Shown piece after piece: positions 1 through 64,000 of a stretch of 64,000 nucleotides of DNA (positions are counted from its first letter, which is position 1; each line of letters starts with the position of its first letter). The position numbers and the translations under genes were made by a program. The stretch comes from Tepidimonas sediminis. GTDB taxonomy: Bacteria > Pseudomonadota > Gammaproteobacteria > Burkholderiales > Burkholderiaceae_C. The stretch covers positions 62,001 through 126,000 of the forward strand of contig NZ_VJND01000003.1 of assembly GCF_007556605.1 (NCBI RefSeq), read 5' to 3'. The notes under the pieces are model-generated. The model was not told the origin of the DNA. It was given only the letters and a program-made list of their open reading frames with translations, and did no database searches.

Positions 1-836
1 CCTACCGGGAACTGACCGCCGGCCAGCACCTGCTGGCGGTGCTGCGCCACCATGCCAGCGCCCCGGTGGCCGCGGTGCCGGTGCCGCCGGCGGTGCTGGA
101 GCCGCCGGCGCGGCCCTCGACGCTGCTGCAGGCGTTCGACTACACGCGCCGGCTGGACGGCGAGCGCTACGAGCGGCAGCTGGCGCGCTGGCAGGGCGAA
201 CTCAACGAGCTCAGCCGCCACCCGAGGATGCGCCAGCGCGCGCTGGTGGTGGTGTTCGAGGGCATGGACGCCGCCGGCAAGGGCAGCACGATCCGGCGCC
301 TGACGGCGGCGTGGGACGCGCGCTTCTACCGCGTGGTGCCGGTGGCGGCGCCGAACGAGAACGAGCGCGCGCAGCCGTACCTCTGGCGCTTCTGGCGCTA
401 CATCCCGGCGCCGGGACGGGCGGTCATCTTCGACCGCTCGTGGTACGGACGCGTGCTGGTGGAGCGGGTGGAGGGCTTCTGCAGCGAGGCCGACTGGATG
501 CGCGCCTACGGCGAGATCAACGCCTATGAGGAGGAGCTGGCCGAGGCCGGCGTCATCATCGTCAAGTTCTGGCTCGCCATCACGCCCGAGGAGCAGCTGC
601 GCCGCTTCCGCGAGCGCGAGACCACGCCCTACAAGCAGCACAAGATCACGCCGGAGGACTGGCGCAACCGCGAGAAGTGGCCGCTGTACGAGCGTGCGGT
701 GGAGCAGATGGTGGACCGCACCTCGACACGGGTGGCGCCGTGGCACATCGTGGCCAGCGACGACAAGCGTTGGGCGCGCGTGGAGGTGCTGCGCACGCTG
801 GCCAAGCGGCTGCGCGCCGAGCTGGGCGACGATTGA
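1..836 (+). CDS. pap: Polyphosphate:AMP phosphotransferase, C-terminal part (cut by window edge)
   Basis: PPK2-family kinase that uses polyphosphate to phosphorylate AMP to ADP in the cytoplasm. The frame is open to the left edge (it reads YRELTAGQHLLAV before a GTG at 39), so the gene begins outside the window. The visible part holds one PPK2 domain: Walker A GMDAAGKGS (75-83 counted from the GTG), DRSWYGR (132-138) and the lid-type segment FRERETTPYK. An open N-terminal extension before a complete PPK2 domain fits the tandem-domain Pap architecture, in which the second domain is the active one. A single-domain PPK2 starting at the GTG is the alternative but less likely, because the residues before it look like a domain linker. 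The stop is 21 bp from the convergent ykgJ-like gene. Confidence 0.85.
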   Translation, partial: YRELTAGQHLLAVLRHHASAPVAAVPVPPAVLEPPARPSTLLQAFDYTRRLDGERYERQLARWQGELNELSRHPRMRQRALVVVFEGMDAAGKGSTIRRLTAAWDARFYRVVPVAAPNENERAQPYLWRFWRYIPAPGRAVIFDRSWYGRVLVERVEGFCSEADWMRAYGEINAYEEELAEAGVIIVKFWLAITPEEQLRRFRERETTPYKQHKITPEDWRNREKWPLYERAVEQMVDRTSTRVAPWHIVASDDKRWARVEVLRTLAKRLRAELGDD

Positions 837-857
837 GGCCGCGCCGCGGCGGCGGAC

Positions 858-1181
858 TCACGCGGGCGCGGCACCCGCATCCATCGGTGGCAGGCCGTGG
901 CGGGCGCGGGCGCGCGCGCAGGCGTCGCCGCCTTCGGCGAACTCGCGGCACGGCGAGGGTCGCCACTCGTAGATGGCGCAGGCGACCTGCCGGCCGACCG
1001 TGCCGGTCAGTGCCGCGCAGCGCGGCGGCCAATGGTCGGTGCCGCGCAGGCGCACGGTGGCGCCGGCCACCTCCACCGTCAGGCCGTCGGGCACCTGACC
1101 GCCGCAGCCCTGGGTTTCATAGACCGAGAAGTCGACGCGGAACCAGGCGCAGCACGCGCCGCAGCGTTGGCACTCGCTCAT
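858..1181 (-). CDS. YkgJ-family cysteine cluster protein
   Basis: Small 107-residue protein with the N-terminal cluster CQRCGACC (residues 4-11), and further cysteines near residues 26, 55, 68 and 78. This is the pattern of the YkgJ/UPF0153 family, thought to bind zinc or iron through its cysteines; no biochemical role is firmly established. It lies 22 bp downstream of argF in the same direction and is probably the last gene of an argD-argF-ykgJ transcript. Nothing suggests a part in arginine synthesis, so the link is positional. Confidence 0.8.
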   Translation of the reverse strand: MSECQRCGACCAWFRVDFSVYETQGCGGQVPDGLTVEVAGATVRLRGTDHWPPRCAALTGTVGRQVACAIYEWRPSPCREFAEGGDACARARARHGLPPMDAGAAPA

Positions 1182-1203
1182 CCTTCCCCGAAAACCGCAT
1201 GGA

Positions 1204-2157
1204 TCACAGCCTGCCCAGCAGCAGGTATTCCATCAACGCCTTCTGCACGTGCATGCGGTTTTCCGCCTCGTCCCAGACGACCGACTGCGGGCCGTCGATG
1301 ACCTCGGCGTCGACTTCCTCGCCGCGGTGCGCCGGCAGGCAGTGCATGAACAGCGCCTCGGGCTTGGCCTGCGCCATCATCGCCGGCGTCACGCGCCAGG
1401 CGGCAAACGCCTTCTGGCGCGCTTCGTTCTCGGCCTCGAAGCCCATGCTGGTCCACACGTCCGTGGTGACGAGGTCGGCGCCGCGGCAGGCTTGCATCGG
1501 GTCGTCGAACACCTGCCAGAAGTCGCCGCGCGGCACGCCGGCCACGGCGGGGTCGACCTCGTAGCCGCGCGGGGTGCTGAGGTGCACGCGAAAGCCCAGG
1601 ATCTGCGCCGCCTGCAGCCAGGTGTTGGCCATGTTGTTGCCGTCACCGACCCAGGCCACCGTGATGCCGCGCAGCGCGCCCGGATCCAGGGTGCCGTCGG
1701 CGCGGCGGCCGCGGAATTCGAGCCAGGTGAACAGATCCGCCAGGATCTGGCACGGGTGGAATTCGTTGGTCAGGCCGTTGATGACCGGCACGCGCGAGTG
1801 CGCGGCGAAGCGCTCGATCTTGCTCTGCTCGAAGGTGCGGATCATCACCAGATCGACCATGCGGCTGATGACGCGCGCGGTGTCCTCGATCGGCTCGCTG
1901 CGGCCGAGTTGGCTGTCGCCGGTGGTCAGGTGCACCACCGAGCCGCCCATCTGGTACATGCCGGCCTCGAAGCTGACGCGCGTGCGCGTGCTGGCCTTCT
2001 CGAAGATCATCGCCAGCGTGCGGTCCACCAGCGGCTGGTAGCGCTCGTAGGTCTTGAACTTGTGCTTGATGAGGGCCGCGCGCTCGAACAGATAGGCGTA
2101 TTCGTCGGCGGTGAAATCCTTGAACTGCAGGTAGTGGCGAAGGGGTGCGGGGGTCAT
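1204..2157 (-). CDS. argF: Ornithine carbamoyltransferase
   Basis: Converts ornithine and carbamoyl phosphate to citrulline in arginine synthesis; a cytoplasmic trimer in the family. The 317-residue product has the carbamoyl-phosphate motif STRTR (56-60), the ornithine-loop motif HPCQ (134-137) and FMHCLPAHRG near the C-terminus, all intact. The ATG at 2157 overlaps the argD stop in an ATGA junction, which fixes the start and implies translational coupling. Length and motifs match the anabolic enzyme; the catabolic ArcB form is unlikely because no arcA or arcC is nearby. Confidence 0.95.
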   Translation of the reverse strand: MTPAPLRHYLQFKDFTADEYAYLFERAALIKHKFKTYERYQPLVDRTLAMIFEKASTRTRVSFEAGMYQMGGSVVHLTTGDSQLGRSEPIEDTARVISRMVDLVMIRTFEQSKIERFAAHSRVPVINGLTNEFHPCQILADLFTWLEFRGRRADGTLDPGALRGITVAWVGDGNNMANTWLQAAQILGFRVHLSTPRGYEVDPAVAGVPRGDFWQVFDDPMQACRGADLVTTDVWTSMGFEAENEARQKAFAAWRVTPAMMAQAKPEALFMHCLPAHRGEEVDAEVIDGPQSVVWDEAENRMHVQKALMEYLLLGRL

Positions 2158-3365
2158 GCGGACGTCTCCTGCAGGAACGCGCGGATCTGCGGCACCAGCT
2201 TGGCGATGATCTCGTCGGCCTCGGCGCGCGAGAGGATCAGCGGCGGCACCAGGCGCACCACGCGCTCCGCGGTCACCGAGATCAGCAGGCCGGCCTTGGC
2301 GCAGCGCAGCACCAGCTCGCCGCACGGGCGGTCGAGCTCGATGCCGATCATCAGGCCCTTGCCGCGCACCTCGCGCACGCCGGTCACGCTTCTGAGCTCG
2401 GCCCACAGCTGCATCAGCAGATGCTGGCCCTGCGTGGCGGCGTTGGCCAGCAGGCCCTCGTCCTCCATGATGCGGATGGTCTCCAGCCCCGCGCGCGTGG
2501 CCAGCGGGTTGCCGCCGAAGGTGGTGCCGTGGTGGCCGGGCTGGAACAGCTCGGCGGCCTTCGGGCCGGCCACCACCGCGCCGATCGGCACACCCGAGCC
2601 CAGCCCCTTGGCCAGCGGCATCACGTCGGGCCGGATGCCGGCCCACTGGTGCGCGAACCACTTGCCGGTGCGGCCCATGCCGCACTGCACCTCGTCGATC
2701 ATCAGCAGCCAGTCGCGCTCGTCGCACAGCGCGCGCACGCCGGCGATGTAGTCGGGATCCAGCGGGTGCACGCCGCCTTCACCCTGGATGGCCTCGAAGA
2801 ACACCGCCACGACGTTGGGGTTGCCGTCGGTGGCGCGCCTGAGCGCCTCCAGGTCGTTGATCGGCACGCGGATGAAGCCCTCCACCAGCGGCTCGAAGCC
2901 CGCCTGCACCTTGGGATTGCCGGTGGCCGACAGCGTCGCGATCGAGCGGCCGTGGAAGGCGCGCTCGTACACCACGATCTCGGGCCGCGCGATGCCCTTG
3001 GCGTGGCCGAACTTGCGCGCGAGCTTCAGCGCCGCCTCGTTGGCCTCCAGTCCGCTGGAGCAGAAGAACACCTTGCTCAGGCCCGAGCGTTCGCACAGTG
3101 CGGCGGCCAGTGGCTCGGTCCAGGGATGGTGGTGGTAGTTGCTGACGTGGATCAGCTGCGCCACCTGATCCTGCAGCGCGCGCACCAGCCGCGGGTGCGC
3201 GTGCCCCAGCGTGTTGACCGCGATGCCGGCCAGGGCGTCGAGGTACTCGCGCCCCTGCGCATCCCAGACGCGGCAGCCGCGGCCGTGCGTCAACAGGATC
3301 GGCACGCGGGCGTAGGTGGCCATCACGTGCGGCTCGGGGATCGGGGCGAAGTCGTCCATGGGCAT
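2154..3365 (-). CDS. argD: Acetylornithine aminotransferase
   Basis: PLP-dependent class III aminotransferase that converts N-acetylglutamate semialdehyde to N-acetylornithine and may also act on succinyl-diaminopimelate. Seen: GLEANEAALKLAR in the PLP phosphate region, IDEVQCGMGRTG with the PLP aspartate, and LAKGLGSGVPIG, where the lysine forms the Schiff base. About 403 residues, normal for the family. The start is uncertain: ATG codons at 3365 and 3359 both fit, neither has a clear Shine-Dalgarno sequence, and an upstream TTG at 3383 is unlikely. It is translationally coupled to argF (ATGA). Palindromes upstream (3462-3499) may regulate it. Confidence 0.93.
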   Translation of the reverse strand: MPMDDFAPIPEPHVMATYARVPILLTHGRGCRVWDAQGREYLDALAGIAVNTLGHAHPRLVRALQDQVAQLIHVSNYHHHPWTEPLAAALCERSGLSKVFFCSSGLEANEAALKLARKFGHAKGIARPEIVVYERAFHGRSIATLSATGNPKVQAGFEPLVEGFIRVPINDLEALRRATDGNPNVVAVFFEAIQGEGGVHPLDPDYIAGVRALCDERDWLLMIDEVQCGMGRTGKWFAHQWAGIRPDVMPLAKGLGSGVPIGAVVAGPKAAELFQPGHHGTTFGGNPLATRAGLETIRIMEDEGLLANAATQGQHLLMQLWAELRSVTGVREVRGKGLMIGIELDRPCGELVLRCAKAGLLISVTAERVVRLVPPLILSRAEADEIIAKLVPQIRAFLQETSA

Positions 3366-3461
3366 CGGGCCGTTGCGGCGCAAGGTCGGCGAAAGACAAG
3401 GCCCCGATTCTATCGACGCCGGCGGCGTCGCCCGCCGCCGGTCCGGCCCCGTCGGGCGCGG

Positions 3462-3505
3462 GGAACGTTCCGGTCACGGAACTGAAGTCTTATATAAGAT
3501 ACAAT
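3462..3505. promoter_or_regulatory. Palindrome cluster in the divergent argD / DUF3579 promoter region
   Basis: Three palindromic elements sit in 44 bp: GGAACGTTCC (3462-3471, perfect), GTTCC-N6-GGAAC (3467-3482, sharing the first element's right half) and TCTTATATAAGA (3488-3499, perfect 12-mer). The last is followed directly by TACAAT (3500-3505), a good -10 box for the rightward gene whose ATG is at 3515. The arrangement suggests dimeric repressor or activator sites over both promoters. No regulator is identified from sequence. Confidence 0.5.
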
Positions 3506-3514
3506 AGTTGCGAG

Positions 3515-3841
3515 ATGGACACACCCCAAGCGCAGCAAGTCTTCATCCAGGGGGTGACCCGCAGCGGGCGCACCTTTCGGCCCAGCGACTGGGCCGAGCG
3601 TCTGGCCGGGGTGCTCAGTCCATTCCATCCGCAGGCCCGTCAGCACGGGCCCGGGGCGCACCTGCGCTATTCGCCGTGGGTGGTGCCCACCGTGGTCGGT
3701 GGCATCAAGTGCGTGGTCGTCGACCGCGCGCTGCGCGACTATGACGAGCGCGCGTGGGATTTCGTGATGGGCTTCGCGCGCGACAACGACCTCGTCGTCA
3801 CCGAGGCCTGCCTGTTGCCCGACGCGCCCAAGCCCGGCTGA
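3515..3841 (+). CDS. DUF3579 domain-containing protein
   Basis: A 108-residue soluble protein without signal peptide or membrane segment. It matches what I know of DUF3579, a family largely confined to betaproteobacteria and of unknown function (FIQGVTRSGRTFRPSDWAER near the N-terminus, then RYSPWVVPTVVGGIKCVVVD). It is divergent from argD, with about 150 bp between the start codons. The -10-like TACAAT lies only about ten bases before the ATG, so the 5' leader would be very short or absent. Function unknown. Confidence 0.8.
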   Translation: MDTPQAQQVFIQGVTRSGRTFRPSDWAERLAGVLSPFHPQARQHGPGAHLRYSPWVVPTVVGGIKCVVVDRALRDYDERAWDFVMGFARDNDLVVTEACLLPDAPKPG

Positions 3842-3887
3842 GACGGGCGTCGCCGCGTCCGCTCGCCTCTTCGCGCAAGCCTGTCCG

Positions 3888-3921
3888 AAAAGCACGACGC
3901 CTCCGCGGGCGGAGGCGTCGT
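3888..3921 (-). terminator. Rho-independent terminator downstream of rpsT
   Basis: A perfect 13-bp inverted repeat (3894-3906 and 3909-3921, loop GG) is followed on the minus strand by a TTTT run (plus-strand A run 3888-3891). It lies about 100 bp past the rpsT stop. The DUF3579 gene converges from the other side and could share the stem, although its downstream side is G-rich rather than T-rich. A second perfect 11-bp hairpin (3977-3987 / 3990-4000) lies closer to rpsT but has no T tract. Confidence 0.65.
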
Positions 3922-4019
3922 GGCGGGGTGGCCCTGCGCGACCGGGCCTTTGCTGGCAGCGCACCCCTTCCAAGGCGGTGCGGCGCCACGGCGCCGCACC
4001 GGGCGGGTTCGCGCGGAGT

Positions 4020-4325
4020 TCAGGCGGCCGCGGCGGGCGCCGCGCCCAGGGCCTTGACCTTGGCCGACAGGCGGCTCTTGTCGCGCGCGGCCTTGTTCTT
4101 GTGGAAGATGCCCTTGTCGGCGATCGAGTCGACGATCGACTGCATCTGGGCGAACAGCTCGGTGGCCTTGGCCTTGTCGCCGGCGGCGATGGCTTTCTCG
4201 ACCTTCTTGATCGCGGTGCGGTACTTGGAGCGCAGCGAGCTGTTGTGGGCGTTGAGCTTGGCGTCCTGGCGGGCGCGCTTGCGGCCCGACTTCAGGCGCG
4301 GCGACTTGTTGGACTTGGTGGCCAT
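4020..4325 (-). CDS. rpsT: 30S ribosomal protein S20
   Basis: Binds 16S rRNA in the body of the small subunit. The 101-residue product has the family's lysine- and arginine-rich N-terminus ([20 protein letters not shown]) and helical bundle ([48 protein letters not shown]). The C-terminus carries an Ala/Pro-rich tail of about ten residues (GAAPAAAA), somewhat longer than the E. coli protein. It is monocistronic, divergent from the desaturase, and has its own promoter-like -10 and terminator. Confidence 0.95.
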
Positions 4326-4376
4326 GATGAGATCCTGTGAGGAACGTTTGGGAGGATGTTGCCAGCAAAACCCGCA

Positions 4377-4382
4377 ATTATA
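4377..4382 (-). promoter_or_regulatory. Candidate -10 box for rpsT
   Basis: A perfect TATAAT on the minus strand, about 50 bp upstream of the rpsT ATG, in a locally AT-richer stretch. No good -35 hexamer is visible 16-18 bp upstream, so recognition may rely on other features. It is the only -10-like sequence I found in the rpsT-desaturase intergenic region (4326-4549). Confidence 0.35.
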
Positions 4383-4549
4383 AGGTTGCGCGGGGCCGCA
4401 GGGTGCGCCGAAAAGGCAGCCGCGCGCGCCGGTGCCGCGTTGATCGTCGTCAACGCCGCGCAAGGTGACTCGGGCATACTTGCAAAGCTGCCCGTCGTGG
4501 GCGTTGTCTTCCTTGAACCTTTTCGCGCGTACCGGTTCCGATCACCGTC

Positions 4550-5659
4550 ATGACCCAGGAAAACCCCTCCGCCGCCGCGCTGGCGGCCCAGCCGATCCCC
4601 CCCGGCGCCCCGCTGCCGCACCGCAAGATCATCCGCAGCTGGATCACGCCGCTGTCGCAGCGCCGCACCGCCATCGCCGTGCTGCTGCTGTTGTTGGACT
4701 GGGCGATCTTTGCCGCGCTGATGGCCGGCACCGTCGCCTTCGAGGCCTGGTGGGCCAAGCTGCTGTGCGGGCTGGCGGCCGGCTTCATGATCGGCCGTCT
4801 GTTCATCATCGGCCATGACGCCTGCCACCAGAGCTACACGCCGCACCGCGGCCTCAACAAGCTGCTGGGCCGCCTCGCGATGCTGCCGTCGCTGACGCCC
4901 TACAGTCTGTGGGAGGTGGGGCACAACGTCGTGCATCACGGCTACACCAACCTCAAGGGCGTGGACTTCGTCTGGGCGCCACTGACCAAGGAAGAGTTCG
5001 ACGCGCTGCCGCGCTGGCGCCAGTGGCTGGAGCGCGTCTACCGCAGCGGCTGGGGACCGGCGCTGTACTACCTGGTCGAGATGTGGTGGCTGCGCATGTT
5101 CTTCCCGCGCAAGGCCTACATGGGCGCGCGCCGGCCGGAGTTCATCTGGGACGGCGTGTTCGTGCTGGTGGTGGGGCTGGCCTGGATCGGGGCGATGGTG
5201 GCCGCGGCGCTGCTGACCGGGCAGTCGGTGGCGCTGCAGGTGATCATGGGCTTCGTCGTGCCGTTCCTGTTCTGGAACGCGATGATCGGCTTCGTCGTGT
5301 ACGTGCACCACACGCACCCGGCGGTGCAGTGGCACGACGACAAGATCGCCTGGGCCAAGGCGGCACCGTTCGTCTCCACGACCGTGCATCTGGAGTTTCC
5401 GCTCAAGATCGGCGCGCTGATGCACCACATCATGGAGCACACCGCGCACCACGTCGACATGAGCGTGCCGCTGTACAAGCTCAGGCAGGCGCAGAAGAAG
5501 CTGGAGGAGATGCTGCCCGGGCGCATCATCGTGCAGCGTTTCAGCTGGCGCTGGTACTTCGACACCGCGCGCCGCTGCAAGCTGTACGACTTCACGCGCC
5601 GCTGCTGGACCGACTTCCAGGGTCGTCCGACCAGCGATCCGGCGCCGTCGTACGCCTGA
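4550..5659 (+). CDS. Membrane fatty acid desaturase
   Basis: Integral-membrane di-iron desaturase that would introduce a cis double bond into membrane acyl chains. All three histidine boxes are present: HDACHQ (residues about 88-93), HNVVHH (about 124-129) and HHIMEHTAHHVD (about 290-301). Paired hydrophobic segments before box 1 and between boxes 2 and 3 fit four membrane spans. 369 residues. The spacing resembles plant-type delta-12/omega-6 desaturases found in betaproteobacteria, but regiospecificity cannot be read from sequence. It stands alone, divergent from rpsT. Confidence 0.85.
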   Translation: MTQENPSAAALAAQPIPPGAPLPHRKIIRSWITPLSQRRTAIAVLLLLLDWAIFAALMAGTVAFEAWWAKLLCGLAAGFMIGRLFIIGHDACHQSYTPHRGLNKLLGRLAMLPSLTPYSLWEVGHNVVHHGYTNLKGVDFVWAPLTKEEFDALPRWRQWLERVYRSGWGPALYYLVEMWWLRMFFPRKAYMGARRPEFIWDGVFVLVVGLAWIGAMVAAALLTGQSVALQVIMGFVVPFLFWNAMIGFVVYVHHTHPAVQWHDDKIAWAKAAPFVSTTVHLEFPLKIGALMHHIMEHTAHHVDMSVPLYKLRQAQKKLEEMLPGRIIVQRFSWRWYFDTARRCKLYDFTRRCWTDFQGRPTSDPAPSYA

Positions 5660-5756
5660 GCTGCGGGTCGGGCGGGCAGCGCGCGGGCGGCCGCTGGCGG
5701 GCGGCCGCCCGTGTCGTTTCATGCGCGGCGGGTGCTGCGGTGCGACAATGCGGCCT

Positions 5757-7262
5757 ATGAGTTCCGAATCGACCGCTACCCCTCCCACCTTCGCCAGTCT
5801 GGGGCTGGCCGAGCCGCTGACGCGCGCGGTGGCCGAGATGGGCTACACGTCCATGACGCCGATCCAGGCCCGGGCCATTCCGGTGGTGCTGCAGGGTCGC
5901 GACGTGATGGGGGCGGCGCAGACCGGCACCGGCAAGACGGCGGCGTTCTCCCTGCCGCTGCTGCAGCGGCTGTTGCGTCACGCCAACACCTCGACGTCAC
6001 CCGCGCGCCATCCGGTGCGGGCGCTGGTGCTGCTGCCCACCCGCGAGCTCGCGGACCAGGTGGCGCAGCAGGTGCGGCTGTACGCCAAGTACACCCCGCT
6101 GCGCAGCGCCGTGGTGTTCGGCGGCATGGACATGAAGCCGCAGGTCGAGGAGCTGCGCAAGGGCGTGGAGATCCTGGTGGCCACGCCGGGGCGGCTGCTG
6201 GATCACATCGAGGCGCGCTCGGTGGTGCTCAACCAGGTCGAGTACGTCGTGCTGGACGAGGCCGACCGCATGCTCGACATCGGCTTCCTGCCGGATCTGC
6301 AGCGCATCCTGGCCTACCTGCCGCGGCAGCGCACGACGCTGCTGTTCTCGGCCACCTTCTCGCCGGAGATCAAGCGGCTGGCCGCCAGCTACCTGCAGGA
6401 TCCGGTGGTCATCGAAGTGGCGCGCCCCAATACCACCGCCTCCACCGTCGAGCAGCGCTTCTTCCGTGTCGAGGAGGAGGACAAGCGCGCGGCGCTGAAG
6501 GCCCTGCTGCGCGCGCACGCGATCCAGCAGGCCTTCGTCTTCGTCAACAGCAAGCTGGGCTGCGCACGGCTGGCGCGGGCGCTGCAGCGCGACGGCTTGG
6601 CGGTGGCGGCGCTGCACGGCGACAAGAGCCAGGACGAGCGCCTCAAGGCGCTGGAGGCGTTCAAGCAGGGCCAGGTGCAGCTGCTCGTCTGCACCGACGT
6701 GGCCGCGCGCGGGCTGGACATCAAGGACGTGCCGGCGGTGTTCAACGTCGATGTGCCGTTCAACGCCGAGGACTACGTGCACCGCATCGGCCGCACCGGG
6801 CGCGCCGGCGCCACCGGCTTGGCCTTGACCTTCGTCACCGGACGCGACGCGCGCCAGCTGGCCGAGATCGAGAAGCTGATCGGCCGCAAGGCCGAGGTGG
6901 AGCCGCTGGAGCTGCCCGACGAGCGTCGCGGCCGCCCGGCGCGCGGCCATGACGGGGCGCGTGGCGCGCGCGGCGCGGTGGCCGCGGCGCCGCAGGAGGC
7001 CGCCCCTGGCCGTGCCCAGGCGGCCGCCCCGGCACGCCCGCCGGTGCCGCCGTCCGCCAGCCCGGACCCGCTCGGCGACCGGCCCTACGAGCCGTCGCTG
7101 CCGCCGGACGTCACCCCGGAGTGGGAACGCAACGCGCGCAGCGCGGCGCCGAAGGGGCTGTCCGCCTACATCCGCCCCAAGCGCAAGGTGCCGGCCCTGC
7201 TGCGTGCGCCGCTGCCGGCCGCCGCGCCGGCGGCGCCAGCCGACAGCGCGGTGACGGCCTAG
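5757..7262 (+). CDS. rhlE: ATP-dependent RNA helicase, DEAD-box, RhlE type
   Basis: RNA helicase of the RhlE group, associated with ribosome assembly, RNA decay and cold response. Motifs in order: Q motif (FASLGL...TPIQ, near 12-37), AQTGTGKT (54-61), PTRELADQ, TPGRLLD, DEAD (about 168), SAT, HGDKSQDER, TDVAARGLD and HRIGRTGRAG. A long Ala/Pro/Arg-rich tail follows residue about 390, typical of RhlE-like proteins and probably RNA-binding. The ATG at 5757 is chosen because the Q motif begins 11 residues later; an in-frame ATG at 5721 only adds a Cys/Gly-rich extension. 501 residues; converges with apaH, 9 bp between stops. Confidence 0.9.
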   Translation: MSSESTATPPTFASLGLAEPLTRAVAEMGYTSMTPIQARAIPVVLQGRDVMGAAQTGTGKTAAFSLPLLQRLLRHANTSTSPARHPVRALVLLPTRELADQVAQQVRLYAKYTPLRSAVVFGGMDMKPQVEELRKGVEILVATPGRLLDHIEARSVVLNQVEYVVLDEADRMLDIGFLPDLQRILAYLPRQRTTLLFSATFSPEIKRLAASYLQDPVVIEVARPNTTASTVEQRFFRVEEEDKRAALKALLRAHAIQQAFVFVNSKLGCARLARALQRDGLAVAALHGDKSQDERLKALEAFKQGQVQLLVCTDVAARGLDIKDVPAVFNVDVPFNAEDYVHRIGRTGRAGATGLALTFVTGRDARQLAEIEKLIGRKAEVEPLELPDERRGRPARGHDGARGARGAVAAAPQEAAPGRAQAAAPARPPVPPSASPDPLGDRPYEPSLPPDVTPEWERNARSAAPKGLSAYIRPKRKVPALLRAPLPAAAPAAPADSAVTA

Positions 7263-7271
7263 GCCCGTGCC

Positions 7272-8120
7272 CTAGCGTCCCGGCCGCTGCGCCTGCGGGC
7301 AGGGGATGCGGACGACCTCCACGGCGCGGGCGTCGGCCGCCTCGACGCCGTCGGGCAGGCGGGCGGCGCTGAGCTGGCCGCCCCAGACGCAGCCGCTGTC
7401 CAGCGCCAGCAGGTCGGCGCGCTGCAGCGGCCCGAGCGTCGACCAGTGACCGAACGCGATCGGCGTGCCGGCGCTGCGGCGGCCCGGTGCGTCGAACCAC
7501 GGCACGTGGCCGGGCGGGGCGCCGTCGCGACCGTCCTTCGTGTCGAACTCCATCACGCCGTCGGGCGTGCAGTAGCGCAGCCGCGTCAGCGCGTTGACGA
7601 TCACGCGCAGCCGCGCCTCGCCCTGCAGGCGGTCGTCCCAGGCCGCCGGCTCGTTGCCGTACATGCGGTGCAGCCAGGCGTCGCGCTGCGGGCTGCGCAG
7701 CACCGCTTCCACCTCGGCCGCCAGCGCCAGCGTCTGCGCCGCATTCCAGGCCGGCAGCACTCCGGCGTGCACCAGCAGCCAGCCGCGCTCGCGCAGCGCC
7801 AGCGGCCGGTGCGCCAGCCACTGCAGCAGCGCGCCGCGGTCGGGGGCGGCGAGGATCGTCTCCAGCGTGTCGCTGCGGTGCGGGGGGCGCACGCCGGCCG
7901 CCACCGCCAGCAGGTGCAGGTCGTGGTTGCCGAGCAGCGTCTCGGCCGCGCCCTCCAGCCGCATCAGGCGGCGCAACACCGCCAGGGACTGCGGCCCGCG
8001 GTTGACCAGATCGCCCAGCACGATGAAGCGGTCGCGGCTGGGCGAGAAGCCCACCTCGGCCAGCAGGCGCTGCAGCGCCTTGTCGCACCCCTGCACGTCG
8101 CCGATCAGGTACAGTGCCAT
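7272..8120 (-). CDS. apaH: Symmetrical bis(5'-nucleosyl)-tetraphosphatase
   Basis: Hydrolyses Ap4A to two ADP and can remove Np4 caps from RNA. It is a calcineurin-like metallophosphatase with the metal-binding series GDVQGC (7-12), GDLVNRGP, GNHD and later VHAG and FGHWS. 282 residues, normal for the family. The ATG at 8120 matches the family start (M-x-x-YLIGDVQGC). Only 11 bp separate this start from the divergent CNNM gene, so the promoter must lie inside the neighbour's coding sequence or be shared in overlap. Confidence 0.93.
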   Translation of the reverse strand: MALYLIGDVQGCDKALQRLLAEVGFSPSRDRFIVLGDLVNRGPQSLAVLRRLMRLEGAAETLLGNHDLHLLAVAAGVRPPHRSDTLETILAAPDRGALLQWLAHRPLALRERGWLLVHAGVLPAWNAAQTLALAAEVEAVLRSPQRDAWLHRMYGNEPAAWDDRLQGEARLRVIVNALTRLRYCTPDGVMEFDTKDGRDGAPPGHVPWFDAPGRRSAGTPIAFGHWSTLGPLQRADLLALDSGCVWGGQLSAARLPDGVEAADARAVEVVRIPCPQAQRPGR

Positions 8121-8131
8121 GGCGCAAGATT

Positions 8132-9466
8132 ATGGACGTGCTCATCATCCTGCTGCTGGCGCTGCTCAGCGGCCTGTTCTCGATGACCGAGATCGCGGTG
8201 GTGTCCAGCCGCCGCGTGCGGCTGGAGGCGCTGGCCGGCGACGGCGACCGCGGCGCGCGCGCGGCGCTGTGGCTGCAGGACAACCCGACGCTGTTCTTCT
8301 CGACGATCCAGATGGGCAACACGACGGTGGCGTTGCTCAACGGCATCGTCGGCGAGGGGGCGTTCGGCGCCGGACTGGCGGCCGCGCTGCATGGCCTCGG
8401 CCTGCCGGAGACGGTGGCCGAGGCGCTGGCCACGACGCTGGTGGTGGCCGGCGTCACCTACGTCACGATCGTCATCGGCGAGCTGGTGGCCAAGCGCATC
8501 GGCCAGAGTGCCCCGGAGGCCATCGCGCGCTGGATGGCGCGGCCGCTGCTGGCGCTGGCCACGGTGGCCAAGCCGGCGGTGGCGCTGCTGGCGGCCTCCA
8601 CCAACGCGATCCTGCGGCTGCTGGGCATTCCGCCGCTGCCGCGGCACGAGGTGACGGTGGAGGAGATCCAGGCGCAGCTGGCGCACGGGGTGCGCTCCGG
8701 CGTGATCGAGCGCGACGAGCACCGCATGGTGCACAACGTGCTGGCGCTGGACGAGCGCCAGCTCGGCAGCCTGATGGTGCCGCGTGCCGAGATCGACTGG
8801 CTGGAGGCCGAGCGGCCGCTGGCCGAGGTGCTGGCGCACGCGCGTCACGGCGGACATTCGTGGTACCCGGTGTGCCACGGCGGGCTGGACGACGTGCTCG
8901 GCGTCATCCATCTGTCGCACCTGATCGCGCTGGAGGAGACCGGCGGGCGCGAGCGCGACTGGGCGCGCGACGTGCAGCCAGCGGTGTTCGTGCCGGAAAC
9001 GCTGTCCGGGCTGGACCTGCTGGAGCAGTTCCGCGCGCGCGCGATGCGCATGGTGTTCGTGGTGGACGAGTACGGGGAGGTGCAGGGGCTGCTGACGCCG
9101 CTGGACCTGCTGGAGGCGATCACCGGCGAGCTGCCGGGCGACGAGCCGCACGACGCCTGGGCCACCCCGCAGCCCGACGGTTCGTGGCTGCTGGACGGCA
9201 GCATGCCGGCACACGAGTTCAAGACCCGGCTGGAGATCGCGGCGCTGCCGGACGAGGACCGCGACCGCTACGCCACGCTGGCCGGGCTGATGCAGACGGT
9301 GGCCGGCAATCTGCTGAAGATCGGCGATGCGGTGGAAGTGGCCGGCTGGCGGCTCACGGTGCTGTCGATGCAGGGGCGCCGGATCGACCGCGTGCGCGCC
9401 GAGCGGCTGGCGGACGGCGAGCCGGGGCCGACGCCTGACCCCGGTGCGCATACAGCCAGTCCTTGA
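8132..9466 (+). CDS. Hemolysin/CorC-family membrane protein (DUF21, CBS pair, CorC_HlyC)
   Basis: Member of the CNNM/CorC (TlyC, YfjD/PaeA) family of putative Mg2+ or polyamine exporters in the inner membrane. Domains in order: DUF21 with hydrophobic segments (about 1-170, beginning MDVLIILLLALLSGLFSMTE), a CBS pair (about 195-330, with VPRAEIDWLE and FVVDEYGEVQGLLT), and a C-terminal CorC_HlyC domain (about 345-430). The ATG at 8132 directly starts the first membrane helix; an in-frame GTG at 8114 would add six residues. 444 residues. Its last 113 bp overlap the 3' end of cbbR on the opposite strand. Confidence 0.88.
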   Translation: MDVLIILLLALLSGLFSMTEIAVVSSRRVRLEALAGDGDRGARAALWLQDNPTLFFSTIQMGNTTVALLNGIVGEGAFGAGLAAALHGLGLPETVAEALATTLVVAGVTYVTIVIGELVAKRIGQSAPEAIARWMARPLLALATVAKPAVALLAASTNAILRLLGIPPLPRHEVTVEEIQAQLAHGVRSGVIERDEHRMVHNVLALDERQLGSLMVPRAEIDWLEAERPLAEVLAHARHGGHSWYPVCHGGLDDVLGVIHLSHLIALEETGGRERDWARDVQPAVFVPETLSGLDLLEQFRARAMRMVFVVDEYGEVQGLLTPLDLLEAITGELPGDEPHDAWATPQPDGSWLLDGSMPAHEFKTRLEIAALPDEDRDRYATLAGLMQTVAGNLLKIGDAVEVAGWRLTVLSMQGRRIDRVRAERLADGEPGPTPDPGAHTASP

Positions 9467-10331
9467 ACGCCGCCGCCGCCGGTGAGAGCCGCTTGCCGCG
9501 CGGGTACACCACGTGCCACTGGCGCAGCAGCGGAAAGCCCTGCACGTCCAGCTGCACCAGCTCGCCCAGCGCCAGCTCGGCGGCCACCGTATGGGCCGAC
9601 AGCACCGCCAGCCCCAGCCCGCCGGCCACGGTCTGCTTGATCGCCTCGTTGCTGCCGACTTCCAACCGGGCGCGCACCCGCACGCCCAGGGCGTCGAAGA
9701 AGCGCTGCATGGTGGCCCGCGTGCCGCTGCCGGGCTCGCGCAGGATGAAGGGTTCGCCTTCCAGCCGGCGCGGGTCGATGGCGCGCTCGCGCGCCAGCGG
9801 ATGGTCGGGCGGGGCCACCAGCACCAGCGGGTTGTCGGCGAACGGCTCGCTGACGACGTCCCATTCCTGCGGCGGCTGGCCGAGGATGTAGAGGTCGTCC
9901 TGGTTGGCCGCCAGCCGCTGCAGCAGCGCATCGCGGTTGCCCACCACCATGGCCACCTCGATGCCGGGATGGGCGGCGGCGAAGCTGCCCAGCAGCTTGG
10001 GCACGACGTACTTGACCGTGGTCAGGATCGCCAGCCGCACGCTGCCCTTCTCGATGCCCTGCAGCGCGGCGATGTCCTCCGCGAGCCGGCGCAGCCGTTC
10101 CTCGACGTCGGCGGCGGCCTGCGCCAGCGCGTGGCCGGCGGCGGTCAGATAGATGCGCCGGCCGATCTGCTCCACCAGTGGCTGCCCCACCGTGCCGGCC
10201 AGCTGCTTGACCTGCAGCGACAGCGTCGGCGGCGCCAGGTGCAGCGCCTCGGCCGCGCGCGCGAAGCTGCCGTGCTGCGCCACGGCGTGGAAGATGCGCA
10301 GCTGATGCAGGGTGAGGTGGCGCGGGTTCAT
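9354..10331 (-). CDS. cbbR: LysR-type CBB regulator (CbbR), first copy
   Basis: LysR-family activator of RuBisCO operons; it senses metabolites such as RuBP, PEP or NADPH in characterised homologues. The winged helix (1-64) carries LTLHQLRIFHAVAQHGSFARAAEALHLAPPTLSLQVKQL; an effector domain follows (about 90-295; GSNEAIKQTVAGGLGLAVLS). Divergent placement beside cbbL identifies it as CbbR. After FKDWLYAHR, where family members usually end, it has about 25 extra residues rich in Arg, Ala and Pro. These are encoded antisense to the end of the CNNM gene, so the overlap probably created the tail. 325 residues. A second CbbR lies at 29467-30411. Confidence 0.92.
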   Translation of the reverse strand: MNPRHLTLHQLRIFHAVAQHGSFARAAEALHLAPPTLSLQVKQLAGTVGQPLVEQIGRRIYLTAAGHALAQAAADVEERLRRLAEDIAALQGIEKGSVRLAILTTVKYVVPKLLGSFAAAHPGIEVAMVVGNRDALLQRLAANQDDLYILGQPPQEWDVVSEPFADNPLVLVAPPDHPLARERAIDPRRLEGEPFILREPGSGTRATMQRFFDALGVRVRARLEVGSNEAIKQTVAGGLGLAVLSAHTVAAELALGELVQLDVQGFPLLRQWHVVYPRGKRLSPAAAAFKDWLYAHRGQASAPARRPPAARRARGRSGAPASTAP

Positions 10332-10334
10332 GGA

Positions 10335-10400
10335 TTTATTCCAATAAAGTGCTTCGGTTTGAATATTTTACTTTTCATGAGTAGAAGCGGCGTCTACGAT
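10335..10400 (+). promoter_or_regulatory. cbbL promoter and putative CbbR operator
   Basis: The 121-bp cbbR-cbbL gap is AT-rich against its surroundings. TTTATT-CC-AATAAA (10335-10348) is an inverted repeat of LysR type, next to the cbbR start. A candidate promoter follows: TTTTCA (10372-10377), a 17-bp spacer and TACGAT (10395-10400). That puts the inverted repeat near -65, where LysR recognition sites usually lie, and gives a leader of about 45 nt before the AGGAG that precedes the cbbL ATG. Confidence 0.55.
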
Positions 10401-10452
10401 CCGCCCAGACCTGACAGGAGCGCAGGTTGCGCCATCAACCCGAGGAGTGAGC

Positions 10453-11877
10453 ATGAGCACACGCAAGACCTACGACGCCGGCGTCAAGGAATACCGGACG
10501 ATGTACTGGCAGCCGGATTACCAGGTGAAGGACTCCGATTTCCTGGCCTGTTTCAAGATCGTCCCGCAGCCGGGCGTGCCGCGCGAGGAAGCCGCGGCGG
10601 CCGTGGCGGCCGAGTCGTCCACCGCCACCTGGACCACGGTGTGGACCGACCTGCTGACGGATCTGGAGTACTACAAGGGCCGCGCCTACGCGATCGAGGA
10701 CGTGCCGGGCAGCGACGAGGCGTTCTACGCCTTCATCGCCTACCCGATGGACCTGTTCGAGGAAGGCTCGGTGGTCAACGTGTTCACCTCGCTGGTGGGC
10801 AACGTGTTCGGCTTCAAGGCGGTGCGCTCGCTGCGGCTGGAGGACGTGCGCTTCCCGCTGTGGTTCGTCACCACCTGCCCCGGGCCGCCGCACGGCATCC
10901 AGGTCGAACGTGACAAGCTGGACAAGTACGGCCGGCCGCTGCTGGGCTGCACGATCAAGCCCAAGCTCGGCTTGTCGGCGCGCAACTACGGGCGCGCGGT
11001 CTACGAGTGCCTGCGCGGCGGGCTGGATTTCACGAAGGACGACGAGAACGTCAACAGCCAGCCCTTCATGCGCTGGCGCGACCGCTTCCTGTTCTGTCAG
11101 GAGGCGACCGAGAAGGCCGAGAAGGAGACCGGCGAGCGCAAGGGGCACTACCTCAACGTGACCGCCCCGACGATGGAGGAAATCTACAAGCGCGCCGAGT
11201 TCGCCAAGGAGATCGGCGCCAAGATCATCATGTCGGACTACCTCACGGTGGGCTGGGCGGCGCACCAGAGTCTGTCGAAGTGGTGCCGCGACAACGGGAT
11301 GCTGCTGCACGTGCACCGCGCCATGCACGCCGTCATCGACCGCAACCCCAACCACGGCATCAACTTCCGCGTGCTGGCCAAGCTGCTGCGCCTGATCGGC
11401 GGCGACCATCTGCACTCCGGCACGGTGGTCGGCAAGCTGGAGGGGGACCGCGCCGCCACGCTGGGCTGGATCGACCTGATGCGTGACCGCTACGTCAAGG
11501 CCGACCGCTCGCGCGGCATCTTCTTCGACCAGGACTGGGGCGCGATGCCGGGCGTCTTCCCGGTGGCTTCCGGCGGCATCCATGTCTGGCACATGCCGGC
11601 GCTGGTGTCGATCTTCGGCGACGACTCGGTGCTGCAGTTCGGCGGCGGCACGCTGGGCCACCCCTGGGGCAACGCCGCCGGTGCGTGCGCCAACCGCGTG
11701 GCGCTGGAGGCCTGCGTGCAGGCGCGCAACGAGGGGCGCCAGGTCGAGCGCGAGGGCAAGGAGATCCTGACCGAGGCGGCCAAGTCGTGCCCCGAGCTGC
11801 GCGTCGCGATGGAGACGTGGAAGGAGATCAAGTTCGAGTTCGACACGGTGGACAAGCTCGACGTGCAGCACCGCTGA
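10453..11877 (+). CDS. cbbL: RuBisCO large subunit, Form IA
   Basis: Carboxylates ribulose-1,5-bisphosphate; catalytic subunit of the L8S8 enzyme. Active-site residues are intact: K169 in TIKPKLG (spinach K175), the carbamylated K195 with D197 and E198 in FTKDDEN, HRAMHA, and the loop-6 segment [10 protein letters not shown]. The 474-residue length, [18 protein letters not shown] and the C-terminus DTVDKLDVQ match Form IA rather than Form IC of Ralstonia (about 486 residues, GATTKPKLG). The ATG at 10453 has AGGAG 6-7 bases before it; a GTG at 10447 is in frame but lies over that ribosome-binding site. First gene of cbbLSQO-sbtAB. No carboxysome gene is nearby. Confidence 0.97.
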
Positions 11878-11925
11878 GCCGTCCTCCCGCCAACGCCCTG
11901 AACCGTCGAAGAAAGGAACACAGTC

Positions 11926-12285
11926 ATGAGCAACCAAGTGCAGGATTACCCCTCGCGCCTGTCCGATCCGGCCAGCCGAAAGATGGGCACCTTCTCGTAC
12001 CTGCCGCCGATGGACGAGCAGAAGATCCGCCGGCAGATCGAGTGGATCGTCAAGAACGGCTGGAACCCGGCCATCGAGCACACCGAGCCGGAAAACGCCT
12101 GGAGCCACTACTGGTACATGTGGAAGCTGCCGATGTTCGGCGAGACCGACGTCGAGCGCATCCTGGCCGAGCTGGAGGCGTGTCACCGTGCCAATCCCGG
12201 CAACCACGTGCGCCTGATCGGCTATGACAACTACCGCCAGACCCAGGGCACCAGCATCGTGGTCTACCGCGGCCGCATGGTCTGA
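11926..12285 (+). CDS. cbbS: RuBisCO small subunit, Form IA
   Basis: 119-residue small subunit that caps the L8 core. It has the Form IA features [19 protein letters not shown] at the N-terminus, then [28 protein letters not shown] and [17 protein letters not shown]. It starts 48 bp after cbbL with AAAGGAAC as ribosome-binding site. The 63-bp gap to cbbQ contains a GC-rich imperfect hairpin (about 12306-12330) that could tune expression of cbbLS against cbbQO, although it has no T tract. Confidence 0.96.
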
Positions 12286-12348
12286 GCCGGCGCTGCCAGC
12301 CACCGTGGGGGGCCGTACCGCGGCGCCCCCGCGCACCAGGAGGGGACG

Positions 12349-13152
12349 ATGAGCGATCCGATGGAGGCGTACCGCATCGACGCCGAGCCGTATTACCGGC
12401 CGGTGGGCGATGAGATCGAGCTGTTCGAAGCCGCGTATGCGGCGCGCATGCCGATGATGCTCAAGGGCCCGACGGGCTGCGGCAAGTCGCGCTTCGTCGA
12501 ACACATGGCCTGGCGCCTGCGCCGTCCGCTGGTGACGGTGGCCTGCAACGAGGACATGACGGCGGCCGACCTGGTGGGGCGCTTTCTGCTGGACGCCGAG
12601 GGCACGCGCTGGCAGGACGGGCCGCTGACGCTGGCGGCGCGCCACGGCGCGATCTGCTACCTCGACGAGGTGGTGGAGGCGCGCCAGGACACGACGGTGG
12701 TGATCCATCCGCTGACCGACAGCCGTCGCGTGCTGCCGCTGGAGAAGAAGGGCGAGCTGCTGCGCGCGCATCCCGATTTCGTGCTGGTCATCTCGTACAA
12801 CCCGGGTTACCAGACGCTGCTGAAGGACCTGAAGCAGTCGACCAAGCAGCGCTTCGGTGCGCTGGACTTCGGGTATCCCGAACATGCGGTCGAGGTCGAG
12901 ATCGTCGTGCACGAGACGGGCGTGACGACGGCGGTGGCCGACAAGCTGGTGGCGATCGCCGAGCGCGCGCGCAACCTCAAGGGCCACGGGCTCGAGGAAG
13001 GCATCTCGACGCGCATGCTGGTGCACGCCGGCAAGTTGATCGCGCAGGGCGTGGAACCGCGCGCGGCGTGCCGGGTGGCGCTGGTGCGGCCGATCACCGA
13101 CGACGCGGACATGCGCGACGCGCTGGACGCGGCGGTGGCCACCTACTTCTGA
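12349..13152 (+). CDS. cbbQ: RuBisCO activase subunit CbbQ (MoxR AAA+ ATPase)
   Basis: AAA+ ATPase of the MoxR clade that works with CbbO to strip inhibitory sugar phosphates from RuBisCO. Walker A GPTGCGKS (40-47), Walker B ICYLDEV (about 101-107) and sensor-1-type SYNPGY are intact. 267 residues, standard length. It is preceded by AGGAGG 7 bases from the ATG and followed after 25 bp by cbbO. The cbbLSQO order is typical of non-carboxysomal Form IA operons. Confidence 0.95.
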
Positions 13153-13177
13153 GGCCGCCGGCGGCGGAGGGCGGGAC

Positions 13178-15478
13178 GTGCGGCTGGCCGACTACGCCGA
13201 GCTGACCGAGGGCTGGAGCGCTGCCCAGCGCACGGCGCTGGAAGCGGCCTGGCAGGAGGCTGCGCGCGTGCTGTCGCCGCGCGGGCTGGACAACTGGCTC
13301 AAGGGGGCGGCGGCGCTGGCGCGCATGGGCCGCGGCGAGGGGGTGGTGACGTCGTGGCTGGAGGCCGCCCCGGCGGTGGCGCGCGAGGTCGGCGAGGACG
13401 TCATCCCCGAGCTGGCCCAGCAATGCCTGCTGTTTGCCTCGCGCACGTCGGCGGCGGTGATCGAGCTGATCGTGGCCACGGCGCCGGTGGCGGCGCGACG
13501 GCTGGGCGATGCGGAGCTGTTCCTCGGCTACCTGCAGCTGCTCAACGTGCTGCTGGGCCAGGCGCCGCGCGGGCTGCGCCCGATGCTCGAGCACCTGGAT
13601 GCGCTGTTGGGTGTGCTGACGCTGGGCGGGTTGCGGCGCTGGGCGCTGTGGGGCGCCCAGGCCCACCGCACTGACTACGAGGCGCAGGCGCGCTATTTCG
13701 CGCTGCAGTCGCCGCAAGCGCTGGCGGTGCTGCAGAAGGAGCGCAAGGGCACGCTGTTCGTCGACATCCAGCGCCGGCTGGGTATGTACCTGCGCGCGCT
13801 GTGGGGGAGGGACTTCCTGCTGCGGCCCAGCGCCGGCGACGGCGACGCGCCCACGCGGCCGTTCATCGCCGGCCAGGTGCTGCACCTGCCCGACGCGCTG
13901 GACGACGAGGGCGACGTGACGGCGATGGATCGCTACCGCGCGGCGGCGGCGCACGCCGCGGCCCACATCGTCTCGCTGCCGCGCCACCTGGAGGGGGCCG
14001 GACTCGGGGCGCTGGAGAAGGCCTGCGTCGGCGTGTTCGAGGACGCGCGCGCCGAGGCACTGGCGATCGCGCGCTTTCCGCGCCTGGGCGATCTGTGGCG
14101 GCGCCTGCACGACGCGCGTCCGCAAGGCGAGACGGCGGCGGCGCTACTGGCGCGCATCGCGCGCGCGCTGCTGGATCCGGCCTACGAGGACGGGCACCCG
14201 CTGGTGGCGTGGGCGCGCGAGCAATTCGAGACCATGCCGCTGGAGCGCCCGCGCGCGGCGCACGCACTGGGCCTGGAGCTGGCGGCGCAGCTGCGCGCGC
14301 GCGGGGCGGCCTTTTCGCCGCAGCGCGACCGCATCGGCCCCGACTATCGCGACGACAACCGCTACCTGTGGGAGTTCGACCCGGACGCTGCCGATTGGTA
14401 CGTCCCGGCGACCGAGGCGGCGCCGCGGCAGGTACGCAAGTACGTCTCCGTGATGGAGATGGTCAACGAGGTCGAGGTCGAGACCGCCGGCGATGATGCG
14501 CAGGAAATCTGGGTCTGCGCCAGCGAGCTGTTCGACGACGACGGCACCTCGTTCAACGCGCGCGAGGGACGCGAGCCGTTGCCCGAGCCGCGCCATTACG
14601 ACGAATTCGACTACCACCTCCAGCTCGATCGGCCGGCCTGGGTGACGGTGCTGGAGAAGCGGCCCAAACTGGGCGATCCCGCCGAGGTGGAGGCGCTGCT
14701 GGCCGAGCATCAGGACGTGACGCGGCAGCTGCGCCGCCTGCTTGATGCGCTGCAGCCGCAGGGCGTGCAGCGCATCCGCAAGCTGGAAAACGGTGACGAC
14801 GTCGACCTGGACGCCGCGGTGCGGGCGGCGGTGGACCGCCGGCTCGGGCGCCAGCCCGACCCGCGCGTGATGCTGCGCACGCAGCGCAAGGTGCGCGACA
14901 TCGCGGTGCTGGTGCTGCTGGATCTTTCGGCCTCCACCCAGGATCGGCTGCCGGGCAGCGAGCGCACCGTGCTGGAGCTGACCCGCGCAGCCACCGCGCT
15001 GCTGGGGCAGGCCATTCACCAGGTCGGTGACCGCTTCGCGATCCACGGCTTTTGCTCCGACGGCCGCCACAACGTCTTCTACGAGCGTTTCAAGGATTTC
15101 GAGCAGCCCTGGGGCGAGCTGGCCAAGGCGCGCCTGGCGGGGATGCAGGGGCGGCTGTCGACCCGCATGGGCGCGGCCATCCGCCACGCCGGCCATCACC
15201 TGGGGCGCGTGGCGGCGGCGCGCCGGCTGCTGCTGGTCGTCACCGACGGCGAGCCCGCCGACGTCGACGTGCGCGATCCGGCCTATCTGCGGCACGATGC
15301 CCGCCGCGCCGTCGACACCGTGGTGGCGCAGGGTGTGCAGCCGTTCTGCCTGACGCTGGATCCGCGCGCCGACCGCTACGTCGCCTCGATCTTCGGGCCG
15401 CGCAACTACCTCATCCTCGACCGCGTCGAGCAGCTGCCCCAGCGCCTGCCGCTGCTGTATACGGCGTTGGCGCGCTGA
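13178..15478 (+). CDS. cbbO: RuBisCO activase adaptor CbbO (VWA domain)
   Basis: Partner of CbbQ; its von Willebrand A domain binds RuBisCO through a MIDAS metal site. The C-terminal VWA domain carries DLSAST (D582, S584, S586: the DxSxS MIDAS motif) and VTDGEPADVD further on. The N-terminal two thirds is helical and rich in Ala/Leu, as in other CbbO proteins. 766 residues. The GTG start at 13178 is supported by GGAGG about 8 bases upstream and by lack of another start nearby. Confidence 0.93.
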   Translation: MRLADYAELTEGWSAAQRTALEAAWQEAARVLSPRGLDNWLKGAAALARMGRGEGVVTSWLEAAPAVAREVGEDVIPELAQQCLLFASRTSAAVIELIVATAPVAARRLGDAELFLGYLQLLNVLLGQAPRGLRPMLEHLDALLGVLTLGGLRRWALWGAQAHRTDYEAQARYFALQSPQALAVLQKERKGTLFVDIQRRLGMYLRALWGRDFLLRPSAGDGDAPTRPFIAGQVLHLPDALDDEGDVTAMDRYRAAAAHAAAHIVSLPRHLEGAGLGALEKACVGVFEDARAEALAIARFPRLGDLWRRLHDARPQGETAAALLARIARALLDPAYEDGHPLVAWAREQFETMPLERPRAAHALGLELAAQLRARGAAFSPQRDRIGPDYRDDNRYLWEFDPDAADWYVPATEAAPRQVRKYVSVMEMVNEVEVETAGDDAQEIWVCASELFDDDGTSFNAREGREPLPEPRHYDEFDYHLQLDRPAWVTVLEKRPKLGDPAEVEALLAEHQDVTRQLRRLLDALQPQGVQRIRKLENGDDVDLDAAVRAAVDRRLGRQPDPRVMLRTQRKVRDIAVLVLLDLSASTQDRLPGSERTVLELTRAATALLGQAIHQVGDRFAIHGFCSDGRHNVFYERFKDFEQPWGELAKARLAGMQGRLSTRMGAAIRHAGHHLGRVAAARRLLLVVTDGEPADVDVRDPAYLRHDARRAVDTVVAQGVQPFCLTLDPRADRYVASIFGPRNYLILDRVEQLPQRLPLLYTALAR

Positions 15479-15536
15479 AGGCTCGGCCCGGCGCGGGGGC
15501 GGAACCTTTGGCGCGCGCCCGGCTCTCAACGGCACC

Positions 15537-16508
15537 GTGCTTGACCCCATCGTGCTGTTCTTCCTGCTCGGCGTGCTGGCCGGGCTGAGCAAGTCGGACC
15601 TCAAGATCCCGGCGGCGATCTACGAGGCCCTGTCGATCTACCTGCTGTTGGCCATCGGACTCAAGGGCGGGGTGGAGCTGTCGCGCTACCCGCTGGGGGA
15701 GCTGTTGCACAGCAGCGCGTGGGTGCTGGCCGCGGGCCTGGCGATCCCGCTGATCGCCTACCCGGTGCTGCGCCATCTGGGCCGGTTCGGCCACCACGAT
15801 GCGGCGGCCATCGCGGCCCACTACGGGTCGGTCAGCGTGGTCACCTACTCGGTGGCCGTGGCCGCGCTCGGCGAGGCCGGCATCGGCCACGACGGCGTGA
15901 TGGTGATCTACCTCGTGCTGCTGGAGATGCCGGCGCTGCTGCTCGGCGTGGTGCTGGCGCGGCTGGGCGATGCGCCCGCCGGCGGCGGTGGCCGCCTGCA
16001 GGCGCTGCGCCAGGTGCACTGGGGGCGCCTGGCGCACGAGGTGTTCCTCGGCAAGAGCATCCTGCTGCTGGCCGGCGGGCTGGTGATCGGCTACGTGGCC
16101 GGTGAGGCCGGCTACGCGCCGATCGCGCCGGTGTTCCGCGACGCCTTCAAGGGAGTGCTGGCGCTGTTCCTGCTCGAGATGGGGCTGGTGGCGGCCTCGC
16201 GCGCGGGAGCGTTTCGCACCAGCGGCGTGTTCCTGCTCGGCTTCGCCATCGTCATGCCGCTGGTGGCCGCCGCCATCGGCATCGCCACGGCCCGGCAGCT
16301 GGGCTTCTCGGTGGGCAACGCGGCGCTGCTGGCTACGCTGTATGCCAGCGCGTCGTACATCGCAGCGCCGGCGGCCATGCGCATTGCCGTGCCGCAGGCC
16401 AACCCGGCGCTGTCGATCGGCGCCTCGCTCGGCATCACCTTCCCCTTCAACCTTTTCGTCGGCATCCCGATCTACCTGTGGATGGCGCGGACCTTCATTG
16501 CGGGCTGA
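15537..16508 (+). CDS. sbtA: SbtA-family sodium-dependent bicarbonate transporter
   Basis: Inner-membrane permease of the SbtA (DUF897) family; cyanobacterial members import bicarbonate with sodium. About ten hydrophobic segments are visible in 323 residues. Family hallmarks include GLSKSDLKIP near residue 17, IYEALSIYLLLAIGLKGGVEL, AAIAAHYGSVSVVTY, FLLEMGLVA and LATLYASASYIAAPAAMR. GTG start, 58 bp after cbbO; the sbtB-like gene follows after 5 bp. The context points to inorganic carbon supply for RuBisCO. Substrate and ion coupling are inferred from the family and location, not proven. Confidence 0.88.
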   Translation: MLDPIVLFFLLGVLAGLSKSDLKIPAAIYEALSIYLLLAIGLKGGVELSRYPLGELLHSSAWVLAAGLAIPLIAYPVLRHLGRFGHHDAAAIAAHYGSVSVVTYSVAVAALGEAGIGHDGVMVIYLVLLEMPALLLGVVLARLGDAPAGGGGRLQALRQVHWGRLAHEVFLGKSILLLAGGLVIGYVAGEAGYAPIAPVFRDAFKGVLALFLLEMGLVAASRAGAFRTSGVFLLGFAIVMPLVAAAIGIATARQLGFSVGNAALLATLYASASYIAAPAAMRIAVPQANPALSIGASLGITFPFNLFVGIPIYLWMARTFIAG

Positions 16509-16513
16509 CGGCC

Positions 16514-16798
16514 ATGGCGCGACCTGCCAAACTCGTGACCGTGTACTGCGAGGCGGTGCTGGAGCCGCTGGTGATCCGCGAGCTGGACCGGCTCGGGGTC
16601 GTCGGCTACACCGTCAGCGACTGCCGCGGCCGCGGCCAGCGCGGCGAGCGCGGCGGCCAGTGGCGCATGAGCGCCAACGTGCGCATCGAGGTGGTGTGCG
16701 ACCCCGTCACCAGCGAGCGCATCGCCGCGGCGCTGCGGCCGTATGAGCCGGACTATGGCCTGCTGGTGGTGCGCGGCGATGTCGAGGTGTTGAATTGA
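16514..16798 (+). CDS. sbtB: SbtB-like PII-family carbon-signalling protein
   Basis: 94-residue PII-like protein. The ferredoxin-like core is recognisable: LVTVYCEAVLEPLVIREL, a T-loop (CRGRGQRGERGGQW, about 38-51), VRIEVVCDPVTSERIAAAL and a C-terminal YGLLVVRGDVEVLN like the end of SbtB. Cyanobacterial SbtB binds adenine nucleotides (cAMP, AMP, ADP, ATP) and controls SbtA. The T-loop lacks the uridylylated tyrosine of GlnB/GlnK, and the C-terminal CGPxGC redox extension of some SbtB proteins is absent. The ATG at 16514 follows the sbtA stop by 5 bp, so the two are coupled. Confidence 0.85.
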   Translation: MARPAKLVTVYCEAVLEPLVIRELDRLGVVGYTVSDCRGRGQRGERGGQWRMSANVRIEVVCDPVTSERIAAALRPYEPDYGLLVVRGDVEVLN

Positions 16799-16867
16799 CC
16801 CCTGGAGACGCTGCCGGCCTGAGTGCCGTGAAGTCCCGGAGTTCGGAAGTTGGCACCCGAACGCTCA

Positions 16868-17725
16868 CTACCGGGGCCACGCCAAGAATGAGACCGCAGA
16901 CAGCTGGCAGGTTTGCCGTATGGCGCCGCTCAGGATGTACAGGCGGGGCGTGCGCCGGAACTCGTACAGCCGGTACACGTGGTAGTGTGCGGCGTGTCGG
17001 CTGGACGTCTCGACTTCGTGACGGGTGACGTAGAACGGCGTGTGATCGCCATACTTGGTCGTCTTGACTTCGATCAGCCTTTCTTCGCCTGACGGTTCGA
17101 ACGATAGGATGTCGTACCCCTCATGGTCGCCTCGAACCCGAGCCGTATGCTCAATCCGAGCGGCGAGCTGCTCGCATCCGAGGCGTGTCAGCCGCTCCTG
17201 TTCGTAACGGAGCACGAACTGCTCGCCGGCGGCGCCAAGAGATCGGTTGGCGGCCTCGCGTTCGAGGTAGTCGACCCCACCAACCCTTGGCATGGACTGG
17301 AGCCTCGCGAGGCCTGGCCGCGATGGGGGCGACACGTTCAGATGGGGCGGATTGCGTTTTACCGCCAGCACATCGTCGACTTCGGGCATGACCATCGGCC
17401 GGTCGGCGTCTGCCGCGGCGAGGTCTTGCAGCTTCGTGTTGGCCGCCAGTCGCTCGGTGACGACGTCGTTCAACAGCGCCTGGTAGTGGTACCGTGGTCG
17501 GTAACCGGCCAAATAGGGGTAGCCAGCGTCGATCAGCGCTGCGCTGATGTTGCAGTATTTGAACTCGATGGCCTGCTCGGAGCGGTCTTGCAGGCGCGAT
17601 TGCAGGGCTCGTCGGTGCGCAGCCTTGCTGTACCGCGTGCCCGTCAGCTCATGCGCCAGCATGACGAGATAGTCGTCGACGATCGCCTCCAGCTCCGATC
17701 GGGACCAATCGCGGTTGCGCATCAT
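16868..17725 (-). CDS. DUF3883 domain protein, putative PD-(D/E)XK nuclease-like
   Basis: 285-residue soluble protein of unknown function. The N-terminal half matches a module often seen with DUF3883 or HNH domains (LVMLAHELTGTRYSKAAHRR, then IEFKYCNISAALIDAGYPYLAGYRP). The C-terminal DUF3883 domain has GYDILSF followed by LIEVKTTK, a D...ExK arrangement like PD-(D/E)XK nucleases (about 207-230). DUF3883 is commonly found in restriction and defence contexts. The gene is visibly lower in GC than its neighbours, stands alone against sbtB, and ends about 70 bp from it, suggesting acquisition. Two adjacent ATGs (17725, 17722) are possible starts. No partner methylase or helicase is present. Confidence 0.75.
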   Translation of the reverse strand: MMRNRDWSRSELEAIVDDYLVMLAHELTGTRYSKAAHRRALQSRLQDRSEQAIEFKYCNISAALIDAGYPYLAGYRPRYHYQALLNDVVTERLAANTKLQDLAAADADRPMVMPEVDDVLAVKRNPPHLNVSPPSRPGLARLQSMPRVGGVDYLEREAANRSLGAAGEQFVLRYEQERLTRLGCEQLAARIEHTARVRGDHEGYDILSFEPSGEERLIEVKTTKYGDHTPFYVTRHEVETSSRHAAHYHVYRLYEFRRTPRLYILSGAIRQTCQLSAVSFLAWPR

Positions 17726-17835
17726 GCGGTGGGACGTTCAAAAGGCGAGAGATACAGGTGGACGACGCCGTGTCGTACGCCACAGGATTCTAGGCTCGTG
17801 TTCCGTGGCGAAAGGCAAGGCAGCGGGCCGAAGCT

Positions 17836-19413
17836 TCAGGCGTCATCCCATCGCTGCACGAGATGCTCCGCCCACGTCCGCACCGCGTGCCGCTCGTCGT
17901 CGGGCAGCTGGCGCCACTGGCGCACCATCATCGCCATGCGCGGGTGGGTGGCGAAGCGCGCCTCGTGCCGGGCGATGAAGTCCCAGTAGAGCGCGTTGAA
18001 CGGGCAGGCGTCGGCGCCGGTGCGGCGCCGGGGATCGTAGCGGCAGCCGCGGCAGTGGTCGCCCATGCGCTGCAGGTAGGCGGCGCTGGCGGCATAGGGC
18101 TTGGTGGCCATCAGGCCGCCGTCGGCCCACTGGCTCATGCCGAGCGTGTTGGGCGCCTCCACCCACTCGAAGGCGTCGACGTAGACGCCGAGGTACCAGC
18201 GGTGCACCTCGGCCGGGTCGCAGCCGGCGATCAGCGCGAAGTTGCCGGTGACCATCAGCCGCTGGATGTGGTGAGCGTAGGCGTCGCGCAGCGTCTGGCC
18301 GATGGCGGCGCGCAGGCAGGCCATGTCCGTCTCACCGTCCCAGTAGAAGCGCGGCAGCGGTCGGGTGTGGGCCAGCGCGTTGCGTTCGGTGTAGCCCGGC
18401 ATGTGCGCCCAGTAGACGCCGCGCACGTACTCACGCCAGCCGAGGATCTGACGGATGAAGCCTTCGACGCTGGCCAGCGGGGCGTGGCCGGCGCGCCAGG
18501 CATCCTCGGCGCGGCGGATCACCTCCAGCGGGTGCAGCAGCTTGACGTTGAGCGCGAACGACAGTTGCGAGTGGAACAAGCGCGGGCGCCCCTCGGCCAG
18601 CGCGTCCTGGTAGGGGCCGAAGTGCGGCAGCGCCTGTTCGACGAAGGCGTCCAGCTGCGCCAGCGCCTCGGCGCGCGTCAGCGGCCACGGCAGCGCCGCG
18701 GCGGCGGGCTCGCCAACGGTGGCCACGCCGGCCTGCCGCACCATCGCCCACAGCGCGCGCACGTCGTGCCGCGGGCGGGGATCGGGTGGCTCGGGCGGCT
18801 GGCCGCGCCAGGGCTGGCGGTTGGCGGCGTCGAAGTTCCAGCGTCCGCCGGCGGGCTGATCGCCGTCCATCAGCACGCCGTGTTCACGGCGCAGCGCGCG
18901 GTAGAGGTGCTCCATGACCCAGCGCCGCCGAGCGCCGAGCCGCCGCGCCACGCCGTCGCGCGGCAGCAGGAAGTGCCGCGTCTCCACCATGCGCACCGGC
19001 AGCGGCGCCTGCTGCGCCCAGCGGCGCAGCGCCGCATCGAGCCGCCATTCGTCGGGCTGCTGGTATTCCACCGCCCGCGCACCGTGCGCCTGCGCCAGCG
19101 CCTGCAGGTTGGCCACCACGTCCTGCCGGTTGTGCGGGTGGTCGAGCGCGATGTAGCGCACCCGGTGGCCGCGCTGGCGCAGCGCGGCGGCAAACGCGCG
19201 CATCGCGGCGAAGATCGCCAGCACCTTCTGCGTGTGGTGGCGGGCGTAGTCGGTCTCGCTGCGCACCTCCATCATGACGTGGAGCACGTCGGCGCGCGGC
19301 TCGCACAGCCACGGGTGGTCGAGGTCGAGCTGGTCGCCGAGGATCAGCCGCAGCGTCGGTGCGGCCACGCTGGCCGCCTCGCCGGTCGGCGCGGCGAGAC
19401 AGGCGCCGTTCAA
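17836..19413 (-). CDS. FeS-type bacterial cryptochrome / (6-4) photolyase (deoxyribodipyrimidine photolyase-related)
   Basis: 525-residue photolyase-related protein of the FeS-BCP/PhrB group, which repairs (6-4) photoproducts with FAD and carries a 4Fe-4S cluster. Seen: N-terminal [18 protein letters not shown]-domain segments [44 protein letters not shown] and [18 protein letters not shown], then C-x2-C-x12-C (HCRGCRYDP...DACPFN), which with the earlier Cys gives four cluster ligands. The start is a TTG at 19413, with AAGGAG eight bases upstream and a TTGA overlap with the DUF2256 stop. A longer open frame upstream reads through DUF2256 in another frame and is not coding. Last gene of the operon. 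Confidence 0.88.
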
Positions 19414-19568
19414 GCGTCGGACTCCTTTCGCGCCGCAGGGCGCTGGCGCCGGCAGCGTTCGGAGCAGTAGACGACACGTTCCCAGTCGCGCGCCCACTTG
19501 CGCCGCCACGCGAACGGGCGGCCGCAGACGAGGCAGGTCTTGGTCGGCAGGAAGGGCTTGCGGTGCAT
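19410..19568 (-). CDS. DUF2256 small zinc-ribbon-like protein
   Basis: 52-residue protein with two cysteine pairs, CLVC (12-15) and CSERC (35-39), in a basic, Trp-rich context ([15 protein letters not shown]). DUF2256 is usually found next to FeS-type photolyases, as here. Function unknown; a metal-binding helper for the photolyase or its cluster is inference. It starts 8 bp after the upstream photolyase stop and its own stop overlaps the next start (TTGA). Confidence 0.85.
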
Positions 19569-19576
19569 CGCGGAAC

Positions 19577-21268
19577 TCACCAGTCGAAGCCGAGCTGTTC
19601 GGGTACGGCCGGGGGAGCGGCGCGCGCGGCGGCTCGGCGCAGGGTGCCGGTGGCGCTGAAGCGGCGTTCGAGCCCGGTGGCCGGATCGCGCGCCAAGGCC
19701 CCCGGCATGCCGCGGCGCGAGCCGTGCCGCTGCGCCACCGCCTGCGCCTCGGCGCGCATCTCGGGGCGTTGGCGCCAGGCGTGCAGGCGCGCCTTGGCCG
19801 TGCGCAGGGCGGCCTCCAGCTCCACCGGGGGCTGCGGCCAGTCGGCGCCGACGCGCACGCCGCACGCCTGCTGCACGCCGGCCGGCATGCGCCACGGCTC
19901 GAACAGCCAGGCATCCGGCACGCGCCGCAGCACCGGGCACCACGCGCGCACGAACGTGCCGTGCGGGTCGTGATCGAGCGCCTGCTTGACGGGGTTGTAG
20001 ACGCGCGTGGCGTTGATGCCGGTGGTGCCGGACTGCATCTGCACCTGCGGCCAGTGGATGCCGGGTTCGTAGTCGAGGAACAGGCGAGCCAGCCACAGGC
20101 CGACCTCGCGCCAGTGCAGCCACAGCGGGTAGGCCGCCACCGACACCAGCATCGCGCGCATGCGGAAGTTCAGCCACCCGTGCGCGCGCAGCATCGCCAC
20201 GCAGGCGTCCACCATCGGCCAGCCGGTGCGGCCCTCGCGCAGCGCGGCCCAGCGCGCCTCGTCCCATTCGGCTTCGCGCAGGCCGTCGTAGCCGCGGTGC
20301 AGGTTGCGCCACTCCAGCTCCGGTTCGCTTTCCAGCTTCTGGATGAAGTGGCAGTGCCAGTAGAGCCGGCTGGCGAAGGCGCGCAGGCCGGCGCGCAGCC
20401 GCGCGGCTTCGGCATGCCCGGGGCCGCGGCAGTCGGCCAGCGCCTGCAGCCGCGCCTCGGTGGCCTGCACGACCTCGCGCAGGCTCAGCACCCCGTAGGC
20501 CAGATACGGCGACAGGCGCGAGCAGGCGCCGGGGGCGCTCAGCGGCGAGGAGATGCCGCCGCGGTAGCGCACCGCGCGCCGTTGCAGAAAACCGTGCAGC
20601 GTGGCTTCGGCACGCGTGCGCCCGCCGCGCTGGCGCTGCGGCGGCTCCCACGGATCCAGGCCCAGCGCGGCGGCGTCCGGCCACGGGCCGGCGCGCGGTT
20701 CCCCATCCTCGCCGAGCCACCAAGCCAGCGGCGCGATGGCGGACCGCACCGCCCACGGCCACGGCGCGAACGCCAGCCGCGGCGGCGGCCACGGGGCCTG
20801 CGGCGCGCGCATCAGCCGCTCGCGCGCCGCGAGCCACCGGTCGCGGTCGCGCAGGCCGCGCACGACGCCGAACGCCGCCACCTCGTGCAGCGCCACCCCG
20901 TGCGCGCGCGCCCAGCGCCGCACGGCGGAGTCGCGCGCGGACGTCCAGCCGTTGCCGGTTTCCTCGTGCGCGTGGATCGCCGCGAGGCCCATGCGGCGGT
21001 GCAGCGCCGCCAGCACCGCCACCGCGTCGCCGACGGCCACGTGCAGCGCGGCGTGCGGCCGGCCCGTGGCGCGCAGCGCGGCGTCCAGCTCCAGCAGGCT
21101 TTCGCGGATGAAGCCCCAGTGCTGCGCGGCGGCGTCGGGCTGGCGCCACAGCCCGGGCTCGACGATGTAGAGCGCCAGCACCGGCCCGCGCGCCGCAGCC
21201 TGCACCAGCGGCGCGTGGTCGCGCACGCGCAGGTCGCGCTTGAACCAGACGAGCTGCACGCCGCTCAT
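19577..21268 (-). CDS. phrB: Cryptochrome/deoxyribodipyrimidine photolyase
   Basis: Light-driven DNA repair flavoprotein, probably for cyclobutane pyrimidine dimers. The N-terminal photolyase domain begins [21 protein letters not shown]-binding motifs follow: [46 protein letters not shown], and [23 protein letters not shown], which carries the flavin aspartate/asparagine region. 563 residues, longer than E. coli PhrB (about 470), through an Ala/Arg-rich C-terminal tail ending PEQLGFDW. It lies 9 bp after the SnoaL-like gene. Two different photolyases in one operon point to repair of both main UV lesions. Confidence 0.9.
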
Positions 21269-21277
21269 GCCGCCGGT

Positions 21278-21736
21278 TCACCCCCGGTGCGCGCCGCCGG
21301 CCACCCGCGCGGCCAGCCAGCGCATCAGCGCGCCAAGCAGCGGCAGCTGGCCGTAAAGCTCCTCGGCGGCGTCCCAGTAGTCGCGGTGTTCGGTGATGCG
21401 GCCATCGGCGTCGAAGCGAAAGTGCGTGGCGCCGCGGATGCGTCGCCCCTGCCGCTGCCCGCGCCAGCGGAACGCGAGCGTCCAGGTGACGAAGCCCTGC
21501 GTCGCATCGCCGAGCCGCTCGTGCACGACGAAGCGCGGCTCATCCAGCTGCGCGAACATGCGCGCGAAGATCGCGCGGATCGCCGCAAGCCCCTGCACCT
21601 CGTGGAACGGATCCTTGAAGCGCGCATCCGGCGCGTAGAGGGCGTCCAGCGCGTCGAGGCGCTCGGCGCCGAGCCGCTCGAACACGGCGGCGGCGCGCGC
21701 GGTGGGATCGGGCGGGGCAGGGGGCACAGAGGTCAT
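21278..21736 (-). CDS. SnoaL/NTF2-like protein
   Basis: 152-residue single-domain protein with an NTF2-like cone fold pattern ([28 protein letters not shown], then [18 protein letters not shown] and [18 protein letters not shown]). Proteins of this type accompany SDR, DUF3833 and photolyase genes in similar light-stress operons. Catalytic role unknown; it may act on a lipid or a small oxidised product. It lies 12 bp downstream of the SDR gene. Confidence 0.8.
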
Positions 21737-21748
21737 GGCGGCGCGGGT

Positions 21749-22519
21749 TCACAGGCCGGTGGCGCGGCGCACCAGCGGGAAGTAAAGCCGATACGGCAGG
21801 CAGCGCAGCAGCCGCAGCACGAGCGTGAAGCGCTTGGGAAAATGGATGTCGAACGCGCCGCTTGCCCAGCCCTGCAGGATCCGCTGCGCGGCCTGCTCGG
21901 GCGTCAGCAGCGCGGGCATGCGGAAGGTGTTGTGCGCCGTCAGTGGTGTGGCCACGAACCCCGGGTTGACGACGCTGACGCCGATGCCGCGCGGGCGCAG
22001 GTCGAGGTGGAGGATTTCGGCCAGGTGGATCAGCGCCGCCTTGGTCGGCCCGTAGGCCAGCGCCTGGGGCAGGCCGCGCCAGCCGGCCACGCTGGCGATC
22101 AGGCTCAGGTGTCCGTGGCCCTGCGCCAGCAGCCGCGGCACCACCGCGCCGACCACGTGCAGCGTGCCCTCGACGTTGACGCGCTGGTGGCGCAGCAGCT
22201 CGTCGAGGTCCAGCACCGTGGCGCGCTGCGGCTGGTAGTGCGCCGCGGCGTGCAGCACCAGGTCCACCGGCCCTTCGGCCCACAGGTGCGCCGCGGCGGC
22301 GGCCACCGCGGTGCGGTCGGTCACATCCAGCGGCAGCGCCTGCCGCCGTGGCGCGGCGGCGGCCCAGGCGGCCAGCGCCTTGGCCTGCCGGGCCGAGGCG
22401 ATGACGCTGGCGCCGCGCGCGTGCAGCGCTGCGGCCACCGCGCGGCCAATGCCGCTGGAGGCGCCGACGATCCAGACGCGCCGGCCGTGCCAGTCGCGCA
22501 GCGGGGGATTGGCGCTCAT
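21749..22519 (-). CDS. Short-chain dehydrogenase/reductase
   Basis: 256-residue NAD(P)-dependent oxidoreductase. It has the cofactor motif GASSGIG (about 18-24), a serine in LSLIASVAG, and the catalytic YGPTK (Tyr-x3-Lys). The tail ending FPLVRRATGL is basic and hydrophobic and may touch the membrane. The ATG at 22519 overlaps the DUF3833 stop (ATGA), so it is translationally coupled. Substrate unknown; the operon context suggests a modified lipid or polyketide-like compound. Confidence 0.88.
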   Translation of the reverse strand: MSANPPLRDWHGRRVWIVGASSGIGRAVAAALHARGASVIASARQAKALAAWAAAAPRRQALPLDVTDRTAVAAAAAHLWAEGPVDLVLHAAAHYQPQRATVLDLDELLRHQRVNVEGTLHVVGAVVPRLLAQGHGHLSLIASVAGWRGLPQALAYGPTKAALIHLAEILHLDLRPRGIGVSVVNPGFVATPLTAHNTFRMPALLTPEQAAQRILQGWASGAFDIHFPKRFTLVLRLLRCLPYRLYFPLVRRATGL

Positions 22520-23103
22520 GGATCCAGCCGCGTGAACGACAGCGTCACCTCGCCGAGCCGGATGCCCCACTTGCGCATGGTGGCGCGGTTGAGCATCGTG
22601 CGCTCGTCAATCAGGAACATCCAGTCGTCGAACTGCACCTCCCACACCCGCCCGTCCACCGGCAGGGCCAGCGTGTAGCGCCAGTTCAGCGCGTTGCCGG
22701 CGGCCACGCCCTGCGCGGTGCCGACGACGTCGTCGGCGCGGCCTTCGTAGCGGCCGTCGCCGAGGTCGGTCAGCCGCCAGACGCGCCGCTCGGTGGCGCC
22801 GTCGCCGTAGGTGAAGCGCTCGTCCAGCACGCCGTCGCGCCCCTGCCACTGCGCGCTCATCTCGACGATGAAGCGCCGCCGCACGTGGCCGAAGCGGTCC
22901 TGGAACATGCCGTGCGCCACCAGCCGCCCGTTGAAGTAGGTCTTTAGGTCCAGCACCGGACGCTCGGCGGCATACTGCTGCGGCGTCGGCGTGGCGCAGC
23001 CGGCCAGCATCAGGGCCAGCGCCGCCAGGCCCAGCGCGGTGGCGCGCCGGCCGCGGCGGGTCGCCGTGGGCACGGCGGGGGAGGGAGGCCAAGTCGTGTT
23101 CAT
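22516..23103 (-). CDS. DUF3833 family lipoprotein
   Basis: 195-residue predicted lipoprotein: basic n-region, hydrophobic stretch (GLAALALMLAGC) and lipobox LAGC with Cys about 36. The mature part matches DUF3833 (FNGRLVAHGMFQDRFGHVRRRFIVEMSAQW, then VWEVQFDDWMFLIDERTMLNRATMRKWG). Family members are lipocalin-like and probably bind a hydrophobic ligand in the periplasm. It is coupled by ATGA overlaps to both the MFS gene upstream and the SDR gene downstream. The biochemical role is unknown. Confidence 0.85.
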   Translation of the reverse strand: MNTTWPPSPAVPTATRRGRRATALGLAALALMLAGCATPTPQQYAAERPVLDLKTYFNGRLVAHGMFQDRFGHVRRRFIVEMSAQWQGRDGVLDERFTYGDGATERRVWRLTDLGDGRYEGRADDVVGTAQGVAAGNALNWRYTLALPVDGRVWEVQFDDWMFLIDERTMLNRATMRKWGIRLGEVTLSFTRLDP

Positions 23104-24416
23104 GACGGGTGCACTCCGCAGGTGGGGGTGGCCGCCACCGCGCTGGACGCGGGGGCAGGGGCATCGCAGCGCCGCAGCGTGGCCAGCAGCGCCGCGGCCA
23201 GCAGCTTGAGCGCGCACGGCAGCACGGCGTAGGCGAACGTCAAGGCCTGCAGGCCGACGGGGTCGGCGCCGCCCGGCTGGTAGCCGAGCCGCTGCAGCAG
23301 CGGCAGCGCCAGCCCGGCGGCCAGCGCGAGGTTGGCCTTGGCCAGCAGGCTCCACCAGCCGAAGTAGGCGCCTTCGTGGCGGCCGCGCCCGCCGGCGGCG
23401 GCCACGACGCCGGTCAGCAGCGCCGGCGGCAGCGCCAGGTCGGCGCCGAGCGCCAGGCCCGACAGCGCGCAAATGACCGCGAACGCCGCCACGTCACCCG
23501 CGCCGAGCGTGGCGGTCCAGGCAAAGCTGGCCACCGCCAGCAGCATGCCGAGTCCCCAGGCGCGCACGGCGCCGAGACGGGGCACCAGCCGCAGCCACAG
23601 CGGCAGCCCCGCCGCCGCGGCGAGGAAATACAGCGCCAGCAGCGGCCCCTGCCAGGCGGCAGCCTGCAGCCGGTCGGTGATGAAGAACAGCACCAGCGTG
23701 GCCGGGATTGCGCTGGCCAGGCCGCTTACCACGAACACCGCCGCCAGGCGCCGAAATGCCGGCTGCCGCCATGGATGGCCCCAACCGGCCTGCGGAGCCG
23801 CAGTCGATTCCGGCGCCGATCTGGCTGGAGGTCGCGGCGCGCGCGCCAGCGCCGCCGCGCCCAGCGCCAGCAGCGCGGCCAGCAGCGCCAGCGTCGCGGG
23901 CCAGCCGATCAGCCCCGGCAACAGCGAGGCCAGCACCACGCCGGCCAGCGCCAGCCCCTCGCGCCAGCCGGCCAGGCGCGCCTGCCGCGCGGTGTCGCCG
24001 CCCAGGCGCGCGGCCCAGCTCTGGTGCGCGATCGCCAGCGCGCTGTAGGCCAGCGTCGTGACCAGCACCCCGGCCAGCGCCCAGGCGGCCAGCGCCGCGG
24101 GCGGCAGCGCCGGTGGACGCAGCAGCGCCGCCAGCGCCAGCGCCAGCAGCGCGGCCAGCCCCGCCACGCGCCGCAGCACGGCGGCCACACCGCCGCGCGC
24201 GAAGGCACGATCCCACGCGCGCCCGAGCCACGGGTCGGTGACGGCGTCGAACGCGCGGGCGGCCAGCAGCAGCGCACCCAGCCACGCCAGCGGCACCCCC
24301 AGCTGCGCGTAGACGTGCGGCACGTGCACATAGAGCGGCAGCGCCGCAAACGCCAGCGGCAGGCCGAGCAGCCCGTAGCGCAGGCCGTCGGCGGAGGGCA
24401 GGGCCGCGCCGTTCAT
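23100..24416 (-). CDS. MFS transporter, glycoside-pentoside-hexuronide (MelB-like) type
   Basis: 438-residue membrane protein with about 12 hydrophobic segments. The early motif LLLAARAFDAVTDPWLGRAWDR (residues about 48-69, with the D-x3-D-P signature) fits the MFS_2/GPH family. Homologues occur in photolyase/DUF1365 operons, where they may flip or export a lipid or pigment rather than carry sugars; that is inference. It is coupled by ATGA overlaps to the chalcone-isomerase-like gene and to DUF3833. Confidence 0.85.
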   Translation of the reverse strand: MNGAALPSADGLRYGLLGLPLAFAALPLYVHVPHVYAQLGVPLAWLGALLLAARAFDAVTDPWLGRAWDRAFARGGVAAVLRRVAGLAALLALALAALLRPPALPPAALAAWALAGVLVTTLAYSALAIAHQSWAARLGGDTARQARLAGWREGLALAGVVLASLLPGLIGWPATLALLAALLALGAAALARAPRPPARSAPESTAAPQAGWGHPWRQPAFRRLAAVFVVSGLASAIPATLVLFFITDRLQAAAWQGPLLALYFLAAAAGLPLWLRLVPRLGAVRAWGLGMLLAVASFAWTATLGAGDVAAFAVICALSGLALGADLALPPALLTGVVAAAGGRGRHEGAYFGWWSLLAKANLALAAGLALPLLQRLGYQPGGADPVGLQALTFAYAVLPCALKLLAAALLATLRRCDAPAPASSAVAATPTCGVHPS

Positions 24417-25030
24417 CGTGCCGCCGTGGGGCCGGAAAGTCCGAGCAGCGCCGCGCGCAGCGCCGGCTGCGACGTGGTCGGCGCCAGCCAGATGCCGAAG
24501 AAGCGCTCGGCAAAGCGCGGCTCTGCCAGCTCGCCCAGCGGCTGCGGCACACCGCCCGCGCGCGCCAGCGCGAAGCGCGCCCCGTGCGCCGGATCCCACA
24601 AACCGGCGATGTGGTCGCCGTCGGCCACGTCCGGGAACAGCCGCTGCATCGCGGCCAGCCAGCGCGCCTCGTCGGTCGGATCGATCGGCCCAGCGCGGCG
24701 CATCTCCTCCAGCGAACGCTGGGCGATGTCGCGGCCCCGGAACGAGCGCAGGTAGTGCAGCTCCAGCACCAGCGGCGCCTGCCCAAGCTGGCCGGGCTGC
24801 CAGCCGGGCACGGCCCACAGCGTGGCATGATAGACCGCCAAACTCAGAAAACGCAGCGTGCCGCGCCCGACCGGCGCCGCCCCCGGCAGCAGCGTGGGAC
24901 CGAGGCCGCCGGGCTCTGTGCTGGCGGCTGCAAGCGGACTTGCGGCGCAAGAGGCCAGCAGCAGCCAGCCGGATACGGCCCGCAGCAGCGCGCGCCGCTC
25001 ACGCGCGCTCGAGCGTGACCTGCACCACAT
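24413..25030 (-). CDS. Chalcone isomerase-like periplasmic protein
   Basis: Secreted protein of the bacterial chalcone-isomerase-like fold (family motif region LRFLSLAVYHATLWAVPGW, then ALVLELHYLRSFRGRDIAQRSLEEM). Bacterial members are not true chalcone isomerases and are thought to bind or act on fatty acids. The first 35 residues form a signal peptide (arginine-rich n-region, GWLLLASCAASPLAAA). The ATG at 25030 overlaps the cfa-like gene by 32 bp; no other ATG, GTG or TTG in frame keeps the signal peptide. Coupled to the MFS gene by ATGA. Confidence 0.78.
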   Translation of the reverse strand: MWCRSRSSARERRALLRAVSGWLLLASCAASPLAAASTEPGGLGPTLLPGAAPVGRGTLRFLSLAVYHATLWAVPGWQPGQLGQAPLVLELHYLRSFRGRDIAQRSLEEMRRAGPIDPTDEARWLAAMQRLFPDVADGDHIAGLWDPAHGARFALARAGGVPQPLGELAEPRFAERFFGIWLAPTTSQPALRAALLGLSGPTAAR

Positions 25031-26255
25031 CGATGTCCCCGGCGTCGAAGCCGGCCTCGCAGTAGGCCAGGTAGAACGTCCACAGCCGCACGAAGCGCTC
25101 GTCGAACCCCTGCGCCCGCACGGCCTCAAGCTGCGCGAGGAAGGCGCGCCGCCAACGCCGCAGCGTCTCGGCGTAGTCGGCCCCGAAGGCCAGCTCGTCG
25201 CGCACCTGCAGGCCCGCGCGCGCCGCCTGGCGGTGGATCTCGCCGCGGCTGAGCAGGCAGCCACCCGGGAAGACATACTGCTGGATGAAATCGGTGCCGC
25301 GCAGGTAACGCTCGAACAGCTCGTCGCGGATGACGATGGCCTGGATGCAGGCGCGGCCGCCCGGGCGCAGCAGGTGGCGCACGGCGTCGAAGTAGGCCGG
25401 CCAGTAGGCCTGCCCGACGGCCTCGATCATCTCGATCGAGACGATCGCATCGAACGGCCCGTCGGCGATGTCGCGGTAGTCCTGCAGCCGCAGCTCGACG
25501 CGCTCGCTCAGGCCCGCGTGCGCCAGCCGCCGCATCCCGTGCGCCAGCTGCTCGGTCGACAGCGTCACGCCGACCACGCGCGCGCCGAACTCGCGCGCCG
25601 CCATCTCGGCCAGCGCCCCCCAGCCGCAGCCGATCTCCAGCACCCGCGCCCCTTCGGCGACGCCGGCCTGCTGCAGCGCGCGGCGCATCTTGGCGCGCTG
25701 CGCCTGCTCCAGCGTCTGGCCAAAGTCGCCGCCGAACCACGCCGACGAGTAGGTCATGGTGTCGTCCAGCCACAGGCGGTAGAAGCCATTGCCGAGGTCA
25801 TAGTGCGCATGGATGTTGCGCCGGCTGCCGGCGCGGCTGTTGCGGCGCAGCCGGTGGCGCAGCCGATACAGCAGCCGCCCGGCCCAGTGGCCGTGGATGG
25901 CTGCATCGATCTCGCGCCGGTTGGCCAGCATCACGCGCAGCAGCGCCGCCAGGTCCGGCGTGCTCCAGAGGCCATCGAGGTAGCCCTCGGCAAAGCCGAT
26001 GTCGCCGCGGCGCAGCGCGGCGGCGGCCACGCGCCAGTCGTGCAGCTCCAGCCGCGCGTGTAAACCAGCCGGGGCGTGCGGCGCGCCGAAGCGCAGCGTC
26101 AGACCGTGCGGCGTGCGCAGCTCCAGCTGGCCGTGGCGCATCTGGCGCAGCAGCCGCAGCACGCTGCGGCCGGCCGCGGGGGCCTGGCGCAGGGCGAGCT
26201 GCCAGACGGTGGCATCGCCGCCGGGCGGCAGCGGAGGGGCGGACAGCAGGCTCAT
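24999..26255 (-). CDS. Cyclopropane-fatty-acyl-phospholipid synthase-like methyltransferase
   Basis: 418-residue SAM-dependent methyltransferase of the Cfa family, which adds a methylene or methyl group to double bonds of membrane acyl chains. Seen: RNIHAHYDLGNGFYRLWLDDTMTYSSAWF, the SAM motif VLEIGCGWGAL (about 207-217), SIEMIEAVG, and QYVFPGGCLLS. In operons with an amine oxidase and DUF1365 this type may make methylated or furan fatty acids rather than cyclopropane rings; substrate inferred. The ATG at 26255 overlaps the DUF1365 stop (ATGA). Confidence 0.88.
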   Translation of the reverse strand: MSLLSAPPLPPGGDATVWQLALRQAPAAGRSVLRLLRQMRHGQLELRTPHGLTLRFGAPHAPAGLHARLELHDWRVAAAALRRGDIGFAEGYLDGLWSTPDLAALLRVMLANRREIDAAIHGHWAGRLLYRLRHRLRRNSRAGSRRNIHAHYDLGNGFYRLWLDDTMTYSSAWFGGDFGQTLEQAQRAKMRRALQQAGVAEGARVLEIGCGWGALAEMAAREFGARVVGVTLSTEQLAHGMRRLAHAGLSERVELRLQDYRDIADGPFDAIVSIEMIEAVGQAYWPAYFDAVRHLLRPGGRACIQAIVIRDELFERYLRGTDFIQQYVFPGGCLLSRGEIHRQAARAGLQVRDELAFGADYAETLRRWRRAFLAQLEAVRAQGFDERFVRLWTFYLAYCEAGFDAGDIDVVQVTLERA

Positions 26256-27085
26256 CGGACGGCTCCGGTAGGGTTGAGCGGGCTCTGGCGGGTCACCCAC
26301 AGCGCGGGGGCGGGCGGCTTGGCGTGCACGGGCACGCCCTTGAGCCACAGGCGCAGCGCGTGCCAGTGAATGCGCGCGATCACCGCCGCGCTGTGCCAGC
26401 GATGGCGCCACAGCAGCCGCGGCCAGTCGCCGGGCCCGGCGGGGCGCAGCGCGCCGCTGACGCTGGTGCGCAGCAGCGCGCCGGCTTGGTCGGCGTAGTC
26501 GATGCGCACCACCGTGCGCGGCTGGCCGTCGGCGTGCGCATGCAGAAAGCGAAACGCATAGCCGCCCTCGACGCGGCAGAACGGCGAGACGTGAAACGCC
26601 TTCGGCGCGTGCAGCGTGGCGCCCCAGGCCGGACGGTCCAGCACGTAGCAGTGGCGCTCGCCGAAGGTGTTGTTGACCTCGGCGACGATGGCGCGCAGCG
26701 TGCCGTCGGCACGGTGACAGTACCAGAAGCTGACCGGCTTGAACGCGTAGCCGAGCACGCGCAGGTAGGTGTGCAGCCACACCGGCCCGTCGGCGTCGTG
26801 CACCCCGTGCGCGGCCAGCAGCGCGCGCAGCCACGTCAGTGCACCTCCATCAATGGGGCCGCGGCCATCGCCGTGGTCGCTGTCGAAAAACGCGATCGCG
26901 CCGCGGCGGTTCAGCGCCAGGCCGCTGGCGGCCGCCGCTTGCGGCAGCGCGTGCATCGGCAACAGCGCAAACCAGGTTCGGTGTTCGAAACCGTGGGCAC
27001 GCGGGCGCAGACGGTGGTGGCGCACCACGCCCTCGCCGATCCAGACGCGTTCGGCCTCCAGCGGGGTCGGGGCGGTGGGGCTCAT
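26252..27085 (-). CDS. DUF1365 family protein
   Basis: 277-residue protein of DUF1365, a family nearly always found between a flavin amine oxidase and a Cfa-like methyltransferase in light- or singlet-oxygen-induced operons. Conserved segments: VRHHRLRPRAHGFEHRTWF, YLRVLGYAFKPVSFWYCHR, VAEVNNTFGERHCY, KAFHVSPFCRVEGGYAF. No signal peptide. Function unproven; a part in lipid modification is inferred from neighbours. It is 18 bp downstream of the amine oxidase gene. Confidence 0.88.
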   Translation of the reverse strand: MSPTAPTPLEAERVWIGEGVVRHHRLRPRAHGFEHRTWFALLPMHALPQAAAASGLALNRRGAIAFFDSDHGDGRGPIDGGALTWLRALLAAHGVHDADGPVWLHTYLRVLGYAFKPVSFWYCHRADGTLRAIVAEVNNTFGERHCYVLDRPAWGATLHAPKAFHVSPFCRVEGGYAFRFLHAHADGQPRTVVRIDYADQAGALLRTSVSGALRPAGPGDWPRLLWRHRWHSAAVIARIHWHALRLWLKGVPVHAKPPAPALWVTRQSPLNPTGAVR

Positions 27086-27103
27086 GCGGCAGGCTCCGCC
27101 TCT

Positions 27104-28408
27104 TCAGGCCGCGGCACGGCGCCGCGCCAGCCGGGCCTGCAGCGCCTCGGCCACCGCCTGGCCGGCGCGCAGGCCGTCCTCGTGGAAGCCATAGCCGAGC
27201 CAGGCGCCGGCATACCAGGTGTGCCATCGGCCCTGCAGCGCGCCCAGGCGGCGCTGCGCGTCGACGGCGGCGGCGTCGAACACCGGATGCGCGTACTCGA
27301 ACTCGGCGATCACGCGCGCCGGATCGATCGGCCGCACCGGGTTGAGCGACTCCACCAGCGGCTGCGCGAACGGCAGCGGCTGCAGGACGTTCAGCCAGTA
27401 ATGCAGGCACACGCGCGCCGACTCACGGCCGGTGTCGGCGGCGCGCTCGTAGTTCCACGCCGACCACACCGCGCGGCGCCGCGGCAGCACCGACACGTCG
27501 GTGTGCAGCACCGCGCGGTTGGGCTGGTAACGGATCGCGCCCAGCAGCGCGCGCTCCTCGGCGCTCGGCCGTGCCAGCAGCGCCAGCGCCTGGTCGCTGT
27601 GCGTGGCCAGCACCACCTCGTCGAAGCGCTCGGCACCGGCGTCGGTGAACAGCGTCACGCCGGCCTCATCGCGCTCGACGCGGCGCACCGGCGTGCGCAG
27701 CCGCGCATCCGGCAGCCGCGCCACGATGCGCTGCACGTACTGGCGCGCGCCGCCGGCCACCGTGTACCACTGCGGACGGCCGTGGACCTGCAGCAGCCCG
27801 TGGTTGTGGCAGAAGCGGATCATCGTGCCGACCGGAAAGGCCAGCATCTGGTCGGTCGGGCAGCTCCAGATGCAGCCCAGCATCGGCAGCAGGTACCAAT
27901 CGCGCAGCGGTCGCCCGAAGCGGTGGCGGTCAAGGAAATCTCCGAGCGGTTCGGCCAGCGCCGCATCGTCGCCCCGCTGCGCCAGCGCGGTGCACAGGCG
28001 GTTGAAGCGCAGCAGGTCCGCCAGCATTCCCCAGAAGCGCGGTCGCAGCAGGTTGCGCCGCTGCGCGAACACGGTGGCCAGCGACGCGCCGCCCCACTCC
28101 AGCGCCGGCCGTCCGTCCGGGCCGGGCAGCTGTACCGAGAACGACATGTCCGACGGCGCGGTCGGCACGCGCAGCTCCTCCAGCAGCGCCTTCAGCCCCG
28201 GGTAGGTGCGGTGGTTGAATACCAGAAAGCCGGTGTCCACCCCGTGCGTGACCGGGCCACCGTCGCGACCCGGCAGCGTCACGTCCACCGTGTGCGTGTG
28301 GCCGCCGAAGTGGGTGCCGGCCTCGAACAGCGTGACGTGCGCGCAGGCGCGCAGCCGGTACGCGGCGGCCAGCCCCGCGATGCCGGATCCCACGACGGCG
28401 ACCTTCAT
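27104..28408 (-). CDS. FAD-dependent amine oxidase-like oxidoreductase
   Basis: 434-residue flavoprotein; N-terminal dinucleotide fold VAVVGSGIAGLAAAYRL (3-19) with the second strand LFEAGTHFGGHTHTV. Later parts include HGVDTGFLVFNHRTYPGL and LATHSDQALALL. It belongs to the NAD(P)-binding/amine oxidase group paired with DUF1365, which probably acts as a lipid desaturase or oxidase rather than on amines. It has a strong ribosome-binding site (GGAGGTGCAG before the ATG) and is the first gene of the leftward operon, divergent from litR. Confidence 0.88.
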   Translation of the reverse strand: MKVAVVGSGIAGLAAAYRLRACAHVTLFEAGTHFGGHTHTVDVTLPGRDGGPVTHGVDTGFLVFNHRTYPGLKALLEELRVPTAPSDMSFSVQLPGPDGRPALEWGGASLATVFAQRRNLLRPRFWGMLADLLRFNRLCTALAQRGDDAALAEPLGDFLDRHRFGRPLRDWYLLPMLGCIWSCPTDQMLAFPVGTMIRFCHNHGLLQVHGRPQWYTVAGGARQYVQRIVARLPDARLRTPVRRVERDEAGVTLFTDAGAERFDEVVLATHSDQALALLARPSAEERALLGAIRYQPNRAVLHTDVSVLPRRRAVWSAWNYERAADTGRESARVCLHYWLNVLQPLPFAQPLVESLNPVRPIDPARVIAEFEYAHPVFDAAAVDAQRRLGALQGRWHTWYAGAWLGYGFHEDGLRAGQAVAEALQARLARRRAAA

Positions 28409-28443
28409 CTGCACCTCCGGCGGCGGCCCGGTGGAACCGCCAG

Positions 28444-28472
28444 TTTGTCTTGGACAAAAACCATTGTATGCT
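28444..28472. promoter_or_regulatory. Divergent litR / photoprotection operon promoter with inverted repeat
   Basis: TTTGTC-TTG-GACAAA (28444-28458) is a perfect 6-bp inverted repeat with a 3-bp spacer in the 114-bp gap. On the plus strand TTGTCT (28445-28450), 16 bp and TATGCT (28467-28472) can serve as a litR promoter. On the minus strand TACAAT (28464-28469) is a good -10 for the operon. The repeat lies across both promoters, where a MerR-family light-dependent repressor could act. That LitR itself binds here is inference. Confidence 0.5.
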
Positions 28473-28522
28473 CCATCGACCCGTTTTGCATCCGCCGGTT
28501 CCCGGCCCTTGCCGTCCCGCCC

Positions 28523-29506
28523 ATGACCGATGCCACCACTCCTTCCGAGACCGTCGACGGCGCGCTGTGGACGATCGCCGACGTCGAGCGCGACACCGGC
28601 ATCGGCAAGGACACGCTGCGCGTGTGGGAGCGGCGCTACGGCTTTCCGCGGCCGCGCCGCGACGGCCACGGCGACCGCCTGTACGACGCCGCGCAGCTGG
28701 CGCGGCTGCGCCTGATCCGCCGCCTGATGGACGCCGGCCTGCGCCCCGGGCGCATCGTCGGCCTGCCGCCGGCGCAGCTGGAGGCGCTGGCGCAGCAGCT
28801 GAGCGCGCCGGCGGCGGCCCCGCTCGCCGCCGGGGGGGCGGATGACGCCGTGGCGCGCGCGCTCGCGTGGCTGCGCGAGGACCGTGTGGAGGCGCTGCGC
28901 GCCGAGCTGCGCGCAGCGCTGCGCCGGCTTGGCCTGGCCCCCACCATCGACGCGCTGGTGGCGCCGCTGGCGGTGGAAGTCGGGCTGGCGTGGCAGCGCG
29001 GCGAGCTGCTGGTCTATCAGGAGCACCTGTTCACCGAGACCGTGCAGGGCGTGCTGCGCGAGGCGCTGGCGGCCGCCGAGCCCGCCGCGGACGCGCGGCC
29101 GTGCGTGCTGCTGACCACCACGCCGGGCGAGACGCACCAGCTCGGTCTGCTGATGGCGCAGTGCCATCTGGCCGAGGCCGGGGCGCGCTGCGTGGCGCTG
29201 GGGCCGGCCACGCCGCTGGCCGACATCGTCGAGGCGGCGCGGCGCACCGCGGTCGACGTCGTCGGCCTGAGCTACAGCGCCTGGAGCGCGCCGCGCGACG
29301 TGCTGGAGGCGGTGCAGCGGCTGCGCGCGGCGCTGCCGCCGGCGGTGGCGCTGTGGGTCGGCGGCGCCGGCGCGCAGCGGCCGCTGCGCCGCGTCCGCCT
29401 GCCGGGGGTGACGCTGCTGGCGCGCGCCGCCGACGTGGGGGCCGCCGTGCGGCGCTGGCGGGCCGCTCAGGCGCCCGGCGGCGCCAGCGGCAGCAGCGCG
29501 CCGTAG
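28523..29506 (+). CDS. litR: MerR-family B12-dependent photoreceptor regulator (LitR/CarH type)
   Basis: 327-residue regulator with three parts: MerR helix-turn-helix (15-75; WTIADVERDTGIGKDTLRVWERRYGFP), a helical middle, and a cobalamin-binding Rossmann domain (about 192-310). The CarH/LitR signature W-x9-EH is exact (W157, E167, H168), and ETHQLG (H205) replaces the DxHxxG B12 motif. In characterised members adenosylcobalamin loss in light breaks up the tetramer and relieves repression of photolyase and lipid genes. It is divergent from such an operon here. Its 3' end overlaps the cbbR2 3' end by 40 bp. No B12 synthesis gene is in view. Confidence 0.9.
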   Translation: MTDATTPSETVDGALWTIADVERDTGIGKDTLRVWERRYGFPRPRRDGHGDRLYDAAQLARLRLIRRLMDAGLRPGRIVGLPPAQLEALAQQLSAPAAAPLAAGGADDAVARALAWLREDRVEALRAELRAALRRLGLAPTIDALVAPLAVEVGLAWQRGELLVYQEHLFTETVQGVLREALAAAEPAADARPCVLLTTTPGETHQLGLLMAQCHLAEAGARCVALGPATPLADIVEAARRTAVDVVGLSYSAWSAPRDVLEAVQRLRAALPPAVALWVGGAGAQRPLRRVRLPGVTLLARAADVGAAVRRWRAAQAPGGASGSSAP

Positions 29507-30411
29507 CGCTCCGCCAGGAAGGCCTCGCCGCGCTCCAGCACGAAGTAGCGGAACGCCTCCGCTGCCGGCGACAGCAGCTTGGCCAGCGTGTGCACCACGT
29601 GCCAGGCGCGCACCAGCGGCGTGCCCTCCACGTCCAGGCGCGCGATCAGGCCGTGCTGCAGCTCCAGCTTCAGCGCATGCAGCGACACGAAGCCCAGCCC
29701 GAGCCCGGCCATCACCGCCTGCTTGATCGCCTCGTTGTCCGGCAGCTCCATCGCGATGCGCAGCTCCAGTCCGTGGCGCTGCGCGAACTGTTCCAGCAGC
29801 GCGCGCGTGCCCGAGCCGCGTTCGCGCACGATGAACGGGTAGGGCGCCAGCGCCTCCGGTGTCGGGTGACCGACGCGCAGCAGCGGGTGATCCAGCGGCG
29901 CGACGAACACGTGCGGGTGCGCGGCGAACGGCTCGGCGCGCACCGCCAGCTCCGACGGCGGGCGCCCCATCACCGCCACGTCCAGCTCGTTGGCCTGCAG
30001 CAGGCGCAGCAGCTGCTCGCGGTTGCCGGTCACGAGCCGCACGTCGACGCCGCGGTGCTCGCGCCGGAAGGCTGCCAGCAGCGCCGGCAGGAAATACTGT
30101 GCCGAGCCGACCATGCCGATCGTCAGCTGCCCCGCCTCCAGGCGCTTGAGGCGCGCCGCGGTGTCCTCGGCGTCCTTCAGCGTGGCCAGGACTTTGCGCG
30201 CGTAGACCAGCATGTACTCGCCGGCGGTGGTCAGCGCCACGCGCCGGCCCTGACGCTCGAACAGCGGCAGCCCGACGTGGCCCTCCAGCTCCTTGATCTG
30301 CATCGTCACCGCTGGCGGCGTCAGGTGCAGCGCCTCGGCGGCGCGGGCGAAGCTCAGGTGCCGCGCCACCTCGACGAAGATGCGCAGCTGACGGAAGGTG
30401 GCGTTGCGCAT
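29467..30411 (-). CDS. cbbR: LysR-type CBB regulator (CbbR), second copy
   Basis: 314-residue LysR activator. Winged helix: FRQLRIFVEVARHLSFARAAEALHLTPPAVTMQIKELEGHVGLPLFERQGRR (7-58). Effector domain segments LPDNEAIKQAVMAGLGLGFVSLHALKLEL and AWHVVHTLAKLLSP are typical of CbbR. It is divergent from cbbY-cbbA, so it probably controls the second CBB arm. It differs clearly from the first CbbR throughout, so this is not a recent duplication. It overlaps litR tail to tail by 40 bp. Confidence 0.93.
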   Translation of the reverse strand: MRNATFRQLRIFVEVARHLSFARAAEALHLTPPAVTMQIKELEGHVGLPLFERQGRRVALTTAGEYMLVYARKVLATLKDAEDTAARLKRLEAGQLTIGMVGSAQYFLPALLAAFRREHRGVDVRLVTGNREQLLRLLQANELDVAVMGRPPSELAVRAEPFAAHPHVFVAPLDHPLLRVGHPTPEALAPYPFIVRERGSGTRALLEQFAQRHGLELRIAMELPDNEAIKQAVMAGLGLGFVSLHALKLELQHGLIARLDVEGTPLVRAWHVVHTLAKLLSPAAEAFRYFVLERGEAFLAERYGALLPLAPPGA

Positions 30412-30451
30412 GGTTAAGTGATAGCTGAATCGAAGGTGAAGAAAACGTGAA

Positions 30452-30480
30452 TTTACCTTATGTAAGCTGATGCTTATAGT
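30452..30480 (+). promoter_or_regulatory. cbbY operon promoter with inverted repeat
   Basis: TTTACC (30452-30457), a 17-bp spacer and TATAGT (30475-30480) form a plausible sigma-70 promoter about 30 bp before the cbbY ATG. A perfect inverted repeat TAAGC-TGAT-GCTTA (30463-30476) lies in the spacer and overlaps the -10. Further AT-rich half-site-like sequence (TTAAGTGATAGCTGAA) lies toward cbbR2. This is the expected CbbR control region for the second arm. Confidence 0.5.
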
Positions 30481-30510
30481 GATGCCGACCATCGCTGCAG
30501 GAGGTGCACC

Positions 30511-31236
30511 ATGCTCCACGCCCTGATCTTTGACGTCGACGGCACGCTGGCCGACACCGAGCGCGTCCACCTCGCGGCCTTCAACGCCGCCTTCGCCAGC
30601 GAGGGGCTGGACTGGCACTGGGACGAGGCGCTCTACACCCGGCTGCTGGAGATCTCCGGCGGCAAGGAGCGCATCCGTCACTACTGGCAGCAGGTGCACC
30701 CCGAGCGGCAGGACATCGACGGCACCGAGCTGCGCGCGCTGATCGACCGTCTGCACGAGGTCAAGACCGCCTTCTACGAGGAGGCGGTGCGCCAGGGCGC
30801 GGTGCAGCTGCGCCCCGGCGTGCTGGCGCTGATCGAGCAGGCGCGCCGCGCCGGCCTGCGGCTGGCGATCGCCACCACCACCTCGCCGGTCAACATCGCC
30901 GCGCTGCTGCGCAGCGCGATGGGGCCTGACTGGCAGCTGGCGTTCGACGTGGTGGAGGACGCTTCCACGGCGCCGCGCAAGAAGCCGCACCCGCAGGTCT
31001 ACAGCCAGACGCTGGCGCGGCTGGGTCTGCCGGCGGCGCAGTGCCTGGCGCTGGAGGATTCGGCCAATGGGCTGCAGGCCGCGCGCGCGGCGGGGCTGGC
31101 CACCGTCATCACCCGCAACGCCTTCACCGCGCACCACGACTTCACCGGCGCGCTGCGCGTGCTGGACGACCTGCAGGACGTCGACCTGGAGGCGCTGCGG
31201 CGCTGGCACGCCGAGGCCGTCGCCACCGTCACCTGA
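30511..31236 (+). CDS. cbbY: CbbY, HAD-family xylulose-1,5-bisphosphate phosphatase
   Basis: Removes xylulose-1,5-bisphosphate, a misfire product that inhibits RuBisCO. HAD motifs: [10 protein letters not shown] (8-17; catalytic D8 and D10), TTTSP, the lysine in KKPHP, and LEDSANG. 241 residues. AGGAGG lies 6-7 bases before the ATG. First gene of the second CBB operon. Another HAD phosphatase assignment is possible, but the cap segment ([11 protein letters not shown]) and location favour CbbY. Confidence 0.92.
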
Positions 31237-31283
31237 ATACCCCGACGATCCCCGATACGAAGAAAACCCGAGGAGTCCCACCG

Positions 31284-32366
31284 ATGCCCCTGTCCCAACG
31301 CACCACGCTGACGCAGTTCCTGATCGAGCAGCGCCGCCGCTTCCCCAGCGCCAGCGGCGACTTCAACGCCCTGGTGCTGGACGTGGCGCTGGCGTGCAAG
31401 GCCATCGCGCGCAGCGTGGCCTTCGGCGCGCTGGGCGGCGTGCTGGGCGCGCAGTCCGGCTCGATCAACGTGCAGGGCGAGGAACAGAAGAAGCTCGACG
31501 TCATCAGCAACGAGCTGTTCGTGCGCGCCAACGAGTGGGGCGGCCACCTGGCCGGCATGGCCAGCGAGGAGATGGACGAGCCCTGCAACATTCCGTCGGC
31601 ATACCCGCGCGGCAAGTACCTGCTGGTGTTCGACCCGCTGGACGGCTCCAGCAACATCGACGTCAACGTCTCGGTCGGCAGCATCTTCTCGATCCTGCGC
31701 GCGCCGCAGGACGTCATCGACAGCGGCCGCGACGTGACGGCGGCGGACTTCCTGCAGCCGGGCTGCCAGCAGCTGGCCGCCGGCTACGCGCTCTACGGCC
31801 CCTCGACGATGCTGGTGCTGACGGTGGGCACCGGCGTGCACGGCTTCACGCTCGACCCCAACCTCGGCGAATTCTTCCTCTCGCACCCCGACATCCGTGT
31901 GCCCGAGGACACGCAGGAGTTCGCGATCAACGCCTCCAACAGCCGCTTCTGGGAGCCGCCGGTCAAGCGCTACGTCGACGAATGCCTGGCCGGCAAGACC
32001 GGCCCGCGCGGCAAGGACTTCAACATGCGCTGGATCGCCAGCATGGTGGCCGAGGCGCACCGCATCCTGATGCGCGGCGGCGTCTTCCTCTATCCGCGCG
32101 ACACCAAGGACCCGAGCAAGCCCGGCCGGCTGCGCCTGCTGTACGAGGCCAACCCCATTGGCTTCATCATGGAGCAGGCCGGCGGGCGCGCCAGCACCGG
32201 GCGCGAGCCGATTCTGACCGTGCAGCCGACCTCGCTGCACCAGCGCATCGGCCTGGTGTTCGGCAGCAAGAACGAGGTCGAGCGCATCGAGCGCTACCAC
32301 CGCGAGCCCGCGCCGTACAAGGACGACAACCCGCTGTTCGGCGAGCGTTCGCTGTTCCGCGACTGA
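31284..32366 (+). CDS. cbbF: Fructose-1,6-bisphosphatase class I
   Basis: Hydrolyses fructose-1,6-bisphosphate (and possibly sedoheptulose-1,7-bisphosphate) in CBB regeneration. Metal and substrate motif [13 protein letters not shown] (about 116-128); [13 protein letters not shown] and [15 protein letters not shown] near the C-terminus. 360 residues. GAGGAG precedes the ATG by 8 bases; a longer open frame begins inside cbbY but is unsupported. It lies 47 bp after cbbY. No separate SBPase gene is seen. Confidence 0.94.
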
Positions 32367-32421
32367 AGGTCCGCCGCCGCGACGTCCACCGGATTCGAGA
32401 CGACCCGAGGAGAACCCCGCC

Positions 32422-33306
32422 ATGTCCGAGAAGCACCCGATCATCGCCATCACCGGCTCCTCCGGCGCCGGCACTTCCACCGTCACGCGCACGTTCCAGA
32501 ACATCTTCCGCCGCGAGGGGGTCAAGGCCGCCATCATCGAGGGCGACAGCTTCCACCGTTACGACCGCAAGGAGATGCGCCAGCGCATGGCCGAGGAGGA
32601 GGCGCGCGGCAACCGCCACTTCAGCCACTTCGGACCGGAGGCCAACCTGTTCGAGGAGCTGGAAAACCTCTTCAGGACCTACGCCGAAACCGGCCGCGGG
32701 CGCTTCCGCAAGTACCTGCACAGCGAGGAGGAGGCCGCGCCGTACGGTCAGGAGCCGGGCACCTTCACGCCGTGGGAGGACCTGCCGGAGGACACCGACA
32801 TGCTGTTCTACGAGGGCCTGCACGGCGCGGTGGTCACCGACAAGGTCAACGTCGCGCAGTACCCGGATCTGCTGATCGGCGTGGCACCCTCGATCAACCT
32901 GGAGTGGATCCAGAAGCTCATCCGCGACAAGACGCAGCGCCGCTACAGCCAGGAAGCGGTGGTGGACACCATCCTGCGCCGCATGCCGGACTACGTCAAC
33001 TACATCTGCCCGCAGTTCGCGGTGACGCACGTGAACTTCCAGCGCGTGCCGGTGGTGGATACTTCGAACCCGTTCATCGCGCGTGACATCCCCACCCCCG
33101 ACGAGAGCGTGTGCGTGATCCGCTTCGCCAAGCCCAAGGGCATCGACTTTCCGTACCTGCTGTCGATGATCGACGGCTCGTGGATGAGCCGGGCCAACAC
33201 CATCGTCGTGCCCGGTGGCAAGATGGAGCTCGCGATGCAGCTGATCTTCACGCCCTTCATCTGGCGCATGATGGAGCGGCGCAAGCGCGCGCTGGGCCTG
33301 GCCTGA
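32422..33306 (+). CDS. cbbP: Phosphoribulokinase
   Basis: Phosphorylates ribulose-5-phosphate to ribulose-1,5-bisphosphate, the step specific to the CBB cycle besides RuBisCO. P-loop [16 protein letters not shown] (about 10-25), [14 protein letters not shown], and YEGLHG. 294 residues, the short octameric bacterial type that is usually activated by NADH and inhibited by AMP. AGGAGAACC precedes the ATG. Confidence 0.96.
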
Positions 33307-33344
33307 CGCGTCCGCCCCCTTTTCGAGACCACGAGCACGACGAC

Positions 33345-35381
33345 ATGAACCTGAGCGACCTCCCCTCCCGCGCCGCCCCGGCGCCCGAGCTGGCCCGCCG
33401 CATGGCCAACGCGATCCGCATGCTGGCGGTCGACGCCGTGGAGCAGGCCAAGAGCGGCCACCCCGGCGCCCCGATGGGCATGGCCGAGATCGCCGAGGTG
33501 CTGTGGAACCGCCACCTCAAGCACAACCCGGCCAACCCGGCCTGGGCCGATCGCGACCGCTTCGTGCTGTCCAACGGCCACGGCTCGATGCTGATCTACG
33601 CGCTGCTGCACCTGACCGGGTACGACCTGCCGATCGAGGAGCTGAAGGCCTTCCGCCAGCTGCACAGCAAGACCCCGGGCCACCCGGAGGTCGGCATCAC
33701 CCCCGGCGTGGAGACCACCACCGGGCCGCTGGGGCAGGGGATCGCCAACGCGGTGGGCATGGCGCTGGCCGAAAAGCTGCTGGCCGCCGAGTTCAACCGC
33801 CCCGGCCACACCATCGTCGACCACTACACCTACGTCTTCCTCGGCGACGGCTGCATGATGGAAGGCATCAGTCACGAGGTCTGCTCGCTGGCCGGCACGC
33901 TGCGCCTGTCCAAGCTGATCGCCATTTACGACGACAACGGCATCTCGATCGACGGCCACGTCGAGGGCTGGTTCGCCGACGACACGCCGGCGCGCTTCGA
34001 GGCCTACGGCTGGCACGTCATCCGCAACGTCGACGGCCATGACACCGAGGCGGTGGACGCCGCGATCCGGCTGGCCAAGGCGCAGGCGCGCCGCCCGGAC
34101 GGCAAGCCGACGCTGATCTGCTGCAAGACCGTGATCGGCCAGGGCTCGCCGAACAAGGCCGGCACGCACGACGTGCACGGCGCGGCGCTGGGCGCGGCCG
34201 AGGTCGCCGCCACGCGCGCGGCGCTCGACTGGCCCCATGCGCCATTCGAGATCCCGGCCGAGATCTACGCCGCGTGGGACGCGCGCGCCCACGGTGCGGC
34301 GGCCGAGGCCGCGTGGCGCCAGCGCTTCGCCGCCTACGCCGAGGCCCACCCGGAACTGGCCGCCGAGTTCGAGCGCCGCATGCGCGGGGAACTGAAGCCC
34401 GAGCTGGCCGAGCGCCTGCCGGCGCTGCTGGACGCGGCCGCCGCCCGCACCGATGCCGTGGCCACGCGCAAGGCCAGCCAGCTGGCGCTCGATGCGCTGG
34501 CGCCGCTGATCCCGGAGTTCTTCGGCGGCAGCGCCGACCTGACCGGCTCCAACCTGACCAACTTCAAGGGCTGCACCATCGCCGGCCGCGACCGCTGGGG
34601 CAACCACCTCAGCTACGGCGTGCGCGAGTTCGGCATGGCCGCCATCATGAACGGCATCGCGCTGCACGGCGGCTACCTGCCCTACGGCGGCACGTTCCTG
34701 ACCTTCAGCGACTACAGCCGCAACGCCATCCGCATGGCGGCGCTGATGAAGCAGCGCGTCGTGCACGTCTTCACGCACGACTCGATCGGCCTGGGCGAGG
34801 ACGGCCCGACGCACCAGAGCGTGGAACACGTGCCGAGCCTGCGCCTGATCCCGCAGCTGGACGTGTGGCGCCCGGCCGATGCGCTGGAGACGCTGGTGGC
34901 CTGGGCCGCGGCGGTGCAGCGCCGCGACGGCCCCACCGCGCTGTGCCTGTCGCGCCAGAACCTGCCGGTGGTCACGCAGCGCGCGCACGCCGACGGCGCC
35001 GCGCGCGGCGGCTACGTGCTCAAGGACATGGAGGGCGCGCGCGCGGTGATCGTCGCCACCGGCTCGGAGGTCTCGATCGCGCTGAAGGCCCAGGAGCTGC
35101 TGGCCGCCGAAGGCATTCCGACGCGCGTGGTCTCGATGCCCAGCACCACCGTGTTTGACCGCCAGGACGCCGCTTACCAGGACGCCGTGCTGCCACCGGC
35201 GCTGCCGGCGGTGGCGGTGGAGGCCGCGCATCCGGACTTCTGGCGCAAGTATGTCGGCCGCCGCGGCCGCGTGGTCGGCATCGACCGCTTCGGCGAGTCC
35301 GCCCCGGCGCCGGCGCTGTACGAATACTTCGGCCTGACCCCGGCCAAGGTGGCGCAGGCCGTGCGCGAGGTGCTGGCGTGA
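33345..35381 (+). CDS. cbbT: Transketolase
   Basis: Thiamine-diphosphate enzyme that moves two-carbon units among CBB sugar phosphates. Seen: [28 protein letters not shown], the ThDP/Mg motif [18 protein letters not shown], and the pyrimidine-domain segment [17 protein letters not shown]. 678 residues, standard. The ATG at 33345 puts the conserved helix ([17 protein letters not shown]) at the usual distance. Its stop overlaps cbbZ (GTGA). Confidence 0.96.
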
Positions 35382-36097
35382 GCGCGCCGGCGCGCACCGC
35401 GCTGCCGTTCGACCTGATGCTGTTCGACCTGGACGGCACGCTGGTCGAGACGGCGCCGGAGATCGCCGACGCCGTCAACGACACGCTGACCGAGCTGGGC
35501 CTGCCGCCGGCGTCGCTGGAGCAGGTGACGCGCTGGATCGGCCACGGCACGCGCGAGCTGCTGGTGCAGGCGCTGGCCGCACGCCAGGGCCGCAGCGCCG
35601 ACGCCGTGCGCGGCGACCCCGGCTTCGCGGCGGCGGAGGCGGTGTTCCAGCGCCACTACGAGGCGCGCTGCGGCACGCGCAGCCACCCGTACCCGCGCGT
35701 CGTGGAGGCGCTGCAGGCGCTGCGCGCCGCCGGCGTGCGCCGGGTGGTCGTCACCAACAAGGAGGCGCGCTACACCGCCCGTGTGCTGCAGGCCCATGCG
35801 CTCGAATCCCTGTTCGACCGCGTCATCAGCGGCGACACGCTGCCCGTCAAGAAGCCCAACCCGCTGGCCGTGGCCGACAGCCTGTTACGCTATGGGGTTG
35901 ACCGCAGCCGCGCGCTGCTGGTGGGCGACTCCTCCATCGACGTGGCCACGGCACGCCATGCCGGCATCGCCGTCTGGTGCGTGCCGTACGGCTACAACAT
36001 GGGCGAGCCCATCGAGGCCTGCGGCCCGGACCGCGTGATCGCGGACTTCGGGGCGCTGATGCCGGCGGCGTTGCAGACGGCCGCGGTGGCGGGCTGA
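35378..36097 (+). CDS. cbbZ: Phosphoglycolate phosphatase (CBB operon copy)
   Basis: HAD phosphatase that removes 2-phosphoglycolate made by RuBisCO oxygenase activity. Motifs: [14 protein letters not shown] (catalytic aspartates about 15 and 17), [10 protein letters not shown], the lysine in VKKPNP and [15 protein letters not shown]. 239 residues. The GTG start at 35378 overlaps the transketolase stop by four bases (GTGA), showing translational coupling. A second homologue, gph, lies at 53867. Confidence 0.92.
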
Positions 36098-37186
<1,089 letters not shown>

Positions 37187-37268
37187 GGCTGGCGCTACCT
37201 GCTCGCCGCATGCTGTCGCCCTCGCGCGGTGGCCCGCCGGCCGCCGCGCCCCATGGAGCCCGAACCCG

Positions 37269-38474
37269 ATGGACTTCATCCGCTTTGCCGATCTGTGCGC
37301 CCAGGGCCAGGCCCGGGGCAAGCGCGTCTTCATCCGCGCCGACCTGAACGTGCCGCTGGCCTTCGAGGAAGGCGTGGCGCGCATCACCGAGGACACCCGC
37401 ATCCGCGCCTCCGTGCCGGCGATCCGCATGGCCCTGGAAGCTGGCGCGGGGGTCATGGTCACCTCGCACCTGGGCCGCCCGACCGAGGGCCAGCCCAAGC
37501 CCGAGGACACGCTCGCCCCGGTGGCCGAGCGCCTGAGCGAGCTGCTCGGCCAGCCGGTGCCGCTGATCCAGCGCTGGGTCGACGGCGGCTTCACGGTGGC
37601 GCCGGGTCAGGTGGTGCTGCTGGAGAACTGCCGCCTCAACAAGGGCGAGAAGAAGAACAGCCCCGAGCTGGCGCGCAAGATGGCTGCGCTGTGCGACATC
37701 TTCGTGCACGACGCCTTCGGTACCGCGCACCGCGCCGAGGCCAGCACCTACGGCATCGCCGAGCACGCGCCGGTGGCCTGCGCCGGGCCGCTGCTGGCCG
37801 CCGAGATCGACGCCATCACGCGCGCGCTGGAGCAGCCGGCGCGTCCGCTGGTGGCGATTGTGGCCGGCTCCAAGGTCTCCACCAAGCTGACCATCCTGCA
37901 GTCGCTGGCGCAGAAGGTCGACCGCCTGATCGTCGGCGGCGGCATCGCCAACACCTTCATGCTGGCCGCCGGCCTGCCGGTGGGCAGGAGCCTGGCCGAG
38001 CCCGACCTGGTCGGCGAGGCCAAGGCCGTCATCGAGGCGATGAAGGCGCGCGGCGCCGAGGTGCCGATTCCGGTCGACGTGGTCGTGGCGCCGGAGTTCA
38101 AGCCGGATGCGCCGGCCACCGTGAAGGCTGCTGCCGAGGTCGGCGCGGGCGACATGATCCTCGACATCGGCCCGCAGACGGCGGCGCAGCTGGCCGCGCT
38201 GCTGGAAAGCGCCGGCACCATCGTCTGGAACGGGCCGGTGGGCGTGTTCGAGTTTGCCGCGTTCGAGAACGGCACGCGCACGCTGGCGCAGGCCATCGCG
38301 CGCTCCAAGGCGTTCTCGATCGCCGGCGGCGGCGACACGCTGGCGGCGATCGCCAAGTACGGCATCGAGAAGGATGTCGGCTACATCTCCACCGGCGGCG
38401 GCGCCTTCCTGGAGGTGCTGGAGGGCAAGACCCTGCCGGCCTTCGAGATCCTGCAACGCCGCGCGCGCGGCTGA
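37269..38474 (+). CDS. cbbK: Phosphoglycerate kinase
   Basis: Phosphorylates 3-phosphoglycerate in the CBB cycle. RADLNVPL (about 24-31), [19 protein letters not shown], and the C-terminal nucleotide motif [10 protein letters not shown]. 401 residues, normal. The ATG at 37269 is chosen over longer in-frame extensions into the gap region because the family begins a few residues before the first strand. 82 bp separate it from cbbG. Confidence 0.95.
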
Positions 38475-38500
38475 TCCGCTTTTCCCCGAGGAGCAACGCC

Positions 38501-39568
38501 ATGGCATTGATCACCCTGCGTCAACTGCTGGACCACGCCGCCGAGCACGGCTACGGCGTGCCGGCCTTCAACGTCAACAACATGGAGCAGATCCACGCCA
38601 TCATGCAGGCGGCGGCGGCCACGCGCAGCCCCGTGATCCTGCAGGCCTCGGCGGGGGCGCGCTCCTACGCCGGCGAGCCGTTCCTGCGCCATCTGGTGCT
38701 GGCGGCGCTGGAGCAGTACCCGGACATCCCGATCTGCATGCACCAGGACCACGGCACCACCCCGGGCGTGTGCATGCGCTCGATCCAGTCCGGCTTCAGC
38801 TCGGTGATGATGGACGGCAGCCTGCGCGAAGATGGCAAGACCCCGTCCGACTACGAGTACAACGTGCGCGTCACCCGCACCGTGGTGGAGATGGCGCACG
38901 CCTGTGGCGTCTCGGTGGAGGGTGAGCTCGGCTGTCTGGGCAGCCTGGAGACCGGCAAGGCCGGCGAGGAGGACGGCGTCGGCGCCGAGGGCACGCTGGA
39001 TCACTCGATGCTGCTGACCGACCCGGACGAGGCGGCCGACTTCGTGCGCAAGACCCAGGTCGACGCGCTGGCCATCGCCATCGGCACCAGCCACGGTGCC
39101 TACAAGTTCTCGCAGAAGCCCACCGGCAAGGTGCTGCGCATCGACCGCGTCAAGGAGATCCACGCCCGCATCCCCAACGTCCACCTGGTGATGCACGGCA
39201 GCTCCAGCGTGCCGGAGGACTGGCTGGCCATCATCAACACCTACGGCGGTGACATGGGCACCACCTACGGCGTGCCGGTGGAGGAGATCGTCGAGGGCAT
39301 CAAGCATGGCGTGCGCAAGGTCAACATCGACACTGACCTGCGCATGGCCGCCACCGGCTCGATCCGCAAGTTCCTGGCCGAAAACCGGAAGGAATTCGAT
39401 CCGCGCAAGTTCCTGAAGGAAGCCACCAAGGCCATGAGCGGCATCTGCAAGGCGCGCTACGAGGCCTTCGGTTGCGCCGGCATGGCCGACCGCATCGGCA
39501 AGATCTACGGCCTGGAGGCGATGGCCAAGCGTTACGAGAAGGGCGAGCTGGCCGCACAGGTGGCCTGA
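38501..39568 (+). CDS. cbbA: Fructose-bisphosphate aldolase, class II
   Basis: Zn-dependent aldolase for fructose-1,6- and sedoheptulose-1,7-bisphosphate in the CBB cycle. Metal and substrate residues: [32 protein letters not shown], and [13 protein letters not shown]. 355 residues, the CbbA type common with autotrophic operons. GAGGAGC precedes the ATG by about 8 bases. Last gene of the second CBB arm; no pyruvate kinase gene sits between cbbK and cbbA as it does in some relatives. Confidence 0.95.
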
Positions 39569-39637
39569 CCACCGTGCTGCGCCGGCCCGCGGTGCCCGCC
39601 GAGGCGACGGGTGCCGTCACGCCGCCGAACCGTGCGT

Positions 39638-39659
39638 ACCCCCGCCCGTCGGCGGGGGT
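39638..39659 (+). terminator. Hairpin downstream of cbbA
   Basis: A perfect 9-bp stem (39638-39646 and 39651-39659, loop CGTC) lies 70 bp after the cbbA stop. The following bases (CGTCATT) are only weakly T-rich, so this may be a terminator of moderate strength or an mRNA-stabilising stem at the end of the CBB operon. Confidence 0.5.
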
Positions 39660-39730
39660 CGTCATTGGCGGATACGGGGTTTGGCCGATGCCGGTGCACC
39701 GCCGCGCCGGAAACGGCGACAATTCGGCGC

Positions 39731-40444
39731 ATGATCCCGATCAAGACCGAATCGGCCTGGCGCGGCACGGCGGACTGCAAGGCCTGCGGCATCCGCGACA
39801 TGGTGCTGTTCGCCGACCTCAACGAGCAGGACTTCAACCTCATCCACGCGCCGATCGACGACCTGGTCTACGCCGCGGGCCAGACGCTGTACGCCGAAGC
39901 GGCGCCGGCGCACAGCGTCTTCACGCTGCGCAGCGGACTCATCAAGCTGGTGCGCAGTACCCCGGACGGGCGTCAGCGCGTGTTGCGCCTGCTGCGCCCG
40001 GGCGATGTCGTCGGCATCGAGGCACTGGCCGGTGCGCGCTACGACAGCGAGGCGGTGGCGCTGACCGAAGCGTCGGTGTGCCGCATCCCGGTGGAAGTGA
40101 TCCATCGCCTGGCACAGAACTCGCCGCGGCTGCACATGCGCCTGCTGCAGAAGTGGCAGGCGGCCCTGCGCGAGGCCGACGACTGGCTCGCCGCGCTCAA
40201 CTTCGGCAGCGCGCGCCAGCGCGTGGCCAACTTCGTCCTGAAGATGCGTCACGCCACCGACCCGCAGGTCGTCACGCTGTTTTCGCGCGAGGACATGGGC
40301 GCGATGATGGACCTGAAGCTGGAGACCGTCAGCCGCGAGATCAGCGCGATGGTCAAGGCCGGCATCCTGGAGCCGCTGGATCGCGTCGGCCGTCTCTACC
40401 GCATCGCCGACGAGACGGCGCTGCAGGCGCTGGTGACGGGTTGA
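39731..40444 (+). CDS. Crp/Fnr-family transcriptional regulator
   Basis: 237-residue regulator: a cyclic-nucleotide-like beta barrel (about 25-140) and a winged helix whose recognition helix reads ETVSREI (about 200), so the E-x-x-S-R contacts of FNR are kept and a TTGAT-N4-ATCAA-type site is likely. Only three cysteines are present (C16, C19, C117). Compared with E. coli FNR (C20, C23, C29, C122), the third N-terminal cysteine is missing, so a normal 4Fe-4S oxygen sensor is doubtful. It is 162 bp downstream of cbbA on the same strand and convergent with lapB. Confidence 0.85.
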   Translation: MIPIKTESAWRGTADCKACGIRDMVLFADLNEQDFNLIHAPIDDLVYAAGQTLYAEAAPAHSVFTLRSGLIKLVRSTPDGRQRVLRLLRPGDVVGIEALAGARYDSEAVALTEASVCRIPVEVIHRLAQNSPRLHMRLLQKWQAALREADDWLAALNFGSARQRVANFVLKMRHATDPQVVTLFSREDMGAMMDLKLETVSREISAMVKAGILEPLDRVGRLYRIADETALQALVTG

Positions 40445-40469
40445 CGCTCGGGCACCACCGGCCCTGCCG

Positions 40470-41618
40470 TCACAGCTCCTCGACGCGCTGCGGCGGGTAG
40501 GTGTCCCAGCCCTGGCAGCCCGGGCAGTGCCAGAAATATTGCCGCGCCTCGAAACCGCAGGCCGCGCAGCGGTAGCGCTTCAGCGGCTCGCAGGCCTGCT
40601 GCAGCGCGCGGCGTACCAGGGGTTCAGCCTCGTCGTCGCCCAGGGGCACGCCAGCCAGCCACAGGTTGGCCGCCACCAGCGACGGCGCCTGGCGCAGGTG
40701 CTCGACGTAGCGCCGCCGGGCGGCTGAGGCGTCGTCCTCCAGGCTGGCCAGCGCCTGTGTCACGTCCACTGACGGGGGGTGGCGCTGTGCCCATTCCTGC
40801 AGCAGCACGCGCACCTCGTCGCGGCATCCGGACGCGGCCGCCGCCTGCACCAGCGGATGGGCCACCAGCGGCACGTGGCTCGGCACGTGCCGCGCCAGCG
40901 CCAGCAGGGCCTGCAGCGCGCCGTCGGCCTGCCCCAGTGCCTGCCGCACCTCGGCCAGAGTCACCCACGCGCGCGCCGACTCGGGCGTGCGCTGCACCTG
41001 CGCCTCGAGCAGCGCCAGCGCCTCGCCGTGGCGTCCCTGGCGCTGCAGCGCGGCGGCCTGCTCGCAGACGTGATGGGCGCGGCGCAGGCGAAAGCTGCCG
41101 TGCTCGCCGCCGTCCAGCGTCTCGGCCATCGCGGCCGCGCGCGCCCAGTCGCGCCCACGCTCGTACACGTGCAGCAGCGCCAGGCGCGCGTCGGCATCGA
41201 AGCGCGTGCCCAGCAGCGCGCTGAAGGCCGCCTCGGCGCGGTCCAGCAGACCGGCCTTGAGAAAGTCGTGGGCCAGCGCGTGCTGCGCGCGCTCGCGCTC
41301 GGCCGCGCTGAGATCGGCGCGCGCCAGCAGGTGCTCGTGCACGCGCACGGCGCGCTCGTAATCGCCGCGGCGACGGAACAGACCGCCCAGCGCGAAGTAC
41401 AGCTCGGCGGCGTCCGGGTCGTGCCGCACCGCTTCGACGAAGGCATCGATGGCCTGGTCCTGCTGCTCGTTGAGCAGGTGATGCAGGCCGCGGAAGTAGG
41501 CGCGCGGCGCGCGCCGGCCTTCCAGCCGCCACTGGCGCAGGTCCAGGCGCGAGGCCAGCCAGCCCAACCCGAAGGCCACCGGCAGCGCCCACAGCAGCCA
41601 GCTCAGGTCAAACGGCAT
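40470..41618 (-). CDS. lapB: LapB (YciM), lipopolysaccharide assembly TPR protein
   Basis: 382-residue inner-membrane-anchored protein that regulates LPS synthesis by guiding LpxC to FtsH. One N-terminal membrane helix (LSWLLWALPVAFGLGWLAS), TPR repeats (about 35-320) and a C-terminal rubredoxin-like metal site CAAC...CPGC (about 355-373). It overlaps the lapA 3' end by 11 bp, as is typical of the lapAB pair. Confidence 0.93.
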   Translation of the reverse strand: MPFDLSWLLWALPVAFGLGWLASRLDLRQWRLEGRRAPRAYFRGLHHLLNEQQDQAIDAFVEAVRHDPDAAELYFALGGLFRRRGDYERAVRVHEHLLARADLSAAERERAQHALAHDFLKAGLLDRAEAAFSALLGTRFDADARLALLHVYERGRDWARAAAMAETLDGGEHGSFRLRRAHHVCEQAAALQRQGRHGEALALLEAQVQRTPESARAWVTLAEVRQALGQADGALQALLALARHVPSHVPLVAHPLVQAAAASGCRDEVRVLLQEWAQRHPPSVDVTQALASLEDDASAARRRYVEHLRQAPSLVAANLWLAGVPLGDDEAEPLVRRALQQACEPLKRYRCAACGFEARQYFWHCPGCQGWDTYPPQRVEEL

Positions 41619-41904
41619 CGGGCCAGTCCGTGGCGTGGGCGGCGCCGGTGGCCGGCGGGGTGGAGGCGGCGGGGCTGGCGGAGTCGCGCCGTGCCTGGCG
41701 TCGCGCGCGCCACCACAGCGGCGTCATGACCGCCATGCCGAGCAGCACCCCCAGCAGCAGGACGACCAGCAGCACCAGCGCCAGCGGCCCCTGCCACTGG
41801 GTGCCGAACAGGCCGTGCACCACCACCGGCGCGGTGTTGTTGAGCGCCAGCGCAAAGATCAGCAGGAAGAAGGCGGCGCGCAGCAGCCAGGCAAGCACTT
41901 TCAT
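41608..41904 (-). CDS. lapA: LapA family (DUF1049) inner-membrane protein
   Basis: 98-residue protein with two hydrophobic segments (VLAWLLRAAFFLLIFALAL and LALVLLVVLLLGVLLGMAV), matching LapA/YciS, the partner of LapB. The tail is Ser/Ala/Pro-rich. The ATG at 41904 overlaps the ihfB stop (ATGA), and its end overlaps lapB, so the three genes are coupled. Confidence 0.9.
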   Translation of the reverse strand: MKVLAWLLRAAFFLLIFALALNNTAPVVVHGLFGTQWQGPLALVLLVVLLLGVLLGMAVMTPLWWRARRQARRDSASPAASTPPATGAAHATDWPDAV

Positions 41905-42203
41905 GGGGTGGTGGCACCGGCCGCGGCGCCGTCGACCGCGTCGCGCAGCGCCTTGCCGGGCTTGAAGTGCACCGTGCGCCGTTCGGGCACCTCCACCGCC
42001 GCGCCGGTGCGCGGGTTGCGCGCCTGCCGCGGCCGGCGCTGGTGGACGCTGAAGCTGCCGAAGCCGCGCAGCTCGATGCGCTGACCGGCGGCCAGCGCGG
42101 CGGCCATCGTCTCGAGGATGGTCATCACGGCGGCCTGGGCGTCGGCCTCCGTCAGGTGCGGGTAGCGCTCGGCCAGCGCGTCGAACAGGTCGCTGCGGTT
42201 CAT
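41901..42203 (-). CDS. ihfB: Integration host factor subunit beta
   Basis: DNA-bending subunit of IHF. 100 residues: MNRSDLFDALAERYPHLTEADAQAAV, RIELRGFGSFSVHQRRPRQARNPRTG, and VPERRTVHFKPGKALRDAV, with the minor-groove arm containing RNPRTG. It sits between rpsA and lapA as in other proteobacteria, but a terminator (42255-42296) lies between it and rpsA. Confidence 0.95.
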   Translation of the reverse strand: MNRSDLFDALAERYPHLTEADAQAAVMTILETMAAALAAGQRIELRGFGSFSVHQRRPRQARNPRTGAAVEVPERRTVHFKPGKALRDAVDGAAAGATTP

Positions 42204-42254
42204 GCGACGATTATGCCCAAGCGCGGGCGGACGCGGCGCCCCGGTGGTGTCCCC

Positions 42255-42296
42255 AAAAAGCAAGATCCGCCGGGCCGGCGGGCCGCGGCGGGTCTT
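42255..42296 (-). terminator. Rho-independent terminator downstream of rpsA
   Basis: An 11-bp stem with one mismatch (42262-42272 pairing with 42286-42296) is followed on the minus strand by GCTTTTT (plus-strand A run 42255-42259). It lies about 58 bp past the rpsA stop and 52 bp before the ihfB start, so much of the rpsA transcript should end here. Confidence 0.75.
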
Positions 42297-42353
42297 GGCT
42301 CGGGCGAGGCAGGCCCGCCCCGGGCGGGGACGGAAGCCGACCCCGGCGGGCGG

Positions 42354-44036
<1,683 letters not shown>

Positions 44037-44197
44037 GAAATTTCCTGTGGCAGACCGCCGCGCCCGGGACGGCCGGCGGGACGGGTTGACACCCGGCGCG
44101 TGGCGCGGGTGGTTGGGTTGACGAACCCTCGGGCGTGCGCGGCGCGGAAAGCCGCGGCGGCGCCCTCGGGGCCTGCAACGGTTGGCCGCGCGAAGCC

Positions 44198-46228
44198 TCA
44201 GGCTTCGAACGGCCGGCGCTGCGCCCACCAACCCAGCACCGTCTCGACCGACTCCTCGATCGTCTGGTGCGTGTTGTCAAGCGCCAGCGCATCCTCGGCC
44301 GCCGCAAGCGGCGCCACGCTGCGTGCACGGTCGCGCGCATCGCGGGCCTCAAGCTCGGCCAAAAGACTTTCAATGCTAGCATGTTCGTTGCGTGCGCGCA
44401 ACTGTTCGTGGCGCCGTTGGGCGCGCGCACGCGCGCTGGCGGTCAGGAACACCTTGAGCGCCGCGTCCGGAAACACCACCGTGCCCATGTCGCGCCCGTC
44501 GGCCACCAGCCCCGGCAAGCGGCGGAAGGCCCGCTGCAGCGCCAACAGCCCGGCGCGCACGGCGGGGATCGCCGATACGCGCGAGGCCGCCGCGCCGGCC
44601 TCCTCGCTGCGCAGTTCGGCGGTGACGTCCTCCTGCCCGAGCCATACGCGCCCGCCGTCGAAGCGCGCCGGCAGCGTGCGCGCCAGCTCCCCCAGCCGCG
44701 CCTGCACCGCCTCGTCCTGCAGCGCCGCGGCGTCGGTCGGCACGCCGGCGCGCGCCGCCGCCAGCCCCACCAGCCGGTACAGCGCGCCGGAGTCCAGCAC
44801 GTGGTAGCCGAGCCGGCGCGCCAGCGCCGACGCCAGCGTCCCCTTGCCGGAGGCGCTGGGGCCGTCGATGCAGATCACCGGGATGTCGGCGGGGTCGGCC
44901 TCGACCACCTGCCACAGGGTTTCGAAGTAGTCCGGAAAGGTCTTGGCGACGCACTTGGGGTCGAGGATGCGCACCGGACGGCGCGCCGGGTTGAACGCCG
45001 CCAGCGACCCGCACATCGCCATGCGGTGATCGTCGTAGGTGTGCAGCGCCGCGGCGCGCCAGCCGTCGGCCGGCAGCGGGTGCACGCGCAGCCAGTCCGG
45101 CCCTTCCTCGACGGTGGCGCCGAGCCGTCGCAGTTCGGTGGCCATGGCGGCGATGCGGTCGGTCTCCTTGACGCGCCAGCTGCCGATGCCGCGAAGGGTG
45201 CTCGCGCCGTCGGCGTAGAGCGCCATGACCGCCAGCGTCATCGCCGCGTCCGGAATGGCGTTGCAGTCCAGCTCCAGCGCGCGCAGCGGCCAGGCGCCGC
45301 GGCGCACGTGCAGCCGGTTGGCTTCGCCTTCCACCTCCGCGCCCATCGCGCGCGCGGCCTCGGCGAACGCCACGTCGCCCTGGATCGAGGCCAGCCCCAC
45401 GCCCTCGATCGTCACCGGTTGCGCCGTGGCCGCCAGCGCCCCGGCGGCGATGAAGTAGCTCGCCGCCGAGGCGTCGCCCTCGACGTGCACCTCGCCCGGG
45501 GTGGCGTAGCGCGCGCCGGCCGGGATGGTGAAGCGGCGCCAGCCATCGCGCTGCACCGCCACGCCGAAGCGCGCCAGCAGCTTCAGTGTCATCGCGACGT
45601 AGGGCTTGGAGATCAGCTCGCCGCTGACCTCCACCACGATCGGCTGCGCCTGCGCCACCAGTGGCAGCGCCAGCAGCAGCGCCGTCAGGAACTGGCTGGA
45701 GACGTCGCCGCGCACCCGGATCGGCGCCTCCAGACGCAGCGTTGCCGGCCCGTGCACGCGCAGCGGCGGGTAGCCCTCCTGCCCCAGGTACGCGACGTCG
45801 GCGCCGAGCTGGCGCAGCGCCTCGACCAGGTCGCCGATCGGCCGCTCGTGCATGCGCGCCACGCCGCGCAGTTCGAAGCTGCCACCCTCGCGCGCGGCCA
45901 GCAGCGCCAGCGCCGCCGTCAGCGGCCGCATCGCGGTGCCGGCGTTGCCGAGGAACAGCGCCGCCTGCCGCACCGGCAGCCGCCCGCCGAGGCCCGTCAC
46001 CGCCACCGTGGTGGCGTCGAGCCGCTCGAGACCGCAGCCCAGCGTCTGCAGCGCCTGCAGCATCACGCGCGTGTCGTCCGAATCCAGCAGGTCGCGCACG
46101 ACGGTGCGGCCGGCGCTGAGCGCCGCCAGCAGCAGCACGCGGTTGGAAATGCTCTTGGAGCCGGGCAGGCGCACGGTGCCGCCGGCGCGGCGCAGGGGGG
46201 GCAGGTCGAGAAAGGGGATGTCGTACAT
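44198..46228 (-). CDS. aroA-cmk: Bifunctional EPSP synthase / cytidylate kinase
   Basis: 676-residue fusion. Residues 1 to about 440 are 3-phosphoshikimate 1-carboxyvinyltransferase ([51 protein letters not shown]). Residues about 447-676 are CMP kinase ([19 protein letters not shown] with the P-loop, then [21 protein letters not shown]). The junction reads ...[18 protein letters not shown] with no stop or frameshift. In most bacteria these are separate genes; the fused form is known in Burkholderiales. It joins the shikimate pathway to CTP supply, with tyrA 8 bp upstream. Confidence 0.93.
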
Positions 46229-46236
46229 CGGCTCGA

Positions 46237-47136
46237 TCAGGGACTGGGGGGCGCGCCGGCCGGCGCCCAGGCGCGGCGCGCGCGGCTGGCCGCCTCGATC
46301 AGCCGCTGCAGCCGCGCCGGCTCGTCCAGCGCCGCCTCGAAGGCGTCCAGCGCGGCGCGAAACGCCGCCGCCTGCGCGCGCACCTCGGCGGCGTTGGCGT
46401 GCAGGATGTCGCGCCAGACCTCGGGGTCGCTGGCGGCGATGCGCGTGAAGTCGCGAAACCCCGGGCCAGCCAGCGCCAGGAAGCGCCCTCCATCGGGCTG
46501 CTGTGCCAGCGCGTGCATGGCGGCGAACGCCAGCAGGTGCGGCAGGTGGCTGACCGCCGCCAGCGCCGCGTCGTGCTCGTGCGGGCTCATCGCGTGCACG
46601 CGCGCCCCGAGCGCCTGCCACAGTGTCCGCGCGCGCCGCTGCGCGTCGGCGGCGGTTTGCGGCAGCGGCGTCAGGATCACCGGCGCGCCGCGGTAGAGGT
46701 CGGCGCAGGCGTGCTCGACGCCTGCCTTTTCCTTGCCGGCGATCGGGTGCGCCGGCACGAAGCGCGCCAGGCGCCGCGCGTCCAGCGCCGCGCGCGCCGC
46801 GGCCACGACGTCGGCCTTGGTGGAACCGACGTCCATCAGCAACGTGTCGTCGGCCAGCGCCGGGGCGAGCGCGCGCAGCGTCGCTTCCGTGGCGGCCACC
46901 GGCACCGCCAGCAGCACCACGTCGGCGCCGCGTGCGGCAGCCGCGGGGTCGTCGGTGGCTTCGTCCGCCACCCCCCGCGCCGCGGCGCGCGTCCGTGCCT
47001 CGGGCGAACGCGCCACCCCCACCACGTGACGCACCAGCCCCGCGGCGCGCAGCGCCAGCGCGAACGAGCCGCCCATCAGACCGCAGCCGATGACGGCCAG
47101 GCGCTGCACCGGCTCGGGGGGGGACGCCGTGCTCAT
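46237..47136 (-). CDS. tyrA: Prephenate dehydrogenase
   Basis: 299-residue NAD-dependent enzyme of tyrosine synthesis. N-terminal Rossmann motif [16 protein letters not shown] (15-30), [17 protein letters not shown] with the catalytic histidine, and [10 protein letters not shown]. The ATG at 47136 overlaps the pheA stop (ATGA). No chorismate mutase domain is fused. Confidence 0.93.
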
Positions 47137-48263
47137 GTCTCCGACACCGGATAGGCGCCCAGCATCTTGTAGAACGCGCACAGCCCCTGCAGCTCCTGCA
47201 GCGCCGCGCCGACGTGCGGCTGCGACGGATGGCCGGCGATGTCGATGTAGAAGTAGTACTCCCACTGCCCCGATTTGGCCGGGCGCGACTCGAAGCGCGT
47301 CATCGAGACACCGTGCTCCTTCAGGGGTTTGAGCAGGTCGTGCACGGCGCCGGGACGGTTCGGTACCGACACGACGATGCTGGTGCAGTCGCGCCCGCTC
47401 GGACCGGGCATGGCCATCGTCTGCGGCAGGCAGATGATGGCAAAGCGCGTGCGGTTGTAGGCTTCGTCCTGAATCGCGTGCGCGACGATGTGCAGCGCGT
47501 ATTGCGCCGCGGCACGCTCGCTGGCCAGCGCCGCCCACGCCGGGTTGGTGGTGGCAAGCCGCGCCCCTTCGGCGTTGCTGGCCACGGCGCGCCGTTCGGC
47601 GTGCGGCAGGTGGGTCGACAGCCAGCCCTGGCACTGCGCCAGGGCCTGCGGGTGTGCCATCACCACCTCGATGCCCTCCAGGCTCGGCACCTGGCGCAGC
47701 AGGTTGTGGCGCACCAGCAGGCTGACCTCCCCGACGATGTGCACCGGCGAGCGCAGGAACAGGTCGAGCGAGCGCGCCACCACGCCCTCGGTGGAGTTCT
47801 CGACGCCGACGACGCCGAACTGGGCGGTGCCCGCCGCGGTGGCGTGGAAGACCTCGTCGAAGCTCGGACAGTGGATCAGCTCGGCGGCGCTGCCGAAGTA
47901 TTCGATCGCGGCCTGCTCGCAGAACGTCCCCTCGGGGCCGAGCACGGCCACGCGCATCGGCGCCTCCAGCGCCAGGCACGCCGACATGATCTCGCGCCAG
48001 ATCGCCGCCACGTGCCGGTTGTGCAGCGGGCCCGGGTTGGCGGCCTCGATGTTGGCGATCACCTGCGCGACGCGGTCGGGGCGAAAGAACGGCGAACCCT
48101 CGGCGCGCTTGACCTCGCCGACCCGTTGCGCGATGCGCGCGCGCTCGTTGAGCAGGCGCAGCAGCTCGCGGTCGATGGCGTCGATCTGGTCGCGCAGCGC
48201 GCGCAGCGCCGGGCTGGCCTGCGGCTGCGGGGAGGCGGCGAGGGAGGGGGAGGGCGTGGTCAT
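47133..48263 (-). CDS. pheA: Bifunctional chorismate mutase / prephenate dehydratase
   Basis: Two-step enzyme of phenylalanine synthesis. Domains: AroQ-type chorismate mutase (about 15-95; [31 protein letters not shown]), prephenate dehydratase (about 100-280; [28 protein letters not shown]), and a C-terminal ACT domain with the feedback motif TRFESRPAK. 376 residues. The start at 48263 is chosen because GGAG lies 9-13 bases before it; an ATG at 48278 would add MESAR. It lies 16 bp after serC. Confidence 0.92.
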
Positions 48264-48279
48264 CCGCGCGGACTCCATC

Positions 48280-49422
48280 TCAGGCGCTGCGCTCGAACTC
48301 GCGCAGGTACTCGACCAGGGCCTGCACGCCCTCGATCGGCATGGCGTTGTAGAGGCTGGCGCGCATGCCGCCGACCGACTTGTGGCCCTTGAGCTGCAGC
48401 AGCCCGCGCTGCTGCGCCCCGCGCAGGAAGGCAGCGTTGCGCGGGTGCGCCGGATCCTTCAGCGGCCGGCCGTCGTCGCCGCGCAGGAAGAACGGCATGT
48501 TCATGCGCGAGCGGCAGGCCGGATCCACGAGGTTGACGTAAAGCTGCGAGCCGTCGATGGCCTCATACAGCAGCCGCGCGCGCGCGATCGCGCGCGCCTC
48601 CATCGCCGCCACGCCGGTGAGCTCGCCCTCGCGCTGCGCCGCCACCCACTGGAACACCAGGCCCGCCACGTAGATGGCCCAGGTCGGCGGCGTGTTGGCC
48701 ATCGACTGCTGCTCGGCCAGCACGCGGTAGTCGAACACGGTGGGGCAGATCGGCAGCGCGTGGCCGAGCAGATCCTCGCGCACGATGATGAGCGTCAGCC
48801 CCGCCGGGCCGATGTTCTTCTGCGCCCCGCCGAACGCCAGCCCGACGCGACGCCAGTCGATCGGGCGCGACAGCACGTGGGAGGAAAAGTCGATCACCAG
48901 CGGCGCGTCGCACCCCAGCGCCGCCAGGTCCGGCAGCTGGTGGAATTCGACGCCGTGAATGGTCTCGTTGCTGCACAGGTGCACGTAGGCGGGGTTGGCG
49001 CGCAGCCGCCACGTGGCCGGGTCGGGGATCGCGGTGTAGCCGCCGTCGGCGCCGCTGGCGGCCACCTGCACGTCGGCGTAGCGGCGCGCCTCCTGCGCCG
49101 ACTTCTGGCTCCAGGCGCCGGTGACGACCACGTCCACCGCGCGCTGCGGATGGCGCCCGGCCAGATTGAGCGGCACCATCGCGTTGTGCGCCAGCGCGCC
49201 GCCCTGGCTGAACAGCACCTTGAAGTGGTCGGGGATGGCCAGCAGCGCGCGCAGGTCGGCTTGCGCCTGCTCGAGGATCTCGCCGAATTCGCGGCCGCGG
49301 TGGCTCATCTCCATCACGCCCATGCCGCAGCCGTGCCAGTCCAGCATCTCGGCGGCGGCCTGGCGCAACACGGCCTCGGGCATGGTGGCCGGGCCGGCGG
49401 AGAAGTTGAACGGGCGCGCCAT
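48280..49422 (-). CDS. serC: Phosphoserine aminotransferase
   Basis: PLP enzyme that makes phosphoserine (serine pathway) and 4-phosphohydroxythreonine (vitamin B6). [15 protein letters not shown] (5-19), [14 protein letters not shown] with the PLP lysine, and the C-terminal [17 protein letters not shown]. 380 residues, slightly longer than E. coli. It starts 4 bp after gyrA and leads into pheA-tyrA-aroA/cmk. Confidence 0.95.
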
Positions 49423-49426
49423 CGGC

Positions 49427-52057
<2,631 letters not shown>

Positions 52058-52365
52058 GGAAGGCGCCGCCTCGGTGGCGTGAATGGGCGTGGGGTGCCGC
52101 CGGTGCGTTGCCGGCCCGGATTGATGCCACGCCAGCCGACGATTGTACCGGCCGAGGTCGGCGCGCTTGGCGCCAGGCGAGGCGCTGCGGCCGATGCCAT
52201 CGCTGTCGCATCGCAGCAACAGCGCCGCGGACGCCGTTGGCGCCGGTTTGGCAGGGGCTTGGCGCTGTGGCGGCTTGTGGCAGAATGGAACCAAGAGCGC
52301 AAAGGTCCGTCTATCGTGGGCGGATTCGCGATCTTGTCCGCGTACACCATACCAAGAGGAACCCC
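52058..52365. promoter_or_regulatory. Divergent gyrA / ompA intergenic region with ompA promoter
   Basis: 308 bp without a gene. A candidate sigma-70 promoter for the OmpA-like gene is TTGGCG (52259-52264), a 16-bp spacer and CAGAAT (52281-52286), giving an untranslated leader of about 75 nt that ends in AAGAGGAAC before the ATG. The gyrA side contains no convincing promoter by eye. No small gene, tRNA or stable terminator is visible. Confidence 0.5.
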
Positions 52366-53034
52366 ATGAACAAGCTCTCGAAGATTGCCGCGCTGTTCGC
52401 CACGGCTGCCATGGCCTCGGCGGCCGGTGCCCAGACCATCGACAACTGGCGCAACGGCACCGGTGACCTGGTGTGGAAGAACGGTACCAACGAACTGTGC
52501 TGGCGCAACAGCTCGTGGACGCCGGCCACCGCGGCCAAGGGCTGCGACGGCGCGATCGTGCCGGCCCCGGCGCCCGCTCCGGCCCCGGCGCCCGCACCGG
52601 CCCCCGCGCCTGCGCCTGCGCCGGCCGCCGCGCCCGCGCCTGCTCCGGCGCCTGCGCCGGCGCCCGCTCCGGCCCCTGCCGCGCCGGCCAAGGTGACCTA
52701 CGCGTCGGACGTGTTCTTCGATTTCGACAAGGCCGTGCTCAAGCCTGAGGGCAAGGCGCGCCTGGACGACCTGGTCGAGAAGATCAAGGGCATCAAGCTG
52801 GAGGTGGTCATCGCCGTCGGCCACACCGACTGGACCGGCCCCGACGCCTACAACCAGAAGCTGTCGGTGCGTCGCGCCGAGGCCGTCAAGGCCTACCTCG
52901 TCAGCAAGGGCATCGACGCCAACCGCATCTACACCGAGGGCAAGGGCGAGAGCCAGCCGGTGGCCGACAACCGCACGCGCGAAGGTCGCGCCAAGAACCG
53001 CCGCGTCGAAATCGAGGTGGTCGGCACCCGCTGA
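52366..53034 (+). CDS. OmpA-family outer-membrane/peptidoglycan-binding protein
   Basis: 222-residue secreted protein. Signal peptide at 1-23 ([18 protein letters not shown]), a short conserved region with two cysteines ([15 protein letters not shown]...AAKGCDG), an Ala-Pro linker (66-108) and a C-terminal OmpA domain (about 110-222) with [42 protein letters not shown] and NRRVEIEV. Without the 8-strand barrel of E. coli OmpA it is likely a periplasmic anchor between envelope and peptidoglycan. Good ribosome-binding site (AGAGGAAC); followed by a strong terminator. Confidence 0.9.
52561..52689 (+). repeat. Ala-Pro dipeptide coding repeat
   Basis: Forty-three codons of nearly pure Ala-Pro alternation in the OmpA-like protein (residues 66-108). 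Codons vary at third positions (gcg, gcc, gct, gca; ccg, ccc, cct), so the repeat is conserved as protein more than as DNA. Such linkers are stiff and extended and probably span part of the periplasm. Slippage could change its length between strains. Confidence 0.85.
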
Positions 53035-53089
53035 TCGGCGCCGGCCGGCGTGTCCCGGCGCTGGCGGAAAAGTTTCTTTCGACCCGCTG

Positions 53090-53120
53090 CCAAAGGCCCC
53101 GACCGGGGCCTTTGGCGTTT
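53090..53120 (+). terminator. Rho-independent terminator after the OmpA-like gene
   Basis: A perfect 11-bp stem (53090-53100 and 53105-53115, loop GACC) followed by CGTTT, 55 bp past the stop. The same stem also precedes ubiG, whose start is 34 bp further on. Confidence 0.75.
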
Positions 53121-53153
53121 CCGGCGGCTGCGACGCGCCGCGATAATGGCGCC

Positions 53154-53870
53154 ATGGAAACGAAGCTGAACGCGGATCCGGCCGAGCTGGCCAAGTTTTC
53201 CGATCTCGCTCACCGTTGGTGGGATCCGGAAGGCGAGTTCCGGCCGTTGCACCAGATCAACCCGCTGCGTCTGGGATGGATCGAGGAGGTGGCCGGGCCG
53301 CTGCGCGGCCGCGAGGTGCTCGACGTCGGCTGCGGCGGCGGCATCCTGGCCGAGGCGATGGCGCGCCGCGGCGCGCGCGTGTTGGGCATCGACCTGGCGG
53401 ACAAGCCGCTCAAGGTGGCGCGGCTGCATGCGCTGGAGCAGCAGGTGGCGGGGCTGGAATACCGTGCCGTCAGCGTCGAGCAGCTGGCGCAGGAGCGCGC
53501 GGGCGCCTTCGACGTCGTGACCTGCATGGAGATGCTGGAGCACGTGCCCGACCCGGCCTCGGTGGTGGCGGCGTGCGCGGCGCTCGTCAAGCCCGGCGGC
53601 TGGGTGTTCTTCTCGACGCTGAACCGCAACCCCAAGTCGTTCCTGCTGGCCATCGTCGGCGCCGAGTACGTGCTGCGCCTGCTGCCGCGCGGCACGCACG
53701 AGTACCGCCGCTTCATCCGTCCCAGCGAGCTGGCGCGCTGGGTGCGCCCGGCCGGACTCGAGGTGGTGCAGCTCAAGGGGCTCAGCTACCAGCCGCTGAC
53801 GCGACGCTTCACGCTCGGCTCGGACACCGACGTCAACTACCTGATGGCGGCGCGCCGGGAGGCCGCGTGA
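53154..53870 (+). CDS. ubiG: Ubiquinone biosynthesis O-methyltransferase
   Basis: 238-residue SAM methyltransferase for the two O-methylations of ubiquinone. [32 protein letters not shown] motif [30 protein letters not shown] and [12 protein letters not shown]. The ATG at 53154 is preferred; an upstream in-frame ATG at 53112 lies in the terminator. Its stop overlaps gph (GTGA). Confidence 0.94.
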
Positions 53871-54541
53871 GCGTGCGCTGGCGCGACGTGCGCGCCGTCC
53901 TGTTCGACCTCGACGGTACGCTGCTGGACACCGCACCCGACCTCGGCCACGCAGCCAACCTGCTGCGGCAGCGCCGCGGCCTGCCCCCGCTGCCGTTGGC
54001 CCGCTACCGTCCCCACGCCAGCAGCGGCGCGCGCGGCATGCTGGCCATCGCGCTGGGGCTGCAGCCCGGTGACGACGGCTTCGAGGCGGCGCGTGCGGAG
54101 TACCTCGCCGTGTACGAGGAGGTGATGTTGCGCGCCACGGCGCCGTTCGAGGGCGTGCTGCCGCTGGTGCAGGCGCTGGATGCGGCCGGATTGCCGTGGG
54201 GGGTGGTGACCAACAAGGTCGAGCGCTTCGCGCTGCCGATCGCTGCGCGCGTCGAGCCGCTGCCGCGCGCGGCCGTCGTCATCGGCGGGGACACCACCCC
54301 GCACGCCAAGCCGCACCCGGCGCCCCTGCTGGAGGCGGCGCGGCGGCTCGGCCTGGAGCCCGCGGCCTGCCTCTACGTCGGTGACGACGAGCGCGACATC
54401 GTGGCCGGCCGCGCGGCGGGCATGCGCACGGTGGCGGCACGCTACGGCTATCTCGGGCACGCCGCCGACGTCGCCACGTGGGGGGCGGATGCCCACATCG
54501 ACCATCCGCAGCAGCTGTTGAACTTTCTCGAATTGCCCTAA
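53867..54541 (+). CDS. gph: HAD-family phosphoglycolate phosphatase (second copy)
   Basis: 224-residue HAD phosphatase: [14 protein letters not shown] (catalytic aspartates about 13 and 15), [11 protein letters not shown], the lysine in AKPHP, and [17 protein letters not shown]. The GTG start overlaps the ubiG stop (GTGA), with GGGAGG upstream. In the ubiG-gph arrangement of betaproteobacteria it handles phosphoglycolate from DNA repair; it could add to photorespiratory capacity beside cbbZ. A MupP-like role is the main alternative. Confidence 0.88.
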
Positions 54542-54544
54542 ACT
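54518..54544 (+). promoter_or_regulatory. Candidate ssrA promoter
   Basis: TTGAAC (54518-54523) and TAAACT (54539-54544) with a 15-bp spacer overlap the last codons of gph. Transcription from here would begin close to the mature tmRNA 5' end at 54555. The spacer is shorter than ideal. Confidence 0.4.
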
Positions 54545-54554
54545 AAGCAGGCAC

Positions 54555-54932
54555 GGGGCTGCACCGGTTTCGACGTGGGTGCGGACTCGACGCAGAGCAT
54601 GCCGAGGTGCTGTCACCTCGCTAAACCACAGCAACAAAGTAACTGCGAACGACGAACGTTTCGCTCTCGCCGCCTGATCGCGGTGAGCCTTGCACCGGTC
54701 GGCCGATAGGCCGGGCCGAAGGGGCCGCAAGGTCCTGACGGCGGCAAGGGCACATTCATCGGCTGGTCGCATCGCGGGCAACTTGCGGTGCGATGAGATT
54801 CAAGGTTGCTGGTTCCGGGCGCAGCGTGCCGCTGCGCGGCGCGCGGGACGAGACCCCAAACAGACGGCTACGCATGTAGAACTGCGCGAGAATGGCCTGC
54901 GGACGGCGGTTCGACTCCGCCCAGCTCCACCA
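54555..54932 (+). ncRNA. ssrA: Transfer-messenger RNA (tmRNA)
   Basis: Rescues stalled ribosomes and tags nascent chains for proteolysis. The 5' end GGGGCTGCACCGGTTTCGAC and the 3' end GGTTCGACTCCGCCCAGCTCCACCA form the tRNA-like domain, with the CCA encoded at 54930-54932. The tag frame starts at the resume codon GCG at 54645 and ends at TGA (54675-54677): ANDERFALAA, the form typical of Burkholderiales. Length 378 nt; a single-piece molecule, not permuted. Confidence 0.95.
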
Positions 54933-54941
54933 CACACCTTG

Positions 54942-54965
54942 GCCGTGGCGCCGTGCCGCGGCTTT
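54942..54965 (+). terminator. Possible terminator after ssrA
   Basis: A 7-bp GC-rich stem with one G-U pair (54942-54948 and 54956-54962) followed by TTT, ten bases after the tmRNA 3' end. Short but well placed. Confidence 0.4.
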
Positions 54966-55093
54966 CCCCCTCGGCGGTGCCGCCTTGCCTTGCGTGGACA
55001 TAGTCATGTCGAACGAAGGGTTTTGTGCGCGGTGCCGGAGGGGTTGCCGTATGCTGCCGGTCTGCAGTCTTTCGAAGAATCGAGGAGACCGGC

Positions 55094-55618
55094 ATGAAAG
55101 GCATCGCATGGGCGGCGGCCGCAGGGGCCGCTTTCCTGTTGTCGGGTTGCGCCCACTGGACGGGCGGCCCCACGGCGGTGGCACAGCTGCAACCCACCCG
55201 TGGCAGCACCACGCAAGGGGTCGTGCAGTTCCAGCAGCGGGGCGACGTGGTGGTCGTCTCCGGGGAGGTACGCGGCCTCAAGCCGAATGCCGAGCACGGC
55301 TTCCACGTGCACGAGCGGGGTGACTGCTCCAGCGGCGATGGCATGAGTGCTGGCGGGCACTACAACCCGCACGGGCATCCCCACGGCCGTCATGGCCATG
55401 GCATGCACCACGCCGGGGATCTGCCTAATCTGAAGGCGGACGCACAGGGCGTGGCGACGTTCCGCTTCGAGGTGCGCACGATCAGCGTCGGCGCCGGCCC
55501 GGCGGACGTCGTCGGCCGGGCGCTGATCGTGCACCGTGATCCCGACGACTATCGCAGCCAACCGGCGGGCAACGCCGGTCCGCGGCTCGCTTGCGCCGTG
55601 ATCCAGCTGCAGCGCTGA
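55094..55618 (+). CDS. sodC: Cu/Zn superoxide dismutase lipoprotein
   Basis: 174-residue periplasmic enzyme that dismutates superoxide. The signal has a lipobox LSGC (Cys about 18), so it should be lipid-anchored. Metal ligands are visible: HGFHVHERGDCSS, GGHYNPHG, HHAGDLPN and ALIVHRDPDDY; the disulphide cysteines are in GDCSS and LACAVIQ. A His/Gly-rich insert (HGHPHGRHGHGMHH) may help copper uptake, as in some bacterial SodC. CGAGGAGACC precedes the ATG. The gene stands alone between tmRNA and tRNA-Pro. Confidence 0.93.
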   Translation: MKGIAWAAAAGAAFLLSGCAHWTGGPTAVAQLQPTRGSTTQGVVQFQQRGDVVVVSGEVRGLKPNAEHGFHVHERGDCSSGDGMSAGGHYNPHGHPHGRHGHGMHHAGDLPNLKADAQGVATFRFEVRTISVGAGPADVVGRALIVHRDPDDYRSQPAGNAGPRLACAVIQLQR

Positions 55619-55647
55619 ACCTTGCGGATCAAGGGGAAGGGCGATCG

Positions 55648-55682
55648 AAAAAGGGCTTACGCGATCGCTCGCGTAAGCCCTT
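55648..55682 (-). terminator. Terminator for tRNA-Pro, shared with sodC
   Basis: A perfect 14-bp stem (55651-55664 and 55669-55682, loop TCGC) with a run of five T on the minus strand (plus-strand A 55648-55652). It lies 8 bp past the tRNA-Pro 3' end. Read from sodC it is also a strong hairpin, so it likely works in both directions. Confidence 0.8.
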
Positions 55683-55690
55683 GATGTTGT

Positions 55691-55767
55691 TGGTCGGCGT
55701 GGCGGGATTCGAACTCGCGACCCCTTGCACCCCATGCAAGTGCGCTACCAGGCTGCGCTACACGCCG
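55691..55767 (-). tRNA. tRNA-Pro (anticodon GGG)
   Basis: A 77-nt cloverleaf on the minus strand: acceptor arms CGGCGTG and CACGCCG, D-loop AGCCTGGTAGC, anticodon stem CTTGC/GCAAG with loop ATGGGGT (anticodon GGG), T arm with GTTCGAATC, discriminator A and an encoded CCA (55691-55693). It reads CCC and CCU codons. Confidence 0.95.
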
Positions 55768-55777
55768 AAGACTTTCA

Positions 55778-56260
55778 TTATACCGCATCGCCATGGGCCT
55801 GCGCCGGTTCGCTGGTGCCGTCGGGCAACAGGTCACGGATGGCACGCAGCTCGGCCGCCAAGGCCCGTCTGGCCGAGGTCGGCAGGCCGGCCAACGCTTC
55901 GCCCAAGGTGGCCGTTGCCTGGGTCACCGCCATGGCCAGCTTCTCTCCCTCATCCGCGACAGGCTCCACGGTGGCGTTGCGCTGCTGGCGCTGCTGGCGC
56001 GTCCATTCGGCCAGGCGGTTGCGCGCTCCCTGGATCGTGAAGCCCTCCTCGTAGAGCAGTTCACGGATGCGGCGGATCATCAGCACCTCGTGGTGCTGGT
56101 AGTAGCGCCGGTTGCCGCGCCGCTTCATCGGGCGCAGCTGGGTGAACTCCTGTTCCCAGTAGCGCAGCACGTGCGGCTTGACGCCGCACAGATCGCTGAC
56201 CTCGCCAATGGTGAAGTAGCGCTTGGGCGGGATCGGGGGCAGGGTCGCCTCGGTGGCCAT
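55778..56260 (-). CDS. MerR-family transcriptional regulator
   Basis: 160-residue protein with an N-terminal MerR helix-turn-helix (about 14-82; RYFTIGEVSDLCGVKPHVLRYWEQEFTQL, then GNRRYYQHHEVLMIRRIRELLYEEGFTIQGARNRL) and a short helical C-terminus without effector domain. This type is usually found after ihfA and before tRNA-Pro in betaproteobacteria; here the tRNA is kept but ihfA is not next to it. Target unknown. The ATG at 56260 is preferred over one at 56278, based on the family N-terminus. Confidence 0.85.
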   Translation of the reverse strand: MATEATLPPIPPKRYFTIGEVSDLCGVKPHVLRYWEQEFTQLRPMKRRGNRRYYQHHEVLMIRRIRELLYEEGFTIQGARNRLAEWTRQQRQQRNATVEPVADEGEKLAMAVTQATATLGEALAGLPTSARRALAAELRAIRDLLPDGTSEPAQAHGDAV

Positions 56261-56323
56261 GGTGACAATCGACCGCAAAGCCGCAACTGTAGCGCAACGG
56301 CGCGGACTGGCCGTCGATCGCCT

Positions 56324-57280
56324 TCAGCGGCCGGTGGCCAGGGCGTCGAGCCGCTGCGCATCGGCGCAGAACAGGCGGATGCCTTCGGCGAGCTTTTCGG
56401 TGGCCATCGCATCGTCGTTGAGCGCGAGGCGAAACGCCGCTTCATCGCCGGCACCGAAGTGGAGCTCGGGCAGGTCGGCGCGGCGCGCCTCGTCCTCGTC
56501 CAGCGTGCGTGGCACGTCACCCTCGGTGGCGGCCAGCCGCGCCAGCAGTTCCGGGCTGATGGTCAGCAGATCGCAGCCGGCCAGCGCCAGGATCTGGCCG
56601 GTGTTGCGGAAGCTCGCACCCATCACCTCGGTGCGGATGCCGAAGTGCTTGTAATGGCGCCAGATGCGCGTCACCGACTGCACCCCCGGGTCGTGCAGGC
56701 CGGCCATCGCCGCCTCGTCCCACTGCGCACCCGCGCGCGCCTTGTGCCAGTCGTAGATGCGGCCGACGAAGGGGGAAATGAGCGTGACACCGGCATCCGC
56801 ACACGCCACCGCCTGGCAAAAGCTGAACAGCAGCGTGAGATTCGTATGGACGCCGTCGCGCTCCAGTTGCTCGGCGGCGCGGATGCCCTCCCAAGTGGCG
56901 GCGATCTTGATCAGCACGCGCTCGCGCGGCACGCCCTCGGCTTCGTAGAGTGCGATCAGGCGGCGGGCACGCGCCGCGGTGGCGGCCGTGTCGAAGCTCA
57001 GGCGCGCATCGACTTCCGTGGAAACGCGGCCTGGCACGATGCCCAGGATCTCGCAGCCGAAGCGCACCAGCAGCCGGTCCACGCGTTCGTCCAAGGGGCG
57101 ATCGCGGTGGCGTGCCAGGACCTCGTCGACGAGCGATGCATAGTCGGGCTTGAGCGCCGCCTTCAGGATGAGCGATGGGTTGGTGGTGGCGTCGCGCGGC
57201 TGAAATTGCGCGATCTGCAGGAAGTCGCCGGTGTCGGCGACGACGGTGGTGTGGCGCTTGAGGGCGTCGAGCTGGTTCAT
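56324..57280 (-). CDS. tal: Transaldolase
   Basis: 318-residue (alpha/beta)8 enzyme of the pentose phosphate pathway. [47 protein letters not shown] with the Schiff-base lysine, [28 protein letters not shown]. It links the CBB/pentose pools to erythrose-4-phosphate for aromatic synthesis, consistent with aroE 32 bp upstream. Confidence 0.95.
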
Positions 57281-57312
57281 CGCGGGGGCGGGCAGAGCGG
57301 AATGGGGCGCGG

Positions 57313-58146
57313 TCAGGTCAGCGGTGTGGCCAGCCGCTCGATCACGGGACGGGTGTCGGGGCGCACACCGCGCCACCAGGCGAAGCTTTCGGCAGCCTGC
57401 TCGACCAGCATGCCCAATCCGTCGGCAAGCCGGCCGGCACCGGCAGCGCGTGCCTGGCGCAGGAAGGGGGTCAGTCCCTGGCCGTAGACCATGTCGTAGG
57501 CCAGCGTGACCGGTGCGAAGACGCCGGACGGCAGCGGCAGCGGCTCGCCCCCCAGGCTGGCGGCGGTGGCGTTGATGACGACGTCGAACGGGGGCTGCCC
57601 GGCCAGGTCGGCGTAGCCGCATGCCGCGAGCTTCTCCCGGCCGAGGCCGAGCGCCTGCAGCGCCGCAACGAGCGCCTCGGCCTTGGCGACGCTGCGGTTG
57701 GCCACCACGACGGCGTCAGGCCCGGCCTGCAGCAACGGCTGCAGCGCTCCGCGGGCGGCACCCCCGGCGCCCAGCACGAGCACGCGCCGTCCCGCCAGGG
57801 GCTGACCGAGGTTGACCTGCAGGTCGCGCACCAGGCCGACGCCGTCGAAGTTGTCGGCGCGGCAGCGGCCGCCGTCGAACGCCAGCGCGTTGGCCGCGCC
57901 GGCCACGCGCGCGCGCTCGCTGACCTCGTCGGCGTAGGCGCAGGCCTCGAGCTTGAACGGCAGCGTGACGTTGAGGCCGCGTCCTCCTGCGGCGCGGAAT
58001 GCATCCACCGTGGCGGCAAAACCGTCCAGCGGGGCTTCGATCGCGGTGTAGGCCAGCGCCTGGCCGGTGGCCTGCGCGAACAGCGCGTGGATCAGCGGGG
58101 ACTTGCTGTGGCCGACGGGGTGGCCGATGACGGCGTAGCGATCCAT
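57313..58146 (-). CDS. aroE: Shikimate dehydrogenase
   Basis: 277-residue NADPH enzyme reducing 3-dehydroshikimate. [11 protein letters not shown] (6-16), [10 protein letters not shown] with the catalytic lysine, [11 protein letters not shown], cofactor motif [10 protein letters not shown], and [12 protein letters not shown]. The ATG at 58146 is chosen because it lies just before the conserved first strand (DRYAVIGHP). Together with tal in one leftward unit. Confidence 0.94.
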
Positions 58147-58300
58147 GTCGTGATTGTCACCGATGGCGCCCACGCCAGGCTGACGGCAGGGGGCGCAGGC
58201 CACGGTTCAAAGGCCTTGCACGCCGCGTTGCCGCTCGTGCAACCCGGCGCGGGAAGGGCGGCGCTAGGATCGTGTTCCTTGCATCCCGACGCCACTGACG

Positions 58301-59110
58301 ATGTCCGCCGTCCTGCCCACGCTGTTCGTCTCGCACGGTTCGCCGATGATGGCGCTGGCGCCCGGCGCCGCCGGGGCTGCGCTGCGGGGCTGGGGCGAAT
58401 CGCTCGTGGCGGGGGCCGGCCTGCGCGCGGTGGTGGTGCTTTCGCCGCACTGGATGGAGGAGGTGGCCGCCGTGGGCAGCCACCCCAGCCCGCCGACGTG
58501 GCACGACTTCGGCGGCTTTCCGCCGGCGCTGTACCGCCTTCAGTACCCGGCACCGGGCGATCCGGCGCTGGCGCACGAGGTGCTGACACGCCTGCGCGCG
58601 GCCGGCCTGCCCACGCGCGAGGATCCGCTGCGTCCGCGCGACCACGGGGCGTGGTCGCCGCTGCGGTTTCTGCTGCCGCAGGCGCGCTGGCCGGTGGTGC
58701 AGCTGGCCCTGCCCGTCGCGGCCGATCCGGCGGCCGTGTACGCGCTGGGCGCTGCGCTGGCCGATCTGCGCCACGATGGGGTGCTGCTGATGGGCTCGGG
58801 CAGCCTGACGCACAGCCTGACGGTGTTTTTCGAGGAGCGGGCGGCGCTGGATGATCCACCGGCGCCACAGGTCACGGCGTTTGCGGACTGGGTCGCGCAG
58901 CGTCTGCAGGCCGGCGACCTGGAGGCGTTGCTGGACTACCGCACGCGCGCCCCGCATGCCGCGCACGTCCATCCGACCGACGAGCATCTGCTGCCGCTGT
59001 ACTTCGCGCTCGGTGCGGCCGGCTGGCCTCATGGGGAAGTTTCGGTGCGACCGATCACGCGGGAGGTGCAGTACCGCCACCTGGCGATGGACAGCTACGC
59101 GTTCGGCTGA
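58301..59110 (+). CDS. Class III extradiol dioxygenase family protein (YgiD/DODA-like)
   Basis: 269-residue protein of the LigB-like family. Metal ligands are suggested by LFVSHGSPMMAL (His12), SPHWME (His50) and GSGSLTHSL (about 165-173), with RDHGAWSPLRFL in the middle. E. coli YgiD is a 4,5-DOPA extradiol dioxygenase; the substrate here is unknown. It stands alone, divergent from aroE with a 154-bp gap. Confidence 0.85.
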   Translation: MSAVLPTLFVSHGSPMMALAPGAAGAALRGWGESLVAGAGLRAVVVLSPHWMEEVAAVGSHPSPPTWHDFGGFPPALYRLQYPAPGDPALAHEVLTRLRAAGLPTREDPLRPRDHGAWSPLRFLLPQARWPVVQLALPVAADPAAVYALGAALADLRHDGVLLMGSGSLTHSLTVFFEERAALDDPPAPQVTAFADWVAQRLQAGDLEALLDYRTRAPHAAHVHPTDEHLLPLYFALGAAGWPHGEVSVRPITREVQYRHLAMDSYAFG

Positions 59111-59128
59111 ACGGGCGGCCGCAGCCCG

Positions 59129-59431
59129 TCACGACACCCACTTGGTGCTGTCGTCCACCTCGGGCGGCGTGTCGTCGTGCACCAGCGCCTCGCGCAGCGC
59201 CAGCAGATCCATCATCACGTCCAACGGAAACCCGCGCCGCCCCCCGCGGTGGTCGTGCAGCAGCTCGTGAAACCGCTCGCGCAGGGCCTGCGGATCGTGC
59301 CGCACCGCCGCCAGCGCGTTGGCGATGCGCGGAAACTGGGCCGCCAGCGCTTGCGGATAGGGCAGTCCCGGTGCCGCGCGCAGCCACGCCTCGGTCTCGG
59401 GCAACAGGGTATGCACGTCGGTATCGGCCAT
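59129..59431 (-). CDS. Hypothetical protein
   Basis: 100-residue soluble protein I do not recognise. It looks helical (TLLPETEAWLRAAPGLPYPQALAAQFPRIANALAAV, RERFHELLHDHRGGRRGFPLDVMMDLLALREAL) with an acidic C-terminus and no signal or membrane segment. Codon use fits the neighbours, and the ATG at 59431 removes an Arg-rich upstream extension. It converges with the dioxygenase gene, 18 bp between the stops. Confidence 0.6.
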   Translation of the reverse strand: MADTDVHTLLPETEAWLRAAPGLPYPQALAAQFPRIANALAAVRHDPQALRERFHELLHDHRGGRRGFPLDVMMDLLALREALVHDDTPPEVDDSTKWVS

Positions 59432-59512
59432 GGTCGGGCCATTATGCGCACGGCCACGCCGGGCCGCAACCACAGCCAGCTACGATACGTCCAGCATTCT
59501 CCACGAATCTCG

Positions 59513-60034
59513 GTGGCCTTCGTGAGCGCCTTTGGTGGCGGCACCGTGCGCGACCTGCTGCTGGATCGCCGGCCGCTGTTCTGGATCGAGCACGAAGCCT
59601 ACCTGTGGCTGGTGCTGGCGATGGCGCTGTCGGCGCCGCTGTGGCTGCCGATGGCGCTGCGCGAGACGGGCGCGCGGTTGATGGTGGTGGCCGATGCGCT
59701 CGGGCTGGGCCTGTTCGCGATTGCCGGCACGAGCATCGCGCAGGCGGCCGGGATGTCGCCGCTGGTCAGTGCGTTGCTGGGCGTGGCCACGGCGATCGTC
59801 GGCGGGGTGGCGCGCGACGTGCTGTGCAACGAGATCCCGCAGGTCTACCGCGACCACCGGCCCTACGCGGTGTGCGCGCTGGCCGGCTGTGCCGCGTACC
59901 TGGCGCTGGAGGCGTGGGAAGTGGCGGCGCCGTGGGCCAGCGCAGCCGGCGTGGCGGTGGCCACCGGCAGCCGGTTGGCTGCCGTGGCCCTGGGGTGGAC
60001 GCTGCCGAGCTGGCGTCCACCCGGCGCGCCTTGA
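59513..60034 (+). pseudogene. UPF0126/TRIC-like membrane protein, N-terminally truncated
   Basis: The sequence from VAFVSAFGGGTVRDLLLDRRPLFWI onward matches UPF0126 (YicG/YadS) proteins, with the second repeat ADALGLGLFAIAGTSIAQ and GVARDVLCNEIPQV. Full members have about 40 residues and nearly two membrane helices before GGGTxRD; here only seven residues precede it from a GTG at 59513. An in-frame ATG at 59444 adds 23 unrelated polar residues. The missing part is not in another frame nearby. It is probably a 5'-deleted gene, although a shortened functional protein cannot be excluded. Convergent with gcvP. Confidence 0.65.
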
Positions 60035-60078
60035 GCGCGGGCGGCGCCCACGGCGGCGCGGGGCGGCCGCCCCGGGGA

Positions 60079-63018
<2,940 letters not shown>

Positions 63019-63039
63019 CGGGCAGTCTCGGGCGCGGGG

Positions 63040-63405
63040 TCAGTGGGCGATCTGCTGGTAGGCGGCTTCGTCCAGCAGGCCGTCGAGCTCGGCCGGATCG
63101 GCCAGGCGCAGCCTGAAGAACCAGCCTTCGCCCATCGGGTCGCGGTTGGCCAGCGAGGGGTCGGCGCGCAGCGCCTCGTTGACCTCGACCACCTCGCCGC
63201 CGACCGGGGCGTAGACGTCGGCGGCGGCCTTGACCGACTCGACGACGCCGGCCACGTCCTTCCGCGCGAGCTTGCGGCCGATCTCGGGCAGCTCGACGAA
63301 GACGACGTCGCCCAGCGCATCCTGCGCGTGGTGCGTGATGCCGACGGTGGCGAGGTCGCCGTCGACGCGGATCCATTCGTGCTCGGGGGTGAACTTGAGG
63401 GTCAT
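63040..63405 (-). CDS. gcvH: Glycine cleavage system H protein
   Basis: 121-residue lipoyl carrier. [42 protein letters not shown] with the lipoylated lysine (about 59), and [10 protein letters not shown]. It lies between gcvT and gcvP, 51 bp from the gcvT stop. Confidence 0.96.
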
Positions 63406-63456
63406 CGGAGGGCTCCTGCGGGAAAGGGAAAAACGCTCTTCGGGGGCACGCGACCG

Positions 63457-64000
63457 TCAGCCGCGGTGATAACGGGGCGCCACGAACGGCATCGGCACGA
63501 CTTCCATCGGCACCGGCTTGCTGCGCACGATGGCGTGCAGGCGCGTGCCGGCGGCGGCGTGGGCGCTGGCGACGTAGCCCATCGCGATGGGCACGTCCAG
63601 CGTCGGCGACAGCAGCCCGCTGGTCACCTGGCCCACCGGTGTGCCGTCGGGGGTCTGCAGCGGGGCGGGCTCGCGCACCGGGATGCGCTCCAGCGCCTTC
63701 AGGCCGACGCGGCGGCGCGCCACCTCGGCGCGGCCGTCCAACTGCGCCAGCACCCGGTCGGCGCCCGCAAAGCCCCCGGCGCGCTCGCCGCCGCTGCGGC
63801 GCACTTTCTGGATCGCCCAAGTCAGGCCGGCCTCCACCGGCGTGGTGGTGCGGTCGATGTCGTGGCCGTACAGGCACAGGCCGGCTTCCAGCCGCAGCGA
63901 GTTGCGCGCGCCGAGCCCCACCGGCTTGACTTCCGGCTGCGCCAGCAGCGCGCGTGCGAACGCCTCGGCGGCCTCGGCCGGCAGGCCGATCTCGAAGCCG
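63457..64000 (-). CDS. gcvT: Glycine cleavage T protein (aminomethyltransferase), C-terminal part
   Basis: The frame runs out of the right edge, so only the last 180 or so codons are present. They read PVGLGARNSLRLEAGLCLYGHDID, TPVEAGLTWAIQKVRR and TSGLLSPTLDVPIAMGYV, diagnostic of the GcvT folate-binding and C-terminal domains. First gene of gcvT-gcvH-gcvP; any glycine riboswitch would lie outside the window. Confidence 0.95.
   Translation of the reverse strand, partial: GFEIGLPAEAAEAFARALLAQPEVKPVGLGARNSLRLEAGLCLYGHDIDRTTTPVEAGLTWAIQKVRRSGGERAGGFAGADRVLAQLDGRAEVARRRVGLKALERIPVREPAPLQTPDGTPVGQVTSGLLSPTLDVPIAMGYVASAHAAAGTRLHAIVRSKPVPMEVVPMPFVAPRYHRG

Follow-up and report, generated by a model that had tools for sequence, protein, structure and literature searches.

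A predicted light-controlled operon lies between two CBB arms in Tepidimonas, probably through insertion into a once continuous cluster

Introduction

In Tepidimonas sediminis, two groups of CBB genes are separated by photolyase genes and a LitR/CarH-type regulator. This arrangement raises the question of whether the light and carbon-fixation systems influence each other or are simply neighbours. The original prediction, made on the 64-kb stretch of DNA analysed here (the window), had suggested coupling of the two systems or insertion of the light genes into a once continuous CBB cluster, and had allowed for a random, neutral neighbourhood.

Organization of the locus

Pfam profile searches of the open reading frames in the window recovered every element that had been named at its position. 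The predicted order was also observed, with cbbR-cbbLSQO-sbtAB parted from cbbR-cbbYFPTZGKA by eleven leftward genes and the LitR/CarH regulator. The left CBB arm comprises cbbL, cbbS, cbbQ, cbbO, sbtA and sbtB (10453..16798, plus strand; RuBisCO_large, RuBisCO_small, CbbQ_C, VWA just under its cut-off, Sbt_1 and P-II), and the gene for its LysR-type regulator, cbbR1, is on the minus strand (9354..10331; PF03466/PF00126). The eleven leftward genes span 17836-28408 and, judging from their spacing, probably form one operon. The litR gene (28523..29506, plus strand) is divergent from them, and the second regulator gene, cbbR2 (29467..30411, minus strand; PF03466/PF00126), is convergent with litR; the tail-to-tail overlap described for this pair is 40 bp. 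The right CBB arm consists of cbbY, F, P, T, Z, G, K and A (30511..39568, plus strand), identified by Pfam and, for cbbP, by PRK search. The searches also detected a gene with a NOV_C domain between sbtB and the light operon (16868-17725), which was absent from the original prediction and has a GC content of 63.5%, compared with 71.7% for the window.

Genes of the light operon

The light operon, which lies entirely on the minus strand, encodes two photolyases and predicted furan-fatty-acid enzymes. Its first gene encodes an FAD amine-oxidase-type protein, predicted UfaD (27104..28408; PF01593/PF13450), followed by a DUF1365 protein, predicted UfaO (26252..27085; PF07103), and a Cfa-like methyltransferase (CMAS), predicted UfaM (24999..26255; PF02353). 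Next are a chalcone-isomerase-like protein and an MFS_2 transporter (23100..24811; Pfam, with PF16036 just under its cut-off for the former, whose true start is probably further upstream), and then a DUF3833 protein, a short-chain dehydrogenase (SDR) and a SnoaL-like protein (21278..23103; Pfam). The last three genes encode an FAD/antenna-domain DNA photolyase of the FAD_binding_7 type (phr, 19577..21268; PF03441, PF00875), a DUF2256 small protein of 52 aa (19410..19568; PF10013, E 3.9e-21) and an FeS-type photolyase/cryptochrome of the DPRP type (17836..19368; PF04244). The last of these belongs with the CryB/PhrB-like FeS-BCP photolyases, since it matches CryB 3zxs with an E value of 1e-148 and has four cysteines, at "macl", "crgc" and "acpfn" in an alignment made by eye. 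We take these four cysteines to be the ligands of the FeS cluster.

The UfaD-, UfaO- and UfaM-type genes are adjacent and are assigned at the family level. All three families are shared with UfaD-UfaO-UfaM of Rhodobacter sphaeroides and Rhodopseudomonas palustris, UfaO carries DUF1365, and the order in the window is that of RPA2571-2569 of R. palustris (PMC7380195). The same paper reports that the furan-fatty-acid product of R. sphaeroides increases on loss of chrR, whereas here both LitR control and the product are predictions from the genes. A similar gene set (phrB, SDR, FAD oxidoreductase and ufaM) is found in the light-inducible PplR/PmlR1 cluster of Pseudomonas, which is controlled by a LitR-family repressor, and phrB and ufaM of P. 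mendocina are induced 25-33-fold by light (PMC9758184). However, the regulator of the Pseudomonas cluster is of class II, unlike the class I protein indicated by motifs here; PmlR2 has a LOV protein as its partner and recognizes a TGTACA-type box.

The LitR regulator

LitR has a MerR DNA-binding domain and two B12-binding domains (PF13411, PF02607, PF02310), and its nearest solved structure is CarH 5c8d (E 5e-33), which aligned over residues 11-286. The light-response motifs given for class I LitR/CarH proteins are GxxW, EH, GxxH and GxxxP (PMC11796333). All four were read from the window protein, as GLAW, EH, GETH and GPATP, and these motifs suggest that it is a class I, AdoB12-type regulator. 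LitR scored 136.6 bits against the CarH equivalog NF052513, whose cut-off is 400, yet this was its best NCBIfam match; it is therefore assigned to the LitR/CarH family and not to the CarH equivalog. A PF02572 (CobA/CobO/BtuR) gene is present in the genome. The class I regulators of Thermus thermophilus, Myxococcus and Bacillus megaterium have in common with the window protein the MerR head, both B12-binding domains, the four motifs and divergence from the target operon. The published role of this class is mainly light-induced carotenoid production (PMC9758184), whereas the neighbours here are photolyase and predicted furan-fatty-acid genes and the palindrome TTTGTCYWRGACAAA is conserved.

Predicted LitR operator

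The predicted operator, palindrome TTTGTCTTGGACAAA, is located at 28444..28458, between the divergent litR and amine-oxidase genes. Of 38 regions upstream of litR, the window among them, 29 contained this 15-bp palindrome with at most one mismatch and none contained its reversed form; five of the 38 had at least three mismatches. One Tepidimonas genome, G006, was not among the 38 regions because a contig break falls within its intergenic region; the palindrome of this genome falls at the other contig end. A search of the 64-kb window allowing two mismatches gave a single match, with zero mismatches, at this site and no second LitR-type palindrome. At the same threshold 44 of 100 shuffled windows gave at least one match, so the case for the window operator rests on its conservation.

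A wider LitR regulon was also sought in the window and in the genome. With at most one mismatch, the genome contains two sites, both exact, one at litR and the other on contig C12, a short way upstream of a GGDEF/EAL gene. With the reversed palindrome as control there were 4 matches in the forward and 4 in the reverse direction. The C12 site may therefore be due to chance, and the wider regulon was rejected. The promoter scan listed 1 site (0.4 in shuffles) and the terminator scan 4 (3.4 in shuffles). Neither the operator nor the placement of the light operon among CBB genes was met in the literature searched, where the operator was sought as the string TTGTCC only and may thus be published.

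Distribution in Tepidimonas and related genera

Intact litR is present in 8 of 11 Tepidimonas genomes and lies beside cbbR2 in all eight. The neighbourhood is thus not random, as had been allowed for, and shared ancestry is enough to explain the placement. The overlap of litR and cbbR2 is found in two of the eight pairs; five have gaps of 24-129 bp, and one has 1540 bp with two genes. Among the six of these genomes that could be judged, the left arm adjoins the light operon in four and is apart from it in two. T. thermarum has both CBB arms around the light operon on a single contig, and two genomes (G001 and G006) match the window order across contigs. In comparison with T. alkaliphilus, a divergent tract has its right edge at the litR/cbbR2 junction. 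The remaining three genomes (G005, G009 and G010) have lost the operon, with scars left, and have kept PRK and cbbF.

Outside the genus, litR adjoins cbbR2 in Macromonas nakdongensis, with outer flanks as in the window across a contig break. Of 80 named cbbR2 loci, 8 have uninterrupted arms, in which cbbQ-cbbO is followed by cbbR2 in the order and orientation of the window with no light genes between. The Comamonadaceae cbbR-cbbLSQO ... cbbR-cbbYFP cluster has the same arms, which are split by the light operon here. The records that carry these clusters are labelled Hydrogenophaga, Limnohabitans, Hylemonella and Serpentinimonas, and no light-gene matches were found between their cbbO and cbbR2; the genes occupying that interval in Hydrogenophaga Bet4 are sbtA and one of the P-II type. 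On the left flank are cnnm and mpe in one locus (L162) and mpe and dead in another (L177). In one further relative, G155, the flanks are the same and the light operon lies between cnnm and a Crp-type gene; about 44 bp separate the matches to cnnm and the last operon gene, and 202 bp separate litR from the Crp gene. Neither the PRK nor the RuBisCO matches include G155, and no CBB scar was seen at its locus.

Neither a cfa nor a GyrA tree was strong enough by itself to place the near genera in order, and a tree was therefore built from six light-operon genes. The litR loci of 39 genomes, a selection from the litR matches, had been retrieved, and 33 of these genomes were taken for the tree; it has 32 rows, as G057 was dropped with two genes missing, while G001, G004 and G180 were kept, each without one gene. 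In this tree, by a quick method, the light operons that share this position fall into one clade (SH-aLRT 99) and G155 groups with Macromonas (SH-aLRT 91).

Among 200 family genomes, with ancestry ignored, litR and PRK occur together in 40, which is commoner than expected (odds ratio 2.2, p 0.012), and litR and RuBisCO in 33 (p 0.005). Plasmid origin was rejected: in a tblastn search with LitR, 38 of 72,556 plasmid records had a match, every one below 60% identity.

Origin of the arrangement

We consider it probable that the locus holds a normal LitR/CarH-controlled photoprotection unit that entered a continuous CBB cluster by a single insertion, with later losses, and that the neighbours are not cross-regulated. 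In the dark, adenosylcobalamin-bound LitR would occupy the palindrome in the divergent litR/amine-oxidase intergenic region, repressing both directions. In light, the cofactor bond would be broken, LitR released, and litR and the eleven-gene operon transcribed. The products would be two photolyases and a furan-fatty-acid pathway (UfaD, UfaO, UfaM), the latter protecting membranes. That the switch and the operon work in this way is suggested by the gene families. The insertion would have interrupted cbbR-cbbLSQO-sbtAB-cbbR-cbbYFPTZGKA in an ancestor shared by Tepidimonas and near genera. Later, the light operon would have been lost independently more than once and the CBB arms once, with rearrangements and allele exchange as well; neither system would be regulated through the other. 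The 8 of 80 uninterrupted loci and the one-clade tree lend support to the insertion that had been proposed.

Several observations stand against this explanation. Resolution of the species tree is poor among the near genera, which leaves room for loss in the uninterrupted lineages, and the co-occurrence of litR with PRK and RuBisCO is above expectation, ancestry ignored. In addition, cbbL-cbbS is in view in five of the eight uninterrupted loci and the L162 RuBisCO is distant, at only 31% identity to that of the window; five of 38 operators are poor, and LitR falls short of NF052513.

Alternatively, the interruption may be ancestral, with the light operon always present and later lost from the uninterrupted lineages. 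Tepidimonas loses the operon readily and relationships among the sampled near genera are poorly resolved, but the lack of light-gene matches between cbbO and cbbR2 in the four labelled genera makes this unlikely. We regard the reverse order, in which the light operon was the first occupant of the cnnm/Crp-gene site and was later flanked on either side by incoming CBB arms, as slightly less likely again. The tight, scarless locus of G155 could represent the state before CBB arrival. However, this order needs two separate insertions that jointly recreate an order seen uninterrupted elsewhere, cnnm with mpe or mpe with dead is to the left of uninterrupted clusters, and G155 groups with Macromonas, which has both light operon and CBB.

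Functional coupling, in which light/B12 state and carbon fixation affect each other, for example by litR antisense transcription into cbbR2 or by selection of the arms around the operon, appears very improbable. The tail-to-tail placement in all eight intact Tepidimonas genomes and Macromonas, the weak co-occurrence among family genomes and the absence of a listed terminator between litR and cbbR2 would fit it. Against it, three genomes lost the light operon and retained PRK and cbbF, G155 has light genes without a PRK or RuBisCO match, the overlap is found in two of eight pairs, the window has no other LitR palindrome, and litR and PRK are within 10 kb in only 4 of the 40 family genomes with both (by eye, many others being split over contigs). 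The coupling first proposed is thus not supported, and antisense or read-through transcription was rejected as the main reading since the overlap is not conserved and the divergent tract ends at the litR/cbbR2 junction. Most doubtful of all is that the right CBB arm in Tepidimonas is tuned by light/B12 via convergent litR/cbbR2 transcription, its position held by selection and not ancestry alone; if this were true, autotrophic growth would fall or rise with light damage control.

Significance

Most likely, the operon in hot-spring Tepidimonas, of a standard light-switched kind for DNA repair and membrane protection, is an old insertion since lost by several relatives, and the arrangement looks like a shared address and not a functional connection of carbon fixation to light. 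For Burkholderiales, the palindrome TTTGTCYWRGACAAA offers a testable operator of an AdoB12-type LitR; the genes that go with it are photolyase genes and predicted furan-fatty-acid genes, not those for carotenoids. Scars, uninterrupted clusters and a one-clade tree together illustrate how two unrelated functions come to one address, and the case warns against inferring function from gene neighbourhood.

Gene content and known counterparts

Pfam searches of the window (contig C23, 62001-126000, of a 2.53-Mb genome) confirmed all of the genes named in the original prediction, including the 52-aa DUF2256 gene (19410-19568); the chalcone-isomerase-like match and the VWA match of CbbO scored slightly below cut-off. 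The left CBB arm comprises cbbR1, cbbLSQO and sbtAB, the right arm is cbbYFPTZGKA, and litR overlaps cbbR2 by 40 bp. A NOV_C-domain gene (16868-17725, 63.5% GC) between sbtB and the light operon scores E 7.5e-103 against PDC-S36, a candidate anti-phage model, and tblastn of the fetched loci gave no hit to this gene. A Crp-type regulator gene (39731-40444) comes after cbbA.

The first three genes of the light operon (17836-28408) match UfaD, UfaO and UfaM at the family level, and their order is that of RPA2571-2569 as described in PMC7380195. The operon also resembles a Pseudomonas gene set under a class II LitR, which is light-induced according to PMC9758184.

LitR and its predicted operator

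LitR contains a MerR domain and both B12 domains by Pfam, and its top solved-structure match is Thermus CarH. All of the motifs GxxW, EH, GxxH and GxxxP, listed as light-response motifs of LitR/CarH in PMC11796333, are present. CarH was also the top NCBIfam match, with a score far under the cut-off, which indicates a relative of that CarH equivalog and not the equivalog itself. The genome carries a PF02572 (CobA/CobO/BtuR) gene, a family that makes adenosylcobalamin. Judging from the gene families, LitR would repress in the dark and light would release the repression.

The predicted operator palindrome, TTTGTCYWRGACAAA, occurred with at most one mismatch in 29 of 38 regions upstream of litR and with at most two in 33, against 0 and 1 of 38 for the reversed-palindrome control; these regions are related sequences and hence not 38 independent tests. 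The single site found in the window lies between litR and the amine-oxidase gene. A second exact palindrome in the genome (contig C12, 121461-121473), immediately 5' of a GGDEF/EAL gene, could be a chance match.

Arrangement and loss of the operon in Tepidimonas

Of the 11 genus genomes, 8 have an intact litR (counting that of the window species), and cbbR2 adjoins it in all eight. The 40-bp overlap is shared with Tepidimonas SKYG89, and the genes are separated by 24 bp in T. ignava, 38 bp in T. charontis, 67 bp in T. alkaliphilus, 70 bp in N1_Bin, 129 bp in MAG_5 and 1540 bp in T. thermarum, where AsnC-type and EamA-type genes intervene. The gap in Macromonas is 15 bp. The left arm lies on the far side of the operon in the window species, SKYG89, T. 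thermarum and T. charontis (in the last at a distance of about 6 kb within one contig, with no sbt hit). It does not adjoin the operon in T. ignava or in T. alkaliphilus, which has RNase E and other genes there instead; contig ends prevent judging its position in N1_Bin and MAG_5. The Macromonas contigs break between the light operon and cbbO, and the two ends there carry genes for an ECF-type sigma factor and an RskA_C anti-sigma factor (L043:12170-12760; L056:1-567).

Scars of operon loss were found in three genomes. First, a MAG labelled Hydrogenophaga TT109_68_79 retains C-terminal parts of litR and the DPRP photolyase gene between sbtB and cbbR2. Secondly, T. aquatica, compared with its sister T. 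ignava, keeps short phr and SnoaL/SDR-region pieces and a litR tail. Third, a further genus member, G010, shows a larger deletion, with pieces of cbbR1, cbbO, DUF1365 and cbbY around a deacetylase-family gene (L037:8452-13782); it gave no CbbL match and no cbbR2 hit. PRK is kept there and is present in all 11 genus genomes.

CBB clusters with and without the light operon

From at least 493 cbbR2 loci, the 80 best-scoring named ones were compared; in 3 of these 80, less than 1 kb was available 3' of cbbR2. On that side litR occurs in nine loci: the TT109_68_79 scar and eight near-full-length genes, the latter exclusively in records with the name Tepidimonas or Macromonas. In another 8 of these 80 (L130, L152, L153, L156, L162, L166, L170 and L177; the scar not counted), cbbO, with cbbQ before it, is at most 4 kb from cbbR2, and no light genes intervene. 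Five of the eight show cbbS, cbbL and cbbR1, and L153 and L170 stop short of cbbL. For example, Hydrogenophaga Bet4 (L170) has the order cbbO, BMC-domain gene, sbtA (44% identity), P-II gene, trypsin-like gene, 100-aa gene and cbbR2, close to the window's CBB cluster minus the light operon. In L162, a record labelled Hydrogenophaga, cbbQ and cbbO share one cnnm-mpe-flanked cluster with a RuBisCO 31% identical to the window's, which we take to be form II-like.

A six-gene light-operon tree, built by a quick method without bootstrap, placed G155 (a relative with the operon), Macromonas, Comamonadaceae CSMAG_1286 and Tepidimonas in one group (SH-aLRT 99). CSMAG_1286 may have the same arrangement, but its contigs stop beside litR and beside cbbR2. 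In G155 the operon sits between cnnm and a Crp-type gene, and searches of 200 family genomes gave no PRK or RuBisCO match for it. That Crp-type gene (L040:9577-10218), a counterpart of the window's post-cbbA regulator, adjoins litR and may be a relic of a CBB cluster.

Assuming that all searches covered the same 200 family genomes, litR was present in 81, PRK in 77 and both in 40 (p 0.012), and 33 of the 59 with RuBisCO also had litR (p 0.005). By-eye comparison of positions placed litR within 10 kb of PRK in 4 of those 40 (the window species, T. thermarum, T. ignava and Macromonas nakdongensis); most of the others have them on separate contigs, so linkage may be hidden.

Probable replacements within the window

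The GyrA tree (GyrA identified by Pfam) makes the window species sister to T. alkaliphilus (100/99), whereas the LitR tree pairs it with SKYG89 (100/100). Against T. alkaliphilus, the ten 250-bp segments that make up 27,000-29,499 show 72-86% identity, compared with 94-96% at 26,000-26,749 and 91-92% at 29,500-29,999; isolated lower segments occur at 23,000 (80%), 24,750 (81%) and 39,500 (76%). The simplest reading is that the amine-oxidase gene, the promoter and litR were replaced by allele exchange, up to the cbbR2 tail. The litR/cbbR2 overlap is the edge of this divergent tract.

The left arm suggests a swap of the RuBisCO block next to a cbbR1 that is 92% identical. In the CbbL tree, the 19 other near rows, both carboxysomal and non-carboxysomal, group to the exclusion of the window's protein (96/93). 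No carboxysome genes occur between cbbS and cbbQ in the window species (left arm, 10453-16798). Such genes were observed there in T. thermarum (L020:9555-16700), and one 3' of cbbS in T. alkaliphilus (L026:16474-17859); Pfam identified CsoSCA in both.

Origin of the neighbourhood

The components of this neighbourhood are ordinary. The original prediction had proposed either cross-regulation of the light operon and the CBB genes or an insertion into a CBB cluster. The former found no support in the sequence comparisons. The latter was retained: the light operon most likely entered a CBB cluster by an insertion that was then inherited and has repeatedly decayed.
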